This document shows positions 1 to 64,000 of a stretch of DNA of 64,000 nucleotides, piece after piece. Source of the DNA: Thermoanaerobaculia bacterium (GTDB taxonomy: Bacteria; Acidobacteriota; Thermoanaerobaculia; Multivoradales; J023). The notes beneath the pieces were generated by a model, which was not told the origin of the DNA, did not search any database, and saw only the letters and a list, made by a program, of their open reading frames with translations. The position numbers and the translations under genes are program-made. Every line of letters begins with the position of its first letter. Position 1 is the first letter of the stretch. The DNA lies in NCBI GenBank assembly GCA_030431255.1, contig JAUIJL010000005.1, positions 341,313 to 405,312 on the forward strand. The letters are read 5' to 3'.

Positions 1-874
1 AGCCCGGAAGAAGCTCGGATATCTGCCGGAAAACGTAGCGCTCTACCCGGAAATGCGGGTCGTGGAATATCTCCGTTACCGGGCCCGTCTGGCCGGCCTG
101 GCGCGCTCCACAACCCAAAACGCCATCGATGAGGCCTTGGCAGGCTGCCTGCTCGAGCCGGTGCGCTCGCAGATCATCTCCACCCTGTCGAAGGGCTACC
201 GTCAACGGGTCGGTTTGGCCGCGGCCATCCTGCACGGCCCACGGGTGCTGATCCTCGACGAGCCCACGGTGGGGCTGGACCCAAAACAGATCATCGCCAT
301 TCGCGAGCTGATCAAATCCTTGGGCAAAGATCGCACGCTCCTGCTCTCCACCCACATCCTGCCGGAGGTCGAGCAGATCTGCGATCGTGTCCTGATCATC
401 GATCGCGGCTCGCTGATCGCCGAGGGAACCCCCTCGGAGCTGCGGGCGAAAAGCGGCGGCAAGGTGGAGGTTCGGGTGACCCTCCAGGACCACAGCGACG
501 ACGCGGCCGATCTGCTGGGCGGTCTCGACGGAGTGGTCGATGTGCGCCGGGACGAATCCACCGTCGGCCGCTTTCGCCTGGCATGCGGCGAGCAGGATAT
601 CCGCCGTGACGTCTTCGAGCTGGTGGTGGACCGGGGCTGGGCGTTGGTCGAGCTTTCCGAGCAGAGATTGTCCTTGGAAGAAGTCTTCGTGCGCCTGACC
701 GGGGAATCACAGCCCGGGGAATCACAGACCATGGAATCACAGACCGCCGACTCTGACCGGTTCTCCGAGGCATCCCCAAGTGATGCGGACCCGGACGAGC
801 CATTCGAGGACGCCGACACCGAGTCGTCGATCCAGGAGTCGACCCCTGAGCCCGCCCAAGGGAGGGAATCCTGA
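1..874 (+). CDS. ABC transporter ATP-binding protein, GldA-like (5' end missing)
   Basis: The frame is open from the first bases, so the start and the Walker A motif lie before the window. The visible part begins GYLPENVALYPEM and holds the signature LSKGYRQRVGL, Walker B VLILDEPTVGLD and the H-loop LLSTH, as in ATPases of the GldA / ABC-2 type. After the usual C-terminal domain comes an acidic Ser/Glu/Asp-rich tail of about 60 residues that the family normally lacks. It starts with three short Glu-Ser-Gln repeats. The stop overlaps the permease start (TGATG), so the two are translationally coupled. It should power the membrane partner encoded next. The exported substrate is unknown. Confidence 0.9.
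   Translation, partial: ARKKLGYLPENVALYPEMRVVEYLRYRARLAGLARSTTQNAIDEALAGCLLEPVRSQIISTLSKGYRQRVGLAAAILHGPRVLILDEPTVGLDPKQIIAIRELIKSLGKDRTLLLSTHILPEVEQICDRVLIIDRGSLIAEGTPSELRAKSGGKVEVRVTLQDHSDDAADLLGGLDGVVDVRRDESTVGRFRLACGEQDIRRDVFELVVDRGWALVELSEQRLSLEEVFVRLTGESQPGESQTMESQTADSDRFSEASPSDADPDEPFEDADTESSIQESTPEPAQGRES
701..745 (+). repeat. Three tandem 15-bp units inside the ATPase gene
   Basis: Three consecutive 15-base units share the core GGAATCACAG (701-715, 716-730, 731-745). They differ at only a few positions and encode [G/M]-E-S-Q-[P/T]. They keep the frame and extend the acidic tail of the ATPase. Recent slippage or duplication is the simplest explanation. Confidence 0.85.
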
Positions 875-1614
875 TGCACAGCTTTCTGGCGGTCTTCCAA
901 CGGGAGCTTCGGGCCTATTTCGTCTCCCCCATGGCCTGGGTCATCCTGACCTTCTTCTTGGTCATCCAAGGCATCATCATTTCCTTGATCGTCGGTTTCC
1001 TGGCCGACCCGCGGGCTCCCGCCGACGTCACCCCGTTCAACTACTTCTTCAGCAGCTTTTTCTTCTGGTTCACCCAGCTGTTTATTACCCCGGTGATCAC
1101 CATGCGGCTGATTTCCGAGGAACGCCGCAGCGGCACGATCGAATCCCTGATGACGGGACCGGTCACCGAGAACCAGGTGGTGTTGGCGAAGTTTCTCTCC
1201 GCCATGGTCTTCTACGCTTTTCTCTGGCTGCCGACCCTCTTCTATCCGGTGTTGGTCGGACGCTACACGGACATCGATTGGGGTCCGCTAGCCTCCGGTT
1301 ATTTGGGCACCCTCGGCATCGGCTCCGTGGCGTTGGCCGCCGGCATGCTCGGATCGAGCTTCACCAAGAACCAAATCGTCGCCGCGGTGTCGAGCTTCGG
1401 CATCCTCATGTTGCTCTTTGCCGTGCCCTGGGCCGACGGTCTGCTCCAGGGCGAGACCATCTCCGACGTGCTGGGCTACCTCAATTGGCTGGACCACATG
1501 GACGAATTCAGCCGCGGCATCGTCGACAGCCGCAGGTTGGTCTACTACCTCACCACCACCGCGCTCTTTCTCTTTTTCACCGGCCGGGCGCTCGAAGCCA
1601 AGAAGTGGAAATGA
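874..1614 (+). CDS. ABC-2 type transporter permease, GldF-like
   Basis: A 246-residue protein with about six hydrophobic segments and the N-terminal FQRELRAYFVSPMAW typical of ABC-2 permeases of the GldF class. The conserved stretch SEERRSGTIESLMTGPV follows the second membrane segment, also as in that family. The start is fixed by the TGATG overlap with the ATPase stop and by the ribosome site GGGAGGG. It forms the membrane channel with the upstream ATPase. The next two genes encode the auxiliary proteins usually found with it. Confidence 0.92.
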   Translation: MHSFLAVFQRELRAYFVSPMAWVILTFFLVIQGIIISLIVGFLADPRAPADVTPFNYFFSSFFFWFTQLFITPVITMRLISEERRSGTIESLMTGPVTENQVVLAKFLSAMVFYAFLWLPTLFYPVLVGRYTDIDWGPLASGYLGTLGIGSVALAAGMLGSSFTKNQIVAAVSSFGILMLLFAVPWADGLLQGETISDVLGYLNWLDHMDEFSRGIVDSRRLVYYLTTTALFLFFTGRALEAKKWK

Positions 1615-1626
1615 GGAGCCGATTCC

Positions 1627-3318
1627 ATGACTGAATCCACACATCAGACCCCTATGAAATCCACGGACGACGCACCGAGCTCTGCCTCCCGCAACGCGCT
1701 GCTCCAAGGCACCACCCTTTCCCTGGCGGTGATCGTGGTCACCATCCTCTTCCTATTGCTCAACTATTTGAGCATGCGCCACTACAAACGTTGGGATTGG
1801 ACCAGCGCCGAGCTCTACACCCTGTCTGAAAAGTCCAAGCAGGTGGTGCGCGATCTCGACCGAGACGTGGACATCATCGTGCTTTTGGACCCGGCCTCGG
1901 AGCTCTACACCGCGGCCAGCGAGCTTTTGGATCGCTACGAAGCCACCAACCCCCAGCGTATCGAACGGCGAGACATGGACGCCGCCAAGGATTTGCTCGC
2001 CCTGCAACAGCTGGTGGATCAATACGACATCCAGCGGGACAACGTCATTGTGGTGGCCGCCGACGGCGACAAACGCATCATCGCCGAGCATGAGCTGGTG
2101 GAATACGACTATTCCGGCGCCCAATTCGGCCAGCCGCCGACCATGAAGGCGTTCAAGGGCGAGCAGCTGATCACCAGCGCCATCCTCTCCCTGGTCGAAG
2201 CCCGCAAGCAAAAGCTGGTCTTCACCACCGGCCACGGCGAAGCGACCTTCGATCCCGGGGATGCCAGATCGCTTTCCCAGGCCCGCGAAATCCTTGGTGG
2301 CGACAATTTCGAAATCGAGGAATGGAGCTCCCTCGGCGCCCAGGAGGTACCCGTGGACGCGGACCTTTTGGTGATCGCCGGTCCGACGACCAATTTCCTG
2401 CCCCCGGAGCTGGAGCTCTTCGACGCTTACCTGAAACAAGGAGGCCGCTTGCTGCTCTTCGCCGACCCGGCGTTCGGACCCGGCTCCACCGGCGTCGCCG
2501 ACTTGGGATTGGAGGATTGGCTGAGAGGTTACGGCGTCGAGACCCAAAACGACATCGTGGTCGATCCCGCGATCGAGCTACCGTTTTTCGGCCCCGAAAC
2601 CCTTTACACCGACCAATACGGCGTCCACCCGATCGTCGAAAGCCTGGAGCAAACCGGCACCCGGGTCATGCTGCCCCTGGTCCGATCCGTGGCCGCAGCC
2701 GACGACCCGCCGGCGGGAGTGGAGGTCACCGAGCTGATCACCACCTCGGACCAAGGCTGGGGCGAGACCAATCTGGAAGCCTTGACTGCCGTGACCTTTG
2801 ACGATCAGGACCTGCCGGGACCCGTGCCGGTAGCCGTGGCGGTGACCCTGGCGGTGACCCCGAAGATGAGCTCCGACATGGCTTCCGAAGCTGGGGGAGA
2901 CGCCGAGTCCGACGAGGTCGATAAGGACGATCTCGACACGGCACCGGAGCCGGTATCGGAGGAGACCGAAGACGCCGAGCCGGACCCTCTCGAAGCAGAG
3001 CCCATGGAAGAGCCGACCACCGACGAGGCCGCCGCCGGAGATGGCTCGCAGCAGGCCCGCATGGTGATCTTCGGCGACCTCGACTTCGCCACCGACGCCC
3101 AAGTCGCCAACGGCGCCCACGGTCTGCTTTTGCTCAACGCTTTCAATTGGCTGGTGGAGCGGGAGAAGCTGATCGATATCGAGGGCAAGGCCCCCACCCA
3201 GAGCCGCCTGAGCATCGCCGACACCGAGCTGATGGGGCTCTACGGCATTTTCATATTGCTGATGCCCGCGCTGGCGGTGGCCGCCGGAATCTGGATCGCC
3301 CTGCAGCGACGGAGGTAG
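1627..3318 (+). CDS. GldG-like ABC transport auxiliary protein
   Basis: A 563-residue protein with one membrane segment near residues 27-47, a large extracytoplasmic region and a second membrane segment close to the C-terminus. This is the architecture of GldG / ABC_transp_aux proteins. Hallmarks include the SEKSKQVVRDL region near the start and FTTGHGE in the middle. An acidic Asp/Glu-rich insert of about 60 residues (roughly 415-475) splits the last part of the soluble domain and looks like a disordered linker. It lies 12 bases after the permease with a GAGGAG ribosome site. Its role is presumably to assemble or gate the exporter. The substrate is unknown. Confidence 0.88.
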   Translation: MTESTHQTPMKSTDDAPSSASRNALLQGTTLSLAVIVVTILFLLLNYLSMRHYKRWDWTSAELYTLSEKSKQVVRDLDRDVDIIVLLDPASELYTAASELLDRYEATNPQRIERRDMDAAKDLLALQQLVDQYDIQRDNVIVVAADGDKRIIAEHELVEYDYSGAQFGQPPTMKAFKGEQLITSAILSLVEARKQKLVFTTGHGEATFDPGDARSLSQAREILGGDNFEIEEWSSLGAQEVPVDADLLVIAGPTTNFLPPELELFDAYLKQGGRLLLFADPAFGPGSTGVADLGLEDWLRGYGVETQNDIVVDPAIELPFFGPETLYTDQYGVHPIVESLEQTGTRVMLPLVRSVAAADDPPAGVEVTELITTSDQGWGETNLEALTAVTFDDQDLPGPVPVAVAVTLAVTPKMSSDMASEAGGDAESDEVDKDDLDTAPEPVSEETEDAEPDPLEAEPMEEPTTDEAAAGDGSQQARMVIFGDLDFATDAQVANGAHGLLLLNAFNWLVEREKLIDIEGKAPTQSRLSIADTELMGLYGIFILLMPALAVAAGIWIALQRRR

Positions 3319-3320
3319 CC

Positions 3321-4730
3321 GTGAAGCCGAAAACGCTGTTGATGCTGAGCTTGTTGACCCTCGGCTTGGGTCTATTCATCGCGTTCTACGAGCGCGATTT
3401 GCAATCCACCGACGAGCGGCGAGTAGCTGAAAAGAAAGTACTGGCGGTCGAGGCCGATACCATTACCGGCATTGAGATCGTCAACGGCCAGGGTCGTCGG
3501 ATCCGGCTGGAGAAAGAGGAAGCCGTCGAGGAACAGGCGCAGGATCCCTTGTCCAAGCCGCCCGAAGTCTGGCGTTTGACCCAACCGATCCAGGCCCGGG
3601 CCGATACCGACGGGCTGACGGATCTCATTTCGCGGCTGACCTCGATCGAAAAGTCACGCACCCTCAACAGCCCCGAGCTGTCCCAGCTCGGCCTCGATCA
3701 GCCGGAGCTGTCGGTCACGTTGCACACGGAGAGCGGACCGAAGGAGCTGCACATCGGCATGGAGCTGCCCCTTTCCGGCGATCGAGCGCTCCGGGGCAAC
3801 GCCACCGACGTGGCATATCAGGCCCGAATCGACCCCGATCTGCTGGATCTCATGGGCCGCGACGCTCCGGACTGGCGTGACAAGCGGATCTTCTTCGAGC
3901 CACGGAATGCCATCGAGACCCTGGCGTTGGTGCGCGGAGATCAAGAAATTCGCTTGCAGCGCTTTGGGGACGACGAGAAATATCGCTTGGTGGAGCCGGT
4001 CGCCGACGCCGCCAACGCGGATAAGGTCCGGGGCCTGTTGACCGCTTTGGTCGGTTTGGAGGCGGCCGCGTTCGTCGATCCGGAAACAGCCGCCATGGAC
4101 CTCGGATTGGAGCCCGCCCAGGCCCGCCTGGAGGTCGGCTTGGCCGAAGGATCGAAGCCGTGGCTCTTGGAGCTGGGTTTTCCCCGAACCGACGATCCGG
4201 GACGGCTCTGGGCTCGATACAGCTCCGCCGACGAGTCGCAAACCGTTGAGATCAGCAGCCCGGAGCTGGAAGAGGCCTTGGCCGGCTCGGTGGATGCCTG
4301 GCGCTCACCCCAGTGGTCGGCGTTTCAAGTCTTCGGCATCCGTCGGGCTCGATTCTCGGGCGCCGGAAAGGATCTTGAGATCGAACGCCAAGACAACGGG
4401 GATTGGAGCCGCGACGGTGATCGCATCGAATATTCCGCGGCCTCCGATGCCCTTTACCCGTTCACCGAGATCCAAGCCGAATCCTTGGTCGGCCGAAAGC
4501 AAGCCGAGGCCCGTTTCGACCTGAGCCGTCCACGCCTGACCGCGACCCTCAGCGATGGTGAGCGTGAGGAGGTTTTGCACCTCTACCCCGGCGATGACGA
4601 GCTGGCACCGGCATCCCTAGAAGGTCGGGACACGGTGCTTTTGATCGACAGCGCCGCCGCGGACGATCTGATGGACAACATCGAGGCGTTGCGGAACGCG
4701 CCGACCGTGGTCGAGACCTTGCAGGAGTGA
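3321..4730 (+). CDS. DUF4340 domain protein of the Gld-type ABC operon
   Basis: A 469-residue protein starting at GTG just two bases after the previous stop, preceded by GGAGG inside the end of that gene. One N-terminal membrane segment (LLMLSLLTLGLGLFI) is followed by a long soluble part with repeated units, including PEVWRLTQP and TLNSPELSQLGLDQP. These are typical of DUF4340 proteins encoded with GldFG-like exporters. It is probably anchored in the inner membrane with the repeats outside. The molecular function of the family is not established. It is the last gene of the operon. Confidence 0.87.
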   Translation: MKPKTLLMLSLLTLGLGLFIAFYERDLQSTDERRVAEKKVLAVEADTITGIEIVNGQGRRIRLEKEEAVEEQAQDPLSKPPEVWRLTQPIQARADTDGLTDLISRLTSIEKSRTLNSPELSQLGLDQPELSVTLHTESGPKELHIGMELPLSGDRALRGNATDVAYQARIDPDLLDLMGRDAPDWRDKRIFFEPRNAIETLALVRGDQEIRLQRFGDDEKYRLVEPVADAANADKVRGLLTALVGLEAAAFVDPETAAMDLGLEPAQARLEVGLAEGSKPWLLELGFPRTDDPGRLWARYSSADESQTVEISSPELEEALAGSVDAWRSPQWSAFQVFGIRRARFSGAGKDLEIERQDNGDWSRDGDRIEYSAASDALYPFTEIQAESLVGRKQAEARFDLSRPRLTATLSDGEREEVLHLYPGDDELAPASLEGRDTVLLIDSAAADDLMDNIEALRNAPTVVETLQE

Positions 4731-4745
4731 TCTTGCAGGACTGAT
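4718..4745 (+). repeat. 14-bp tandem duplication across the stop codon
   Basis: CTTGCAGGAGTGAT (4718-4731) is followed directly by CTTGCAGGACTGAT (4732-4745), with one mismatch. The duplication spans the stop of the DUF4340 gene. It looks like replication slippage and has no evident function. Confidence 0.8.
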
Positions 4746-4861
4746 GTTGGGTGGGGTCACCCCCGATCCCCATAGGCGCTAAATTAGACTGCTGATAGCC
4801 CTATCTTGCGCCCTCAGCCCCCGATCCCTGGGCCTGAGGATCAGGGGCGGGGGTGCGGCGC

Positions 4862-5227
4862 TCAGGCCGACTTTTTATCGCCCGACGAGCTCGACTTGGA
4901 GCCCGAGCTCTCTTTGGAGCCCGAGGAAGCGTCGGAGCTTTTCGACTTGGAGGAGGCATCCGAGCCGCTCGAGGAGTCCGAAGAGCCCGAAGACGCCGAG
5001 CCCGACGCATCGCCCTTGGAATCACCCGAGGATTTGCCGTCGCCTTTCTTGCCGGCGTAGTCGGTGACGTACCAACCCGAGCCCTTGAATTGGACCGCGG
5101 GGGCTGAAACCAGGCGCTTCAGCTCGCCGCCACAGCTATTGCATTCGGTGAGCGGGTCGTCGCTCATCTTCTGAAGGGCTTCGGTCACTTCGTTGCATTT
5201 CCGGCACTGATATTCATAAATGGGCAT
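4862..5227 (-). CDS. FmdB-family zinc ribbon protein with low-complexity tail
   Basis: A 121-residue protein. Residues 1-55 are a standard FmdB / regulatory zinc-ribbon domain: it begins MPIYEYQCRKC, has a second CNSCG pair, then the conserved KRLVSAP. The four cysteines should bind one zinc. Residues from about 62 to the end are almost only Ser, Lys, Gly, Asp and Glu, a longer disordered tail than usual. It starts two bases after the end of the DUF4388 gene, so the two are probably cotranscribed. The role of such proteins is poorly known; they are often guessed to be regulatory. Confidence 0.9.
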   Translation of the reverse strand: MPIYEYQCRKCNEVTEALQKMSDDPLTECNSCGGELKRLVSAPAVQFKGSGWYVTDYAGKKGDGKSSGDSKGDASGSASSGSSDSSSGSDASSKSKSSDASSGSKESSGSKSSSSGDKKSA

Positions 5228-5229
5228 GT

Positions 5230-5958
5230 TTAATTCTCGTCTTTGACCGGCTCGATGAGCTGCAACACCCGGAATGCGTAGAGCAACCGGGCATTTTCGG
5301 ACATACCGAAAGGGCCCGCCGAGCAGACATCGTAAAAAGAGCGCTCGCCGTCGAGCAGGCTCAAGAGCTTATATTCGTCGCCTCCGAGGGCGATTTCGAT
5401 CAGATCCTCGGCATCGTACGACGGTTTGAAGACCGTGGCTTTATTGCCTAAACGGGCCACCAGGCCGCGGGTTCGTTTGACTTTTTTGATCCCGCGCACG
5501 ATCACTTGGCGCAAGGGCAAATGGATCTTGATCATCAGCGGGTCTTCTTCCTGACCCAACCGGAAGGTCACCTTGCCTTCGGTCCAGGAGAAGAGACTCC
5601 AGACGATCGCTTCCACCTGGGCGCGAATCGCCCGATAGAGGTCCCCGGGGCTCATCACCCCTTCTTCGATCAAGACCTGACCGTGTCGCTTACCCGAGGT
5701 TTCGACTTGCCGCTGGGTGCGATCCAAAACCTCTTGGGTCAGCTTGCCGGCCCGCAATAGGAAGGGGCCGAGCCGATCGATGGGATCCGACGACGAAGCA
5801 TGGATCACACTGCCGTCGTCGACGAAGATTCTCTTATGAACCCCGCCGGAATTGGATATTTCCAGCACCCCCGGCACCTTGTACCGATAAATCGACCACA
5901 ACATATCGGCCAGATAGGTTTCCTCGAGGGTCCCCTGAAAGTGAAAGCTTTTGCTCAT
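5230..5958 (-). CDS. DUF4388 domain protein
   Basis: A 242-residue soluble protein opening with FHFQGTLEETYLADML, a match to the DUF4388 (PATAN-like) module found in signalling proteins of acidobacteria and myxobacteria. The first ~60 residues form this module. The rest is a helical region ending in a winged-helix-like LLDGERSFYDVC segment. I chose the internal ATG at 5958 because homology begins there and an upstream in-frame ATG at 6024 would add an unrelated stretch. It is probably a protein-interaction component of a signalling pathway. The partner is unknown. Confidence 0.78.
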   Translation of the reverse strand: MSKSFHFQGTLEETYLADMLWSIYRYKVPGVLEISNSGGVHKRIFVDDGSVIHASSSDPIDRLGPFLLRAGKLTQEVLDRTQRQVETSGKRHGQVLIEEGVMSPGDLYRAIRAQVEAIVWSLFSWTEGKVTFRLGQEEDPLMIKIHLPLRQVIVRGIKKVKRTRGLVARLGNKATVFKPSYDAEDLIEIALGGDEYKLLSLLDGERSFYDVCSAGPFGMSENARLLYAFRVLQLIEPVKDEN

Positions 5959-6210
5959 GGTAGAAGTCGAGGTCCCCCCCGTGGCGACCGAGATGCCCCC
6001 CTGGGCTGTTAAGATCCGCAGCACTTTGATCGACTGTCTGCTACGGGTGACGCCCCCGGATGAAACCCCCAGGCCGAACCTCCAGTCGATGCTTCACGAG
6101 GATGTCGGCACCTTTGATGATTCGGTGGTGATTTGGGCGGTGCTCGGCGGTTTCAGCGAGTGGCCCGCCGTCGGCTCGTCAGTATACCACCCACGACCTA
6201 TGGACCGAAT

Positions 6211-7416
6211 ATGCTAGACCCAGAAAGCGCTTGGCAGCGCATCCGCTCTGAAATCGAGCCCCTCGACATGGAATCCACAGGCCGTCAAGCGGCGGCCGGG
6301 TGTGTGCTCGGGCAGGACGTAAACGCTACTGTCGACATGCCTCCGGCCGATGTCTCCGCCATGGACGGCTATGTGTCGGCGGGACCCATTCCGCTCCATG
6401 AGGCGCTGAGGATTCGAGGGATTTCCGCGGCAGGACATCCTCCGAAATTCTCTTTGGAGCCGGGGCAGGTAGCGAAAATCATGACAGGCGCCATGGTGCC
6501 GGTCGGTGGAGACCGGGTCATTCCGATCGAGCAAACCGACGGCGGCAAAGAGTCCGTCGAGATCCATCAAGCGCCGGAAGAGGGCGCCCACATCCGACGC
6601 CGAGGGGAGGTGGTCGCCCAAGGACGCCCCCTGCTGCGCTCCGGCCTTCCCCTCACCCCGGCCGCCGTCTCTCTGCTCGCTTCCCATGGCTATGCCGAGG
6701 TTCCGGTCATTCGTCGGCCCAAGGTGGCGGTGCTGACCACCGGCGACGAAATCGTGCCGCCGGAACAGGAGCCCGGACCGGGTCAGCTGAGAGATTCCAA
6801 CACCTCGTTCTTGCTCGCCGCCGGGCGGTCCATGGGTCTTGAATTCGAATCCCTGGGCATCGCGGGCGACACGCCCCAGGAGCTGAGGGAGAAAATCAGC
6901 ATCGGTCTACAGGCCGACGTCTTGCTGCTCTGCGGCGGGGTGTCGAAAGGGGATTACGACCTGGTGGAAGAGGTGCTGGCGGAGCTCGGCAGCCGGTGCC
7001 TCTTCGACAGTGTCGCCATTCAACCCGGCAAGCCCTTGGTGGCCAATCGGCACTCCGGCGGATGGGTGTTCGGCCTACCCGGCAATCCGGGCTCGGTGAT
7101 GATGACCTTTTGGTTGTTCGTCAGACCCACCTTGCGCCGTCTCGCCGGATTCGACGACGGGTTCTGGCAAGACACCCTGAGCGCGGAGCTGGGCTCGCCC
7201 TTGCCCCGCACCAAGGGCCGGGATCGATTCTTCAACGCATGCCTGGAGAACCGAGACGGTAAGCTGATCGCGACGCCCATGGTGCCCAGGGGATCCCACG
7301 ACGTCGCGGCCTTTGCCCGAGGCGTCGGCATTGTGAGGGCACGAAAGCTGAGCCCTGAAAGTCCCGCGGGAGCACCGTGCGAGGTCTTGCCCACCGGCAG
7401 CTGGGGTCTGGGCTAG
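6211..7416 (+). CDS. moeA: Molybdopterin molybdenumtransferase MoeA
   Basis: A 401-residue protein of normal MoeA length. It shows PPADVSAMDGY near residue 45, the MTGAMVP segment, the MoCF-binding motifs TTGDEI and CGGVSKGDYD, and the FGLPGNPGS loop, then the C-terminal beta-barrel domain. It inserts molybdenum into adenylylated molybdopterin to make Moco in the cytoplasm. The start at 6211 gives the standard N-terminus, but the ribosome site is weak. It is a single gene on its strand. The selenocysteine tRNA lies just downstream on the other strand, which suggests a molybdenum-selenium enzyme such as formate dehydrogenase elsewhere in the genome. Confidence 0.95.
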   Translation: MLDPESAWQRIRSEIEPLDMESTGRQAAAGCVLGQDVNATVDMPPADVSAMDGYVSAGPIPLHEALRIRGISAAGHPPKFSLEPGQVAKIMTGAMVPVGGDRVIPIEQTDGGKESVEIHQAPEEGAHIRRRGEVVAQGRPLLRSGLPLTPAAVSLLASHGYAEVPVIRRPKVAVLTTGDEIVPPEQEPGPGQLRDSNTSFLLAAGRSMGLEFESLGIAGDTPQELREKISIGLQADVLLLCGGVSKGDYDLVEEVLAELGSRCLFDSVAIQPGKPLVANRHSGGWVFGLPGNPGSVMMTFWLFVRPTLRRLAGFDDGFWQDTLSAELGSPLPRTKGRDRFFNACLENRDGKLIATPMVPRGSHDVAAFARGVGIVRARKLSPESPAGAPCEVLPTGSWGLG

Positions 7417-7485
7417 GAGAGACGCCCCCGCTCACGGCGTACCCTCGGGCCGGTCAGTCGCATCTAAAGTGAGGACGTTCCACGC

Positions 7486-7508
7486 TTGGATTTCCGCGGG
7501 AAATCCAA
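7486..7508. terminator. Perfect 10-bp inverted repeat between moeA and selC
   Basis: TTGGATTTCC (7486-7495) pairs perfectly with GGAAATCCAA (7499-7508) around a three-base loop. It sits about 70 bases after moeA and about 45 bases beyond the 3' end of the selenocysteine tRNA on the other strand, so it could end both transcripts. Neither side has a clear T-run, so termination is an inference. Confidence 0.5.
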
Positions 7509-7551
7509 AAGTAGGTAGATGCATGTAATGGGATTCGGTAGAAGGCATGAA

Positions 7552-7651
7552 TGGCGGAAGCGCATGGGAATCGAACCCACCCCCCAAACCGCAACCGGCA
7601 CGGGACAACGGTTTTGAAGACCGCAGGAGGCACCAGCCCCCGAGCGCTTCC
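7552..7651 (-). tRNA. selC: Selenocysteine tRNA (anticodon UCA)
   Basis: Read on the minus strand, the RNA starts GGAAGCGC at 7651 and ends GCGCUUCC-G-CCA at 7552. This gives the eight-base-pair acceptor stem of bacterial tRNA-Sec, a G73 discriminator and an encoded CCA. The six-pair D stem (GGGGGC with GCCUCC) closes the short loop UGGU. The anticodon loop is CUUCAAA with UCA at 7617-7615. A long variable arm of about 20 bases follows, then a T arm with UUCGAUU. Length is 100 nt. All these traits separate it from tRNA-Ser and from suppressor tRNAs. It implies that the organism decodes UGA as selenocysteine. No selA, selB or selD lies in the window. Confidence 0.97.
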
Positions 7652-7662
7652 GCGAGTCCGGC

Positions 7663-7668
7663 ATTGTA
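7663..7668 (-). promoter_or_regulatory. -10 element of selC
   Basis: TACAAT on the minus strand ends 11 bases before the tRNA 5' end, so transcription would start a few bases upstream of the mature RNA. The -35 region is weak (TGCAAA at 16 bases). Position and sequence fit a stable-RNA promoter with a near-leaderless start. Confidence 0.55.
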
Positions 7669-7970
7669 GTCGACCCGCAGCGCTTTTGCACGGCCGCCCA
7701 ACCCCGGCTTGTGCACCCCGACCGAATAGGATGCCGCCATCCGAAAGATGCAGTCGTCCTCGTTGGATCCGAGTATCCGTTCACATACGTATTCAGTAGC
7801 AATTGGCAGCCTCGAATGCCTCCTTGGAATCTACAATAGACATGCCCGATAGCGTAGACATGCCCAACAACGCGAAGATCGACAGTAGGTTCCGGCTTCG
7901 AGCGCTTTGTCTAGGATTCCGGCCCTAAACCCTGCTGATGGGGCCTGCGGCCTGAATCCAGGAGAGGATC
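7669..7970. other. Intergenic region upstream of the kinase, with a direct repeat
   Basis: About 300 bases without a gene. The only structure I see is TAGACATGCCC twice, at 7837-7847 and 7855-7865, in the same orientation and 18 bases apart. It lies about 110 bases before the kinase start and could be a regulator site. I found no convincing promoter hexamers. Confidence 0.4.
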
Positions 7971-10241
7971 ATGTTTCCACCGGAAAAACCCACCGCCTCG
8001 TTTCCATATCAAGTGCTGGAGCAGGTTGGCGTCGGCTCCATGGGAGTGGTGTATCGCGCCATGGAGGTCAACCTCGACAGGTCGGTCGCCATCAAGACGC
8101 TGCGATCTGGCATGTTGGAGGAGGAGACTCCGGAAGCTCAGCAGGAGATTCGCAACCGCTTCTTGCAGGAAGCTCAAGCCGCGGGGCGCATTTCTCATCC
8201 CGGGGTCACCACCGTCTTCCGCGTCGGCGAGGAGGAAGGCCTGCCCTTCATGGTCATGGAATGGCTCGACGGGCAGAGTCTCGAGGAAGTGATGAAGACC
8301 CGCCGGCGTCTGCCGGCCGTCGAAGCCGCGCGGATCGCCAAGGAGGTCCTCGAGGCCCTGGAAGCGGCCCATAAGGTCGGGGTCATCCATCGCGACATCA
8401 AGCCGTCGAATCTGATGCTGCTCAACGATGGAAGGCTGAAGGTCACCGACTTCGGCATCGCCCGGATCCAGGGCAACGAGCTGGTGAAAACCCAAGCAGG
8501 CATGGTGCTGGCCACGCCGAAATTCGCCTCTCCGGAGCAGTTGCGGGGACTCGCCGTGGACGGCCGAGCGGACCTTTTCGCCGTCGGCGTGCTGATCTAT
8601 CACATGCTGACGGGGACCTATCCGTTCACCGGGGACAGCTTCCTCGAGCTGGCCAATGCGATCCTGCAAAACGATCCGACCCCCGTCTCCCAGCTGTTGC
8701 CGGACGTCCCGCCGATGCTCGATGCGGTGCTCCGGGTGGCCCTGAGAAAGGAGCGCCAGGAGCGCTACGCCGGCGCAAGCCAGATGGCCTCGGAGCTGGC
8801 TTCTTTCCTCCAGCTCAGCTCGGCACCGGCCACCCAGAGGATTCCCGAGCAGGCGATCGACCCGATCGACATCGAATCGACGGTCCGCGGCCTGCCCCAC
8901 AATCAGGTATCGGCGCTGGTGGAGCTCGCGTCCACGTGGCCGGGCCAAGTCTTGGACAAACAGCCGACCGCCCCCTTGTTGGAAAAGTTGTTGGAAAGGC
9001 CGCTCCATGCGCCGGCGTTCTCCGGCGCCGTCTTCCTCAACGACACCTGCCTATTCCTCAGCGACGGAGTCCTTCTGGCCGCCGCCAAGCGCGATGGACA
9101 ATCCGGCGATGCGATCGCGGAGTCGCTCCCCGAGGAGGCGCTTCCCGGTCTTCATCCCATGCCGGAAGAATTCGGCAACGACCTGATGCCCGTGCTGACC
9201 TCGGCCCTCCACCCGCCGCGCATCCTGCATGCGGATTTGGATTCCACCTACATCAACCTCCCGGCCATGGCGAGCAAGCTCCGGGATGAAAGCTTCAGCG
9301 GTCTCTTCAGATTGCGTCATGGTCAAGATTGGGGAATGGTTTGTTTCGTGGACGGCCAAGCCAAGCTGTCCCTGTACTCAGAAGGATGGAATCGAGTTCC
9401 CGTGGAGCAGAGCTGGCAGAGATGGATCTCCGAGCACCCCGTACACGCGCAGGTCGAGCACCGCAATTTGAATCCGGCTTCTCGCTGGTTCCGCAAAGCT
9501 TTCGCCAATCTGGTTTTCGAAATCAAACCCCTCGACGAAAACGCCGACCCCAAAAGCCCCCATCCGGATTCCGGCTCCACCAGCACCCGGCTGCGGCAGT
9601 TGTTCTCCTCGTCGCGTAGCGGCCTGCAGGGCACCGACAAGCTGGCCCTACGATTGGCCCCCGGAGGCTCCGTCGAGCCCTTCCACGGCGCCGGCGTGCA
9701 CTATGAGCGGGCTCCCGCCGTGCGATTCCTGACCTGGATGATCGAGGAAATGCCCCGCTACTTCGCAGAGCGGGAGCTCTTCGGGCGCTGGAAATATTTG
9801 GCGGAATGGATTTTCCTGATCCGCCGTGCGACCGTCTACGACTCGGTGTTGAGACCTGGAACCTCGATCCACGACGACTTCGATCTCACCACCGACGACG
9901 GCGAAGGCAAGATCCTCCACCTCGCCCATCGGCTGGCCGATCCGGATGTCGACTCGTTCCAGGCATTCCTCGATCGGGTGATCACCGCCAAATCGGCGCG
10001 CAAACGAACCGGCGACGTGGGCGGCGCTTTCCTATTCGCTCCCAGCTTCAGCCCCGAGGTTCTACGCGCTTATCAGGAGACCTTGCACAGCGCTTCCTCC
10101 TCTACGTGGTTCGGCATGGAAGAATCCTTCACCGGTTATGAAGGATTCGTGCGCATCGGACCCCGGCGAGGATTCCACCTCATGCTGGTGCAGGAAAAGG
10201 AAGACGGATTCGAGCCGATCCTATTGAGCACTATCCCGTAA
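7971..10241 (+). CDS. Ser/Thr protein kinase with a DUF4388-like C-terminal part
   Basis: A 756-residue protein. Residues 12-275 are a Hanks-type kinase: glycine loop VGVGSMGVVY, VAIK lysine K42, catalytic HRD at 140-142 with HRDIKPSN, DFG at 160-162, and ASPEQ. No membrane segment follows, so it should be cytoplasmic. After a linker, the region around residues 425-520 (INLPAMASKLRDESFSG through CFVDGQAKLSLY) resembles a DUF4388 / PATAN module. The rest is unassigned. A good ribosome site (GGAGAGGA) supports the start. It is convergent with the response regulator, overlapping its end by 21 bases. Kinase assignment is firm; the C-terminal one is tentative. Confidence 0.92.
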   Translation: MFPPEKPTASFPYQVLEQVGVGSMGVVYRAMEVNLDRSVAIKTLRSGMLEEETPEAQQEIRNRFLQEAQAAGRISHPGVTTVFRVGEEEGLPFMVMEWLDGQSLEEVMKTRRRLPAVEAARIAKEVLEALEAAHKVGVIHRDIKPSNLMLLNDGRLKVTDFGIARIQGNELVKTQAGMVLATPKFASPEQLRGLAVDGRADLFAVGVLIYHMLTGTYPFTGDSFLELANAILQNDPTPVSQLLPDVPPMLDAVLRVALRKERQERYAGASQMASELASFLQLSSAPATQRIPEQAIDPIDIESTVRGLPHNQVSALVELASTWPGQVLDKQPTAPLLEKLLERPLHAPAFSGAVFLNDTCLFLSDGVLLAAAKRDGQSGDAIAESLPEEALPGLHPMPEEFGNDLMPVLTSALHPPRILHADLDSTYINLPAMASKLRDESFSGLFRLRHGQDWGMVCFVDGQAKLSLYSEGWNRVPVEQSWQRWISEHPVHAQVEHRNLNPASRWFRKAFANLVFEIKPLDENADPKSPHPDSGSTSTRLRQLFSSSRSGLQGTDKLALRLAPGGSVEPFHGAGVHYERAPAVRFLTWMIEEMPRYFAERELFGRWKYLAEWIFLIRRATVYDSVLRPGTSIHDDFDLTTDDGEGKILHLAHRLADPDVDSFQAFLDRVITAKSARKRTGDVGGAFLFAPSFSPEVLRAYQETLHSASSSTWFGMEESFTGYEGFVRIGPRRGFHLMLVQEKEDGFEPILLSTIP

Positions 10242-10910
10242 CATTTCGTCGAGATGGGCGATGAGGGCCGCACATTGCTCGGCCGCCTGGGCTCGGGCTC
10301 GGCGGTCCTCCGTGGAATCGGTGAGCGTGGTCAGCATCTCGGTGCAGGACGACCGCAGCTTCGAAGCCAAGTTGCCCAAACGCGCGGCATGCTCGGCGGC
10401 GGACTCGAGCCCTCGCTCCGCGCCTTGAAGCCGACGTTGCAGCTCGGCATTTTCGCGCCGCAGCTTAAAGCGTTCGAGCACGTCCTCGATCTTCTTCGGC
10501 AGGGATTGGATGAATTCCAAGCGGGCATCCTTCACCACATAGTCCGCCACGCCGGCTTTCATCACCTCCACCGCCAAACGCACGTCGGTGAATCCGGTCA
10601 ACATGATCACCGGTAGGGTTTCCAGCCGATTTCCGAGGACCCGGACCATTTCCGTACCGGGTTTGTCCGGCATCTTGTAGTCCAGGAGCACGAGGTCGAA
10701 AGCCTCTGAAGCGAGCCGTTGCAGCCCCGCGTCGACGCTGACCTCTCCGACGATCTCAAAGCCCGCCTTGGTGAGAATTCTTCGCACCAAGAGGATCAGC
10801 GGCCTTTCATCCTCGACGATCAGAATTTTGCCCTTGGTGACCTCCGGGTCGCCGGTTTCGGGGTCCGCAGCCTCGAGCACTGGGGCCTGGGTTGAAGCTT
10901 GTCTTTCCAT
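10221..10910 (-). CDS. Response regulator, receiver plus coiled coil
   Basis: A 229-residue protein. Residues 28-150 are a receiver domain with the acidic pair ED at 33-34, phosphoacceptor D77 in LVLLDYKMPD, the switch Thr in MLTG and a conserved Lys in VVKDA. The remaining ~80 residues are helical and coiled-coil-like, with no DNA-binding domain, so output is probably by protein contact. GGGAAGG supports the ATG at 10910. It starts 13 bases after the histidine kinase stop and is surely its operon partner. Confidence 0.92.
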   Translation of the reverse strand: MERQASTQAPVLEAADPETGDPEVTKGKILIVEDERPLILLVRRILTKAGFEIVGEVSVDAGLQRLASEAFDLVLLDYKMPDKPGTEMVRVLGNRLETLPVIMLTGFTDVRLAVEVMKAGVADYVVKDARLEFIQSLPKKIEDVLERFKLRRENAELQRRLQGAERGLESAAEHAARLGNLASKLRSSCTEMLTTLTDSTEDRRARAQAAEQCAALIAHLDEMLRDSAQ

Positions 10911-10923
10911 AGACCTTCCCGAT

Positions 10924-12432
10924 TCATTCCACCGCGATCGGTAGGGTAAACATAAATTTCGCCCCTTGTCCGACCTGCGAGTCGACCCAAATCGAGCCCC
11001 CAACGGACTCGACGATTTTCTTCACCACCGCCAATCCCATGCCCGTGCCGGGCACCTCCCGTCCGTGGCGGCGGTAAAACATCTCGAAAATTCTTTGTTG
11101 CTCTCCGCGGGGAATACCGGGCCCGTTGTCGAGCACGTAGAACGTCACCTTGCCGTCTTTGAGCTCCGGCTCGGCACCGACCTCAATGCGCGACGGATCC
11201 ACCCCGGTGGTGAACTTGACCGCGTTTCCCATCAGGTTGCTCAACGTTTGGCGCAGACGCCGCGGGTTGCAGAACACCCAAGGCAGATCGGGCTGTACCT
11301 CGATCGTAAGCCCCCGATCGGTCACCAAAGGCAGTAGCTCGCCGGCGACCTCCTCGGCAATCTCCGCAAGATCGACCACTTCGGAGGAAGTGTCCGTGCG
11401 GCCGACCCTCGACATCTCGGCCAGATCCTCCAACAGCTGAGCCATCCACGAAAGGGAGGTCTGCATGTGATTCATGTAGGTGCACAAATCTTCCGAGGGA
11501 TTCTGGAGCTCTTCCCGCAGCAGCCCCAACATACCTTGGGCCGACAGCACCGGGGACTTGAGATCATGGGTGACCCCGAAGAGGAAGGTCTCCATCTCGT
11601 GCATCGCCTTGCGCCGATCCAGCTCGGCTTTTCGTTGGGCGGTAATGTCCCGAATGATGGCCGACGCACCCACGATCTGACCGTTTCCGTCGCGGATGGG
11701 CGACACCGTCAGCGCGACCTCGAGGGTCGAGTGATCCTTGCGGCGACGCACGGTTTCGTAATTTTCAATCCGTTCTCCCGCGAAGATCCGCTCCATCATT
11801 CGAGACATTTCGTCCCCGTGGTCGTCCGGCAAGAGAATCACCAATTGCCGTCCGAGAGCCTCTTCGCGGGAAAAGCCGAACATGCGCTCGGCGGCGGGAT
11901 TCCAGCTGACGATGACGGTGTCCAAATCGCAGCCGATCACCGCATCGTGGGTGGACTCGACAATCGCAGCGAGATGCCTTACGCGTCGCTCAGCCCGAAT
12001 GTGCTCCCTTTTCTCGGCCTGGCGGCGGACCACCTCTTCGATCACCGTGGTGAAGAGGGCCAAATATCCTCCGCGAGTATCCTTGATCAAATACTCGTCG
12101 ACGCCCGCCTTCAACGCTTGCACCGCCAAGTCCTCCGAGCCGGCTCCGGTCAGCATCACCATCGCGACGGAATGCCGCTTGCCGAGGACCTCCCGACAAA
12201 GCTCCAATCCGTGCATTCCCGGCAATCGGTGGTCGGTGACCAAGACATCGTAGGGAGAGGCGTCGTCGTCCAGCAGATCCAAAGCCTCTTCCGCCTGCCG
12301 CACCACGGTCAGCTGGTAGTTGAGATTGCTGCGGCTGAGGGTTCGTCGAATGATCAGCACATCCGTCTCGGTGTCTTCCACCAAGAGGATGTGGACGGGC
12401 CGCGCAACCGTGGGCTCCGGGCTCATCTGCAT
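10924..12432 (-). CDS. Hybrid sensor histidine kinase: receiver-PAS-HisKA-HATPase
   Basis: About 502 residues. From the N-terminus: a receiver domain (D67 in VLVTDHRLPG), a linker helix, a PAS domain (about 155-270, with FGFSREEALGR), the phosphoacceptor helix with H289 in THDLKSP, then an ATPase domain with LMGNAVKFT, DNGPGIP and GTGMGLAVV. There is no membrane segment, so it is a cytoplasmic sensor whose own receiver takes input or tunes activity. The start is uncertain: ATG at 12432 or 12426 both give the domain intact and neither has a strong ribosome site. It is cotranscribed with the response regulator. Confidence 0.92.
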   Translation of the reverse strand: MQMSPEPTVARPVHILLVEDTETDVLIIRRTLSRSNLNYQLTVVRQAEEALDLLDDDASPYDVLVTDHRLPGMHGLELCREVLGKRHSVAMVMLTGAGSEDLAVQALKAGVDEYLIKDTRGGYLALFTTVIEEVVRRQAEKREHIRAERRVRHLAAIVESTHDAVIGCDLDTVIVSWNPAAERMFGFSREEALGRQLVILLPDDHGDEMSRMMERIFAGERIENYETVRRRKDHSTLEVALTVSPIRDGNGQIVGASAIIRDITAQRKAELDRRKAMHEMETFLFGVTHDLKSPVLSAQGMLGLLREELQNPSEDLCTYMNHMQTSLSWMAQLLEDLAEMSRVGRTDTSSEVVDLAEIAEEVAGELLPLVTDRGLTIEVQPDLPWVFCNPRRLRQTLSNLMGNAVKFTTGVDPSRIEVGAEPELKDGKVTFYVLDNGPGIPRGEQQRIFEMFYRRHGREVPGTGMGLAVVKKIVESVGGSIWVDSQVGQGAKFMFTLPIAVE

Positions 12433-12771
12433 GACTGACCAGCTCGCTCTGGCTGAGATGGATCTCGATACACCTTGGGATCCTGAGGCGCGGACACGAT
12501 CAAAAAGATCTCGTGACGACCAGTTAGCTGAAGACGGTAATCGTTGCGACCATTCTATCGCAGGAAAAGCGTGAAGAGAGAAATCACCTAATGCTTGTCC
12601 CGTTCTTCGTCCCGGCGGCTCTTTTGGTTTCAAGGCAGCCTACGGCTCACCGGCGGAGCAGGCTCCGCTTTCCCTTCGCGACACCGATTTCTCGTCGAGG
12701 ATCCGACCGCTCGCGGTATCCTTGGGCGCACCAAATTCTTGGCGATTCCTCAGATCTCAAAGGAGCAGCCC
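12433..12771. other. Divergent intergenic region between histidine kinase and dehydrogenase
   Basis: About 340 bases between divergent genes, so it should contain both promoters. I see a short hairpin, GCGGAG (12653-12658) with CTCCGC (12663-12668), and a clear AAAGGAG ribosome site for the dehydrogenase. No convincing -35/-10 pair or gene was recognised. Confidence 0.4.
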
Positions 12772-13566
12772 ATGTCCGAGCTCAATGGCAAAGTCGTTCT
12801 GATCAGTGGAGCTTCGTCGGGAATCGGCGCGGCTCTGGCCAAAGAGCTGGCTCGACGCGGGGCACTGGTGGGTCTCATGGCGCGGCGAAGCGAGAAATTG
12901 GAGACCCTATCGGCGGAGATCGTCGACGCCGCCGGCCGGGCCGCTTGGGCGGTCGCCGACGTCTGCGACGACGATCAGCTCAACGGAGCACTCAATCAGC
13001 TCGAAAGCGAGCTCGGTGGGGTCGACATCATCATCGCCAACGCCGGCTACGGGCACCCAGAGCCGGCCCATCGCTTCAAACACGGCTCCTCCATCCAGAT
13101 GTACGACACCAACGTGCTGGGCATGTTGCGCATGATCGATTGGGCCATGCCTCGTTTTCTCGCCAAGGGCTCCGGGCATATCGTGGGAGTCGCTTCGATG
13201 GCGTCGTACCTGGGTTTGCCCAACACCGCATCCTATTGCGGCACCAAAGCCGCCATGCGCGTCCACTTGCAGGGGCTTCGGGTCTCTTTGGCCCAGGAAG
13301 GTATCGCCGTCACCACCATTTGCCCCGGTTTCGTGGTCAGTGAGCTGACCGACAAGAATAAGGCTCCCATGCCCTTCCTGTGGCCCACGGATCGGGCGGT
13401 TCGGTTGATCGCCAACGCCATCGAAAAGCGCCGCGGCGAGGTGCCCTTCCCCTGGCAGATGCGCTTCTTGATCGGTGCTTCTTCCCGACTCTTGCCGACC
13501 TCGTGGGTCGAGATCTTGTTGCGACAGATGGCACCGAAGAAATCTTCCAGGAGTGGCTCTGAGTAG
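12772..13566 (+). CDS. Short-chain dehydrogenase/reductase (SDR)
   Basis: A 264-residue classical SDR. It has the Rossmann motif SGASSGIG near the N-terminus, the NAGYG segment, the catalytic serine in ASMASYLG, and YCGTK carrying the catalytic Tyr and Lys, followed by CPGFV. It is an NAD(P)-dependent oxidoreductase of unknown substrate. The basic C-terminus has a hydrophobic patch that could touch membranes, as in related SDRs. AAAGGAG before the ATG at 12772 fixes the start. It stands alone; two hairpins follow it. Confidence 0.92.
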   Translation: MSELNGKVVLISGASSGIGAALAKELARRGALVGLMARRSEKLETLSAEIVDAAGRAAWAVADVCDDDQLNGALNQLESELGGVDIIIANAGYGHPEPAHRFKHGSSIQMYDTNVLGMLRMIDWAMPRFLAKGSGHIVGVASMASYLGLPNTASYCGTKAAMRVHLQGLRVSLAQEGIAVTTICPGFVVSELTDKNKAPMPFLWPTDRAVRLIANAIEKRRGEVPFPWQMRFLIGASSRLLPTSWVEILLRQMAPKKSSRSGSE

Positions 13567-13620
13567 GTGACCAAGGGGCTCGACCAGCGAGACCTGCTCG
13601 CTGCAGATCCCAACGTATGA

Positions 13621-13679
13621 GAGGGCTTGCGCCCTCCCGCTCTTCCGGCAATCGGAGCGGATGGGGGCAAGCCCCATCC
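13621..13679. repeat. Two REP-like palindromes after the dehydrogenase gene
   Basis: GAGGGC (13621-13626) pairs with GCCCTC (13631-13636) around TTGC. GGATGGGG (13659-13666) pairs with CCCCATCC (13672-13679) around GCAAG. Both carry the core GGGC-TTGC or its complement GCAAG-CCC, which recurs at 32441-32467 and 48199-48212. That suggests dispersed extragenic palindromes. They may also protect the mRNA end. Confidence 0.55.
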
Positions 13680-13732
13680 CTACGCCAGATCTGCTACGGC
13701 CGAATGCGCTCCTTGAATCCCGATATTCTAGG

Positions 13733-13761
13733 TTGACATTCGACACATCGAGGAGTAGCGT
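13733..13761 (+). promoter_or_regulatory. Candidate proBA promoter
   Basis: A consensus -35 TTGACA (13733-13738) is followed after exactly 17 bases by TAGCGT (13756-13761), which keeps the T, A and final T of a -10 box. Transcription would start near 13768, a few bases before the leader peptide ATG. Confidence 0.5.
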
Positions 13762-13772
13762 CTCCAATAGCC

Positions 13773-13889
13773 ATGGACACCAAACACCACACCCAGCCCC
13801 AATCTCGCCTTCCGCGCGTCGCTCAGACCGCGCAGGCCGTGCCGTGCCCGCGACGCCGCCGTACGTCTTCCAGGCTGGGGAGTGTTTAG
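13773..13889 (+). CDS. Putative 38-residue leader peptide of proBA
   Basis: A small open frame running from ATG at 13773 to TAG at 13887, between a promoter-like sequence and a terminator-like hairpin. It has four prolines (two in the short motif VPCP) followed directly by four arginines and a Ser/Arg-rich end. Its start would be almost at the transcript 5' end. A CTGGGG stretch in its last codons (13875-13880) can pair, with one G-U, with CCCCGG in the 5' arm of the terminator hairpin. That would allow a classical attenuation switch. Translation is unproven; the case rests on position. Confidence 0.35.
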   Translation: MDTKHHTQPQSRLPRVAQTAQAVPCPRRRRTSSRLGSV

Positions 13890-13920
13890 CGCTTAAAGCG
13901 ACAAAAACCGAATTCGTAAA

Positions 13921-13955
13921 CCCCCGGCCCCGAAAGGACCGGGGGTTTTTCTTTT
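13921..13955 (+). terminator. Intrinsic terminator / attenuator in front of proB
   Basis: CCCCCGG (13921-13927) pairs with CCGGGGG (13939-13945). One C-A mismatch and two more pairs (CC with GG) close the loop CGAAA. The hairpin is followed by TTTTTCTTTT. It lies 25 bases before the proB ATG and over 350 bases after the preceding gene, so it more likely regulates proBA than ends the dehydrogenase transcript. Confidence 0.85.
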
Positions 13956-13979
13956 GGCCGAAAAACCGAGGATCCCTCG

Positions 13980-15188
13980 ATGAGCACAGCACCCATCCCC
14001 GAAATCTTGCCCGTCACCTACTCCGACTCCTGCCGGACGCCTGCGTCCCCGCGCCGAGGCATCCGTCGACCGTTGGTGGCCGAGGCACGACGGGTGGTGA
14101 TCAAGTTGGGGACCCGGGTCCTGATCGACGACCAGGGACACCTGGTGCCGGATCGGTTGAGCCAGACCATCCGGGTAGCGGCCCGGCTTCGCCGTCAGGG
14201 ACGGCAGGTGATCCTGGTCTCTTCCGGCGCCGTGGGTCTCGGCCGGGAAGTGCTGGGGTTGGCGGGGCCTCCGACCGGCGCCGCGGAACGGCGAGCCTGT
14301 GCCGCCATCGGCCAGAGTCGGCTCGTCGGCTGTTTTCAGCAAGCCTTCGCAAATCACGATTTGAGCTGCGGGCAAGTGCTCCTGACCGAGGAGGATTTCG
14401 ACCATCGGCAGCGCTACCTCGATCTCCGTGCGACCCTGGAGCGGCTGTTGGATTCCGGAATCGTGCCGATCCTCAACGAAAACGACGCCGTTTCCCACGG
14501 CACCATGCCCCGAATCTCCGGACGACACGTCTTTTCAGACAACGACCGCCTCGCCGCCTTGGTAGCGGCCAAATGCGATGCCGATCTGCTGGTCTTGCTC
14601 ACCGACGTGCTCGGTGTCTACGACCGTCATCCCCAGCACCCGAATGCCCAACTCTTGGAAAAAATCGAGGACCCCGGTCGCCTGCTCGACGGCATCGACG
14701 ACGGTCCCGGCTCGTCGGTGAGCCGTGGCGGCATGCGCTCCAAGGTGGACGCCGCTCGGATCGCCGCCCGCGGCGGATGCCACGTGGTCATCGCTTCCGG
14801 AAGGGTGCCACAGGCGCTGAGCAAGGTGGTCGCCGGGCGCACCGAGGGCACCTGGTTCCCCGCCCTCGGCAGCTTGCCCGCCCGACGCCGATGGATCGCC
14901 TATGCCGCCGCCGCCAAGGGGGTGCTGTATCTGGACTCCGGGGCGGTCCAGGCCTTGCGCAATGGTCGCGCCTCCCTGCTGCCGGTCGGGGTCAGCGGGG
15001 TAGAAGGCCATTTCGATCGCGGTGACGTGGTCGAGCTGAGGGCCCCCGACGGCACCCTGGTCGGCCGCGGGCTGATGTCGTGGAACGCCGAGCAAACCCG
15101 TCAATGGTGCTCCGGCCAGGCGCCCTCCGACGGCATCCGCCAAGCGAATTGCCTGTTGCGTCGCACCCACGTGGTGCTCGAAGGCTGA
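13980..15188 (+). CDS. proB: Glutamate 5-kinase
   Basis: A 402-residue protein that phosphorylates glutamate at the gamma-carboxyl, the first step of proline synthesis. The amino acid kinase domain shows VVIKLGTRVL, VSSGAVGLG, LNENDAV, FSDNDRLAALVA and the GGMRSKV motif near residue 245. A C-terminal PUA domain occupies about residues 295-380, as in long ProB forms. The first ~33 residues are an extra, proline-rich extension. A GAGG ribosome site precedes the ATG. It is followed by proA after 68 bases, and the attenuator-like hairpin is immediately upstream. Confidence 0.97.
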   Translation: MSTAPIPEILPVTYSDSCRTPASPRRGIRRPLVAEARRVVIKLGTRVLIDDQGHLVPDRLSQTIRVAARLRRQGRQVILVSSGAVGLGREVLGLAGPPTGAAERRACAAIGQSRLVGCFQQAFANHDLSCGQVLLTEEDFDHRQRYLDLRATLERLLDSGIVPILNENDAVSHGTMPRISGRHVFSDNDRLAALVAAKCDADLLVLLTDVLGVYDRHPQHPNAQLLEKIEDPGRLLDGIDDGPGSSVSRGGMRSKVDAARIAARGGCHVVIASGRVPQALSKVVAGRTEGTWFPALGSLPARRRWIAYAAAAKGVLYLDSGAVQALRNGRASLLPVGVSGVEGHFDRGDVVELRAPDGTLVGRGLMSWNAEQTRQWCSGQAPSDGIRQANCLLRRTHVVLEG

Positions 15189-15256
15189 GCCCACCGAAAA
15201 CCCGATCCGAGCTTCCGAATCCACCCATTCAACCCCTGCCTATTCGAGGACTCACC

Positions 15257-16585
15257 ATGCCCCTGAACGAACCGATCGCGAAATCCGCAAACCCCCAAGC
15301 CTTTGACGCCTCATCCGTGGCCCAGGCTTGCCGTCACGCCCAGCGTCGCCTCGGTGCCGCCGACGCCGAGCAGCGCACCGCCGCCCTGGTCCGGCTCGCC
15401 GCGCTGCTGGACGAGCGTCAGGCCGACATCCTGGCGGCGAACCGGCTCGACCTCGATACCGCGACGGAGCAAGGTCTGGCCAAACCGCTCCTGGGCCGGC
15501 TGAAGCTCAGCGAGGCCAAGCTGGACACCTTGAAACAAGGGGTTCTACAGCTGGCCCATCTCGGGGATCCGGTGGGAAGGCCCGTCCGGCGAACCGAGCT
15601 CGACGACGGTCTCGAGCTGACCCAGGTCACCAGCCCACTCGGTGTGCTCTTGATCATTTTCGAAAGCCGCCCGGATGCGGTGATTCAAATCGGATCCCTG
15701 GCCCTGCGTTCCGGCAACGGAGTGCTGCTCAAGGGTGGCTCCGAGGCCAAAGCTTCCAATCGGATCCTGATCACTTGTCTGCGCGACGCTCTCGCGGACG
15801 AAGGTCTCGACCCGGACGCGGTGATCGGCGCCGAAGGTCGACAAGCGGTTGCCGAGCTGCTGAAACAGGACAGCTCCATCGATTTGGTGATCCCACGGGG
15901 CTCCGGGGAGCTGGTGCGGTCGATCCAAAGCTCTACCCGAATCCCGGTGCTCGGCCACGCCGAAGGGGTGTGTCACCTCTACCTCGACGCCGATGCCGAG
16001 CTCGACATGGCCGCCAAGCTGGCGGTCGACGGCAAATGCGATTACCCCTCCGCGTGCAACGCCACCGAGACCCTCTTGGTCCATCGGGGGTTCCTGCCTC
16101 AGCTTCCGACGGTGGCCCGAGCTCTGACCGACGCCGGCGTCACCCTCAAAGTCGACGCCGCGAGCGCCGCGGTCTTGCCCGAGACCGAAGCCGACGTCGA
16201 TCTCGATTGGCGCACGGAATACAGTGATTTGACCCTGGCGATCAAAGTGGTCGACAACCTCGACGAAGCCATCGAGCACATCCATGCCTACGGATCCGCC
16301 CACACCGACGCCATCGTCACCGCCCACGCGGAGACGGCTCAGGCCTTCCTCAAACGGGTGGACTCGGCCTCGGTCTTCTGGAACGCGAGCACCCGTTTCG
16401 CCGACGGCTACCGCTACGGCCTGGGGGCGGAGGTCGGCATCTCCACCGGACGCATCCACGCCCGTGGCCCCGTGGGTGTCGACGGCCTGCTGACCACCCG
16501 CTGGTTATTGCGCGGCAAAGGGCAAGGCGCCGCGGACTACGGCGGCGACGGCAAGACCTTCACCCATCGGCCTCTGCCGCTCTGA
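15257..16585 (+). CDS. proA: Gamma-glutamyl phosphate reductase
   Basis: A 442-residue NADPH-dependent aldehyde-dehydrogenase-fold enzyme that turns gamma-glutamyl phosphate into the semialdehyde, the second step of proline synthesis. Family signatures are LLIIFESRPDA, LKGGSEA, IPRGSGELV, the CNATETLLVH segment with the catalytic Cys, and the C-terminal GRIHARGPVG. GAGGA in front of ATG at 15257 sets the start; a longer reading would enter the proB end. Its 3' end overlaps by 26 bases with the convergent membrane protein gene. Confidence 0.97.
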   Translation: MPLNEPIAKSANPQAFDASSVAQACRHAQRRLGAADAEQRTAALVRLAALLDERQADILAANRLDLDTATEQGLAKPLLGRLKLSEAKLDTLKQGVLQLAHLGDPVGRPVRRTELDDGLELTQVTSPLGVLLIIFESRPDAVIQIGSLALRSGNGVLLKGGSEAKASNRILITCLRDALADEGLDPDAVIGAEGRQAVAELLKQDSSIDLVIPRGSGELVRSIQSSTRIPVLGHAEGVCHLYLDADAELDMAAKLAVDGKCDYPSACNATETLLVHRGFLPQLPTVARALTDAGVTLKVDAASAAVLPETEADVDLDWRTEYSDLTLAIKVVDNLDEAIEHIHAYGSAHTDAIVTAHAETAQAFLKRVDSASVFWNASTRFADGYRYGLGAEVGISTGRIHARGPVGVDGLLTTRWLLRGKGQGAADYGGDGKTFTHRPLPL

Positions 16586-17855
16586 TCCGGTGCCCGCGCA
16601 CGGCCAGATAGACACCCTGAATGAAAATCGAGCCCTGCAATGCCGTGGCCGCGGAGGCCAAACCGGGTAGATCCCAGGCCACGGCCACCATCAACGCGGC
16701 GATCAACGTCATGAGCAGAATCACCATGGCCTCGTTGACCACATGGGTCCGATGCTCGTGGATCAACACCCCGCGCAGCCAGGCGATCCACACGGCCATC
16801 ACCGGCAGGGGTAGGAAGAGGATCAGCCCCTGCCGGGCTAGGGTCGCGACCCCGGGCGCCGCGTCCTGGAAGCCCACCAGGTAGAGATCGACCAAGGGTG
16901 TCGCCACGAAGAGCAACATGCCGACCCCGTTCACCGACCCCAAGATCCAGACGAATCTTTTCAAGACTTGGAGAGCCCCAGGCTCGTCCGCCAGGGCGAT
17001 GATCACCTCAGGCAACGCCAGGGCCGGCGCGCGAAGCGCCAGACTCGCGTGGAAGACCAACGGCCAGGCAGCCAGCGACAGCTCGGGCATGGCCAGCCGT
17101 GCCAAGGCCCAAGTAACTACCGGCTGGGTGATCAAAGCCAGGAGGGAGGTCCCCGCCAGTGGAAGGTGGAAACGCACCAAGCTCCGATAGGTCAGCGGCT
17201 CCCGCCCTACTGTGATCTTACGCTCCGGCAATCCCTCGATCGCGGGCGCCGCCGCCCAATGGGCATAGATCGCCTCGACCATCACGCCCACCAACAGCGC
17301 GTAGGCGCCCACACATACACCGGGCAGGGGGCTCAGCTTGGCCAGCCCGACTCCGGTTCCGACGGTGGCGACGAGGCGAATCGCCGTGCCCCGGGCCACC
17401 AAGCGGGTTTGCCCCTGACGGATCATGACCCCCTGGAGGAATCGACGCCAAGCAATGGCCGCGGTCCACGGGGTGAGAATCTGAAGCCCGGGTCGAACCC
17501 AGTGGGCGATGTCCGCCGGCGTGGCCAACAAATCCACCACCAAGACATCGAAGAGCGGTGTGAACGCCAGCAACGCGGCGATCACCGTCAGCAGGGCCGC
17601 CACATGCAGGGTGAAACGACGCACCAAGAGGAACGATCCTCGGTCCCGGACCAAAGCGGTCGAGGTCGACAGCAAGCCGATCACCGGGCTTTCGATGGTC
17701 ACCGCCAGGGCCAGGGCAATGCCGAAGGCGGCCAACATGGTCACCTCGTCCGGCAGCCGATTGACCAACGCCGAAAGCAGCGGACCTTCGCTGACCATCA
17801 GCATCCAACTGGCATAGAGCGGTAGCCAGAAGAACAGGACCTTCTTCAGACTCAC
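16560..17855 (-). CDS. Polytopic membrane protein, flippase/ANKH-like
   Basis: A 431-residue protein starting at GTG (17855) with about twelve membrane segments in two halves. It begins with a hydrophobic FFWLPLYASWMLM segment followed by SEGPLLSALVNRLP. That N-terminus and the topology recall the MOP exporter superfamily, in particular bacterial relatives of the ankylosis protein ANKH. I have no motif that fixes the substrate. It starts about 50 bases after the NtrC-type regulator gene on the same strand, so it may be the last gene of that operon. Confidence 0.7.
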   Translation of the reverse strand: MSLKKVLFFWLPLYASWMLMVSEGPLLSALVNRLPDEVTMLAAFGIALALAVTIESPVIGLLSTSTALVRDRGSFLLVRRFTLHVAALLTVIAALLAFTPLFDVLVVDLLATPADIAHWVRPGLQILTPWTAAIAWRRFLQGVMIRQGQTRLVARGTAIRLVATVGTGVGLAKLSPLPGVCVGAYALLVGVMVEAIYAHWAAAPAIEGLPERKITVGREPLTYRSLVRFHLPLAGTSLLALITQPVVTWALARLAMPELSLAAWPLVFHASLALRAPALALPEVIIALADEPGALQVLKRFVWILGSVNGVGMLLFVATPLVDLYLVGFQDAAPGVATLARQGLILFLPLPVMAVWIAWLRGVLIHEHRTHVVNEAMVILLMTLIAALMVAVAWDLPGLASAATALQGSIFIQGVYLAVRGHRIRAAEADG

Positions 17856-17907
17856 CTAACCGATCCTCGGCGCCGTGGAGCTCAACCCGGGAAGTGGCGG
17901 CGGAACC

Positions 17908-19389
17908 TCAGGTCTGATCAAAATCGGACCCCTCCCGGCCGGCCCTTCTCTGGGCCGCGGACTCGCGAAAGTCTGCCGCGTCGAGCCCCAGGCTCCGGAG
18001 CTTCTTCTGTAGGTTCTGGCGGTGCAGATCCGCATCCCGGGCCGCCCGGGAGACGTTGCCGCCGTGGCGGTCCAGGATCTCGGCAAAGAATCGCCGTTCA
18101 AAATCCTCCACCATCTCCACTTTGGCATTCTGAAATCCGGTGCCTTCCGGCCAAGACGGAGCCCGCGTTGGACCCGCCGCGGATGGAGATGCGGTCGTAG
18201 GTCCCACGGCTCGCCCCTCCCCCAGCTCCCGAGGCAAATCCTCCAAGAACACTCGATCGTCGGCGCAAAAGATGGCGGCGCGTTCCATGGCGTTGCGCAG
18301 CTCGCGGACATTGCCCGGCCACGGATAAGCCGACAACGCCGACTCCACGGCCGGGTCCAGCTCTGCCTTGTCCTTGCCCGCCGAAGCCAGGAACGCCCTA
18401 GCGAGCTCGATGACGTCCCGCCCGCGATCCCGCAGCGGCGGCAGGATCAGCTCCACCACCCTCAACCGATAGTAGAGATCCGAGCGGAAGGCGGATTGCT
18501 CGCATAAGGCCTCCAAATCGCGATGGGTCGCCGCCACCACCCGAACTTGGACCTCCACCGGTTTGCCACCGCCCAGAGGCTCCACCACACGTTCCTGGAG
18601 GACCCGCAGCAATTTGGCCTGGGCCGCCAGGGGCATATCGCCGATTTCGTCGAGAAAGAGTGTGCCGCCGTGGGCCTCGCGAAAACGTCCGAGACGGTCG
18701 CGATCGGCCCCGGTGAACGCACCTTTTCGATGGCCGAAGAGCTCGCTTTCGAGCAAGCTTTCGGGCACCGCCGCACAATTCAAGGCGACGAAGGGACCGT
18801 CGGCCACCGGTGAAAGCCGATGGATCTCGCGGGCCACCAGCTCCTTACCCGTGCCGGTCTCACCGCGGATCAATACGCTGGCGTCCGCGGGACCGACCTT
18901 CTCCAAGTCCCGGCGCAGGGCGACCATCGGCGCGGAGCCTCCGAGCAGCTTGCCCGGACCCTGGAGCCGCACCACCTCCTGGCGCAAACGACGGTTCTCC
19001 CTCGCCATGGCGGCCCCGTCGAGGGTGCGCTCCACACACCATCGCAGCTCACCGATGTCGAAGGGTTTGCCCAAGAAGTCCGAGGCTCCGGCACGCACCG
19101 CGTCGACCGCCGTGCGCAGCTGGGAGTCGGCGGTGATCATCACCACCGGTGGCGGAGATTCCCGCTCCATGATCCGGTCGAGGGTGGCGCGACCGTCCAG
19201 GCCGGGCATGCGTAAATCGAGCAACACCAAATCCACGTCCAATGCATCGAGCATCTCGAGACACTCGATCCCGCTCTCACATTCGACAAAAGCGTAACGC
19301 TCGCGCCCCAGCGCTCGGACCATGCCACGCCGAGCCGTGGCCTCGTCGTCACACACCAGAATCCGTTTCGGAATAACGTTCATGGCCAT
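17908..19389 (-). CDS. NtrC-family sigma-54 response regulator
   Basis: A 493-residue regulator. Receiver domain with phosphoacceptor D58 in LVLLDLRMPG; AAA+ domain with Walker A GETGTGKE, an intact GAFTGA motif for sigma-54 contact, Walker B GGTLFLDEIGDMP and the NVRELRN region; C-terminal Fis-type helix-turn-helix (HGGNVSRAARDADLHRQN). When phosphorylated by its kinase it should activate sigma-54 promoters. A fitting promoter lies at 21701, before the divergent membrane protein gene. The kinase stop is 17 bases upstream of this start. ATG at 19389 and 19383 are both possible. Confidence 0.96.
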   Translation of the reverse strand: MAMNVIPKRILVCDDEATARRGMVRALGRERYAFVECESGIECLEMLDALDVDLVLLDLRMPGLDGRATLDRIMERESPPPVVMITADSQLRTAVDAVRAGASDFLGKPFDIGELRWCVERTLDGAAMARENRRLRQEVVRLQGPGKLLGGSAPMVALRRDLEKVGPADASVLIRGETGTGKELVAREIHRLSPVADGPFVALNCAAVPESLLESELFGHRKGAFTGADRDRLGRFREAHGGTLFLDEIGDMPLAAQAKLLRVLQERVVEPLGGGKPVEVQVRVVAATHRDLEALCEQSAFRSDLYYRLRVVELILPPLRDRGRDVIELARAFLASAGKDKAELDPAVESALSAYPWPGNVRELRNAMERAAIFCADDRVFLEDLPRELGEGRAVGPTTASPSAAGPTRAPSWPEGTGFQNAKVEMVEDFERRFFAEILDRHGGNVSRAARDADLHRQNLQKKLRSLGLDAADFRESAAQRRAGREGSDFDQT

Positions 19390-19406
19390 GCCTTACCTTT
19401 GCCCCA

Positions 19407-21542
19407 TCAAATCCGTCCCTGCACCCGAAAGCGTGCGATCCCTTCCTCGATCCGTCCCGAGGCCTCCACCCCGAGCTCTTCCGCCCGGCGAGCGACTAAG
19501 GCGAGACCGAGTCCCGTGCCCCCTTCGGTAACGAAGGGCTCGAACCATTTTTCGACACCCGTCGGTGTCTCGCCCCGAACTGGGTTGGTGACCTCGAAGA
19601 CCCAGGGCCGACCGGATCCGTCCGGATCGAGCCACTCGAGTCGGACCTCCACCCTATCCCCTGGCGGGGTATGGAATACAGCGTTGAGCACCATATTGAA
19701 AATCACGGTTTGCCACGACGCCGTCGAGCCGGCCACGTCTCCGATCTCCTCGATCGTCTCCGCTGCCAGGAGCACCCCGCGCCGTTTCGCGTCGGCTCCG
19801 ATGACATAAACGGCACTGCGCACCAGGGACGCCAAATCACAGCTGGCGGAGGCGTTCGGTCGAGCGATTCCGAGGATTTCCCGGGTGGTTTGATCCAGCC
19901 GATCGATTTGCTCGACGATGGCATCCAAATCCATGACCCCGTCGCCCTCCGGATCCTTCTCCGCCAAATCCTCGCGCAACGTTTGGGCCAACACCTTCAT
20001 CGACGACAGAGGATTCTTCACCTCGTGGGCTAGGGATGCCGCCACCAAACCCAGCAGACCGAGGCGTTCGTGCTCCGCCATGCGCCGCTCTTGCGCCAAG
20101 CGGTTGGCCATCCGCCGCCTGGAAGACATCACCGCCGACAGCTGGCGCAACAACAAGGAGACCGCTTCGAGCTCACCGTCGTCGAGACCCCCTCCCCACG
20201 GAGAGCCGTCGGCCACGGATAGGGCCAAGAGGACCTCCAGCTGACCGTCGATCCAGACTGGAAAGATCGCCTGAAGCTCTTGCAGCGCAAGGGCGGCGGC
20301 CAAACGCCCATCCCCGGGATCCAAACGATGCACAGGACGTCGATTGGGGCGGGAGCCCTCCCCCTTGCTCGCTTCGAAGTGGCGCCAAAAGACCGTCAGC
20401 CCTCGGCTGTCGACGCCTTGAGAATCGGTGTCTCGACCGGCGGAGGGGTTCGACAAAAATCTTGCTTCGACACTGAGCAGGGTCGAAAGCTCGACGGCTG
20501 CGGCGTCCAGCAGCTCCGCCTCCGAGAGCTCGGAGCCGGTCAATCGCTCGACCACGTCTTCGAGATCCGACGGCGAGAGATTCCTGCCCATCAATCGCCG
20601 TAGGGGCTGAAAACGGGCCAAGAGCGCATCGACCACCGGTCGGTAGAGCACGCCGAAGAAGAGGGCCATCAGCAGACCCCAAGCGACCATGCGACGGTAG
20701 AGCCCGAGGTCGACCATGCCCAGGGCCGGCCCGGCAGCCATGACCAAAACCACCAGCACCAACACGCTGAGAAAGTGGCGCAAGGTACGAAACGAGAGAG
20801 AAAGCCGCAGCACGTGGTCTCTTCGAACGAAGACCGCCATCAAGAAACCCGGCAAGAGGAGGGCGGCCATCACCGCCGTGCGGGTGATCAGCTGATGGGG
20901 CTCCGCCTGGGCCCGAGGCACGGACCAAGGCTCGATCCAATACGTGGCACAGAAGAAAATCGCCAGCCCGATGAACACCGCTTGCATGCCCAAGAGCATG
21001 CGCGCCATGGCGCGAGCCGCTTTCATGCGGCCGGCCAGAAACCCCGCGAGCACCGCGCTGATGACCAAATTCACCGTCGCGTGCACCACGACCCAGCCAT
21101 AGGCCCCTCCTGTCGCTTCCGCCAGAACCGGCGATTGGGCCTCCAAGAACCGCTCGGCCGGCAATAAGAACAAACCGAGGGTCGCCCAGCCGGGCAGGAG
21201 CAGCATCCACGGAGCCCGCGCCCCTGTGGTCCTCAGGGCGTAGGCCAAGGTTTGGTGGATCAAGGGGAAGGCGATCAACCACGAAGCCGCCCGCAGCAGA
21301 TCCCAAGCGGTGCCCACCGACGACCTGTCGACCAGCCCTTGGAGCAGGAACATCTGCTCGTCGATGAGGGTCGCCAGGTAGAAGAAAGCGAGGGCCAGAA
21401 GCCCTCCTCGGATGCCGTAGTTGCCCGGCAGCACCGAGGGACGAAAGAGGATCTCTCGCGCCAAATAGCCGTACAGCAAAGCGCCCGCCAAAAACACCAA
21501 GAGGTCCAGGTAGAGAAGAATCTCGCTGAGCATGCCCTGCAT
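19407..21542 (-). CDS. Membrane sensor histidine kinase, partner of the NtrC-type regulator
   Basis: About 711 residues. The N-terminal half has around nine hydrophobic segments, a multi-pass sensor region. A GAF-like cytosolic region (about 330-470) follows, then the phosphoacceptor H506 in LAHEVKNPLSSMK and an ATPase domain with NMVLNAVFHT and GTGLGLALV. The HEVKNP motif is typical of kinases paired with NtrC-like regulators. I chose ATG at 21542, which has GGGGG upstream; ATG at 21533 is an alternative. The signal is unknown; a membrane or envelope cue is likely from the topology and from the PspA gene nearby. Confidence 0.92.
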   Translation of the reverse strand: MQGMLSEILLYLDLLVFLAGALLYGYLAREILFRPSVLPGNYGIRGGLLALAFFYLATLIDEQMFLLQGLVDRSSVGTAWDLLRAASWLIAFPLIHQTLAYALRTTGARAPWMLLLPGWATLGLFLLPAERFLEAQSPVLAEATGGAYGWVVVHATVNLVISAVLAGFLAGRMKAARAMARMLLGMQAVFIGLAIFFCATYWIEPWSVPRAQAEPHQLITRTAVMAALLLPGFLMAVFVRRDHVLRLSLSFRTLRHFLSVLVLVVLVMAAGPALGMVDLGLYRRMVAWGLLMALFFGVLYRPVVDALLARFQPLRRLMGRNLSPSDLEDVVERLTGSELSEAELLDAAAVELSTLLSVEARFLSNPSAGRDTDSQGVDSRGLTVFWRHFEASKGEGSRPNRRPVHRLDPGDGRLAAALALQELQAIFPVWIDGQLEVLLALSVADGSPWGGGLDDGELEAVSLLLRQLSAVMSSRRRMANRLAQERRMAEHERLGLLGLVAASLAHEVKNPLSSMKVLAQTLREDLAEKDPEGDGVMDLDAIVEQIDRLDQTTREILGIARPNASASCDLASLVRSAVYVIGADAKRRGVLLAAETIEEIGDVAGSTASWQTVIFNMVLNAVFHTPPGDRVEVRLEWLDPDGSGRPWVFEVTNPVRGETPTGVEKWFEPFVTEGGTGLGLALVARRAEELGVEASGRIEEGIARFRVQGRI

Positions 21543-21604
21543 TATGCCCCCAGCAGGCCCCTGGATGTGCATCCTGCCGACCGCAGCCGGCTCGCGGCTC
21601 GGCA

Positions 21605-21672
21605 CCACTGAATCTAAAAATATGCACCCCTAATGCTGCGGCGACCGTCTGAGCTAAATCTAAACCACTGAA
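21605..21672. promoter_or_regulatory. Paired motifs, possible activator sites
   Basis: CCACTGAA occurs at 21605-21612 and 21665-21672, exactly 60 bases apart, and AATCTAAA at 21611-21618 and 21657-21664. They lie 30-100 bases upstream of the sigma-54 promoter, where NtrC-type activators bind. The link is positional only. Confidence 0.35.
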
Positions 21673-21700
21673 AAGGAACGCGTTACAAGCCTCTCCATGT

Positions 21701-21716
21701 TGGCACCGAGCTTGCC
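21701..21716 (+). promoter_or_regulatory. Sigma-54 promoter of the large membrane protein gene
   Basis: TGGCAC (21701-21706) and TTGC (21712-21715) match the -24/-12 elements, with the required ten bases between GG and GC. Ten of twelve consensus positions agree. The start point would be near 21727, about 80 bases before the ATG at 21809. The adjacent genes encode an NtrC-type activator and its kinase. Confidence 0.75.
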
Positions 21717-21808
21717 CTAAGTCTTCACAACCCGCAGGTCCGACCCAAGGTATCGCTCCCGGTCCGACTTCACAGCCAGATTCATCGACCCGGCTTAGGA
21801 GACAAGCC

Positions 21809-24800
21809 ATGCCCACCACCAGCATCCCAGCCACTCCATCCAGGGCTCCCGCGAGCTCGATGTCGCCTTATACACCGGCAAGCTCCTCAAACGAAGATCC
21901 CGGCCTAAAATCCGCCAACGGCATTCGCTGGTTGTTGCTCGTCGGCGCTTTGGTGGTGGTCGTCTCGTTGATCCGTTTGGTGGCGAGCCAATGGGGCGTG
22001 CTACCCGAGCCCCTGCAATTCCTCATCCTCTGTGCCGGTGCTCTCGGGATCTACGGCTCCGGAGAAATCGCCGGACGACGGCTGCGTTTGCCGACCGCCG
22101 CCACCGCGCTATTCAGCCTCTTCGCGGTCGCGGCTCCGGTCTTGGCCTGGGGCGCGGCCTATCAAGACCTGGCCCGCGACTTGCCGGGCGCAGCCGCGAC
22201 GATCGGCGGCCTGCTCGCTTTGGGTTGGGCCGCCAAACGGCTGATGCGGCTCGTCTTCGACTACCGGGGATGGACCTTTCCCATTTGTTTCTCGCTGCTG
22301 ATGGTCGCCCTGCCCTTGGCGAGCCTGTGGAGCCCGCCCATCGCCCTGCACGCGGTGTCCCTCGGTTTGCTGCTGGCCTTCGCCTGCCGACACATCAATC
22401 GATTCTTCTTCCATCGCGACCGGATCAGCGGCATCGAACGGCCGGTCCACGGCCTGCCCTTCCTATTCCTGGTCGGGCTGTACCTGGCCAACGTCCTGCA
22501 GCTCGGCGCGGGCATCGCCCACTGGGCAATCGGGCTGGTCTTCGTAGCCCTCGCCCTGGCCGAAGCCGGCGAGGAATATGTGCGCGCTCTGACCCGGGCC
22601 ACGGGCGAGATGCCCAGCCCCTGGCCCACCCGAAGCGTGGGCTTGCTGACCGCCGCCGCCGCCACCGGGGCGATCGCACTCGGGCTGGCGGTCGTCTCCG
22701 GCCAAGCGCTCTCGTGGGTATGGGTGACCGGCAGCTGCTCGGCCTATCTGATCGCCTGGTCCTTCCGCTATCGGCAAGCGTCGTCCTATGCCGTCGCCCT
22801 GCCCCTCGGATTGATCTCCCTCCACACCTTGCCCGCCCTGCTGACGGGCTTGCGCGACCAATGCATTCAGCTCGCCTCCAACTACTTCGAAGTTTCCGGA
22901 TTTGCGGGCACGGCGAGCGCGGCGGCGAGCGGCGAGCTGGCCCTATTGGCGACCCTGGTCGCGGCGGGCGCCTGTCTGCGCTCACCCCGCCTCCAGCCCT
23001 TGACCACTCCACGCATGCTCTCGGTCCACGGCTGGACGACCGCCGCGCTCGCCTGCTGGACCCTGGCGATCACCGCGGTGAGCACCCAAGTCGTGGCGCA
23101 AATCGCTCCGGCGGTCGCCGTGCTGTGCTGGCTGGCCGCCCGGCTGCTCCACCGAGCCGCCCCGTTCTTCCCGGCCCACCTCGGCGTCATGGCCGGTGCT
23201 TACGCTTGGATCGGCCCCCAGCTCGGGCTCGAGCCGTGGTCAACGCCTTTCCTGGTCCTGAATGCGGCCCTTGCCGTGGCCTACAGTTGGGTCTCAAGGA
23301 AGCGATCGACCTCCCTCTCGGCCGCCGCCTGGGTGCTGACCGGGCCCATCGTGGTCGCCGTTGCCTTATCCGGCTCAGGTGTGGTCTCGCTGGGCCTGAC
23401 CGCCTGGACCGTTTTGTGGTCCACGGTCCCCGTGTTGGTGCTCGCCCTGCGGCTGAATCTACCCAAGCTCGCGGCACCGACCACCGTGATCGCGGTGACG
23501 GCCCTGGAGCTGGCGACCTTCTCCAGCCTGGCTGAGCTTTCTTCCGCGGTCGACATCACCGTGACCTTGTTCAACACCGTGCCCTTGCTCAACACCGTGC
23601 TCGCCGTCCTCTTTTGGGGGACGGGCAGGTTTAGCGCGATGTCGACGGGCCCGATGTCGGCGGCCCTTCGATCGATCCTACGAACCGGCTATTTCACCAC
23701 TCTCGCCCTAGGACTATCGGCATTGCCCGCCACCGTGCTCACCGGGGGATGGGCGATGGTTACGTCAGCGGTTTTCTTGATCATCGCGGGCTGTACCCAG
23801 CTCGACGAGGCGCTGATCAGAGCCGACCGTGCCCCAGATCGCCCCCTCCGGACCTCGGCTGCCATGCTCGGCCTGGGCCTGGTTCCCGCGTTGCTCTCGG
23901 CCGCGGCGTTACCCGGTCTTTCTCCCATGGCTTGGATTGCGATCTGGCTAGGGGGGACTTGGGCGCTTCACCGGATCGTGCGCGCTCCTCGATCCATCTA
24001 CCGGCTGGGGCGCCTCTACCGCTCGCGGCCCTCGGCCGTCGCCGCTCTGGAGCCCCTGCTGGAGACGGCTGCCGGACACGCCTATAGCTTGGTGACGATC
24101 CTCGCGGTGATCGCGTGCATCGTCTGGACCGGTCCCTGGGCGCTGGCGATCTCAGCCTTCATGCTGATGGATGCTTGGATGCGACGGTCCGTTGCTTCGC
24201 AAACCGCGAGCTCACCCCGCGAAGCCGACGCCCTACGCCTCGCCGGGCTGCTCTTCGGGCTGCATTGGACCTTCTGGGCTCCGGGGTCGTTCCTGGTGCC
24301 GACCCTTCATGAGCTGGGCCAAGCGCCCGGATTTGCTCTGGCGCGCATGATGCTCGGCCTCGCCCTGTGGCAAGCGCTGAATCGCCGATTGCCCGAGTCG
24401 GCCTGGGCGTCTTGGCTCGACGGCGCGCTACAAGTCGGCGCCGCGATCCTCATGGTCACCAGCTTGCCGGGCTCTTGGGCCGGGGTCGCCACCCTCGGCA
24501 TGGGTCTGTTCTTCGTCGCACGACAGCTGCCGAAGGCTTGGAGGCACGACGATCGCCGCGCTGCCTGGATCGCCCAGGCTTGGTCCATGGCTTGGCTTGG
24601 GAGCTTGAGCCGACTGACCGTTCTCGACATTTCCGCGCCTTGGCTGAGCCTGATCTCGATCGCGGTCGCCTTCCTCTTGCTGGTGGCACGGGAAACTTTG
24701 ATCGCCAGACAACGTCCGGCGGTCGCCGCCACCCTGACCCCGACCGGGGCCGTCCTGGCGCTGATCGGCGCGGGCCTGGGCTCCATGGCCACGGCGCCGT

Positions 24801-25387
24801 GGACGGGTTTCGCGGCTTTGCCCTTGGGTTTAGCCAGCCTCTACTTCGCGTTGCAGGCGAACAGGCGCCTTTGGCTGCCCGCCGCCTCGACCGCGGCCGT
24901 GCTCTTCGTCGGCTGCAGCTTCGAGCTGTTGGTCCTCTTCCCCGGACTGGGCTGGGAGGCTCACCTGATCGGTCCCGGTCTCGCCCTCTTGGCCGGCGCC
25001 ACCGGTCTCGAACGACGCCTAGGCGCTCGAATAAGCCGCTATCTCTTCACGTTGGGGGCCGGCTGCCTCTACGCCGTGCCCGCCCTTGCGCTCATGCGTC
25101 ACCTGAGCTGGGGATCTCTGATCCTGCTCTTGGTGATGTCGGTGGGCTTCGGTGCCTTGAGCTTCCACTTGCGCAGCCGGTCCCTGCTCTTGACCTCCAC
25201 CGGCGCGGTGCTGATCGACCTGGGATTCTTCCTCTTCATGATCAGCACCACTCCGATCTTGCTCTGGGTGCTCGGCGTGGTCTTCGGATTGACCCTGATG
25301 GCCCTCGCCGCGTTCTTGGAAAGCCGCAAAGAGCAAGCCCTTCAACAGGCGCGCCTGTGGAGACAAGAGCTGAAGACTTGGGCCTAA
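21809..25387 (+). CDS. Very large polytopic membrane protein (1192 aa)
   Basis: A 1192-residue protein of which nearly all is hydrophobic: I estimate over 30 membrane segments separated by short Arg-containing turns. A Ser/Pro-rich ~35-residue N-terminus comes before the first segment. Architecture and composition resemble giant DUF2339-like or SCO7613-like proteins, but I could not assign a family. There is no catalytic motif that I recognise. AGGAGA precedes the ATG. It follows a sigma-54 promoter and is divergent from the NtrC regulator/kinase pair, so it is probably their target. It may serve the envelope. Confidence 0.85.
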   Translation: MPTTSIPATPSRAPASSMSPYTPASSSNEDPGLKSANGIRWLLLVGALVVVVSLIRLVASQWGVLPEPLQFLILCAGALGIYGSGEIAGRRLRLPTAATALFSLFAVAAPVLAWGAAYQDLARDLPGAAATIGGLLALGWAAKRLMRLVFDYRGWTFPICFSLLMVALPLASLWSPPIALHAVSLGLLLAFACRHINRFFFHRDRISGIERPVHGLPFLFLVGLYLANVLQLGAGIAHWAIGLVFVALALAEAGEEYVRALTRATGEMPSPWPTRSVGLLTAAAATGAIALGLAVVSGQALSWVWVTGSCSAYLIAWSFRYRQASSYAVALPLGLISLHTLPALLTGLRDQCIQLASNYFEVSGFAGTASAAASGELALLATLVAAGACLRSPRLQPLTTPRMLSVHGWTTAALACWTLAITAVSTQVVAQIAPAVAVLCWLAARLLHRAAPFFPAHLGVMAGAYAWIGPQLGLEPWSTPFLVLNAALAVAYSWVSRKRSTSLSAAAWVLTGPIVVAVALSGSGVVSLGLTAWTVLWSTVPVLVLALRLNLPKLAAPTTVIAVTALELATFSSLAELSSAVDITVTLFNTVPLLNTVLAVLFWGTGRFSAMSTGPMSAALRSILRTGYFTTLALGLSALPATVLTGGWAMVTSAVFLIIAGCTQLDEALIRADRAPDRPLRTSAAMLGLGLVPALLSAAALPGLSPMAWIAIWLGGTWALHRIVRAPRSIYRLGRLYRSRPSAVAALEPLLETAAGHAYSLVTILAVIACIVWTGPWALAISAFMLMDAWMRRSVASQTASSPREADALRLAGLLFGLHWTFWAPGSFLVPTLHELGQAPGFALARMMLGLALWQALNRRLPESAWASWLDGALQVGAAILMVTSLPGSWAGVATLGMGLFFVARQLPKAWRHDDRRAAWIAQAWSMAWLGSLSRLTVLDISAPWLSLISIAVAFLLLVARETLIARQRPAVAATLTPTGAVLALIGAGLGSMATAPWTGFAALPLGLASLYFALQANRRLWLPAASTAAVLFVGCSFELLVLFPGLGWEAHLIGPGLALLAGATGLERRLGARISRYLFTLGAGCLYAVPALALMRHLSWGSLILLLVMSVGFGALSFHLRSRSLLLTSTGAVLIDLGFFLFMISTTPILLWVLGVVFGLTLMALAAFLESRKEQALQQARLWRQELKTWA

Positions 25388-25641
25388 CTAGGTTCCGTCC
25401 AGTTTTGGCGTTTTCGAGGATCCGGAAGGCGCGGCGCGCCGAGCACGGCAGCGAAGCTTGTCTGAGCGACTCACCCGCTGAATCGGCATAAGATCTTCCA
25501 CATCAGCAACTTACAACGGAGAATCAGTGGTGGCGCGAGTTCGTAGCGACGCGCGCAGGGGCGCCGCGCCGCCCCACCGAGAAGGCATTTCTGGACGGAA
25601 TCTAACTAAAAACAAACACTCTCCCGAGAAAGGAAGAACCC

Positions 25642-26352
25642 ATGAATATCGCCCAACGATTCACCCTGATGGTCAAAGGAAACCTCAACGCGGTTTTCGA
25701 CCAGCTCGAAGACCCGGAACGTAGCCTGCACCAGCTGATCCTGGACATGGAAGAACAATTGGAGAGCGCCAAACGGGCCGCGGCCGCGGCCATGGCCAAC
25801 GAGGACCGGCTCCGGGAGCGCATCGCTTTCCAAGAAAGCGAGATCGAGCAATGGAAGACGTCGGCCCGCCGGGCCCTGAAACAAGGCAACGAGGGTGACG
25901 CCCGATCTGCCCTGCGCAAAAGTGCCGAAGCCGAGTCGCTGGCGGCCCGCTTGCGGGAACGCCTGGACGCCCAAACCAGGGATACCGCCGAGGTCCGCGA
26001 GTCTCTGACCCGCTTGCACGAGCGGTTGGGCGACGCCCGGAATCGACTGCAAATCACCCAGGCTCGCATGCGCCAAAGCGAAGCGCGCAAGGCCGCCGGC
26101 TCGGTGATGCGGGGGGTCGAGCGGGCCAATCTCTACGCGGAATTCGACCGGCTCGAGCAGCGGGTCGAGCGTCAAGCTTCGGAAGATCGAGCCTACATCG
26201 CCCTAGACGATGCCCTGAACGGCCACGATCTACGCCGACGATGCGAAAACGCGGCTATTGATGAGCAGGTCGAGGACCAGCTGCACGATTTGCGTCAGCA
26301 ACTCGATGGCTCCACCGATGGCGCCGGCGATGGACAACGTCGGGAAGCCTAA
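25642..26352 (+). CDS. pspA: PspA/IM30 family protein
   Basis: A 236-residue, almost fully helical coiled-coil protein starting MNIAQRFTLMVKGNLNAV, the membrane-binding amphipathic helix typical of PspA / Vipp1. DPERSLHQLILDMEEQL and long Glu/Arg/Lys heptads follow. Such proteins assemble on the inner membrane and counter envelope stress. GAAAGGAAG sets the start. I found no good sigma-54 promoter directly in front, unlike enterobacterial psp operons. The gene overlaps the next small one by 23 bases. Confidence 0.92.
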   Translation: MNIAQRFTLMVKGNLNAVFDQLEDPERSLHQLILDMEEQLESAKRAAAAAMANEDRLRERIAFQESEIEQWKTSARRALKQGNEGDARSALRKSAEAESLAARLRERLDAQTRDTAEVRESLTRLHERLGDARNRLQITQARMRQSEARKAAGSVMRGVERANLYAEFDRLEQRVERQASEDRAYIALDDALNGHDLRRRCENAAIDEQVEDQLHDLRQQLDGSTDGAGDGQRREA

Positions 26353-26680
26353 CCCGGAAGATCGTGACCGATCCTCTTGGCGAGCTCTCAGAGCTCGACT
26401 CCGTCGCTGGTGGCACGAGGATCGGATCCGAGTTTCCTACGGGGATTTTGCCGACGACGCCTTGCGGGTGGGAGATCGCTTGCAGATCGACCGCAACGAG
26501 CTGCGGTTGGTGCGTCACCTCGACTCCCGGATCCGATTCGAGGCCCGGGACCCGCACAACCGACCGTGGACCGTGGAGCGGCAAGGGGAGGTGTTTCGGC
26601 TGACCGCGCCCGATGGTCGAGCCCTGCGCCTATCTGCCCAAACCGTGCTCGTGGTGCCTGTCTCGCGACGAGGTGGGTGA
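26330..26680 (+). CDS. Small basic protein of unknown function after pspA
   Basis: A 116-residue protein in a frame that overlaps the end of pspA by 23 bases. It is rich in Arg and Asp, with alternating strands such as DALRVGDRLQIDRNELRLV and FRLTAPDGRALRL that suggest a small beta-barrel. No family recognised, no signal peptide. The ATG at 26330 has a weak ribosome site, so translational coupling to pspA is likely. Because of the overlap and shared strand it may work with PspA. Existence as a gene is supported by good codon usage up to the stop. Confidence 0.6.
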   Translation: MDNVGKPNPEDRDRSSWRALRARLRRWWHEDRIRVSYGDFADDALRVGDRLQIDRNELRLVRHLDSRIRFEARDPHNRPWTVERQGEVFRLTAPDGRALRLSAQTVLVVPVSRRGG

Positions 26681-26693
26681 GAAATCCGGGCCC

Positions 26694-26723
26694 AAAAAGA
26701 ATTAGCCCCGGTTCGCCGGGGCT
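26694..26723 (-). terminator. Intrinsic terminator of nrdB
   Basis: AGCCCCGG (26704-26711) pairs with CCGGGGCT (26716-26723) around a four-base loop. On the minus strand the hairpin is followed by AATTCTTTTT, a clear T-run. It lies about 100 bases after the nrdB stop. Confidence 0.88.
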
Positions 26724-26824
26724 GGTACGTGAATCAGGCTGTTCGGAACAGCATCTGTAAACCACCGGTGAGACAACCAGTGGAAAGTCGCCCGAGCAGA
26801 AGCGCTTGGGCGACCGAAACTCGA

Positions 26825-27820
26825 TCAATCCCAGTCGAGCGCCGCGCCCATCTGATATTCGGTGACGCGGGTCTCGAAGAAGTTCTTCTCTTTCGAAAGA
26901 TCCGTAGACTGCGACATCCACGGGAACGGGTTCTCGCGATGGTATCGCTTGCCCAAACCCAGGCGCTCCAACCGACGATCCGCGACATATTCCACATATT
27001 GCGCGAATTGATCGGCGTTGATGCCCAGCAGACCTTCCGGGCAGGCGTCGTAGGCGTAGCGCTGCTCAAGGGCCACGGCCCGATCCATCAGCTCGACGAT
27101 TTCCGTTTGGAACTCGGTCGTCCAGATGTCCGGAAACTCGGTCTTGATGGTGTGGATCAGGTCGCAGCCGAACGCCAAGTGAATGGATTCGTCGCGCATG
27201 ATGTATTCGAATTGCTCACCGATGCCGACCATTTTGTTTTGGCGCTTGAGGGCCAGCATCATGGCGAATCCGGCGTAGAAGAACACACCTTCCATGATCA
27301 CGTAGAAACCGACCAAATCGCGGACGAAGCGCTGAATATTCTCCGTGCCTTCGGTGGAGAAATTCGGATCGAAAACCGACGTGGTCAGATCGACCACGAA
27401 GTCGTCTTTCTCTTTGATCGACGGAATCGTTTGGTACATGTTGAAGATTTCGTCCGGGTTGAGACCGAGCGAATCGCAACAATAAATGAACGTGTCGGTG
27501 TGCACCGCTTCCTCGAAGGCTTGGCGCAAGAGGTACTGCCGGGCCTCGGGATTGGTGACGTGGTTGTACACCGCCAGAACCAGATTGTTGGCGGTGAGGG
27601 ATTCGGCGGTCGAGAAAAAACCGAGATTCCAAAGAATCAATCGGCGCTCGGTCTCGCTCAGCACCTTGTCGGACTTCCACTGCTCGACGTCTTTTTGCAT
27701 CGAGATCTCTTCGGGCGTCCAATTGTTGTTGATGCCGTTTTTGTAGTGCTCCCGCGCCCAGTGGTAGCGCATCGGCAAAATCTTGTTCGGGTCGGTCTTC
27801 GAATTGTTGATGATCGTCAT
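26825..27820 (-). CDS. nrdB: Ribonucleotide reductase small subunit, class Ic type
   Basis: A 331-residue R2 protein that makes the oxidant for ribonucleotide reduction with NrdA. Metal ligands are visible as E73 (TAESL), E104 and H107 (EEAVH), E177 (IMEGV), E211 and H214 (DESIH). The residue four after H107, the radical tyrosine in class Ia, is F111 (codon at 27490-27488). The first ligand is Glu rather than Asp. Both are the marks of class Ic enzymes such as that of Chlamydia, which use a Mn/Fe cofactor instead of a tyrosyl radical. The C-terminal Tyr needed for radical transfer is present (EYQMG). The metal content is inferred from family knowledge. Confidence 0.96.
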   Translation of the reverse strand: MTIINNSKTDPNKILPMRYHWAREHYKNGINNNWTPEEISMQKDVEQWKSDKVLSETERRLILWNLGFFSTAESLTANNLVLAVYNHVTNPEARQYLLRQAFEEAVHTDTFIYCCDSLGLNPDEIFNMYQTIPSIKEKDDFVVDLTTSVFDPNFSTEGTENIQRFVRDLVGFYVIMEGVFFYAGFAMMLALKRQNKMVGIGEQFEYIMRDESIHLAFGCDLIHTIKTEFPDIWTTEFQTEIVELMDRAVALEQRYAYDACPEGLLGINADQFAQYVEYVADRRLERLGLGKRYHRENPFPWMSQSTDLSKEKNFFETRVTEYQMGAALDWD

Positions 27821-27934
27821 GGCAGGGTCCCGACGGCTCTCCAGGCGGTGAGCTCTTCCTAAAAACTTGGCTAATAACTGCGGCTGCTGGTTGGCTGCTG
27901 AATCTGCGGGCTATGCGGCTCGGCCGACCATCTC

Positions 27935-27960
27935 TCGATAGACGGCCGGCTCACTATCGA
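27935..27960. other. Hairpin in the nrdA-nrdB gap
   Basis: TCGATAG (27935-27941) pairs with CTATCGA (27954-27960) around a 12-base loop that contains GCCGGC. It lies just after the nrdA stop, in the 144-base gap before nrdB. There is no T-run, so it more likely tunes mRNA stability or the NrdA:NrdB ratio than ends transcription. Confidence 0.45.
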
Positions 27961-27964
27961 TCAC

Positions 27965-30900
27965 TTATTGACAAGCTTCGCATTCGGGATCGCCGATGCG
28001 ACAGAGCTTGGGCTCCGGTTTGATGGTCTGCTCGACGGCTCGCTTAGGAGTCGGTCTTTGCGGGGGCTCAGCTCGCGTCGACGGCACCGAAGCAGACGCC
28101 GCGCGACCGGCCATCAGCGGATGGCTCCCCGCCACGGCTTCCGCGCCGACCATGCCTTGCCCAGCGGGCACCGCGGCACTGAGACTCGCGCTCGGAGACA
28201 CGACACTCTGCACCGATTGGCCTTGGACCGCTTGGGTCAGAACCGTCTTGGCTGCCTTGGATTCCTGCGGCGACGCAGCGACCGAATCGTATTCCCGCTT
28301 CTGGGTGAAGCCGTATTTGGACGCGTCCAGAGTCGACTTCTCGATTTGGGTCGCCGCCAAGGTACGCAGGTAGTAGGTGGTCTTCATGCCCATCTTCCAG
28401 GCGGATAGGTAGATGTCCGACAACATCTTGCCCGACGTGCCCTGCATGAAGACGTTGTGGCTTTGGCTCTGGTCGATCCACTTGCCGCGGGTTGCGGTCA
28501 TGCGCAAGGCGTGGATCGGATCCACCTGGAAGGCTTCCTTATATTTGATCTTCATCTTTTCCGGAATGTCCGGGATCAAAGACAGGTTGCCGTCGAGGTA
28601 TTTGAGCTGATCCAACATCTCGTCGTTCCACATGCCGAGCTCGGACAGCTCATCCACCAAATAACGGTTGACGATGGTGAACTCGCCGGAAATGTTGGCT
28701 TTGACGTAGATATTCTTGTAGATCGGCTCGATGCAGGGGAAGCAGCCCGAAATATTGGCGATGGTCGCGGTCGGCGCGATCGCCATGGTATTCGAGTTGC
28801 GCATGCCGTTGGCGGCGATCGATGCCCGCACCGGCTCCCAATCCAAACGCTGGGCCCGGCTGACCTCCACCGGCACACCGCGCTCCGATTCGAGCAGGTC
28901 GATGGTGTCGAAGGGCATGATGCCGCGATCCCATTTGGAGCCCGGGAACGACTCGTATGCGCCCCGCTCTCCGGCCAGCTCGGAGGAGGCCAGAATCGCG
29001 TGGTAGCTGATCCACTCGTGGGTGGAGTCGGCGAATTCCAGCGCCTCGTCGGACTCGAACGCGATGTCGAGCTCGAAGAGAGCGTCTTGGAAACCCATCA
29101 TGCCGAGGCCGATCGGCCGATGGCGCATATTGGAATTGCGCGCCTCGGGGGTCGGATAGAAATTGATGTCGACCACGTTGTCGAGCATGCGGATGGCGGT
29201 TTTGACCGTGGTCGCCAGCAGCTCGCGGTTGAGCTGCCCGGCCTCCATGTGTACGGCCAAATTCACCGAGCCGAGGTTGCAGACCGCGGTTTCGTCCGCC
29301 GAGGTGTTGAGGGTGATCTCGGTGCACAGATTCGAGCTGTGGATCACGCCGCAGTGGTCTTGGGGCGAGCGGACGTTACACGCATCCTTGAAGGTGATCC
29401 AGGGATGGCCCGTCTCAAAGAGCATGGTCAGCATTTTGCGCCACAGGCCCTTGGCCGGCACGGTCTTGAACAGGCGGATCTCGCCTTCGCGGGCCATGCG
29501 CTCGTAGTGCTCGTAACGGGCCTCGAAAGCGCTACCGAAGAGGTGGTGAAGATCCGCCACCTCGTCCGGCGAGAAGAGCGTCCAGTCCTTATCCGCCAAC
29601 ACCCGTTTCATGAACAGATCGGGAATCCAATTGGCGGTATTCATGTCGTGGGTACGACGACGCTCGTCACCGGTGTTCTTGCGCAGATCGAGGAAATCCT
29701 CGATGTCGTAGTGCCACGTCTCCAAATAGGCACAGGTGGCGCCACGCCGCTTGCCGGAACGATTGATGGCGTTGGTGACGTCGTTGGCGATCTTGAGGAA
29801 GGGCACCACACCTTGGCTTTCCACTTTGGTGGATTTGATCGCCGCGCCCGTGGCCCGGATATTCGACCAATCGTTGCCGATTCCGCCCGACCACTTCGAC
29901 AGCTGGGAGTTGTCACCCAAGCTTTTGAAGATGTGCTTGAGGTCGTCGTCGATGGTGGTCAGATAGCAGGACGACAATTGGGGATGGTCGGTGCCGGCGT
30001 GGAAGAGGGTCGGAGTCGAAGGCACGAACCGACGTTGGGACATGAGCTCGTAAAATTCGATCGCCCAGTCTTCGTGCTGGCTTTCCTCGCGGATGGCGAG
30101 GCCCATGGCCACTCGCATCCAGAAGCATTGAGGCAGCTCCGCGCACTCGCCGTCCAAACGCAGGAAGTAGCGCTCGTAAAGGGTCTGCAAACCGATGTAT
30201 TGGAATTGCAGGTCGCGCTCCGGGCGCAGGGCTTGGGCCAAGCGCTCGAGATCCATGTCGGCGATCCGGGCGTCCAGATTGGAGCGGCGGATCATCTCGC
30301 GGGTTTGCTCGATGAAGGTCTTACGGTAGATCTTCTCGTGCTCCGACGCTTTGATCGAGCGGCCCACCACTTCCTTCTGTAGACGCTGGAGCAACATGCG
30401 AGCGGCGAGGTAGGAGTGGTCGGGATGGCGCTCGATGAACGAAGCGGCGGCGAGCACCATGGCGCGGTCGATGTCGTGGGTCTCGACCTCGTCGTAGACG
30501 TTCTTGACCACCTCGCGAAGAATGGCGTCGAAGTCGATGCCCCGCTGATCGAGGCCTTCGGCGGCCCGGCGCAGGTTCTCGTCGATCTTGCGAACATTGA
30601 GGAGCTGGACACGGCCGTCACGTTTTTTGACCGTCAGCTTGCCGAGCTTGGCGTTCTCGATCGCCCGTTCAGCGGCTTCCTCGCGGGCTTCCTGGCGCTT
30701 GGCCCGATAGAGGATGTAAGCCTTGGCGATTTCGTAGTGTTGGGCACGAACCAGGTGCTTTTCGACAATGTCCTGGATGTTCTCCACGTTCGGGTAGAAA
30801 TCCACGAAACGACCGCGAATCTCTTCGTTGACCGCTTGGGCAATCGCTTCGACCTCCGAAGCAGAGATGTTGCCCTTTCCGCCCGCCTCGACAGCCTTGG

Positions 30901-30979
30901 TGATGGCATTCTGGATGCGCGAGGTATCGAATTCGACAACCTCACCCGTGCGCTTTACGACCCGAAGCTCCTCCAACAT
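27965..30979 (-). CDS. nrdA: Ribonucleotide reductase large subunit with two ATP-cones
   Basis: A 1004-residue R1 protein, longer than the ~760 residues of the Escherichia coli enzyme. Two ATP-cone domains stand in tandem at the N-terminus (about 3-95 and 112-205), the first beginning VVKRTGEVVEFD and the second VKKRDGRVQLLN. The catalytic barrel carries NLCTEI with the thiyl-radical cysteine near residue 552 and PTATIANISG. The C-terminus ends in a Cys pair within PECEACQ for reduction by thioredoxin-like proteins. Doubled ATP-cones point to elaborate allosteric control by ATP/dATP. GGAGGAAAG precedes the ATG. It is transcribed ahead of nrdB. Confidence 0.97.
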   Translation of the reverse strand: MLEELRVVKRTGEVVEFDTSRIQNAITKAVEAGGKGNISASEVEAIAQAVNEEIRGRFVDFYPNVENIQDIVEKHLVRAQHYEIAKAYILYRAKRQEAREEAAERAIENAKLGKLTVKKRDGRVQLLNVRKIDENLRRAAEGLDQRGIDFDAILREVVKNVYDEVETHDIDRAMVLAAASFIERHPDHSYLAARMLLQRLQKEVVGRSIKASEHEKIYRKTFIEQTREMIRRSNLDARIADMDLERLAQALRPERDLQFQYIGLQTLYERYFLRLDGECAELPQCFWMRVAMGLAIREESQHEDWAIEFYELMSQRRFVPSTPTLFHAGTDHPQLSSCYLTTIDDDLKHIFKSLGDNSQLSKWSGGIGNDWSNIRATGAAIKSTKVESQGVVPFLKIANDVTNAINRSGKRRGATCAYLETWHYDIEDFLDLRKNTGDERRRTHDMNTANWIPDLFMKRVLADKDWTLFSPDEVADLHHLFGSAFEARYEHYERMAREGEIRLFKTVPAKGLWRKMLTMLFETGHPWITFKDACNVRSPQDHCGVIHSSNLCTEITLNTSADETAVCNLGSVNLAVHMEAGQLNRELLATTVKTAIRMLDNVVDINFYPTPEARNSNMRHRPIGLGMMGFQDALFELDIAFESDEALEFADSTHEWISYHAILASSELAGERGAYESFPGSKWDRGIMPFDTIDLLESERGVPVEVSRAQRLDWEPVRASIAANGMRNSNTMAIAPTATIANISGCFPCIEPIYKNIYVKANISGEFTIVNRYLVDELSELGMWNDEMLDQLKYLDGNLSLIPDIPEKMKIKYKEAFQVDPIHALRMTATRGKWIDQSQSHNVFMQGTSGKMLSDIYLSAWKMGMKTTYYLRTLAATQIEKSTLDASKYGFTQKREYDSVAASPQESKAAKTVLTQAVQGQSVQSVVSPSASLSAAVPAGQGMVGAEAVAGSHPLMAGRAASASVPSTRAEPPQRPTPKRAVEQTIKPEPKLCRIGDPECEACQ

Positions 30980-31160
30980 CTACTTTCCTCCGCCTTTGGG
31001 GTTCCCTGTCCCTAATAACTGTTCAGCCTGCAAACCGTCCGACAAGGCCGGGCATGCACCCGGCCAATTAGCCAAGGGGCTCCCCAAGACCGACGAAAAC
31101 ATCGTCGGCCACGCCGGCCGTTGTCCAGGCGACCGGTCCTTGGTTGGGCCTCTTTATTTG
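30980..31160 (-). other. Long structured leader of nrdA
   Basis: About 200 bases separate the promoter-like sequence from the nrdA ATG on the minus strand. They contain a 7-pair stem CCGACGA/TCGTCGG (31090-31096 with 31102-31108) and a 7-pair stem GGCCGGG/CCCGGCC (31046-31052 with 31059-31065). A GC-rich stretch with GGGGAGCCCC lies between them. No cobalamin-box or other known riboswitch signature is visible. It may be a regulatory leader or simply mRNA structure. Confidence 0.45.
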
Positions 31161-31163
31161 GCT

Positions 31164-31218
31164 TCGTCTATATTAGACGAGGTGGGAGAAAAGTACAAGA
31201 TGTAGTTGTGGCTGTCAA
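31164..31218 (-). promoter_or_regulatory. nrdA promoter with a candidate NrdR box
   Basis: On the minus strand TTGACA (31218-31213) is followed after 17 bases by TACTTT. An overlapping pair is TTGTAC (31198-31193) and TAATAT (31175-31170), also at 17 bases. Between 31208 and 31193 lies CAACTACATCTTGTAC, which matches 11 of 16 positions of the NrdR box. A 7-bp palindrome TCGTCTA/TAGACGA (31164-31180) sits beside it. NrdR repression through overlap with the promoter fits, but a second properly spaced NrdR box is not clear. Confidence 0.45.
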
Positions 31219-31467
31219 CAGACACCCAAGATAATGGGGCAGGATGCAAAACTCTCGATTTGCCAATACTTTACGAACGGGAAATCGGCGCCGGCGCCGG
31301 CCGCTCTCCCGACCAGCCGGCTCGCCGAGCCCGTTGATCTTCCGAGGGTTTCGCCGTCCGCGACCCGACGGCAAAATTTTTCGAAATTTTCTAAAGCCTT
31401 CTTCTCCCCTGCACGGGCGAGAGGATCACCTATGTCCCGATTCGCTGAAATTTGACAAGGTCAAGGG
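31219..31467. other. Divergent intergenic region between nrdA promoter and the HDAC-like gene
   Basis: About 250 bases with no gene I trust. The notable element is the AT-rich palindrome AAAATTT (31373-31379) / AAATTTT (31384-31390) around TTCG, unusual in this GC-rich window. It could be a protein site or an RNA hairpin. The start of the next gene is a GTG with AAGG in front. Confidence 0.4.
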
Positions 31468-32385
31468 GTGAAAGCGTTTTATTGTGATCATTTCGTCTTG
31501 CCCTTGCCGGAGAAACATCGCTTCCCCATGGCGAAGTATGCGCAGCTGCGGCATCGGATTGAAACCACATTGCCCGAGGTCGAGCTGTTGGTGCCGCCGG
31601 CGATCGACGACAAGGCCCTGCGGCGAGCCCATGACCCGCTGTACCTACGTCGAGTGATCGACGGCGCCTTGGATCCCAAAGACGTAAGACGCATGGGATT
31701 TCCATGGTCGCCCCAGCTGGTGGAGCGCTCTCGCCGGTCCGTGGGCGGCACGGTCGCCGCTTGCAGGGTCGCCGTCGAGGAGACGGGCATCGCCGCCTGC
31801 CTGGCCGGGGGAACCCACCACGCTTTCGCCGACCGGGGCGAGGGATTTTGCGTCTTCAACGACGCCGCGGTGGCCGCCCGCAGCCTGCAGGCCGAGACCG
31901 CCGAAAAACGGGCTTCCATCGAGCGGGTTCTGATCGTCGATTGCGACGTGCACCAAGGCAACGGCACCGCGGCGATCTTCGCCCGAGATCCGTCGGTCTT
32001 CACCTTCTCCATCCACGGTCGACGAAATTACCCTTTTCACAAAGAGACGAGCGATCTGGACATCGAGCTGGAAGACGGCACCGGCGACGCCGAATACCTG
32101 GATGCCCTCGACACCTCCCTCGATCGAATCCTGTCGATCTTCGGTGCCGACTTGGTGATCTATCTGGCCGGAGCCGACCCCTACGAGCACGATCGGCTCG
32201 GCCGCCTAGCCCTCACCAAAGAAGGTTTGGACCGTCGGGATCGCCTGGTGCTCGACCGATGCCGGGATGAACGGCTACCGGTCGCGGTGGTCATGGCCGG
32301 CGGTTACGCTCCGGAGGTCGAGGACATCGTCGACATCCACTTCAACACCATCCGCCGGGCGGCGGAGCTCAAGCGGTCGAGCTGA
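31468..32385 (+). CDS. Histone deacetylase-like (acetylpolyamine amidohydrolase family) hydrolase
   Basis: A 305-residue protein of the HDAC/AcuC/AphA superfamily. It shows GGTHHAF with the His pair, FCVFND, the metal ligands in VDCDVHQGNG, and YLAGADPYEHDRLGRLALT with the further Asp ligand, then MAGGY. It should be a zinc-dependent amidohydrolase that removes acyl groups from lysines or small amines in the cytoplasm. The start is GTG at 31468. It is a single gene; its neighbours give no hint of the substrate. Confidence 0.93.
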   Translation: MKAFYCDHFVLPLPEKHRFPMAKYAQLRHRIETTLPEVELLVPPAIDDKALRRAHDPLYLRRVIDGALDPKDVRRMGFPWSPQLVERSRRSVGGTVAACRVAVEETGIAACLAGGTHHAFADRGEGFCVFNDAAVAARSLQAETAEKRASIERVLIVDCDVHQGNGTAAIFARDPSVFTFSIHGRRNYPFHKETSDLDIELEDGTGDAEYLDALDTSLDRILSIFGADLVIYLAGADPYEHDRLGRLALTKEGLDRRDRLVLDRCRDERLPVAVVMAGGYAPEVEDIVDIHFNTIRRAAELKRSS

Positions 32386-32440
32386 AATCCCCACCGAATG
32401 CTCCGACCGCGTTTCCGACCCGACTCAACCTTCGTGGGGT

Positions 32441-32467
32441 CGGGGCTTGCCCCGGGCTTGCCCCCGG
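32441..32467. repeat. REP-like palindromes after the HDAC-like gene
   Basis: CGGGGCTTGCCCCG (32441-32454) overlaps CCGGGCTTGCCCCCGG (32452-32467). Two palindromes with the same GGGC-TT-GCCC core lie back to back in the gap between convergent genes, like those at 13659 and 48199. Confidence 0.55.
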
Positions 32468-32480
32468 CCGTTCTGCGTGC

Positions 32481-33380
32481 TCATCCAACTGAATCCTTGA
32501 TCAATTCCCCATAACCTTCCCGAAAGGTCGGATAGCTGGGAACGAATCCAGAGGACCGCAAGCGGGCGTTGGAGCAGCGTTTGTTGGAGCGCATGCGGCG
32601 GGACGTGCTCGACGGAGGCTGCTCGGCGCCGGGGGGCGCCGGCACGCCGAGCTGCCGCGCCAGCCAACGCTTGACCACCCCATCGGCGCTCGGCTCGTCG
32701 TCGACCCCGAGATAGATTTCTTCGGCATCGTCGAGCTCCGCCAAGTGGATCACGGCCCGCGCAGCGTCCTGGATGTGGATGCGGTTGGTCCAGATCACTG
32801 GATCGTCGTAACACACCGCCTCTCCACGACGGACCGAATCCAAGAGCCGGGTCCGTCCCGGACCGTAGATGCCCCCCAAGCGGACGATGCTGCACCCCGG
32901 CACTTTCGACCCCAAGGCAACGGCCTCCCCCTCCAACAGCCGACGCCCGCCGAAGCCGGCGGGCTCCGTGGGCGAGGTCTCATCCACGATCGAGCCGTCG
33001 CTTTGGGCATAGACCGAGGTGCTCGACACGTAGACCAGCTTGCGGGGCAAGCACTGCCGGCGCTCCAAGATCGCCAGCAGATGCGCCAGGCCGTCCACAT
33101 AGGCGGCCCGGTACGCTTCGTCGTTGAAGCCCGAGGCGGCGGCGGTGTACACCAGGGTGCCGAGCCCTGAAAGCTGCGAAAACGGCAGGCTGTCCAAGGA
33201 GTCGGCCTCCGTCAGATCCGCCTGGACCCATTGGATCGGTAGGGCCGGATCCCCCTCGGAACGGCGCAGACCCCAGACCTGCATCCCCCGCTCCGCCCAT
33301 TCGAGACCGGCGCGGGTCCCCAGATCTCCACAACCGGCGATCAGGATCCGTCTCGAATCAGTCCCCGGGCTTTCAGCCAT
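32481..33380 (-). CDS. NAD(P)-binding epimerase/dehydratase-like protein
   Basis: A 299-residue extended-SDR protein. The Rossmann motif is ILIAGCGDLGTR; SSTSVYAQSDG and VDETSP follow, then RLGGIYGPGR. This is the YeeZ-like group, in which the catalytic YxxxK is usually degraded; here the position reads GGRRLLEGE, without Tyr. It may therefore bind nucleotide without normal epimerase chemistry. Its start overlaps the hemF end by 8 bases, so it belongs to the heme gene transcript. Confidence 0.85.
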   Translation of the reverse strand: MAESPGTDSRRILIAGCGDLGTRAGLEWAERGMQVWGLRRSEGDPALPIQWVQADLTEADSLDSLPFSQLSGLGTLVYTAAASGFNDEAYRAAYVDGLAHLLAILERRQCLPRKLVYVSSTSVYAQSDGSIVDETSPTEPAGFGGRRLLEGEAVALGSKVPGCSIVRLGGIYGPGRTRLLDSVRRGEAVCYDDPVIWTNRIHIQDAARAVIHLAELDDAEEIYLGVDDEPSADGVVKRWLARQLGVPAPPGAEQPPSSTSRRMRSNKRCSNARLRSSGFVPSYPTFREGYGELIKDSVG

Positions 33381-34299
33381 CTTGGGCCCAATCCCGCGGC
33401 CTCAGGTAGTCCCGGTAAAGGGCAGCCTCAGCGGTTCCGTCTTCCGGGCTCCAGTCGTATCGCCAGCGCACGTCCGGCGGCATGGAAACCAAAATCGACT
33501 CGGCACGGCCGCCCCGTTCGATGCCGAAGCGGGTGCCGCGATCGTAGAGCAGATTGAACTCCACGTAGCGGCCTCGGCGATAGAGCTGGAAATCGCGCTC
33601 GCGATCCCCGTAGGGCATGTCTTTTCGCCGTTCGAGAATCGGTAGGTAGGCGGGCAGGAACGCGTCGCCGATGGAGCGGGTCAACCCGTAGGCGTGGTCG
33701 AAGTCTCCCTCGGAGTAGTCGTCGTAGAAAAGGCCGCCGATGCCCCGCGGCTCCTGCCGATGGGGAAGGAAGAAATACTCATCGCATCGGGTCTTGAAGC
33801 GCGGATAAATGTCCGCGCCGAAGGGCTCACAGGCGGCCTTCGCCGTTTGGTGCCAATGCACGCAATCCTGATCGAAGCCGTAATACGGCGTCAGGTCGAA
33901 GCCGCCGCCGAACCACCACACCGGATCCTCTTCGTCTCCACCGGCCAGGAAGCAGCGCCAATTGGCGTGAGTGGTGGGAGCATAGGGATTGACCGGGTGG
34001 AAGATCATCGACAACGACACCGCTTCGAAGGTTTTGCCCGTGAGCTCGGGCCGACGCTCCGTGGCCGCTGCGGGCAGCTGTGCTCCCCGGGTGTGGGAAA
34101 AGTTGATCGCCCCACGGTCGATGACGGTTCCACCTTCGATCACCCTCGGGCGGGAAAGGCCCGTGGGACGTTCGAAACGATCTTCATGGAACCGCGCGGT
34201 CGGCTCGTGGCCCTGGATGCCCGCGCAGATTCGATCCTGAAGATCGGTCAAATATGCTCGGACCGCGCTCAGGTCCGCGATGGTTGAAACACTGCTCAT
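33373..34299 (-). CDS. hemF: Oxygen-dependent coproporphyrinogen III oxidase
   Basis: A 308-residue HemF. It carries NFSHTRG, HPVNPYAPTTHANWR, the WWFGGGFDLTPYY active-site stretch, HRQEPRGIGGLFYDD, and the C-terminal FNLLYDRGTRFG. It converts coproporphyrinogen III to protoporphyrinogen IX using O2 in the cytoplasm, so the organism makes heme aerobically. AAAGGA supports the start. It lies 56 bases after hemG on the same strand. Confidence 0.97.
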   Translation of the reverse strand: MSSVSTIADLSAVRAYLTDLQDRICAGIQGHEPTARFHEDRFERPTGLSRPRVIEGGTVIDRGAINFSHTRGAQLPAAATERRPELTGKTFEAVSLSMIFHPVNPYAPTTHANWRCFLAGGDEEDPVWWFGGGFDLTPYYGFDQDCVHWHQTAKAACEPFGADIYPRFKTRCDEYFFLPHRQEPRGIGGLFYDDYSEGDFDHAYGLTRSIGDAFLPAYLPILERRKDMPYGDRERDFQLYRRGRYVEFNLLYDRGTRFGIERGGRAESILVSMPPDVRWRYDWSPEDGTAEAALYRDYLRPRDWAQDG

Positions 34300-34355
34300 A
34301 TCGTGATTCCTTTCCGGAATTGATCATCTGACAATCCTTGGCTCGCTGCGTCGGG

Positions 34356-35789
34356 TCAGCCGGAAGTGACGGTCCATTCCGCGGCCAGGGTCTCCCGGGC
34401 CGCCCGATCGGCCGACGCCACCGCCGCTTCCAATCCGACTCCGTCGAGCCAATTTCCGGCCACGTGCAGGCCCATCAGCCGACTGAGCCGGCTGCGCAGC
34501 CGATCGACCTCCACCCCGTGACCGGGGGTGTATTGGGGAATGGCCCGCTGCCACCGACACACCAGCTCGGCGGTGGGCTCCCCCTCTGCTTGCAACAATG
34601 TTCTGAGCGCGCCCCGGACCCGAGCCACCAAAGCCGCGTCGTGTTCCTTGGCCGCGTACGGGTCTCGGCTGCCACCGACCATGGTGGTCAGGGTCACCTC
34701 GCCCTCGGGGCAGCGACCCGGGAAGATGCTGGATACGAAGAGCACCCCGAGCACGTCGTCCACCAAGCGGCTGTCGCCGGCGCACAGCAGGCCGAACGCG
34801 TCCAGCGGATGTCCGACATCCTGCCGACGAAATCCCAAGCCCACGGTCGCCACGTGCGGATGGTCGAGGCCGCGGAAGAAGCCCATCTCCGGACCGACCC
34901 AGGGCTCCAAGAGATCCGCCGCCGCGGATGCCGGAGTGGCGACGATCACCGCGGCCGCCAACATGGTTTCCGTGGCCCCGTCTTTGGACTCGATCGATAC
35001 TCGCCAATGGGAGCCGACCCGGCCCATGCTCGTCACCCTGCGGTCGCAGCTGAGCTGAGGGCCGAGCTGCTCGGCCAACGCGCGGGGCAGCTCTTCCAAA
35101 CCTTCGGGAAAGCTGATCAGCGGGGCCGGGCCTTTGCTCGGCTCCTTGCCCTCGAGCTCGGCTGAGCGCCGTTTCTCTCGGCGTTGCTCCACAACCGCCC
35201 GAAAAAGACTGCCGTGGGCTCGCTCCCAGAGGGCCAATCGGGGAAACGCATCCACCCCGAGCCGATCCAGGCGTCCGGCGTAGACGCCGGAGACAAAGGG
35301 ATCCAGCAGCCCGGCGGTGGCTTCTTTGCCGAGCCGTCGCCGGCCGAACGATTCCAGGGTTTCCGGCTCCCGATCCCGCTTGGCCGGAATCAGCGGCTCG
35401 AGCAGGAGCCGAGCCCGGCCGGCCCAGCTCAAGGCGGAGCAAGTCAGCAGTTGGGGCGGTTTCTCGGGCAAGGCGTGCAATCGGCCATGACGCCAAACCA
35501 AGCGACGGCCGGCTATGTCCGCGCTCAGCACCGCCCGGGAACGCAGACCCAAATCGTCGATCAAGGCGGAAAGGTGCTCCGCGGTCGACATGACCGTGGT
35601 GGGGCCGTGCTCAAAGAGGTGACCCTTTCGCCGGCTGCCGGCCACCGTGCCTCCCACTCTCGATGAAGCTTCGAAAATCCGCACATCCGCACCGGCTCGG
35701 GAGAGGCGAAAGGCGGCCGTCAAACCGGCCATGCCCGCTCCCACCACCACCACCGGGTATTGGCTGCGGATGACGTCGACTCGGCTCAC
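34356..35789 (-). CDS. hemG: Protoporphyrinogen oxidase, HemY type
   Basis: A 477-residue FAD-dependent oxidase that turns protoporphyrinogen IX into protoporphyrin IX. The N-terminus holds the dinucleotide-binding VVVVGAGMAGLTAAF and FEASSRVGGTV; the C-terminus has LHVAGNWLDGVGLEAAVASA, the second FAD motif. The GTG at 35789 overlaps the stop of the DUF4388 gene as GTGA, which gives the standard length; a longer reading into that gene gives no homology. The symbol hemG follows common usage for this O2-dependent family, also called hemY. Confidence 0.93.
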   Translation of the reverse strand: MSRVDVIRSQYPVVVVGAGMAGLTAAFRLSRAGADVRIFEASSRVGGTVAGSRRKGHLFEHGPTTVMSTAEHLSALIDDLGLRSRAVLSADIAGRRLVWRHGRLHALPEKPPQLLTCSALSWAGRARLLLEPLIPAKRDREPETLESFGRRRLGKEATAGLLDPFVSGVYAGRLDRLGVDAFPRLALWERAHGSLFRAVVEQRREKRRSAELEGKEPSKGPAPLISFPEGLEELPRALAEQLGPQLSCDRRVTSMGRVGSHWRVSIESKDGATETMLAAAVIVATPASAAADLLEPWVGPEMGFFRGLDHPHVATVGLGFRRQDVGHPLDAFGLLCAGDSRLVDDVLGVLFVSSIFPGRCPEGEVTLTTMVGGSRDPYAAKEHDAALVARVRGALRTLLQAEGEPTAELVCRWQRAIPQYTPGHGVEVDRLRSRLSRLMGLHVAGNWLDGVGLEAAVASADRAARETLAAEWTVTSG

Positions 35790-36943
35790 GGCTCCGCCTC
35801 TCCCGCGGCCAGGATCTCCGCCACCGACCGGGGCCCGGGTCTGGATTCCGGACCGAAGACCTCGGTCCAGAATCGAGATCGCTCCTCGCCCCCGATTCCC
35901 GTGGATTCGGCTTGAAGCTCGGCGATCGGTGCCGGCAACAAAGCGATGGTCTCCTTGCCGATCTGCAGCATCAAAAGCTCGATCTGACGCTGCCACTCCT
36001 GGTGATCGTTGGACAATATCTGACGCAGGCGACGCCGACCGTTGAACGCCGAGTAGAGCTCTCGCACGTCATCGGGCATGCGCGCCCACTCACCGTCTTC
36101 GGGCGGACGCACCCAACAGGGCACGTAATTTTCGAGATCTCCGAGGTGGGCGAAGTGGTGTCCTTCCACCTCCTGCTCTCGGGTCGCCTGTTGCCACAAG
36201 AGGTCGTCCAAGCCTGCGTCTTTGCGCCGCGCGTGCAAGGCTTGACCATAGTGCACGACCTCCACCAGACCTTGCTCGTAGAGCTCGTAGGAGGCGGTCA
36301 AAAACCGATAGAAAGATCCGTGCACCGCCCCGTAAAGGGCTTCGAGACGACGGACGCCGTCGACCTCGCTCAAAATCCGTCGAAGCCGCGGTTTCATGTC
36401 TCCCTCTGGCATTTCGCCGACCCGCCCGAGCACCACGTAATCGTCCACCAGGACTTGGCGGATCCGTCCCACCTCATCGACCCAATGGCTGCCTTCGAGG
36501 GCTAGCCCCAGGGTGGCGATGGGCTCCGCCAGCAGCTCCTCTTCCGGTGGCGGCTCGGCCCGAAAGAAGAAAACTCCGTGGTCCCAAAGGAAGATGTCGC
36601 AAATCACGTCTTCCAGGTGGTATCGCAGGGTCCGTTGGATATCCGCCGGCTCCATCAAACCTTCGTCGCGCAAAATCGAGCCTAGGCGTCGACCTTGCTC
36701 GCGGCATAGAGAGAGGCAACGGAACAGGGTGTCGTGGTCTAAATAACCGTTGAGCAGGAGGAACTGCCCGTAGAACTCCGACGGGTCGTCGGTCAGGCAA
36801 TTGACGATCTGGCCGTCGCGGAAAGAGACCCGCTTCTCACGCCCCGCCGAGCGCAGCACCAAGGTGCCGGTTCGGCAGTCGTTGTGGGCCCAATGCAACA
36901 ATTCGGCGACGGGAAAGGAAGTCAAACGTCCGGAAAGCTCCAT
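35786..36943 (-). CDS. DUF4388 domain protein (385 aa)
   Basis: A soluble protein that begins MELSGRLTSFPVAELLHWA, then VLRSAGREKRVSFRDGQIV, a clear DUF4388 module (residues 1-90). Further helical repeats follow, with a second DUF4388-like C-terminal half around GRRRLRQIL. No enzyme motif. It lies 63 bases after the second ABC gene and shares GTGA with hemG, so it connects the export operon and the heme genes. It is a third DUF4388-type protein in the window besides those at 5230 and the C-terminus of the kinase at 7971. The role is unknown, perhaps as a signalling adaptor. Confidence 0.8.
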   Translation of the reverse strand: MELSGRLTSFPVAELLHWAHNDCRTGTLVLRSAGREKRVSFRDGQIVNCLTDDPSEFYGQFLLLNGYLDHDTLFRCLSLCREQGRRLGSILRDEGLMEPADIQRTLRYHLEDVICDIFLWDHGVFFFRAEPPPEEELLAEPIATLGLALEGSHWVDEVGRIRQVLVDDYVVLGRVGEMPEGDMKPRLRRILSEVDGVRRLEALYGAVHGSFYRFLTASYELYEQGLVEVVHYGQALHARRKDAGLDDLLWQQATREQEVEGHHFAHLGDLENYVPCWVRPPEDGEWARMPDDVRELYSAFNGRRRLRQILSNDHQEWQRQIELLMLQIGKETIALLPAPIAELQAESTGIGGEERSRFWTEVFGPESRPGPRSVAEILAAGEAEP

Positions 36944-37006
36944 GGGCCGATCCTATCCCCTTCCGCGACCGATGTACCCACCTTCCTGGGTGGCCGGGTG
37001 GTTGGG

Positions 37007-39232
37007 CTAAGGATGAGCGATGACCATGAGGGTGCGGCCTCGGCGTCGGGCGCAATCCATGGCCAGCTGTAGATTCTCCGGATCCAAAGCCGCGAAGCTC
37101 TCGTCGAGAATCAACAAATCCGCGTCTTGGAGCAAGGCCCGGGCGAGGAACAAACGGCTGCGCTCGCCGTGGGAGAGCTGCCAACCGGTCTCCCCCACCA
37201 TTTGCTGCAAACCGCCGGGCATGCGGGCGAGCAGGTCTCCCAACCCCAGCTCTCGACAAACCGCCAGCGCCTCCCGAAAATCGGCGGACGATGCGGGCCA
37301 GCCCCGGCCCATCAGCAGATTGAAGGCAAAGGTCTCGGTCAGCACATGGTTGTCGTGAAATTGAGGCACCAACACCACTCGACGCCGCCAGGCATCTAGG
37401 CCCAAAGAGCGACGATCCACACCGCCCAGGCTCAGGGTGCCCGCCGTCGGCTCGCGCAAGCCCACCAGCAGGGCGGCCAAGGTGCTCTTGCCGCCCCCGG
37501 AGGGCCCTTCCACCAGCAGGTGATCCCCCACACGGACGGTCAGATCCCCGTCCGTGATCACGGGGCGACCCCGGTCGGCGTAGCTGAAGGCCAATCCCTT
37601 GGCGTGGATCACCACCGGGGCGGGAGCGACGGCGGAACGATCCTCGGCGGATTCTCGGTTGGCCTCGGCCCGGGAGCCTGCTAGGGCCGCCGAGCTTTCC
37701 AAAGCCAGCTGGGGCAGACCCCGTTCCTCGGCCCGACCGCCGGCGCGGAAGAGTGGCTCGACCCGCGACCAGCTGATCCAGGCTGCGCCGAGGGTGCTCA
37801 GCCCGCCGGTCAGGCCGGCCAACACCCCCTGGGTCAGCAGAATGCCGCCGATCGCCAGGGCCAAGGAGCCGCCGGCGCCTCGCTCCAGGGCCAGCGCCGG
37901 GGACACGGCCAAGAGAGCCAGGAACATCCACGACCGGGGTAAGAGCAGCAGGCGGATCACCGCCCGATCCAAGGTTTCGAGGCGGCGCAAATATCCCTTC
38001 AGCTCCAAATCCTCAGCGCGATGGGCGTGGCGCTCGGGCTCCTGGGCGAGGCGCGTTCGGTGCCCGGCCATTTTCTCCACCAAGTCGTGGGTCATGGCCA
38101 AACGCTGCCCGGTCCAGCGATCGAGGGCGTCGCGATAACGCCATCCCGCCCACGAGCCGAAGAGCAAGACCACCACCAGGATCCCCATCAGGAGCCCACC
38201 GCCCAACCCCTGGCTCAAGACCCACAGGGCAAAGGGCAGCTCGATCAACGCCGTGAGGGTGGTCAAGCCGCCACCGATGGCTAGGCTCTCCACCGCCTCC
38301 GCTTCGATCACCCGGCCCAGGGAGCTGCCGGCTCCCTCATGACGCATGGCGTCACGATCCAGGCTCAAGGCGCCGTGCAGCAATCGCCGTTTGAGCTCGC
38401 CGCCGGCACGGATCGACAGGCTGCCCATCAACCAGGAGGCGGCCATGCGCAGGGGCACGAGACTCAACAACAGCAGGACCCACGCGGTCATCCAACCGGC
38501 CGCCAAGGTGCCGCCGAGCGCGGCCCGGCCGATCAACCACCAAGAAAGCAGCCATAGGGCGTATTGGACCCCGTGTAGGCCGACCAACGCCGCGAGTCGA
38601 CGAAAGGTGCCGAGGCGGGACAGGCGCTGCCGAAAGTCCGTGCTGGGGGACGGCCGCAGCAAGTAGCCCACTTCGAGGGGTGTCTCCGCCAGACGTTGCA
38701 CCAACAGCGCCTCCGCCGCTTTCGCTCGCCGGGACGCCGGCACCTCGGCCCGCTCCAACAACCTTTCCACCTGAGGCCGGTGGAGGGCGTCCAAGGGCTC
38801 CTTCAACCAAATCGTCAGCCGATCCTTCGGCACGGGGTAGACGCCGCCGTCCGGTGCCAGGATCCGCACCTTGGGAGCGAAGAGGCTTTTCGTAGCTCCG
38901 AGCAATAGGATCCAACCCTGATCTCGGGTCGCTCCAGCCGCTCCTTCCCCAAGGCATCGCCCGTCGCCGGATCCGATCCGCAGAAGGGCCGGCCCCGCGC
39001 TGTCGACCAGCGCGTCGAGCTCGCCGTAGGCGCCGGTGATCTCCTCCACCTCGAGATCGTGACCCCCGGCCACGGCTTCAATCCACTCGCCGAAGCGCCG
39101 GGGCTCCTGCGGTTGGGGGATGGACGCTTCCACCGGTCGAGCGGAACCTAAGGAGGCTTCCTCGGCGAGCAACGACAAACCGCGCCCCAAATCCTCTAGC
39201 CGCCAGAGCAAATCGGATCTTGCCGAGCTCAT
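37007..39232 (-). CDS. ABC transporter permease/ATPase, second of a C39-type export pair
   Basis: A 741-residue half-transporter. Residues 75-150 resemble a C39-like domain without the catalytic Cys and His (GPALLRIG, GWILLLGA, VRILAPDGG). Membrane segments run from about 205 to 480. The ATPase has Walker A GPSGGGKST with K582, Q-loop VPQFHDN, signature LSHGERSR (His for the second Gly) and Walker B LLILDES. The protein ends directly after the H-loop (MVIAHP then stop), so the usual last 30-40 residues of the fold are missing. ATGA overlap couples it to the C39 transporter, with which it probably forms a heterodimer or a second pump. Confidence 0.88.
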   Translation of the reverse strand: MSSARSDLLWRLEDLGRGLSLLAEEASLGSARPVEASIPQPQEPRRFGEWIEAVAGGHDLEVEEITGAYGELDALVDSAGPALLRIGSGDGRCLGEGAAGATRDQGWILLLGATKSLFAPKVRILAPDGGVYPVPKDRLTIWLKEPLDALHRPQVERLLERAEVPASRRAKAAEALLVQRLAETPLEVGYLLRPSPSTDFRQRLSRLGTFRRLAALVGLHGVQYALWLLSWWLIGRAALGGTLAAGWMTAWVLLLLSLVPLRMAASWLMGSLSIRAGGELKRRLLHGALSLDRDAMRHEGAGSSLGRVIEAEAVESLAIGGGLTTLTALIELPFALWVLSQGLGGGLLMGILVVVLLFGSWAGWRYRDALDRWTGQRLAMTHDLVEKMAGHRTRLAQEPERHAHRAEDLELKGYLRRLETLDRAVIRLLLLPRSWMFLALLAVSPALALERGAGGSLALAIGGILLTQGVLAGLTGGLSTLGAAWISWSRVEPLFRAGGRAEERGLPQLALESSAALAGSRAEANRESAEDRSAVAPAPVVIHAKGLAFSYADRGRPVITDGDLTVRVGDHLLVEGPSGGGKSTLAALLVGLREPTAGTLSLGGVDRRSLGLDAWRRRVVLVPQFHDNHVLTETFAFNLLMGRGWPASSADFREALAVCRELGLGDLLARMPGGLQQMVGETGWQLSHGERSRLFLARALLQDADLLILDESFAALDPENLQLAMDCARRRGRTLMVIAHP

Positions 39233-42153
39233 GGCGGGCCCCCAGCCTGGTCGGCTCCTGAGGTGTCGGCTCCTAAGGTGGCGGCTGCTGAGGTGTCGGC
39301 TGCTGAGCCCTCAGCTCCTGTGGTGCCGGCCCCGGCTTGGACCACCGCTGTGCCTCGCTCCTCCAAACGGCCGTCACCGACCCAAAGATGACGCCAGCTC
39401 TTTTGGCGCCAGCTCCGTTCCGATTGGGCCGCCCCGTCCATCAAACGTCGATAGACCGATTCTTCCTGTTTCAGCAGCTCGCGCGGTGGGCCGTCCTCCA
39501 CCACCCGCCCGCCGTCGACCACGAGCACGCGTGGAAAATCGACCGTATCGGCGACATCGTGGGTCACGCATAAAAGGGTGGTGGCGCCCCACACTCGCCG
39601 CGCCTCGGCCATCAAGCGCAGCCGAGCCCCACGGTCGAGCCCTCGAAACGGCTCGTCGAGCACCGCCAAGCGAACATCGGCCCTGCCGAAGGCGCGCCCC
39701 AGCCGAACCCGTTGGCCCTCGCCTCCGGAGACCAAGCCGCCTCCCTCGCCCAGCGGGGTGGAAAGGCCCTCGGGCAGACGCTCGATCACCGTGTCGAGGT
39801 CAGCCCGCGTCAAGGTTCGGGTCGCGGCCACCGCCCGATGGGGCTCGATGCCGTAGCGCAAATTCTCGAAGAGACTGCGATTCCACAGTTGAACCGCCGG
39901 ATCGACCCAGGCCGTCCGACGGCGCAGTCGTTCTTGCGCGGCAGCATCCAACGGCCTGCCGTCGACTCGAAGGAAACCCGCCGCCGGTTGATGCCAACCC
40001 AACAGCAAACCCACGAGGGTCGATTTGCCGGCACCGGACGGTCCTACCACCGCCACGTGCTCGCCGGCTTCCAGCTCGACCGAGACCCCGTGCAGGATGG
40101 AGTGCCCGCCGGCCACCACGGCGACGTCCGAGAGCTGCACCGATACGCCCCGCACCGACTCGCCGTGTTTCGCTCCCTGGGCCTCCGCGCCGACGAGCTC
40201 CGAGGGCGTCACTTGTTTCCGTCCGGCATCCTCAGGCACGACATCTTCCGGTGCTTCAAGGGGCTCGATCCACCTCAACAGGGTCGAGCGCAGGCCCGGA
40301 AGAACTTGGATCGCGTTGAATATCTCCGTGCCCAGATCGGGCAATCGCAACGCCCAATACACCAACAAAAGGGCCCCACCGCCGAGGCCGGAGCCCTCGA
40401 GATGGCTGACCAACAACCAGGCCGCCAAGCCGAACCCGACGGATAGCTGTAACCCTTGGCCGAAGACCGAGAGGCTGAGCACGCTTTCCGAGGCGGTCCG
40501 CCACTCCTTGAGCAACGCCTCATGCTCCCGCCGCACCGAACGCTCGGCGGCGTGAGCACGGATGACGGTCAGCCCCAACAAGCCGTCGAGATAAAAGCGG
40601 GACAGGGCTCCGGCATGGCTGCGCGCTTTGAGATCCCGTTCCGCCAAAAAGGGGTACATCATTAGGGGCACTGTCACCGCCGCCGTCGCCGCCGCCAGGG
40701 CCACGGGCCACACCGTCGGATCGAGCCAGACAATGCCCAAGGTGGTGAACAGCAGCTGTGCGCCGCCGCGACACAGACGCTCGGCGACCATCGGCACCTG
40801 ACGCAATCGATGCACTGAATGACTGCGCTCCGCCATGTCGGAAATCAGCCGACTGGCGAAATATTGATTCGGTAGACGGGTGATCTTGTCGAGGAATCGA
40901 ATTCTCAGCCGGACCTCGAGATGCCGCCCCAAGCGATAGATCCCTTGCAGCGTCGGCAACCGGAGCAGCCACAACACGGCCCCGAGACCCAACCACATGG
41001 CCACGGCCTTCCACCGCTCCGGCGGTGAGCCGAGCAAGGGACCGAGCTCGAAAATCGCTCGAAACACGAGCGCCTCCAACATCACTCCCCCGGCGGCCAC
41101 CAGGGTAGAAAAGAAGAGCAAAGCCGGAAGCCCTAAGCCGTCTTCTTTAAGGAACTTGAGCAGGCTCTTCCACGGCGAGGGAGACCCTTCTTCAAGGGCC
41201 GCGATCAGCTCTCGGGAAAGGGGTGGAGCGTCCGGCTGCGACTCGGTGACCAGCTCCCCGGTCGAGGAGCTCGCCTTCAAGATGTCTTTGGCGCCGCGGA
41301 CTCGAACGAGGACGACCCCACGCAGCAGCACGGATGCTTCGGAAGCCTCACCGTCACCCGACGGCTCCGCTTCCTCGACCGGCACCACGGACCAATAGGG
41401 CCTTGGGATCGCCTCGCCATCCCATCGGGCCTGCTCCATCAGCTCGGGCAGAAGTCGCGCACAATCTCCTTTCTGTGCTCCCCCGGCATCGAGCAGGGCT
41501 CGGCACAGGCGAACCGCCGCGTCGAGGCAAGCCAACGGTCGCCAATCGGAGTCGGCCAGCGCGGCCTCCAGCAATTCGTCGACCTGGGCCTTGGCGATCC
41601 CCAGACCGCGGAGCCGCTCTCGCAATGGCGATAGGAATTCGTCCGTGGACGCCCACTGCCGCCACGCTGCGGCCGGCACCTTGTGCTCGTGCAAGAAACA
41701 GCGATCCAAAAATCCCCGGCCGCCTTGCCAGACCCTCCCGGTTCCCGGGTCCATGATCTGCACCCATCCGGATCGGCCGGAAGCACCACCGATATGACCC
41801 CAGACGACCACGAAATGGGTATTGCCGTTCGGCAGCCGGACCACCACGATGGCCGGCAACGCCGCCGCCGACGGCACCAACAGATGGTCGAGGGGAATCA
41901 TGATCTGCTCGGCGTCGAGGCCCAGCTGCTTGGCCACCTCCTCCAAGCTGTCGATGGACGTACCGTCGACATCGGTCTGGCAGGCTTCCCGCAAACGTCC
42001 GTAGCTGACGCGAGTGCCGAAGCCTTCCAGCAGCGCTTTCAGCGAGGCCGGGCCGCAGTCCATGGCCGAGCTTTGGATCACCTCGGGCACGATCCACCGT
42101 CGCTTCGAGCGGGTCTGGGTCGTGGCGGCTCGGGTCGAGGAGGCTGAGGTCAA
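39229..42153 (-). CDS. Peptidase-containing ABC transporter (C39, PCAT type)
   Basis: A 974-residue protein starting at TTG, which overlaps the hlyD-like stop as TTGA. Residues 20-160 are a C39 peptidase with catalytic C33 (SSAMDCGPASL), H113 (NTHFVVVWG) and D135 (IMDPGTG), so it should cut leader peptides after Gly-Gly-type sites during export. An extra ~170-residue region precedes the membrane domain (about 335-600). The ATPase has Walker A GPSGAGKST (K710), VSGGEGQR, LAVLDEP and the H-loop VTHD. The C-terminus is an Ala/Gly/Thr tail made from 15-bp repeats. No precursor peptide gene is visible beside it. Confidence 0.93.
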   Translation of the reverse strand: MTSASSTRAATTQTRSKRRWIVPEVIQSSAMDCGPASLKALLEGFGTRVSYGRLREACQTDVDGTSIDSLEEVAKQLGLDAEQIMIPLDHLLVPSAAALPAIVVVRLPNGNTHFVVVWGHIGGASGRSGWVQIMDPGTGRVWQGGRGFLDRCFLHEHKVPAAAWRQWASTDEFLSPLRERLRGLGIAKAQVDELLEAALADSDWRPLACLDAAVRLCRALLDAGGAQKGDCARLLPELMEQARWDGEAIPRPYWSVVPVEEAEPSGDGEASEASVLLRGVVLVRVRGAKDILKASSSTGELVTESQPDAPPLSRELIAALEEGSPSPWKSLLKFLKEDGLGLPALLFFSTLVAAGGVMLEALVFRAIFELGPLLGSPPERWKAVAMWLGLGAVLWLLRLPTLQGIYRLGRHLEVRLRIRFLDKITRLPNQYFASRLISDMAERSHSVHRLRQVPMVAERLCRGGAQLLFTTLGIVWLDPTVWPVALAAATAAVTVPLMMYPFLAERDLKARSHAGALSRFYLDGLLGLTVIRAHAAERSVRREHEALLKEWRTASESVLSLSVFGQGLQLSVGFGLAAWLLVSHLEGSGLGGGALLLVYWALRLPDLGTEIFNAIQVLPGLRSTLLRWIEPLEAPEDVVPEDAGRKQVTPSELVGAEAQGAKHGESVRGVSVQLSDVAVVAGGHSILHGVSVELEAGEHVAVVGPSGAGKSTLVGLLLGWHQPAAGFLRVDGRPLDAAAQERLRRRTAWVDPAVQLWNRSLFENLRYGIEPHRAVAATRTLTRADLDTVIERLPEGLSTPLGEGGGLVSGGEGQRVRLGRAFGRADVRLAVLDEPFRGLDRGARLRLMAEARRVWGATTLLCVTHDVADTVDFPRVLVVDGGRVVEDGPPRELLKQEESVYRRLMDGAAQSERSWRQKSWRHLWVGDGRLEERGTAVVQAGAGTTGAEGSAADTSAAATLGADTSGADQAGGPP
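39253..39327 (-). repeat. Five 15-bp tandem units in the PCAT gene end
   Basis: Five units of the form GGCTCCTGAGGTGTC run from 39253 to 39327 with a few substitutions each. They encode the Ala-Ala-Asp-Thr-Ser-like tail of the C39 transporter. They keep the frame, so the tail probably varies in length between strains. Confidence 0.8.
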
Positions 42154-43313
42154 GGGCCCGCTGCTCCCGATTCGAAGCGCCGACCCGCCAGCCGCAACAC
42201 CAGCTCAGCCGGGGCGACCCGTTCCACCTCTACCTCCACGGTGCCCGGCAGACCGTGCTGCAACGGCGCGTCGGTTCCCGTCTCGGCGTCGGGGATCAGC
42301 TCGACGCGAATCCGGCCGCTGCCGGGCTCCGTCGCCACCTTCGAAACCGTCGCTCGAAGCCGTCCGAATTGGGTCCAGGGAAAACCGTCGAAAGCCATGC
42401 TGGCCTTTTGTCCTTCGCGGATCCGGCCGACCGCCACCGAGGGCTCGAAGTCGGCGATCACCCGGATGTCGCCGGCGGGAATCACCGCCCCCAACACGTC
42501 ACCCGCGGCCAGCACATCACCGGGTTGCACATCCACCAAGCGACCGATCTCGCCGTCCACGGGCGCCGTCACCTGATAGTGCTCGAGCTCGTGTTGCCAA
42601 TATTCGATCTGTGCTTGCGCCTCGGCGATCACCCCTTGCTCCTGGGCCAGGCTCGCCTCCAGGGCCCGAATCCGCACCTCGGCTTCCGCCATCTCCACCC
42701 CCGCCTCGCCACGGCTGCGGTCCACCGCTTGGGCATGGGCCTCCGCCGCCGGCTCCAGCTGGCTCACCTTGCCTTCGGCTCGTTCCAGCTCCGCCCGTCC
42801 GAGAATCCCCAGCTCCACCAAAGGTCTAAGCCGCTCCACCTCGGCCTCCGCGTCCCGCAAGGCGGCGATCGCCTGCTCTTGACGCGAGCGAATCTCACCG
42901 GTGGCCGAGCCCGAGGAGCTTTGGAGCTCGGCCTTGCGCCCCAGCTCTCCGCGCAGCTGGCCCTCCAGGGCCTCCAGCCGTTGTCGCGACGCCGCCAAAC
43001 GAGCTCGCTCCTGGGCCAGCTGCCCGTGCAACGCCTCGTCGTCCAGGATCACGAGGCTCTGGCCTGCCTGAACCTGATCCCCGAGCGCCACGACGACCTG
43101 CGACACTTGGCCGGACACCGAGGCCATCAACCGGTGGGGTCGTCGATCCGCCTCCAACCGGGCCGAGCCCACGGCATGCACCGCCAAGCGACCGAATGAA
43201 AACCAAACCAGCCAAAGCCCGAAGAGCGCCAGGGTTGCCCCGAGCCCCCAAAGAGTCCGCCGGCCGCTCGGGCGATCCAGCGACCGCAATGTGTGAGAAA
43301 AAGGTGTAGCCAC
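42150..43313 (-). CDS. HlyD-family periplasmic adaptor (membrane fusion protein)
   Basis: A 387-residue protein with one N-terminal membrane segment (LWGLGATLALFGLWLVWF), a lipoyl half-motif (VSGQVSQVVVALGDQVQAGQ), a long coiled coil (about 100-230), the second lipoyl half (TAPVDGEIGRL) and a beta-barrel domain. It should link the two ABC proteins to an outer membrane channel. The start is GTG at 43313 with no good ribosome site. It is the first gene of the export operon and is divergent from the kinase gene. Confidence 0.93.
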   Translation of the reverse strand: MATPFSHTLRSLDRPSGRRTLWGLGATLALFGLWLVWFSFGRLAVHAVGSARLEADRRPHRLMASVSGQVSQVVVALGDQVQAGQSLVILDDEALHGQLAQERARLAASRQRLEALEGQLRGELGRKAELQSSSGSATGEIRSRQEQAIAALRDAEAEVERLRPLVELGILGRAELERAEGKVSQLEPAAEAHAQAVDRSRGEAGVEMAEAEVRIRALEASLAQEQGVIAEAQAQIEYWQHELEHYQVTAPVDGEIGRLVDVQPGDVLAAGDVLGAVIPAGDIRVIADFEPSVAVGRIREGQKASMAFDGFPWTQFGRLRATVSKVATEPGSGRIRVELIPDAETGTDAPLQHGLPGTVEVEVERVAPAELVLRLAGRRFESGAAGP

Positions 43314-43440
43314 GGCGAGAATTTACCACGGCCGGGAAGGTCGATGGGGCCACGCCAATCTCTGCAAATCAGACCTTCAATCTTCGTCGAAAAACCACCC
43401 CGAGGGCAGGGTCATCACCCACGGTGTTTTCCTGCTAGCA

Positions 43441-43604
43441 TGAGACAGATCGACTCTCTCAGTTATTCCAGTCCAGAAGCGGCCTCCTCCAACAAATTGA
43501 AGGCCCAGCGCCGTGAGCAGCCGGCTTCGACTCGTCGAGGGACCGCTTGGAGCGGTCCCTCAGCCGCGCAGGCAAGGAGAATGATGCGCTGGAGTTTTCC
43601 ATGA
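43441..43604 (+). CDS. Possible 54-codon upstream frame coupled to the kinase
   Basis: An ATG at 43441 opens a frame whose TGA overlaps the kinase ATG as ATGA. The product would be Ser/Arg/Ala-rich with no recognisable fold. There is no ribosome site in front. The overlap could come by chance, since the kinase starts ATGATC. Listed because such coupling would matter for kinase expression. Confidence 0.2.
43538..43560 (+). promoter_or_regulatory. 10-bp hairpin in the kinase leader
   Basis: AGGGACCGCT (43538-43547) pairs perfectly with AGCGGTCCCT (43551-43560) around TGG. It lies about 40 bases before the kinase ATG. There is no T-run. It may be a regulator operator or an mRNA hairpin. The rest of the 287-base divergent region (43314-43600) shows no clear promoter; one GG/GC pair that looked like sigma-54 has the wrong spacing. 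Confidence 0.5.
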
Positions 43605-45895
43605 TCGGGATCGGGACCCAGGTCGGCCAATACGAGGTCGTCGAAAAAATCGGCGAAGGCGGAATGGGTGTGATCTATCGCGCCTGGGATAAAAAACTTC
43701 TGAGAAACGTCGCTTTTAAGGTCCTGCCGAGGGACACCTTCGTCGAAGAGCGCCACCGCAAACGCTTCCTCCGCGAGGCGCGCCTCGGCTCGGCCCTCGA
43801 GCACCCGGGAGTCGTTACGGTTTTTGATTTCATCACCCACGAAGGCTGCGACGTCCTGGTGATGGAATACGTTCAAGGGAAATCCCTTCGTGATCTGCTC
43901 AAGAATGGCCCGCTCCCGTGGCAAAGAGTCGCTCGCTACGGTCTCGGCATCGGCGCCGCAGTCCAGGCCGCCCACGAGCGAGGCATCATCCACCGAGATC
44001 TAAAACCCGAGAACATCCTCGTCACCCCGGACGGTCGGCTGAAAGTTCTCGACTTCGGGATTTCCTCACTGTCCCGGGGAAGCGAGCAGATCAAGAGGCT
44101 CACCACCCTGCCCTCCAGCGAGGATCTGGACCGTCCACTTCCCGGAACCCTGCTTTATATGTCTCCGGAGCAAACCCTCGGTGAGCCGATCGACCCCCGA
44201 TCGGACCTCTTTACCTTCGGTGTGCTGCTCTACGAGATGTTGAGCGGAAAGCAACCCTTTTTCGGAGACACGGCGCTCGCCTACCTGCACCGGCTTCACT
44301 ACGCCGACGTCGAGCCGATCGACCAGCTCTGTCCTGGAGTACCCTCCGTGCTCGTTGAGCTGGTCTCGGCTTGTTTGCAACGACAGCGCAAAGATCGCCC
44401 ACCGGACATGAGCGCGGTGCTCTCGCGATTGAACGATCTCCAAGCCCCCGAAGCCGACGCCCTCGCGCCGTTGTCGCGAACACCGAGCCCGCGGAGAATC
44501 CGGGCTCCTTTCGGGCTCACCGATTTTCCGCGGTGGAAAAAGCTCGCCGGTTTGACCCTCGGGCTTCTATTGCTCACCTCCGGAGGTCTCTTCTGGCACC
44601 AAGAGCGATCCTCCGTAGGCGTCGACGAGACCTTTGCCTCCTCTCCGACTGCATCTCCTTCGACCTCATCCACTTCGACCGCATCCCCTTTGGAGAGAGA
44701 TCGAGATCCGATTTCGACCTTCGAGCTCTACCGACAAGCCTGGAGCGATCTTCGGCGATTCGACCGCCCGGGCCGGCTCGACCGTGCCATCGAGGGCTTC
44801 GAGCGGGTGGTGGCGAGCGGCGAGATGCGGGCCGCGGCTCAAGCCGGATTAGCGCGGGCTTACTGGCGACGGTACCGCTGGAAAAGCTTTGATCCCCATT
44901 GGCTCGAACGGGCGACCGCGGTTGCTGAACGCGCCGTGGAGCTCAACGGAGATCTCGCAGAAGCGCGAATCAGCCTGGGGTTGGTGGAGCTGGAAAAAGG
45001 CCATCACGCAGCGGCCGAAGAGCAGCTCCAGCACGCATTACGGCTGGATCCGGAGAATAGCGAAGCCCACTTCGCCCTGGCGCGGATGCACATCACCCTC
45101 GGCGATGACGAGGCCGCTCAAAAAGCCTTCAAAGCATCCTTCGCAGCCGGCAAAAACGACCGCGAGCTGCACGATCTCTGGGGAAGCCTTCACTACCGAC
45201 GGGGCCGGTACCCAGAAGCCGCGCTCGCTTTCGAGAAAAGCATCGAGCATGCCCCCGACAGCACGGTAGGTTATCGCAACCTGGCCGCCGTCTTTTTCAA
45301 GTTGGAACGCTTCGGTGAGTCCGCCGCCGAGCTGCAGAAGGCCCTGGCCATTGAGCCGTCCCCAGACTTATACGCCAACCTTGGAACCCTCTACTACTAT
45401 CAGGGTCTCTATGCCGAGTCCGCCGAAGCCTTGGAGAAGGCCCTTCATCTTCCAGGTGGCACTCATCGCTACATCAATTGGGGCAACTTCGCCGATGCCT
45501 GTCGACAAGTCCCGGGACGAGAAGACGAAGCGAAAGACGCCTATTTGCGAGCCTTGCAAATGCTCGACGAGATACTTCGGGACGGCGGGGCTCTGAACGC
45601 CGCTCAGCGCAGCCGCAGGAGCCTGTACCGCGCGCGAAGCGGTGATACCGAGGGAGCCCTCGCGGATCTCAATGGGCTAGAAGATGCCGACTGGGAGCAA
45701 CCCGACATTCTCTACCGAGCGGCGGTGGTCCAAGAGCTCTCCAACCACCGAGAGCTCGCCTTGAACACCCTTGCCCGAGCCCTCGAGGCGGGCTACCCCT
45801 TGGGCGAGGTCCGACGAGATCCGGACTTCATTGCGCTGCGCGACGACGTGAGCTTTCACCGGCTATTGATCGCAAGGCAGAAAGAGGCCAGATAA
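43601..45895 (+). CDS. Membrane Ser/Thr kinase with TPR domain
   Basis: A 764-residue protein. Residues 11-285 are a Hanks kinase: GEGGMGVIY loop, FKVL with K40, HRD at 131-133 (HRDLKPEN), DFG at 151-153, MSPEQ. A single membrane segment (about 315-332, LAGLTLGLLLLTSGGLF) follows a linker; the C-terminal part (about 370-760) is a run of TPR repeats such as YANLGTLYYYQGLYAESAEAL, which would be outside the cytoplasm. The ATG at 43601 gives the usual start close to the kinase fold, with GGAG upstream. It faces the FHA regulator operon, so that FHA protein is an obvious phospho-partner. Confidence 0.95.
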   Translation: MIGIGTQVGQYEVVEKIGEGGMGVIYRAWDKKLLRNVAFKVLPRDTFVEERHRKRFLREARLGSALEHPGVVTVFDFITHEGCDVLVMEYVQGKSLRDLLKNGPLPWQRVARYGLGIGAAVQAAHERGIIHRDLKPENILVTPDGRLKVLDFGISSLSRGSEQIKRLTTLPSSEDLDRPLPGTLLYMSPEQTLGEPIDPRSDLFTFGVLLYEMLSGKQPFFGDTALAYLHRLHYADVEPIDQLCPGVPSVLVELVSACLQRQRKDRPPDMSAVLSRLNDLQAPEADALAPLSRTPSPRRIRAPFGLTDFPRWKKLAGLTLGLLLLTSGGLFWHQERSSVGVDETFASSPTASPSTSSTSTASPLERDRDPISTFELYRQAWSDLRRFDRPGRLDRAIEGFERVVASGEMRAAAQAGLARAYWRRYRWKSFDPHWLERATAVAERAVELNGDLAEARISLGLVELEKGHHAAAEEQLQHALRLDPENSEAHFALARMHITLGDDEAAQKAFKASFAAGKNDRELHDLWGSLHYRRGRYPEAALAFEKSIEHAPDSTVGYRNLAAVFFKLERFGESAAELQKALAIEPSPDLYANLGTLYYYQGLYAESAEALEKALHLPGGTHRYINWGNFADACRQVPGREDEAKDAYLRALQMLDEILRDGGALNAAQRSRRSLYRARSGDTEGALADLNGLEDADWEQPDILYRAAVVQELSNHRELALNTLARALEAGYPLGEVRRDPDFIALRDDVSFHRLLIARQKEAR

Positions 45896-45915
45896 CCAAT
45901 GGAAAGGAAGATGAC

Positions 45916-46497
45916 ATGGCGAATTTCGAATGGGCTTTTGCCTTCAATTGGGAGATTCCGGGAACCCTGCTCTACCGATTCGTGGAGGTCACAGAAAACG
46001 GCTCCGACTCGATTTTGGTTGAGGGCGCGGCCCTTTCCGATGGGCGATTCTTGATCGATAAATTTGCCAAATCCAACGACACCTTCCGATTCCAGATCTA
46101 TGAGTGGACCACGAAGGACACCGAGACTCCAGAGAGTCTCCATTCCAAACCTCAGAGCTTTACGGTCCTGACGGAGAACTTCGACCGCTACGACCTCTTC
46201 CGATCGCTGCCGAAGTTCGAGAGCGAAGCCTTTTACGACACCGCTCAGCTGGTCAGCGGAACCAGCCCTTTCGAAGGCCTGACGAATCTCTACAAGTGGA
46301 TCAAGGATCCTTTCGACCAACAAACTCACATGATCGCCCAGCTTTCGGAGCAGCAAATCTTCAGGATCCGGGCCAGAATCGTGGTCCCCTCACTTCCCGA
46401 AGAGGCGTCCCAGGGTCGAAAGGCCCGAATGTACTTCTTCGATCCGGAGATGGTGGTCGGCGACGACGGCGGAGAACCCATTCCTCCCGATAGCTGA
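45916..46497 (+). CDS. Unknown protein, partner gene of the kinase
   Basis: A 193-residue protein 20 bases after the kinase, with a good ribosome site (GGAAAGGAAG). It has no signal peptide and no membrane segment. It is rich in Phe, Tyr and Trp and in alternating strands (FEWAFAFNWEIPG, TFRFQIYEW, FRIRARIVV) and ends with MYFFDPEMVVG and an acidic tail. No family recognised. It is probably cytoplasmic and beta-rich. Its position suggests it is a target or regulator of the kinase, or a fourth member of the protein set encoded on the other strand. Confidence 0.75.
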   Translation: MANFEWAFAFNWEIPGTLLYRFVEVTENGSDSILVEGAALSDGRFLIDKFAKSNDTFRFQIYEWTTKDTETPESLHSKPQSFTVLTENFDRYDLFRSLPKFESEAFYDTAQLVSGTSPFEGLTNLYKWIKDPFDQQTHMIAQLSEQQIFRIRARIVVPSLPEEASQGRKARMYFFDPEMVVGDDGGEPIPPDS

Positions 46498-46499
46498 GC

Positions 46500-48140
46500 T
46501 CAACGCAATCCAAGGGCTTGCATACGACGTTTGAGCCCTTGTTTCGAGACTTCCAGCTCGGCGGCCATGGCGACGATATTGCCGTCGTGGCGCTGGGCGG
46601 AGGCCTCGATCTCCGGCTCTTCCAGGTCCGCGGCTTTGCGCACCCCCGGGCAACGGTCGACCAAACCGTAGAGGGAAGTCCGAGAAATACCGAGGGCTTC
46701 GGCCGTGGGTTTTATATCGAAGCTGTGGGCCCGGAGAGCCCGTAAAAGCTCTTCGTCGTCGATTTTGCTCGGATCCTGGTAGCTGCCGGCCGGAGCGCGA
46801 CGCCGTCGCTCCGTTTCTCCGGCGCCTTCGTGGGAAGCGCCGACGGCCCCCGGCGCGGCCTGCAAGCCGAGCATCTCCACCAACCAATCCACCGGCTTTA
46901 ACGTCGGCTCTTGCCTTTGGCCCACCACCAGCCGACTCACGACGTTCTTCAGCTGCCGCACATTGCCGGGCCAATCATAGGCCGCGAGGGCCGCCACCAA
47001 CGCGGCGGACACCCAAGGCGTGCCAAAGGGGCCGAAGCTCTCCAGCTTCTTCGATTCACCGAGAGCTTCCAATTCGAGAGCCAGGAAGTGGAAGAAAAGT
47101 CGACCGATATCCGCACGTCGCTCGCGCAGCAAGGGAAGACGGATTTCATAGCTGCTCAGGCGATGTAGCAGAGGCGCTCGAAAGCGCCCCTCCGCGATCG
47201 CCGTCTCGAGATCGGCATCGGTGGCGGCGATCACCCGCACCCGGACCCGACGCGGGGTCTCACTGCCCAAGGGTTGGATCTCGCCGCTCTCGAGAACCCT
47301 TAGGAGAAGCCCCTGCACCTCGACGGGCAGCTCTCCGATCTCGTCGAGGAAGAGCGTGCCGCCGTCGGCCCGCTGGAAATACCCGGGTTGGGCTTGGCGA
47401 GCCCCGCTGTGGGCACCGCGAGCCGCGCCGAAGAGCTCGGCCGCCGCCAGGGTCGGCGGAATGGCCGCCATGTTGAGGCTTAAGAAAGGCCCCCCCGACG
47501 TCGGCCCATGGTGCTCGAGGGCCTTGGCGACCAGCTCCTTACCCGTTCCCGAGGCACCCCGCAGCAACACCGGCAGGGAAATGCCTTTGAGCCGTTCGAT
47601 CTCCCAACGCAAGCGCAGCATGGCTGGGCTTTCTCCCACCAACCCGAAGCTCGGAGGGCGCTCGGTCACCAACCGCAGACGGTGTAGGAGAAGCACGATC
47701 CGCCCGCCGAGCAGGAGCACCGCTCCCCGCGCCAGCTCGTCCGCAGCAAGCTCTCGACGGCCCTTGACCACCTCGCCGTTCACCTCCACCCGGGTGCGGC
47801 TTTCGCCGGTTTCGAGGATCAGGCCTCCGCCGTCTCCGGCCGAGCACAAAATCGGGTTCCGGCTCAAACGGGGATCCGCCAAGGGGCGACGCAGTCCGCC
47901 GGTCGGCTGGACGAATTCGGGATCGAGCCGCGATAGCTCCGCCACAGCCCTGGCACCGGTACCCGACGCAATGGCTAGATCCGGCCAAAGCGCCTCTTCC
48001 CCGACCCGATGCGGATCAGGGTGAGCCAGCAGCGTCAAGCCCGGAACCTCGAGCACGGGATTCTCTTCGGTCCGTTGAGTAGCGGTTCGGGTGTCGGTTT
48101 CCAAATGCCGGCGCCAAGCCTCGAAATTATCCTGAGACAT
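46500..48140 (-). CDS. FHA-domain sigma-54 activator
   Basis: A 546-residue regulator. An FHA-like domain (about 82-155, LSRNPI then VEVNGEVV and LLLGGRIVL) replaces the receiver of NtrC. The AAA+ domain has Walker A GASGTGKE (195-202), Walker B TLFLDEIGE (262-270) and a changed sigma-54 contact loop, GAHSGA (242-247) for GAFTGA. Two Fis-type helix-turn-helix units end the protein (about 455-545), where one is usual. It should sense phosphothreonine on a kinase or its target and activate sigma-54 promoters. It is the last gene of the operon that begins at 50143 behind a sigma-54 promoter, so it may control its own expression. Confidence 0.93.
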   Translation of the reverse strand: MSQDNFEAWRRHLETDTRTATQRTEENPVLEVPGLTLLAHPDPHRVGEEALWPDLAIASGTGARAVAELSRLDPEFVQPTGGLRRPLADPRLSRNPILCSAGDGGGLILETGESRTRVEVNGEVVKGRRELAADELARGAVLLLGGRIVLLLHRLRLVTERPPSFGLVGESPAMLRLRWEIERLKGISLPVLLRGASGTGKELVAKALEHHGPTSGGPFLSLNMAAIPPTLAAAELFGAARGAHSGARQAQPGYFQRADGGTLFLDEIGELPVEVQGLLLRVLESGEIQPLGSETPRRVRVRVIAATDADLETAIAEGRFRAPLLHRLSSYEIRLPLLRERRADIGRLFFHFLALELEALGESKKLESFGPFGTPWVSAALVAALAAYDWPGNVRQLKNVVSRLVVGQRQEPTLKPVDWLVEMLGLQAAPGAVGASHEGAGETERRRRAPAGSYQDPSKIDDEELLRALRAHSFDIKPTAEALGISRTSLYGLVDRCPGVRKAADLEEPEIEASAQRHDGNIVAMAAELEVSKQGLKRRMQALGLR

Positions 48141-48193
48141 GCCCGAAGCATACCACCCGGAATGGACTTACCTTCGAGCATCGAGACTGGCTC

Positions 48194-48805
48194 CTAACCC
48201 GGGCTTGCCCGGCAGAGACGGAAGGAATAGGGAACGGCAGACGCTCCCATGCCCCCGCCGGTCATCCAAACCTCGCCGCTGCGAATGCCCCAGAGGTCGA
48301 GACGGGTGGAGGACATTTGGAGATCGAAGGGTTCCAGGGGCTCACCCTCCCGTGCTCTCCTGACGGCCCCCACCCAAAGGTCGAGACCGATTTCAAAAAC
48401 GGCCTCGACACCGGGAGCGAGCCGGCGCACGGGAATAACGGGCCGGCCGTCCCGGGTCAAAAGGCAACCGATGGCCGACCCCTTCGTGCCGTTCGCGACG
48501 ACGATCGACGTCGCGCTCATCGCTGCTTGAGGATGCCAACGAGGTCGTTGTCCCCGCCGCTCGATGTAGGTGTACGACCTGCCGGCTCGCACCGAAATCC
48601 GCGGGCTGTAATTGCCGTAGTCATCCACGAGCCCCAGCTCCAAATCGGCCGGCACACGGAAAGGATGGCTCCAATCCACCGGACAACGCCGGATGACTTT
48701 CCAGGCGATCACCTTGCCGTGGGGATGAGCATGATCTTTGTGAAAGAACACCACATCCGGCCGACACAGATCGAAGGCTCGGTTGACGAATTGGAGATGG
48801 GTCAT
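48194..48805 (-). CDS. Unknown protein, paralogue of the 50143 gene product
   Basis: A 203-residue protein with no signal peptide or membrane segment. It matches the product of 49520-50143 along its length: HPFRVPADLELGLVDDYGN against HPFVYPLEFFVSASDAFGN, VFEIGLDLWVGAV against VFEFKPRIYIGAV, and LDLWGIRSGEVWMTGGG against IDLLGIQSADIVITGGG. The shared strands suggest a beta-sandwich. This copy is more basic (many Arg) and has three Cys; the other has none. No known family. Probably same transcript as its neighbours; 53 bases before the FHA regulator. Confidence 0.8.
   Translation of the reverse strand: MTHLQFVNRAFDLCRPDVVFFHKDHAHPHGKVIAWKVIRRCPVDWSHPFRVPADLELGLVDDYGNYSPRISVRAGRSYTYIERRGQRPRWHPQAAMSATSIVVANGTKGSAIGCLLTRDGRPVIPVRRLAPGVEAVFEIGLDLWVGAVRRAREGEPLEPFDLQMSSTRLDLWGIRSGEVWMTGGGMGASAVPYSFRLCRASPG
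48199..48212. repeat. REP-like palindrome at the gene end
   Basis: CCGGGCTTGCCCGG is a 6-bp-arm palindrome over the last codons of the gene above. It has the same GGGC-TT-GCCC core as at 32441 and 13659. Confidence 0.45.
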
Positions 48806-48849
48806 CTTTCGAGCTTTTCACGAACAGAGGAGAGCGGCGGCTCAACCCG

Positions 48850-49374
48850 TTACTTCTTGGCCTTGGATGCGGCGGTCTTGGTCTTTGCGCGCCGCCCTTT
48901 CGATGCGTCGACCTGCGTTTCACCCTTTGGGCTCGGATCACTGTCGCCATCTCCACCGGCCGCTTGCCCGGGCGTGCCCAAGAGTGGGACCTCGAGAATG
49001 CCACCCTCAGCGTGGTGCGTTTGATCGGGGAGGCCGTATGAGATATTCACAAAGACAACGACATCCGTGGGACTCGCCGGCATGAGACGCAGCTCCAAGG
49101 GGCCCTGCACCGTGAAATCCCCACTCGGCGAGAGCGTTGTTTTTTCACCGTTCTGCACAGGCTCGAAGATATGGTTTTGAGTCGCGCCCGTTTTGCTCTT
49201 GGCGAAATCCGTCACCGTGATCGCGAGGGAAACCAATGCCTTTTGGTTGTTGTACGTCGGGACCGCCTGGATCTCCACCCCGTTGTAGGGGGGTTGAGTC
49301 CGCGGGGGTTTCACGAAGTCGCCGGATTGCCACTGATAGGAAGGTTTGGGGGGCGGGGTGGGTGAGCCGGGCAT
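48850..49374 (-). CDS. Unknown protein, middle gene of the sigma-54 operon
   Basis: A 174-residue protein between the two paralogues, with a strong ribosome site (GAGGAG). The N-terminus is Pro-rich; the centre (about 30-130) is a run of strands (VSLAITVTDF, DFTVQGPLELRLMP, VVVFVNISYG); the last 40 residues are a Lys/Ala/Gly tail (KGRRAKTKTAASKAKK) that resembles nucleic-acid-binding or disordered tails. No signal peptide and no recognised family. The basic tail is unlike anything in its neighbours. Confidence 0.75.
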   Translation of the reverse strand: MPGSPTPPPKPSYQWQSGDFVKPPRTQPPYNGVEIQAVPTYNNQKALVSLAITVTDFAKSKTGATQNHIFEPVQNGEKTTLSPSGDFTVQGPLELRLMPASPTDVVVFVNISYGLPDQTHHAEGGILEVPLLGTPGQAAGGDGDSDPSPKGETQVDASKGRRAKTKTAASKAKK

Positions 49375-49465
49375 AGGGAGCTCCTCAGGTAGACAATTGT
49401 TTTACTTAAGATTTCTTTTCGAAAGATGGACGGCAAACGATAAAATCAGAATCGATGGGATGGAC

Positions 49466-49495
49466 GTCGAGCGGCCCTGAAACGGGCCGCTCGAC
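49466..49495 (-). other. Perfect 12-bp hairpin after the first gene of the operon
   Basis: GTCGAGCGGCCC (49466-49477) pairs perfectly with GGGCCGCTCGAC (49484-49495) around TGAAAC. It lies between the first and second genes of the minus-strand operon, with no T-run on either side. Such hairpins usually protect the upstream mRNA, so the first product may be made in excess. Confidence 0.7.
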
Positions 49496-49519
49496 CACCC
49501 GTAAGCGTTAGCCTTCAGG

Positions 49520-50143
49520 CTACTGCACGTTCTGAAGAGTAAATTCAAACGGCGAGGCATTCGGCCCACCACCACCGCCCGTGATCACGATGTCGGCGCT
49601 CTGGATGCCCAAAAGATCGATCTCGGTGTTGATCTGCGAAACGATCGCGGAATTCATGATTTTGCCCTCGACCACCTCGGAAACGGCGCCGATGTAGATC
49701 CTCGGCTTGAATTCGAAGACGGCCTTTTGCTGCGGGGAGATGTTGGTCTTCGTGGCCAGCAATTTGCCGTCGCGATAGATGTTGGCCGAAATGCCGCCGT
49801 TCAGCAGATCATTTCGAACCTCCACCTCGGTGATGGCGCTCGCCGGTGTCGCGCTCAATTGGAGCACATCGCCCGACCCCGAGCGAACCATGTCGTAGGC
49901 TTGACCGTCGTAGGCCTGCATTTGGGGCGTGTGATTTCCGAAAGCGTCGCTGGCGGAAACGAAGAATTCCAGAGGATAGACGAAAGGGTGGTTGTCGCTG
50001 ATTCCGAGGTTTTGAACCACCCGCCAAGCCACCGCCAGCTCACCGAAATTCTCCGCAACGTTTTTCTGAAAAATCACATACTCGGTGTTGTTGACGTCTT
50101 GCGACTGGTTAATAAGGTTCAGCTTGATTTGGGTTAGCGGCAT
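49520..50143 (-). CDS. Unknown beta-rich protein, first gene of the sigma-54 operon
   Basis: A 207-residue protein with an excellent ribosome site (GAGGAGAGACCC) before ATG at 50143; an upstream ATG at 50251 would lie across the sigma-54 promoter and is rejected. It has no cysteine, no signal peptide and no membrane segment. It is rich in Asn, Gln, Val and aromatic residues, starts LTQIKLNLINQSQDVNN and ends with a Gly-rich turn and PFEFTL. It is a paralogue of the 48194-48805 product. I know no function. The expected strong expression (sigma-54 promoter, good ribosome site, stabilising hairpin) suggests a structural or storage-like protein. Confidence 0.85.
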   Translation of the reverse strand: MPLTQIKLNLINQSQDVNNTEYVIFQKNVAENFGELAVAWRVVQNLGISDNHPFVYPLEFFVSASDAFGNHTPQMQAYDGQAYDMVRSGSGDVLQLSATPASAITEVEVRNDLLNGGISANIYRDGKLLATKTNISPQQKAVFEFKPRIYIGAVSEVVEGKIMNSAIVSQINTEIDLLGIQSADIVITGGGGGPNASPFEFTLQNVQ

Positions 50144-50246
50144 GGGTCTCTCCTCTGCTCCTGAGTGTTTTCCAGGCGGCTTCAAAAACGTTTTCGAAGG
50201 ATCCACCTGATTGTCGGTCATGCTTCGTGACTTGCCGACCTTAGAG

Positions 50247-50262
50247 AGCAAGGGCCGTGCCA
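50247..50262 (-). promoter_or_regulatory. Consensus sigma-54 promoter of the unknown-protein operon
   Basis: On the minus strand TGGCACG (50262-50256), four bases, then TTGCT (50251-50247). This matches every fixed position of the -24/-12 consensus with exact spacing. The start point would be near 50236, about 90 bases before the ATG at 50143. The FHA-type activator is the last gene of this operon. Confidence 0.88.
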
Positions 50263-50305
50263 GGACGGAGGCCCTCTTTTCCGGGCGCTGGTAAGCCCCA
50301 GCTCG

Positions 50306-50353
50306 ATGTCTACAATGTCGGGAATGTCCAGATGGCGGATGTCGGGGGATGTC
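50306..50353. promoter_or_regulatory. Array of five GACAT repeats, probable enhancer
   Basis: ATGTC (GACAT on the minus strand) occurs at 50306, 50315, 50324, 50339 and 50349, all in one orientation, with steps of 9, 9, 15 and 10 bases. The array lies 70-120 bases upstream of the minus-strand sigma-54 start and 85-130 bases upstream of the possible plus-strand start. That is the usual place for an activator binding site, and it could serve both directions. Confidence 0.6.
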
Positions 50354-50412
50354 ACGGCGATGCTAAAGGTGGCCGGCACGTCCGCACACGGCCTGAGACG
50401 GCAACCTGAAGG

Positions 50413-50428
50413 TGGATTGCATCTTGCA
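50413..50428 (+). promoter_or_regulatory. Possible second sigma-54 promoter, divergent
   Basis: TGGATTG (50413-50419), four bases, then TTGCA (50424-50428) has correct GG-GC spacing and a perfect -12 half but only part of the -24 half (nine of twelve positions). It lies about 70 bases before the ATG at 50499 and would share the GACAT array. Confidence 0.4.
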
Positions 50429-50498
50429 GTCTTGCACCCATGAGGCTTCATTTCAGCCCCAACCGTCACATGCATCCACCAAATTAGGAGAACCGAAC

Positions 50499-51959
50499 AT
50501 GAGCAGTCAGTCGTCCTTTAGTTTTCCTCGAATCCTGCTGAGCAGTCTTCCGATCCTGTCGCTCAGCCTCGTGTCCTGCACCCAAGCCCAAATCGCCAAC
50601 TCCGGCACCTCCTGCGGACCCAACCTCACTCCCTTGGAGATCAACGAAAACACCACCGTCTGCGTGTTGGCCGCCGATTCAACCGCGAGCTCCGGACAAG
50701 ATCCGAGCCCAGCCGTCTTCACCACCGACCAATGCCCGAACGGCCTCGGCACGATCGATCCGGACACCCAGACCTGTTCCTTCGAAGGTGGGTTTAAAGG
50801 AATGAAACAATTTCCAACCGCCGGCTCCACCTACTTCACCAGCTTGCCTTACAGCAGCGGCGCTTGTTTCCTCGACGTCACCGAGGACTACCTCAAAAAA
50901 CTCCTAGGCGTCGAGACTTGCCAAAACAACAGCACCAACGGCTGCGCGGGTCTCGCGGCGGTAAATCCTGTGCTCTTCGGGTACACGGTCTTGGCTCCCG
51001 AAGCGGTCGGCCTCGGTATTCAGCGCATTGAGGTCACCGCCGGGGGCAGCGGTTATAGCCAAGCCCCGACGGTTGAGCTGGTCCGTACCACCGACGCGGG
51101 CAGCGGCGCCCAAGCTCAGGCGGTCGTCCAAGGGGGAAAGGTCACCGAGGTGAAGATTCTCAATCCGGGTGAAAACTATCTTTTGCCGCCGATCGTTCGC
51201 TTTCAAGCCGTGGACGGAGGCAGCGGGGCCGAAGCGGAGGCCCACACCAAAAGCCTGGGCGGATGGGGCTGCACGGACTCGGGAGTCCCCCATGGCGGCA
51301 GCATCGCTCCCTATCGACCGAGCGGGGTTGCTTACAAGCTCACCGGACCGTCCGGCAACGAGGCGGTGGTGGCGGTGGTGGACCGTTGTGGCGGAACCGT
51401 GCAATTTTCTTCCAACGGTCCGGTGCACGAAAACCCGTCGAGCTGTGCCGGATTCCAGAATCAGCTCAACGGTGAGGACTGCGCGTTTTCGGATGGGCCC
51501 AACAATAGCTGTGGCTGCGGTGACTCCAATCTCTCATTCCAACACCCCGAGGATTGGAATCTATGGACCCCCTGGGCCCCCGGCTTCGGCACCGCTCCAC
51601 CCCTCTATCCGACTCTGACCCCCAAATGCGATTCCAATCAATGCGTCGATTGGTGTGCCGGTAACAACCACCCCCATTTCGACCTCGACCAGAAGACGTT
51701 CGCATTCCTATGCCCCGAAGGCGACGGCTCGTGCACCTTGAGCAAGGTAGAGCCCTTTGTCGTGCCGTCCTTGGATCCCGAAGCTGCCGGAGGTCCACTT
51801 CCACTGGTGGAGTGCGACGTCAATGCCGGGGTTCAGCAATGCTGCTCGGCCAGCGGCTGTGGCGGAAAGGTCTTATCGAACCGGGATGCCCACAATTGCA
51901 AGGTGAAGAGCCGCGGCAAAAGCTGGCACAGCGCTGCCGGAGACTGTGTGAATCTCTGA
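50499..51959 (+). CDS. Expansin/barwin-like secreted lipoprotein
   Basis: A 486-residue lipoprotein: signal peptide and lipobox LVSC with C27. Residues 175-260 contain two Gly/Ser repeats (TAGGSGYSQAPTVEL and the like). The C-terminal half is Cys-rich and shows VVAVVDRCGG and HPHFDLDQKTFAFLC, hallmarks of the double-psi beta-barrel of expansins, barwin and GH45-type proteins. It should act on cell-wall polysaccharide outside the cell, but catalytic residues cannot be assigned. AGGAG precedes the ATG at 50499. It is divergent from the sigma-54 operon and may share its enhancer. Confidence 0.8.
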   Translation: MSSQSSFSFPRILLSSLPILSLSLVSCTQAQIANSGTSCGPNLTPLEINENTTVCVLAADSTASSGQDPSPAVFTTDQCPNGLGTIDPDTQTCSFEGGFKGMKQFPTAGSTYFTSLPYSSGACFLDVTEDYLKKLLGVETCQNNSTNGCAGLAAVNPVLFGYTVLAPEAVGLGIQRIEVTAGGSGYSQAPTVELVRTTDAGSGAQAQAVVQGGKVTEVKILNPGENYLLPPIVRFQAVDGGSGAEAEAHTKSLGGWGCTDSGVPHGGSIAPYRPSGVAYKLTGPSGNEAVVAVVDRCGGTVQFSSNGPVHENPSSCAGFQNQLNGEDCAFSDGPNNSCGCGDSNLSFQHPEDWNLWTPWAPGFGTAPPLYPTLTPKCDSNQCVDWCAGNNHPHFDLDQKTFAFLCPEGDGSCTLSKVEPFVVPSLDPEAAGGPLPLVECDVNAGVQQCCSASGCGGKVLSNRDAHNCKVKSRGKSWHSAAGDCVNL

Positions 51960-51981
51960 CCCGAACGGCCCGCTCCGCGGG

Positions 51982-52638
51982 TCAACCCTCGATCAAAGCG
52001 TGGGACACGCTCAACGTGGCGATATACAGCAACATCACGGCCGCAGCCGCGGCCGTGCGCAAGAGGATCGATCGGCTCTCGGTGAGCCGGAACGCCCACC
52101 ACGCGGAAGCCCCGAGGATCGCCTCGGGAATCAGCACGTAGAGGGCAACGGGCCCCCATGCCTTGACGCCCACGGGATGCCACACGGGAATGAGGGTTAG
52201 GGTCGCCTCGGCGATGCCGAAGATCAGCACCGACAACGCGGCGCTGCCGAGCGCCGCGGATCGGGTTCCCCATCTTTGCGCCAAATCCTCGCCGAGACCG
52301 ACGATGAGGAAGAGCGGGGTGATCCACAACAAACCCATGAAGGCGCTGACCGGCCCGAGCTTCGGGAATTGGAGGTCCGGGAATTCCAAGGTGCCGAGCA
52401 CCTCGACCAAAAACCAATCGGGAAAGATCTGCATCCACGAAAGGGGAAAGAGAAAACCCCAGATCCGAATCCAGCGGGGCTCCACGCACCGAACCGCGAA
52501 TAGCGGCAGGGCGAGGTTGTAGAGCACGCCGGCGATGAAGAACCGCCAACCCATGGGGACGGAGCTCGGCAACAGCACGAAGGCGCCGCCGGCCACCGCG
52601 TAGAGCCCATGAAAGACCCAAATCCTGGAGTCGTTCAT
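51982..52638 (-). CDS. Polytopic membrane protein of unknown function
   Basis: A 218-residue protein with about six membrane segments, beginning with the short WVFHGLYAVAGGAFVLL helix and containing many Trp and Pro (FLFPLSWMQIFPDWFLVEVLG). It resembles DUF-type bacterial membrane proteins, but I cannot name one with confidence. It is a single gene, convergent with the lipoprotein gene and divergent from the MacB-domain lipoprotein. The ribosome site is weak. Confidence 0.75.
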   Translation of the reverse strand: MNDSRIWVFHGLYAVAGGAFVLLPSSVPMGWRFFIAGVLYNLALPLFAVRCVEPRWIRIWGFLFPLSWMQIFPDWFLVEVLGTLEFPDLQFPKLGPVSAFMGLLWITPLFLIVGLGEDLAQRWGTRSAALGSAALSVLIFGIAEATLTLIPVWHPVGVKAWGPVALYVLIPEAILGASAWWAFRLTESRSILLRTAAAAAVMLLYIATLSVSHALIEG

Positions 52639-52790
52639 GGAGACACCGTCTCGATGTGAGTCACCATGCCCGGATTATAAGTGGATCTTCCGGAGCCTCG
52701 CCCAATCATTGGGGCCGAATGGGCCGGCGCCCGGGCGCGTACTCCTCCCATACCCAGCACCCAACATCCTTGTACCCACCAGGAGCAACT

Positions 52791-53237
52791 ATGGGACCCC
52801 AAAACGCCGGCCTCCCTCCCCAGACCGTCTTCGTCTTGACCATCTCCGCTTTGACCCTCGTCTTCCTGACCGCCTGCCACAAACCAGAGACCGAAACCCC
52901 TTCCTACCCCTTGGAACGACTGGAGCCGGCGGCCTCAACCACTCTCACCACCACCGAGCACTCATTCTCGGTCCAAGCCGCGATCGCCCCCCAAGGCTTC
53001 TTCGACGCCCATCCGGTCTACCTCGGACGGGGGTTCATCGAGCAGGATCATCAACCCTCCGCCACACCGTCCGTGGTGCTCAGCCACGGGTTGTGGGAAC
53101 AGCTAGGGGCCTCCCCGGGCGCGGTCGGCTCAACGGTTTTGCTCCACGGTGAGCAGCATACGATTCTAGGCATCACCGTGAAGGATCCGTCCCTGGAGGC
53201 AAAGGCCGACCTCCTGCTGCCCCTCTCCGGGAGCTGA
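52791..53237 (+). CDS. Small lipoprotein with an isolated MacB periplasmic-core fragment
   Basis: A 148-residue lipoprotein with lipobox LTAC (C29) and AGGAG before the ATG at 52791. Residues 60-135 match the MacB_PCD domain of acidobacterial FtsX/MacB permeases (GFFDAHPVYLGRGF, VVLSHGLWEQLGA, then GEQHTILGI) but none of the four membrane segments or the rest of the permease is present. It looks like a domain fragment turned into a stand-alone outer or inner membrane lipoprotein. It lies 110 bases before the ECF sigma gene and could be a substrate or sensor of that regulon. Confidence 0.78.
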   Translation: MGPQNAGLPPQTVFVLTISALTLVFLTACHKPETETPSYPLERLEPAASTTLTTTEHSFSVQAAIAPQGFFDAHPVYLGRGFIEQDHQPSATPSVVLSHGLWEQLGASPGAVGSTVLLHGEQHTILGITVKDPSLEAKADLLLPLSGS

Positions 53238-53346
53238 TAACATCGAGCTGCTCGATGACGCCACCGCTTCTGTCCGTGCCGACCGCTTTGTCGTCGGCGT
53301 TTCAGCTCCATTGCGGCTCAGCATCGACATTCAAGGGGGGATTGCC

Positions 53347-53910
53347 ATGGGGGACGTCGAGGGCGCTGCACCCGCCGACACCTCGTTCCAAAACAGCTCG
53401 TCGCGTTCGGAATTGGACGAGATCATGCCGCGGATGTACGAGGACATGCGTGCCCTGGCGGTGCATATGTTGAGCGATCAAGGTCCGGTGGTGACCCTAC
53501 AGCCCACCAGCTTGGTCCACGAGGCCTATCTGCGCTTGCTGGACCAACGCAAAGCCGACTGGCAAGACCGGCTCCATTTCTTCCGCATCGCCGCACGGGT
53601 CATGCGCCGCGTGCTCGCCGACCACTGCCGCGGCCGACTGGCGGACAAACGGGGAGGCGCGGCGGTAAGAGTCGAGATTTCCGGGCTCGACATCGGCGAC
53701 ACCCCTCGTCCCGTCGACGTGTTGGCCGTGGACCGGCTGCTCGACGAGCTGGAATCTTTCGATCCCGAGCGAGCCCGAATCGTGGAGCTGCGTTTCTTCT
53801 CCGGTTTGACCTTGGAGGAAACCGCCCAAGCCCTCGACATCTCAAAAGCGACAGTTAAACGGCATTGGACCGTGGCCAAAGCATGGTTGGCCCGCGAGCT
53901 GACCCGCTGA
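53347..53910 (+). CDS. ECF sigma factor, acidobacterial/planctomycete kinase-linked type
   Basis: A 187-residue sigma-70-family protein. Region 2 reads QPTSLVHEAYLRLLDQ and FFRIAARVMRRVLADHCR; region 4 is VELRFFSGLTLEETAQALDISKATVKRHW with a helix-turn-helix. This subfamily is normally encoded next to a Ser/Thr kinase-TPR protein, as here, 15 bases downstream. AAGGGGGG before ATG at 53347 sets the start. No anti-sigma factor is seen; control by kinase phosphorylation is the usual idea. Confidence 0.93.
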   Translation: MGDVEGAAPADTSFQNSSSRSELDEIMPRMYEDMRALAVHMLSDQGPVVTLQPTSLVHEAYLRLLDQRKADWQDRLHFFRIAARVMRRVLADHCRGRLADKRGGAAVRVEISGLDIGDTPRPVDVLAVDRLLDELESFDPERARIVELRFFSGLTLEETAQALDISKATVKRHWTVAKAWLARELTR

Positions 53911-53925
53911 GCCCCCTGAGCTGCG

Positions 53926-56802
<2,877 letters not shown>

Positions 56803-56906
56803 CAGCATCAATTTGAGCCCTTTTCCAACGGCACGGCGCGTAGTGGCCAAAGCGATCGATCGACCGTGAGGTCGGCACCACTCACACCCGAGCCGAGGAG
56901 CTCAAG

Positions 56907-57773
56907 ATGCGCACCCCAAACTCGCCGCAATTTCTTTTCCTGCTGATCGTCTTGGCTTGCCTGCTCACCGGCGCGGCTCGACCGACCTCCGCTGATCTGA
57001 GCGAAGAGGTCCGTGTGCTGCTCCGACACCTGGATCCGGTGATCGAAGGTTTCACCGCAGCCGAGCCTTGTGGTCTCGAGGGCATCAACCCCAACGTCAC
57101 CGGGCGGTGTCTTTCGATCAGCAACGGTGGCGACGATGAGCCTCTCGAGCCGTGCACCTCCGGCAATCTGACGACCAGCGAATCGAGCACCGGGGCCTCC
57201 TACCGAGCTGAGCTCCCCCATCCGTCCAAAACCGAAAACGCCGCTTTGTGTAGCCCCACGGCGCTGAGCCTGGATCTCTGGACCGTGAGCCGAGCCACCG
57301 GGGCGGGCGGCACGGAAGCACTGACCGTCGTGCCGACGGCCAGAGAATTGTGGACGGTGCCCACAGTCAGAACCTCGTGCGGCTCCTGGCAGCTCGACAT
57401 GGTGATCGACCCACCGCCCCTACAAACGCCGTCCGCCCTGGTGGTCGAACGGGATCTTCCCGACTCCGAGCACGGTTCCGCGAGCGGCATCCTCAGCCTG
57501 GGCATTCGTTCCAGATTCACCCGGGCGGACGGTGCCATTGTGGAAATCCCGAGCCTGATCGACCTCGACCTGACCGGTACCTGGAGCCGCGAGCCCGCCG
57601 AAAGCGGATCCGAGCCGTTCCGAGTCGAGCTTCTGCCGGCGGCCCCCTCTTCGTCCTGCTGGCAGAGCCGGTGGATCGACGGGCAGCCCGTGTTGATCAA
57701 CCTATGCCACGAGTCTCTTTGCTTAGACGACACGCCACCGTGCTCGCCTTGGTGCGTCGAGCCCGGCGTCTAG
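56907..57773 (+). CDS. Secreted cysteine-containing protein, unknown
   Basis: A 288-residue protein with a clear signal peptide (FLFLLIVLACLLTGAARPTSA). The mature part is beta-rich with about ten scattered Cys, suggesting disulfides, and a C-terminal CHESLCLDDTPPCSPWC cluster. No family recognised. GAGGAG precedes the ATG. It follows the kinase gene by about 100 bases and could be part of its regulon. Confidence 0.75.
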   Translation: MRTPNSPQFLFLLIVLACLLTGAARPTSADLSEEVRVLLRHLDPVIEGFTAAEPCGLEGINPNVTGRCLSISNGGDDEPLEPCTSGNLTTSESSTGASYRAELPHPSKTENAALCSPTALSLDLWTVSRATGAGGTEALTVVPTARELWTVPTVRTSCGSWQLDMVIDPPPLQTPSALVVERDLPDSEHGSASGILSLGIRSRFTRADGAIVEIPSLIDLDLTGTWSREPAESGSEPFRVELLPAAPSSSCWQSRWIDGQPVLINLCHESLCLDDTPPCSPWCVEPGV

Positions 57774-57895
57774 TCCGTCCCTAGCTCCAACGGCTCTCGG
57801 GGAGGGACCCCTGAGCCGGCCTCTCTCGGAATCAGCAGTTTCCCAACGGGCCCTTGTGCCCATTCGATAACCCCTGCCTTGAAAAGGAGATCGTC

Positions 57896-59017
57896 ATGTT
57901 TGTTCCACAAACCCCGACCACGCCTTCGAGCTCGCTCCGCCGGCTGACCCTGGGCTCGGCCGTCGCCCTGCTCACCGTCGCACCCATCCATGCTCAACCC
58001 GCTCAATTGGTCTACTCCATCGATTTCCAAGGGCCGACCGCGGGCACGGGCATCAGCCCCGCGGACGTCCTGCTACCGGGCCCCGCGATCTTCGTCCCCG
58101 CCGCGGCCTTCGGTTTGGTGGCGACCCCGGCCACCGGCCAAGTGGAGGTCGACGCGATCTCCAAATGCTCCAAGACCCTGTGGCCCGGGGTCATCGATCT
58201 GGTCTTCACAGTCGATGAGCAGGCGGCCGGCATCAACTCGCCCGGCGCGCCGGACGTCGCCTCGGAAGGGACGTCCGGCAATCAACAAGCTTCCGCCGAC
58301 GTCTTCGCTTACCTCAAATCCGTGGGCAATCTCGGGATTTTCGACGGCGACGGCCTGGCGCCGTTTCCGGGTCCGGCCTTGGGGCTGATCGAGCCCAACC
58401 CGGCGATCTTCGGCTTGCCGGATCAGGGCGACACCGTCGACGGCCTGTTCTATGAGAATCCCTACCATCAACGGATTTACTTCTCCCTCGACGCCGCCTG
58501 GATGGATCCGCTCGAAGGCTTTCCCGTCAACAGCGGCACCGCCGCGGTCAACGGCGTCGCCCCCGGTGACATCCTCGTCTACGTGCCCGGAGCCACCCCC
58601 GCGTCCACGGTCTACGCCGGTTACCAACAGCTGGGCCTCGGTCCCAACGACGACGTCGACGCCCTCATCGTGCACGACAGCGGCAACGGCATCTTCGACC
58701 CGAGCGTGTGGCCCTGGGATTGGTTCTGCGGCGCCCAAACCGACATGTTGCTCTTCTCCGTCCGCCGCGGCTCACCGATCATCGGCACCCTCGACACCCT
58801 CCAAGGCTTGCCCATCGAAGAGGGCGACGTGTTGACGGTGATGAACGGCGGCGCCACGCCTCCGGGCATCCTCGTCGCGGCGGAATCCCTGGGTCTGCGC
58901 ACCGTGCGCGGCGGCTACAACCTACCCTCGGGTTTTGCAGACGACCTCAACGGCATGGCGCGGCCGGTGGATCGAGCCCAGCAGGATCACAGCTGTGATC
59001 CCATGCCGTTGCAATGA
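57896..59017 (+). CDS. Secreted protein of unknown function (373 aa)
   Basis: A signal peptide runs through AVALLTVAPIHAQ. The mature protein is low in charge and rich in Gly, Pro and Asp, with strands such as QLVYSIDFQGPTAG, AGDEN-poor loops and only a few Cys. I recognise no family. It may be an adhesin or a calcium-binding exoprotein, but that is a guess. AAGGAG before ATG at 57896 fixes the start. A separate 122-base gap precedes it. Confidence 0.75.
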   Translation: MFVPQTPTTPSSSLRRLTLGSAVALLTVAPIHAQPAQLVYSIDFQGPTAGTGISPADVLLPGPAIFVPAAAFGLVATPATGQVEVDAISKCSKTLWPGVIDLVFTVDEQAAGINSPGAPDVASEGTSGNQQASADVFAYLKSVGNLGIFDGDGLAPFPGPALGLIEPNPAIFGLPDQGDTVDGLFYENPYHQRIYFSLDAAWMDPLEGFPVNSGTAAVNGVAPGDILVYVPGATPASTVYAGYQQLGLGPNDDVDALIVHDSGNGIFDPSVWPWDWFCGAQTDMLLFSVRRGSPIIGTLDTLQGLPIEEGDVLTVMNGGATPPGILVAAESLGLRTVRGGYNLPSGFADDLNGMARPVDRAQQDHSCDPMPLQ

Positions 59018-59036
59018 CTCCCGAATAGCGAGGTCC

Positions 59037-61163
59037 ATGACACAATCCGCAGCCATGAAATGGCTGCGCAACTTTCCCGCTGTGTGTCTCCCTGCGACCC
59101 TACTGCTCCTGATTTCATCCCTCCCGGCCGCCGCGCAGGAAGCACCGAGCTTCGACGACTCGACCACTGTGGTGGTGGTCGAGGTGCCGGTGAACGTGCA
59201 CCTCGACGGCAAAACGGTTCGCGGTCTGACCCGCGGCGATTTCGAAGTCCTCGAAGGGCGCCAACCCCGGGAGCTGGTGGGATTTGAGGTCGTGGACCTC
59301 GCCATGGAGACGGGACGATCCACGGCCCAGGAGTCGAGGCCTAGGATCCCGATCGCCGCTCGCCGCCACTTCCTGCTCTTCTTCGACCTCACCGCCGGCG
59401 GCCTGCAAGGGCTCCAAGGCGCGCGCGATTTGGTCGATTCCGGTCTCCATCCCCAGGATTTGGTGGGCGTCGGCGTTTATGGTCGAGCGGGAGCCGGTCT
59501 GTTGTTGGGATTCACTCCCGATCACGGGCAGGTCCTCGCGGTGCTCGATCGCCTGGGCTCGGATTTCGACACCTCCGACGGCAAAGATTCCGAGAAAGAT
59601 CCTACGCTCCTGGCCCGTCGGGATCCGCTACGCCTCATGCCCGATACCCGCGCGATCGATATCGCCCGCGAGGCCTTGGAGATGGACACGGGCGGCCGGG
59701 GTAGCGGGGCCGAGGTCTACTTTGAGATGAATCGCTCCAACATCAGCCAGGGACGATCCCGAGCGCGGGCCGAGGTGGGACGTTTTTCCGAGGCCCTCAG
59801 CACCTTGGCGGATGCCACCGCCAGGATCGACGGCCGCAAATTCCTGGTGCTCTTTTCCGCCGGATTCGACGACGACGTCTTTTTTGAGGAAGAGACCCTC
59901 ACCCGCCGATCCCTGCTCGACAGCCGCCAAGGCTCGACCGCCCTGCGGGATCTCCAGCGCATGACCGATCGCTTCGTCAAAGCGGGCTGGACGATCCAGA
60001 GCGTGGATTCCGCGGGCCTTCAAGAGGGGCGGAATCTCTCGGGAGGCACCAGCCTGGCCCTCTTGGCCAATGAAACCGGCGGCGAGACCTATCGCAGCTT
60101 CAACCACCTCAGCGGTGCCATGGACCAGATGCTCGACAAAACCTCGGTCACCTATTTATTGGCGTTCCGAGCGGACAACGTGTCCATGGACGGCGCGTTT
60201 CACAAGATCAAGGTGCGGCTGCCCAACGGCCCCCGAGGTGCGCGCTTGATCCATCGGCCGGGTTATCACGCGCCAAAACCCTTCGATTCGGAGGACGAAG
60301 GGGCGGACGCCACGGCCGATCGGTTTTCCGTGGCCGAAATGTTGCTTTCCGGCGAAAACAGCGGCAGCTTCAGCGTCGACTTCCTGCCGGTGAGCTTCCG
60401 CCAAAAAGACGCAACCCGCACCTTCACCTGGATCCACGCCACCGGACTCGAAGCACTGCCGAGCGACCAGCCCTTCAACCTGGAGCTCTTCGCCTACGTG
60501 CTGGATGCAAGCCAGAGAGTCCTCGACTTTTCGGTCCGCTCCTTCACCCTCGATCCGACCAAGGCCGGACCCCGGCTCGTCGGCGGTGGCCTACAGGCCT
60601 TGATGGATTTCGACCTACCCGCCGGAACCCACGATCTCCGGCTTTTGGTCCGCGAGCCGCAATCGGGCCGACACGCCCTGATCCGAGCCCCTTTCGAGGT
60701 GCCGTCCTTGGAAGAGACAGCCCCCGCCTTGCTGCCGCCGCTCTTGCTCGACGATGAGCTGAAGGGAGTGGTCGTGCGTCCTCAAGCCGACGACGGAACC
60801 TCGGATGATTACCCCTTCATCGCCGGCGAATCCGAGCAATTCGTGCCCGGTGTCCACCCCGCCTTGGCGCCCGGCAAACCGGTCCGCGTTTGCCTGATGG
60901 GTTACCACCTGACGCGCGCCGATCTGACCCTGAATATCGAGGTCTACGACGTCACGGATCTCCCGGCTGGAGAGCGCATCGATCAACAGCGGGTAGAGCT
61001 CGTAGGTCGCAGCGAAACCCGAGCCGACGGCCTTGACCGCCTCTATTTCAACCTGAATACCGCCGGACTCGCCAGCGGCAACTACGAGCTTCGGGCTTCG
61101 ATCGCAAATTCCGGCGATGGAAGCTCACAAGTGGTCGCGTCGCCTTTCCGCATCGGCGGCTGA
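59037..61163 (+). CDS. VWFA-related secreted protein (acidobacterial type)
   Basis: A 708-residue protein with a signal peptide ending near SSLPAAAQ. The N-terminal VVVVEVPVNVHLDGK and GLTRGDFEVLEGRQPREL are the hallmark of the VWFA-related proteins (TIGR03436) abundant in acidobacteria. The von Willebrand fold follows (LLFFDLTAGG), but the metal-site DxSxS is not intact. The C-terminal half is beta-rich and unassigned. It is probably a surface or periplasmic binding protein. ATG at 59037 has GAGG in front; ATG at 59055 is an alternative. Confidence 0.88.
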   Translation: MTQSAAMKWLRNFPAVCLPATLLLLISSLPAAAQEAPSFDDSTTVVVVEVPVNVHLDGKTVRGLTRGDFEVLEGRQPRELVGFEVVDLAMETGRSTAQESRPRIPIAARRHFLLFFDLTAGGLQGLQGARDLVDSGLHPQDLVGVGVYGRAGAGLLLGFTPDHGQVLAVLDRLGSDFDTSDGKDSEKDPTLLARRDPLRLMPDTRAIDIAREALEMDTGGRGSGAEVYFEMNRSNISQGRSRARAEVGRFSEALSTLADATARIDGRKFLVLFSAGFDDDVFFEEETLTRRSLLDSRQGSTALRDLQRMTDRFVKAGWTIQSVDSAGLQEGRNLSGGTSLALLANETGGETYRSFNHLSGAMDQMLDKTSVTYLLAFRADNVSMDGAFHKIKVRLPNGPRGARLIHRPGYHAPKPFDSEDEGADATADRFSVAEMLLSGENSGSFSVDFLPVSFRQKDATRTFTWIHATGLEALPSDQPFNLELFAYVLDASQRVLDFSVRSFTLDPTKAGPRLVGGGLQALMDFDLPAGTHDLRLLVREPQSGRHALIRAPFEVPSLEETAPALLPPLLLDDELKGVVVRPQADDGTSDDYPFIAGESEQFVPGVHPALAPGKPVRVCLMGYHLTRADLTLNIEVYDVTDLPAGERIDQQRVELVGRSETRADGLDRLYFNLNTAGLASGNYELRASIANSGDGSSQVVASPFRIGG

Positions 61164-61185
61164 CGCACTCCTCCGTCGGCGCCTC

Positions 61186-61887
61186 CTATTCGTGTCCCCA
61201 AGGGGCAGGCGGTGCATCAACGGCGGTGCCGAGATCGAAATCCACCTGAAAATGTCGACCGGGCCGCCGCATGACGTAAGAAAAACGCTCGCCCGGCACC
61301 AGCTCAAAGCTCCAGGTATTGGCCACCGAGTCCGGCAACCCATGTTGCTCGAATAGCTGTCGGGAATACTCGTCCACCGGGAAGTATTGGACCTCCGCGG
61401 ACCCCTCACCGTTGGACAACCCGCCATAAAGCGTGACCTCATCCTCCGTACCGTCCTCGTGGCGATGGTCGTGCTGCAAATGAACCACGCCGGCCGCTTC
61501 TCCTCCATCGCCCTGCCGGCGCGTCAGCACCCAAGTCCGCGATCGATTCGCACCCACATGAAAGGGAATCTCGATCCTATCCGGCTCACATCGCCGCACA
61601 TGCATGGTCATCGTCTGCTCAGCGAATCGCGCGTCCACCTCGTCATTCGACACCAAACGTCCCGCGAACGCTTTGCCACAAAGCGCCTCGATCCCCTGCC
61701 ACCAAGCGTCGAGGGATGTCGCATCAGCAGCCGACACCTGCGGCGGCTCAGCGACCGTTTCCGTCGACGGCGGCGGCTCAGCCGAGGAGGCATGCTCCAC
61801 CGCCGTGGGGTCACCGGCACAACCGGTGTACAACATCAGAACAAGCATCAGGAAGAACACACGCTGCGCAAAGTAGTTTTTGATCAT
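61186..61887 (-). CDS. Lipoprotein of unknown function (233 aa)
   Basis: A signal peptide with lipobox YTGC (C23) is followed by a Pro/Ser/Glu-rich linker to about residue 55, then a compact domain with two more Cys (ALCG, RRCEP) and many strands. No family recognised. GAGG precedes the ATG. It is a single gene pointing against the VWFA gene, with a 22-base convergent gap. Probably an outer membrane lipoprotein. Confidence 0.75.
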   Translation of the reverse strand: MIKNYFAQRVFFLMLVLMLYTGCAGDPTAVEHASSAEPPPSTETVAEPPQVSAADATSLDAWWQGIEALCGKAFAGRLVSNDEVDARFAEQTMTMHVRRCEPDRIEIPFHVGANRSRTWVLTRRQGDGGEAAGVVHLQHDHRHEDGTEDEVTLYGGLSNGEGSAEVQYFPVDEYSRQLFEQHGLPDSVANTWSFELVPGERFSYVMRRPGRHFQVDFDLGTAVDAPPAPWGHE

Positions 61888-62000
61888 GCCTCATTCTCTC
61901 CAACGGCCCAGAGTCGGGCAACCGGCGAGGCCGATGAGCCGCCCGTCTCCAGGGACGCCACGCCTCGCCATCCGCCCCACCGCCCCCGTAAAATCCACCC

Positions 62001-64000
62001 ATGCGACACCTTGCCGTTTTTCTGCTGCTCCTCCTATCCCCCAGCTTGCTTGCGGAGCCGAAGGGCCCGCGGATCGACCGCTTTTACGAGGATTGGGCGG
62101 CGGCGGCGCGGCCGTTGATGGTGGATGAGGAAGTGGCCGCTTTTGAAGCGCTGACTTCGGACGAGCATCGGGAGCTTTTCATTTGGGAGTTTTGGCGGAC
62201 TCGGGGCCTGCGGGCCGACGCGGGGGATGCTGGGCCGGCGGCTCGTTGGGGCGAGCGTTTCTCAGAGGCTCGACGGCGTTTCGAGAAGCTGTCCGGGGAT
62301 CGGCCGCAGGCGCTTTTGAAGGTGGGGGTGCCGGATCGGATCTTCGTTTACGGCGGATGCCGCGGGGTGATCCGACCGCTGAGGATCTGGTGGTACAACA
62401 GCTGGCAGGCGAGGGAGCTGGCGGGGGAGGAGCGGAAGGGTTTTTATTTGGTGTTCGCCCGGGACTACAACGCCGAGGATGGGCTTTTCGGTCAGTGGAG
62501 CCCGGAGGTCGGTATTGGTGCCCTTTCGGAAAATGACGCGCCGTTCAGCCGACGCTCCATTGAGCAGGTGATTCAATATTCCCGTGAGCGCAATTGCTTT
62601 CGCACCGGTGAGGACGAAGCGAAGACCTTGCGCAGCGCCTTGACCCACGCGGTGGGGCCCGACACGGTGAGCGCATGGATCGAGCGTCGCGCTCCGGACC
62701 CCGCTTGGCTGGAGACCTTCGAGCGCAAGCTGAAGGCCGGGATTTTGAAGCTGCCCACCGACCATGTGGCGGTTGGGTTTCCCGGCCGGGACGGACGCAA
62801 GACCGTGGTGCTGGGACGGGTGGAGGTGCCGGTGTCGAAGATCCGGCGGGGCGACGCGGGTCAGCTCTTCGACCGCTTTGTGCTCACCGGCGAGGTCTTG
62901 CTGGGGCGACACGTCTCGGATCGCTTCGAGATCGTCTACCACTTGGCCGGGAAGGCGCCGAAAAGCGACACCGTTCAGCTGGATTTCTATCGACGACTGC
63001 GGCCGGCCAAATACATCATGCGCCTGCGCCTCGAGGACGACCACGGCTTGGCTTTGATGCGTCGGGATCTGACCCTGCGGGTGTCGGAATCGAATGAGGA
63101 GCTGAGCCCGGCCGGCAAACGCAAGATGACCGAGCTGACCAAGCGGGAGATCGTCAGCTTGCTGACCTTCCCGAGCATTGAGCTGGTGCCGCCCGGAGAG
63201 AGTCTGGCGGGCAATGTGGACATCGAGACCGTGACCCACGGTGGAAAGATCGCGCGGGTCGATTTCCAGCTCGACGGCGAGACCGCCGGCAGTGATGCGG
63301 AGGCGCCGTTTCAGACCACCCTCGAGCTGGGCGACATCCCGGCCTTGCATCGGGTCACGGCAATCGCTTATTCGGCGGACGGCGAGGAGCTGGCCCGGGA
63401 TCAGCTCCAGCTCGATCCCGCCGAGCGGCCGTTTTCGGTGCAGCTGACCTCGCCCGCCCAGGGTCGGCTGAAGCCCGGCCAGAGCTTCCCGGAGCCGGTG
63501 GACGCCGTGGCCGAGGTGCACGTGCCCAAGGCTAAGCAGCTGAAGCGGTTGGAGATCTACCTCGACGGCCTGCTGTTGGGGTATTTCGACCGACCGCCCT
63601 TCCGAGCCACCCTGCCAAATCCCTTGCCTGACACGGCCAAATTCGTGCGCGCCGTGGCCGAGCTGGAAAGCGGCGGACGGGCCGAGGCCTTGGTGTCCGT
63701 GGGCTCACAGCCCCTGGAGTCCACCAACGTCCGGTGGGTGGAGGTCTACACCACCGTGGAAGACGCCACGGGTCGACCGGTGACGGGTTTGGACGCGGAC
63801 AGCTTCCAGCTCTTTGAGGACGGCGAGCCCCAGGAGCTGACCCGATTTGCCACCGTGGCGGATTTACCGATTCAGGTGGTGTTGGCCATGGACACGTCCG
63901 TTTCCATGCGCGATCGGCTGACCTTCGCCGTCGACAGCGCGCGACGATTCTTCGAAACCGTGCTCACCCCCAAGGATCGCGCGGCGCTGGTGACGTTCAA
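62001..64000 (+). CDS. GWxTD-type secreted protein with VWA domain (3' end missing)
   Basis: The frame is open from ATG at 62001 to the window end (666 codons). A signal peptide (VFLLLLLSPSLLA) is followed by a GWxTD-like domain (about 30-180: LFIWEFWRTRG, LLKVGVPDRIFVYGG). A beta-rich middle comes next, and from about residue 575 a VWFA-related unit: VEVYTTVEDATGRPVTG, FQLFEDGEPQELTRF, then VLAMDTSVSM with an intact DxSxS metal site. Codon use in the first ~400 bases is richer in GCG, GGG and CGG than in the neighbours. No good ribosome site. Exported, function unknown. Confidence 0.88.
   Translation, partial: MRHLAVFLLLLLSPSLLAEPKGPRIDRFYEDWAAAARPLMVDEEVAAFEALTSDEHRELFIWEFWRTRGLRADAGDAGPAARWGERFSEARRRFEKLSGDRPQALLKVGVPDRIFVYGGCRGVIRPLRIWWYNSWQARELAGEERKGFYLVFARDYNAEDGLFGQWSPEVGIGALSENDAPFSRRSIEQVIQYSRERNCFRTGEDEAKTLRSALTHAVGPDTVSAWIERRAPDPAWLETFERKLKAGILKLPTDHVAVGFPGRDGRKTVVLGRVEVPVSKIRRGDAGQLFDRFVLTGEVLLGRHVSDRFEIVYHLAGKAPKSDTVQLDFYRRLRPAKYIMRLRLEDDHGLALMRRDLTLRVSESNEELSPAGKRKMTELTKREIVSLLTFPSIELVPPGESLAGNVDIETVTHGGKIARVDFQLDGETAGSDAEAPFQTTLELGDIPALHRVTAIAYSADGEELARDQLQLDPAERPFSVQLTSPAQGRLKPGQSFPEPVDAVAEVHVPKAKQLKRLEIYLDGLLLGYFDRPPFRATLPNPLPDTAKFVRAVAELESGGRAEALVSVGSQPLESTNVRWVEVYTTVEDATGRPVTGLDADSFQLFEDGEPQELTRFATVADLPIQVVLAMDTSVSMRDRLTFAVDSARRFFETVLTPKDRAALVTF

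Follow-up and report, generated by a model that had tools for sequence, protein, structure and literature searches.

The window, as we call the whole 64,000-nucleotide stretch that was analysed, holds on its minus strand an operon of four genes, gA-gB-gC-gD, which is preceded by a sigma-54-type promoter element and, further upstream, by a short array of direct repeats. The features of the locus are as follows, in the order in which they lie along the promoter strand.

50306..50353, minus strand: candidate enhancer (UAS) of five GACAT direct repeats, from an exact 5-mer shuffle test
50247..50262, minus strand: very probable sigma-54 promoter, an exact match with TGGCACG at -24, N4 and TTGCT at -12
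49520..50143, minus strand: gA, 207 aa, first gene of the operon, predicted to be all-beta
49466..49495, minus strand: perfect hairpin of 12 pairs between gA and gB, from folding
48850..49374, minus strand: gB, 174 aa, no domain found, with relatives beside gA by tblastn
48194..48805, minus strand: gC, 203 aa, by sequence comparison a diverged paralogue of gA with an identity of about 27-28%
46500..48140, minus strand: gD, 546 aa, a sigma-54-activator homologue and last gene of the operon, from Pfam and a structural model
45916..46497, plus strand: protein of 193 aa with a C-terminal FDPEMVVGD tail (DPE-tail), convergent with gD and lying between gD and the kinase
43547..45895, plus strand: Ser/Thr protein kinase with TPR repeats, two genes beyond gD, from Pfam

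The promoter element and its operon

On its strand, the minus one, the element runs from 50262 to 50247 and reads TGGCACGGCCCTTGCT. It matches every -24/-12 position of TGGCACG-N4-TTGC(T/A), with GG at -24, GC at -12 and the fixed spacing, so that it fits TGGCACG-N4-TTGCW throughout. Since the classical consensus is given as TGGCACG-N4-TTGC(T/A) in PMC9765219, all fixed positions and the spacing are shared with the promoters described there, and the core element shows no difference from them. The first-pass annotation had placed a TGGCACG-N4-TTGCT element with all fixed positions on this strand, about 90 bases before a gene with a strong ribosome site, and had expected the 5' end of the transcript near 50236. 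Sequence, strand and coordinates are borne out, and the start site computed from the GC of the -12 box (50249-50248) falls at 50236. The gA ATG at 50143 lies 103 bases from the end of the promoter site and ~93 from this predicted +1, and is preceded by GAGGAGAG. A second in-frame gA ATG is present at 50221, and the starts of gA relatives align with about 50143.

The element at 50262-50247 is the single exact match to TGGCACGN4TTGCW in the 64 kb window. Allowing up to two mismatches gave nine matches against a shuffle mean of 8.98, indicating that weak matches carry no weight and that the perfect match alone stands out. A scan of the genome (10,192,622 bases) for the exact pattern gave 11 sites, and the reversed-letter control gave 2, which corresponds to ~0.013 chance matches per 64 kb and to about two of the 11 exact sites expected by chance; the relaxed pattern TGGCAYRN4TTGCW occurs 22 times against 3. 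By the calls of a crude, purpose-made gene finder, from which all in-gene and intergenic counts derive, every one of the 11 exact sites lies outside called genes (which cover 91.5% of the window), and nine have a correctly oriented called gene within 400 nt, the two exceptions being L004 (no gene called) and L010 (819 nt). The genome contains one match to PF04552, the rpoN family (E 5.9e-67). Because of the exact match, the enrichment of 11 against 2, the location outside genes and the single rpoN, 50262-50247 is very probably a sigma-54 promoter, confirmed as far as sequence allows.

The element could also be a chance match in this GC-rich genome, given that the reversed-pattern control predicts about two such sites among the 11 and that the same 16-mer also lies at C45, 819 nt from the nearest called gene. 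Against this stand the position of the element, the repeat array, the operon and the family context described below, and we regard coincidence as very improbable, much as the first-pass annotation had argued before the genome enrichment, the rpoN match, the repeats and the family were brought to bear on it. Taken together, the genome enrichment, the position, rpoN, the repeats at enhancer distance and the family context give good support to a sigma-54 promoter of the operon.

How far transcription from this promoter would extend depends in part on the hairpin at 49466-49495. The promoter could serve mainly gA, with the hairpin limiting read-through and gD having a promoter of its own, so that there would be no true autoregulation. 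The 12 pairs of the hairpin and the folding of the gA-gB gap (z -2.53) point in this direction, as does the finding that family activators more often lie beside than behind a sigma-54-driven gene (see below), whereas the hairpin has no T-run directly behind it, the gaps between gB and gC (44 nt) and between gC and gD (53 nt) fit a single transcript, and a sigma-70-type scan of 45800-52700 returned one site, on the plus strand. We consider a promoter serving mainly gA rather unlikely and prefer a promoter of the whole operon, in which the hairpin is a possible attenuator and may cut or limit transcription before it reaches gD. A search of Rfam gave no family at the gathering score in 43000-53000.

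Repeat arrays and the activator family

Five exact copies of ATGTC lie on the plus strand at 50306-50310, 50315-50319, 50324-50328, 50339-50343 and 50349-50353, which on the promoter strand are GACAT repeats that start 91, 81, 66, 57 and 48 bases upstream of where the -24 box begins. Such a distance of 48-91 bases upstream is usual for an activator binding site. In 20,000 dinucleotide shuffles, a 5-mer present in five exact copies within 90 nt came up just once, and an earlier 6-mer repeat test that allowed one mismatch gave p 0.030 for the window; because the exact 5-mer test was designed after the arrays had been seen, its p-values are descriptive. The array, which the first-pass annotation had overlooked, is likely an enhancer and a candidate docking site for an activator.

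The operon's own candidate activator is gD, and the claim that the operon ends in a sigma-54 activator gene agrees with the Sigma54_activat domain of this last gene product (PF00158, E 5e-54), in which the Walker motifs GASGTGKE and LFLDEIGEL are kept. A fold search with the AAA+ part of the gD model matched the AAA+ domain of FleQ (5exp; Z 27.1, rmsd 2.0, 249 aligned). The DNA-binding region matches HTH_8 in two stretches, and the model places three-helix units at 462-496 and 508-542. If each subunit does carry two such units, this arrangement would suit direct repeats spaced one turn apart.

gD has 69 matches in its own genome, mostly over the AAA+ domain alone. At a cutoff of E<=1e-90 the full-length subfamily has at least 17 members here, the window included, and thus at least 16 further paralogues, and members were found in 18 of the 59 genomes searched, its own included, with up to 24 candidates scored per genome. 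The family set comprises 70 other loci, of which 53 are in relatives and 17 in this genome (L097 being weaker); G032:C1026, G032:C177, G067:C1109 and G067:C180 are not among them. A usable activator gene was called in 67 of the 71 loci, window included (L118, L120, L129 and L142 have no activator call), and counts of upstream neighbors use 64 loci, since three of the 67 have no called upstream neighbor. Set A1 consists of the window and 38 of the 47 usable long members, and set A3 of 15 of the 26 domain sequences.

Sigma-54 sites are frequent around these activators. Using a cutoff of 14.8 of 17.5 for a good site, a scan of 777 kb around the 67 activators (with a 24 kb slice in the case of the window) gave 69 sites, 60 of them intergenic, compared with 17 sites when the sequence was reversed. 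Where the upstream neighbor is divergent, a good site points from the activator into the neighbor in 16 of 33 regions, compared with 2 of 31 regions for codirectional neighbors and 1 of 64 for reversed controls on either strand. The contrast between 16/33 and 1/64 indicates that family members often lie beside a sigma-54-driven neighbor gene; the gD relative with the best E value (57%, in G025), for example, has TGGCACGACGGTTGCT facing its neighbor. Sites facing the activator itself were found at L110, L124 and L134, and sites facing the gene just before the activator at L127 (where a gap of 573 nt precedes the activator) and L141. With 16 loci of the divergent kind against the window and these five, the layout of the window, in which the activator is last in the driven operon, occurs elsewhere and is rarer than the divergent layout. 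Another locus of this genome, L093 (G000:C43:88000-102000), holds a family activator whose loop reads GAHSTA and from which a strong sigma-54 site points away.

Repeat arrays accompany part of the family. Arrays at p<=0.05 lie upstream of 9 of 22 family sites (the window, L082, L085, L087, L110, L117, L126, L134 and L136), the other 13 having no significant array, and upstream of none of the nine exact genome sites that have no family member directly alongside. In intergenic regions the excess before activators is modest (9 of 44, compared with 13 of 155 elsewhere, the latter count including the window's own array and that of L088). The L088 array (~2475-2529) consists of ATCGA repeats, mostly 10 bases apart, and precedes a kinase gene rather than an activator. 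The best repeat unit is GACAT in the window, GACAC in L110 and L134, GTCGA in L117 and L126, CGACG in L087, GACGT in L136, ATTTC in L082 (which additionally holds four GACAT and three ATGTC) and TCGTC in L085. Steps within family arrays are often 9-12 bases, as for the GACAC units on the promoter strand of L110 and L134, where a single step is of 20 bases; in L098, three copies of CGACA follow one another at 9 bases (p 0.26).

The choice of unit may be related to the first HTH. This reads IPRSSIY in L085, L088, L117, L121 and L126, and among these members GTCGA is significant in L117 and L126, occurs in three copies in L121 (p 0.66) and is replaced as best unit by TCGTC in L085. Elsewhere the first HTH reads ISRTSLY (window, L082), LARTSLY (L110) or LARSSLY (L134). 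There is thus a hint that the repeat unit follows the recognition helix, GTCGA going with IPRSSIY, and GACAT or GACAC with ISRTSLY, LARTSLY and LARSSLY. Because the loci are few and several of them are related, this correspondence is a lead rather than a test, and it makes a recognition code directly testable. Tandem half-sites upstream of sigma-54 promoters are likewise found at Nla28 targets in Myxococcus xanthus, for which PMC9765219 describes activator sites made of 8-bp half-sites in tandem, two or more and frequently 3-5 of them in each promoter fragment tested; the Nla28 unit is CT(C/G)CG(C/G)AG, whereas the unit here is GACAT and the significant units of the family vary by locus.

The promoter itself is ordinary, its regulatory surroundings are unusual and recur, and the interest lies in some 70 related activators within one order that have varied neighbor genes, many of these loci carrying a sigma-54 site and some a repeat array. 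Tandem half-sites for a sigma-54 activator (Nla28) are already known, as are FHA-type activators in Myxococcus. Searches of the open-licence literature, including PMC10482370 and PMC12316311, showed no description of the activator family, the arrays or an association with cargo.

The sigma-54 contact loop of gD and autoregulation

The loop through which gD would contact sigma-54 (residues 242-247) reads GAHSGA instead of GAFTGA, placing His at position 3, where Phe or Tyr is expected. Among 67 members, 28 have GAFTGA, 19 GAYTGA and 8 GAFTGS, and the only other with His in the loop is L093 (GAHSTA), from the same genome. We therefore file gD as an activator homologue and not as a proven activator. 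It deviates at only 5 of 98 strongly conserved family columns, and so is not obviously decaying.

In PspF, Tyr alone replaces the Phe of GAFTGA with activation kept, according to PMC2941729. Other replacements of the Phe are listed as inactive in the excerpt of PMC3162934, which names no Phe-to-His example among GAFTGA variants and in which Ser for Thr works in BkdR. TyrR, DhaR, HupR and VpsR, covered in the same excerpt, are like gD activator homologues with an altered sigma-54 loop, but gD differs from them in that its loop length is kept and its Thr-to-Ser change is of the kind accepted in BkdR (PMC3162934). An activator with GVATGV may still function, as PMC4641369 infers from a regulon prediction.

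These observations bear on a reading in which the promoter is real and gD is deaf to sigma-54, binding DNA or joining mixed rings while a paralogue with an intact loop activates. The GAHSGA loop beside kept Walker motifs would fit this, as would a gene that departs from the family at so few conserved columns, the 16 or more other full-length paralogues of the genome and the inactive Phe replacements listed in the excerpt of PMC3162934. On the other hand, L093 with its own His loop also keeps a strong sigma-54 site, so that His could work here, and regulon prediction suggests that an activator with GVATGV is still functional (PMC4641369). We give a sigma-54-deaf gD somewhat less than an even chance. 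Whichever protein acts, gD's His loop is a natural test of whether Phe or Tyr in GAFTGA is truly obligatory.

The prediction of autoregulation made in the first-pass annotation thus divides into two parts: a promoter for the operon is upheld, whereas self-activation by gD, judged on its loop sequence, is doubtful, because changes of the GAHSGA kind are reported to be inactivating, the loop of gD being predicted to fail at sigma-54 activation, and the hairpin separates gA from the rest of the operon. Hetero-oligomers of activators were reportedly described by Volz et al. in 2012, which makes a mixed ring thinkable for gD.

Possible signal input, probably acquired cargo and interpretation

The N-terminal domain of gD is one that we call FHA-like. 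A profile of 15 isolated domains hits 3gqs (E 2.5e-4), which we take to be an FHA domain structure, and more weakly the FHA protein TIFA (E 1.1-1.9). None of the 11 families that Pfam matches in gD is FHA, the 15 isolated N-terminal domains gave no FHA match either, and FHA is not among the best 25 of 62 Pfam families over 39 family members. FHA domains carry the motif SRxH, where gD has SRxP. FHA-domain activators of Myxococcus xanthus were reportedly described by Jelsbak et al. in 2005; they resemble gD in the fusion of an FHA-like domain to a sigma-54 activator, whereas gD differs from them in a domain too diverged for Pfam, in SRxP and in its two HTH units.

The kinase at 43547-45895 is a candidate input to this FHA-like domain. 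A kinase-cluster protein occurs within four genes of the activator at 43 of 67 loci, and of the 42 loci with complete 4 kb flanks, 27 have a kinase, compared with 5 of 14 control stretches. A strong linkage was considered and dropped, being weak against this local background, and for the same reason we call the link between kinase and activator suggestive. A small protein with an FDPEMVVGD-type tail is found at 14 of the 71 activator loci, and at all 12 of these where the activator was called it lies within two genes of it.

Neither gA, gB and gC nor the 193-aa tail protein matches anything in Pfam (E 0.1), NCBIfam (0.1), PADLOC (0.01) or PHROGs (0.01), and the predicted fold of gA has no PDB match at E<=0.001. 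At a Pfam cutoff of E 1, the one match of gA was to EarP (0.25), at chance level. Relatives of gA with 50-69% identity occur at 26 loci in Photobacterium, Ruegeria, Flavobacterium, Acidovorax and others, and relatives of gB and gC adjoin gA at 6 of the 26 (gB by tblastn in L012-L016 and L019). A search of 195 relatives of this genome found gA in none, and among 396 genomes of the phylum it is present in three, this one included. Because of its absence from the 195 relatives, the gA-gB-gC set was probably acquired by gene transfer. The 400 nt upstream of the gA relatives at the 26 loci contain no comparable sigma-54 site (best 14.3, L033), so there is no sign in these sequences that the promoter came with gA.

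One of the other two genomes of the phylum repeats the association. In G477, which comes from a different family within the phylum, TGGCACCTAGGTTGCT (score 15.5) is a sigma-54-like site that has no repeat array, and a gC-gA pair begins 80 nt beyond its end (locus L158, the set lying at 5959-12039). Beside the pair are a TPR-containing Ser/Thr kinase and a GAF-type activator whose GAFTGA is intact, and behind it come a protein of 916 aa and a tail-collar protein. This activator belongs to a different subfamily from gD (37% over the part that they share). In the third genome, G455, no sigma-54 site in 13 kb reached a score of 14, and neither a kinase nor an activator was recognised among the gene calls, so that two of the three gA genomes show the sigma-54, activator and kinase association. 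At L115 (3690-5801), the neighbors of a family activator are two proteins weakly similar to gA and a tail-collar protein. Alignment to gA gave an hhalign probability of 32 (E 4.9e-4) and hmmsearch E values of 0.41 and 0.47, which is suggestive of homology. In Acidovorax loci, too, tail-collar-like proteins lie behind gA.

Taken together, it is likely that a working sigma-54 promoter with +1 near 50236 drives gA-gB-gC(-gD), with an activator of the family acting on the repeats and the acquired genes as its cargo. Under this preferred reading, a hexameric activator of the FHA-like, double-HTH family would bind the GACAT repeats, loop to the polymerase and open it with ATP, and the neighboring Ser/Thr kinase would provide the trigger by signaling through the FHA-like domain. 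As cargo obtained by gene transfer, gA, gB and gC would probably have been set under a regulatory module of the lineage. The activator could be gD itself or, considered because of the His in the contact loop of gD, a paralogue acting alone or in a mixed ring. The promoter is then one instance of a family of activators, probably linked to kinases, that have variable, sigma-54-driven neighbors. A broader extrapolation, which we put forward as speculative and rather unlikely to hold in full, is that kinase-linked, double-HTH activators across the order are plug-in sockets that read locus-specific direct repeats about one helical turn apart, not palindromes, with unrelated incoming cassettes placed behind a sigma-54 promoter, and that the His-loop activator of the window may be a non-activating partner of a paralogue.

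Three further regions of the window were noted. On the minus strand, 37007-43313 encodes an HlyD-like protein and two large ABC transporters, and the transporter of 974 aa seems to have a C39 peptidase domain at its start, like bacteriocin exporters. At 53311-56802 an ECF sigma factor gene (PF07638) is followed directly by a 958 aa protein resembling a Ser/Thr kinase with repeats. Finally, ARAGORN predicts a tRNA-Sec at 7552-7651 on the minus strand, and the organism may thus make selenoproteins.
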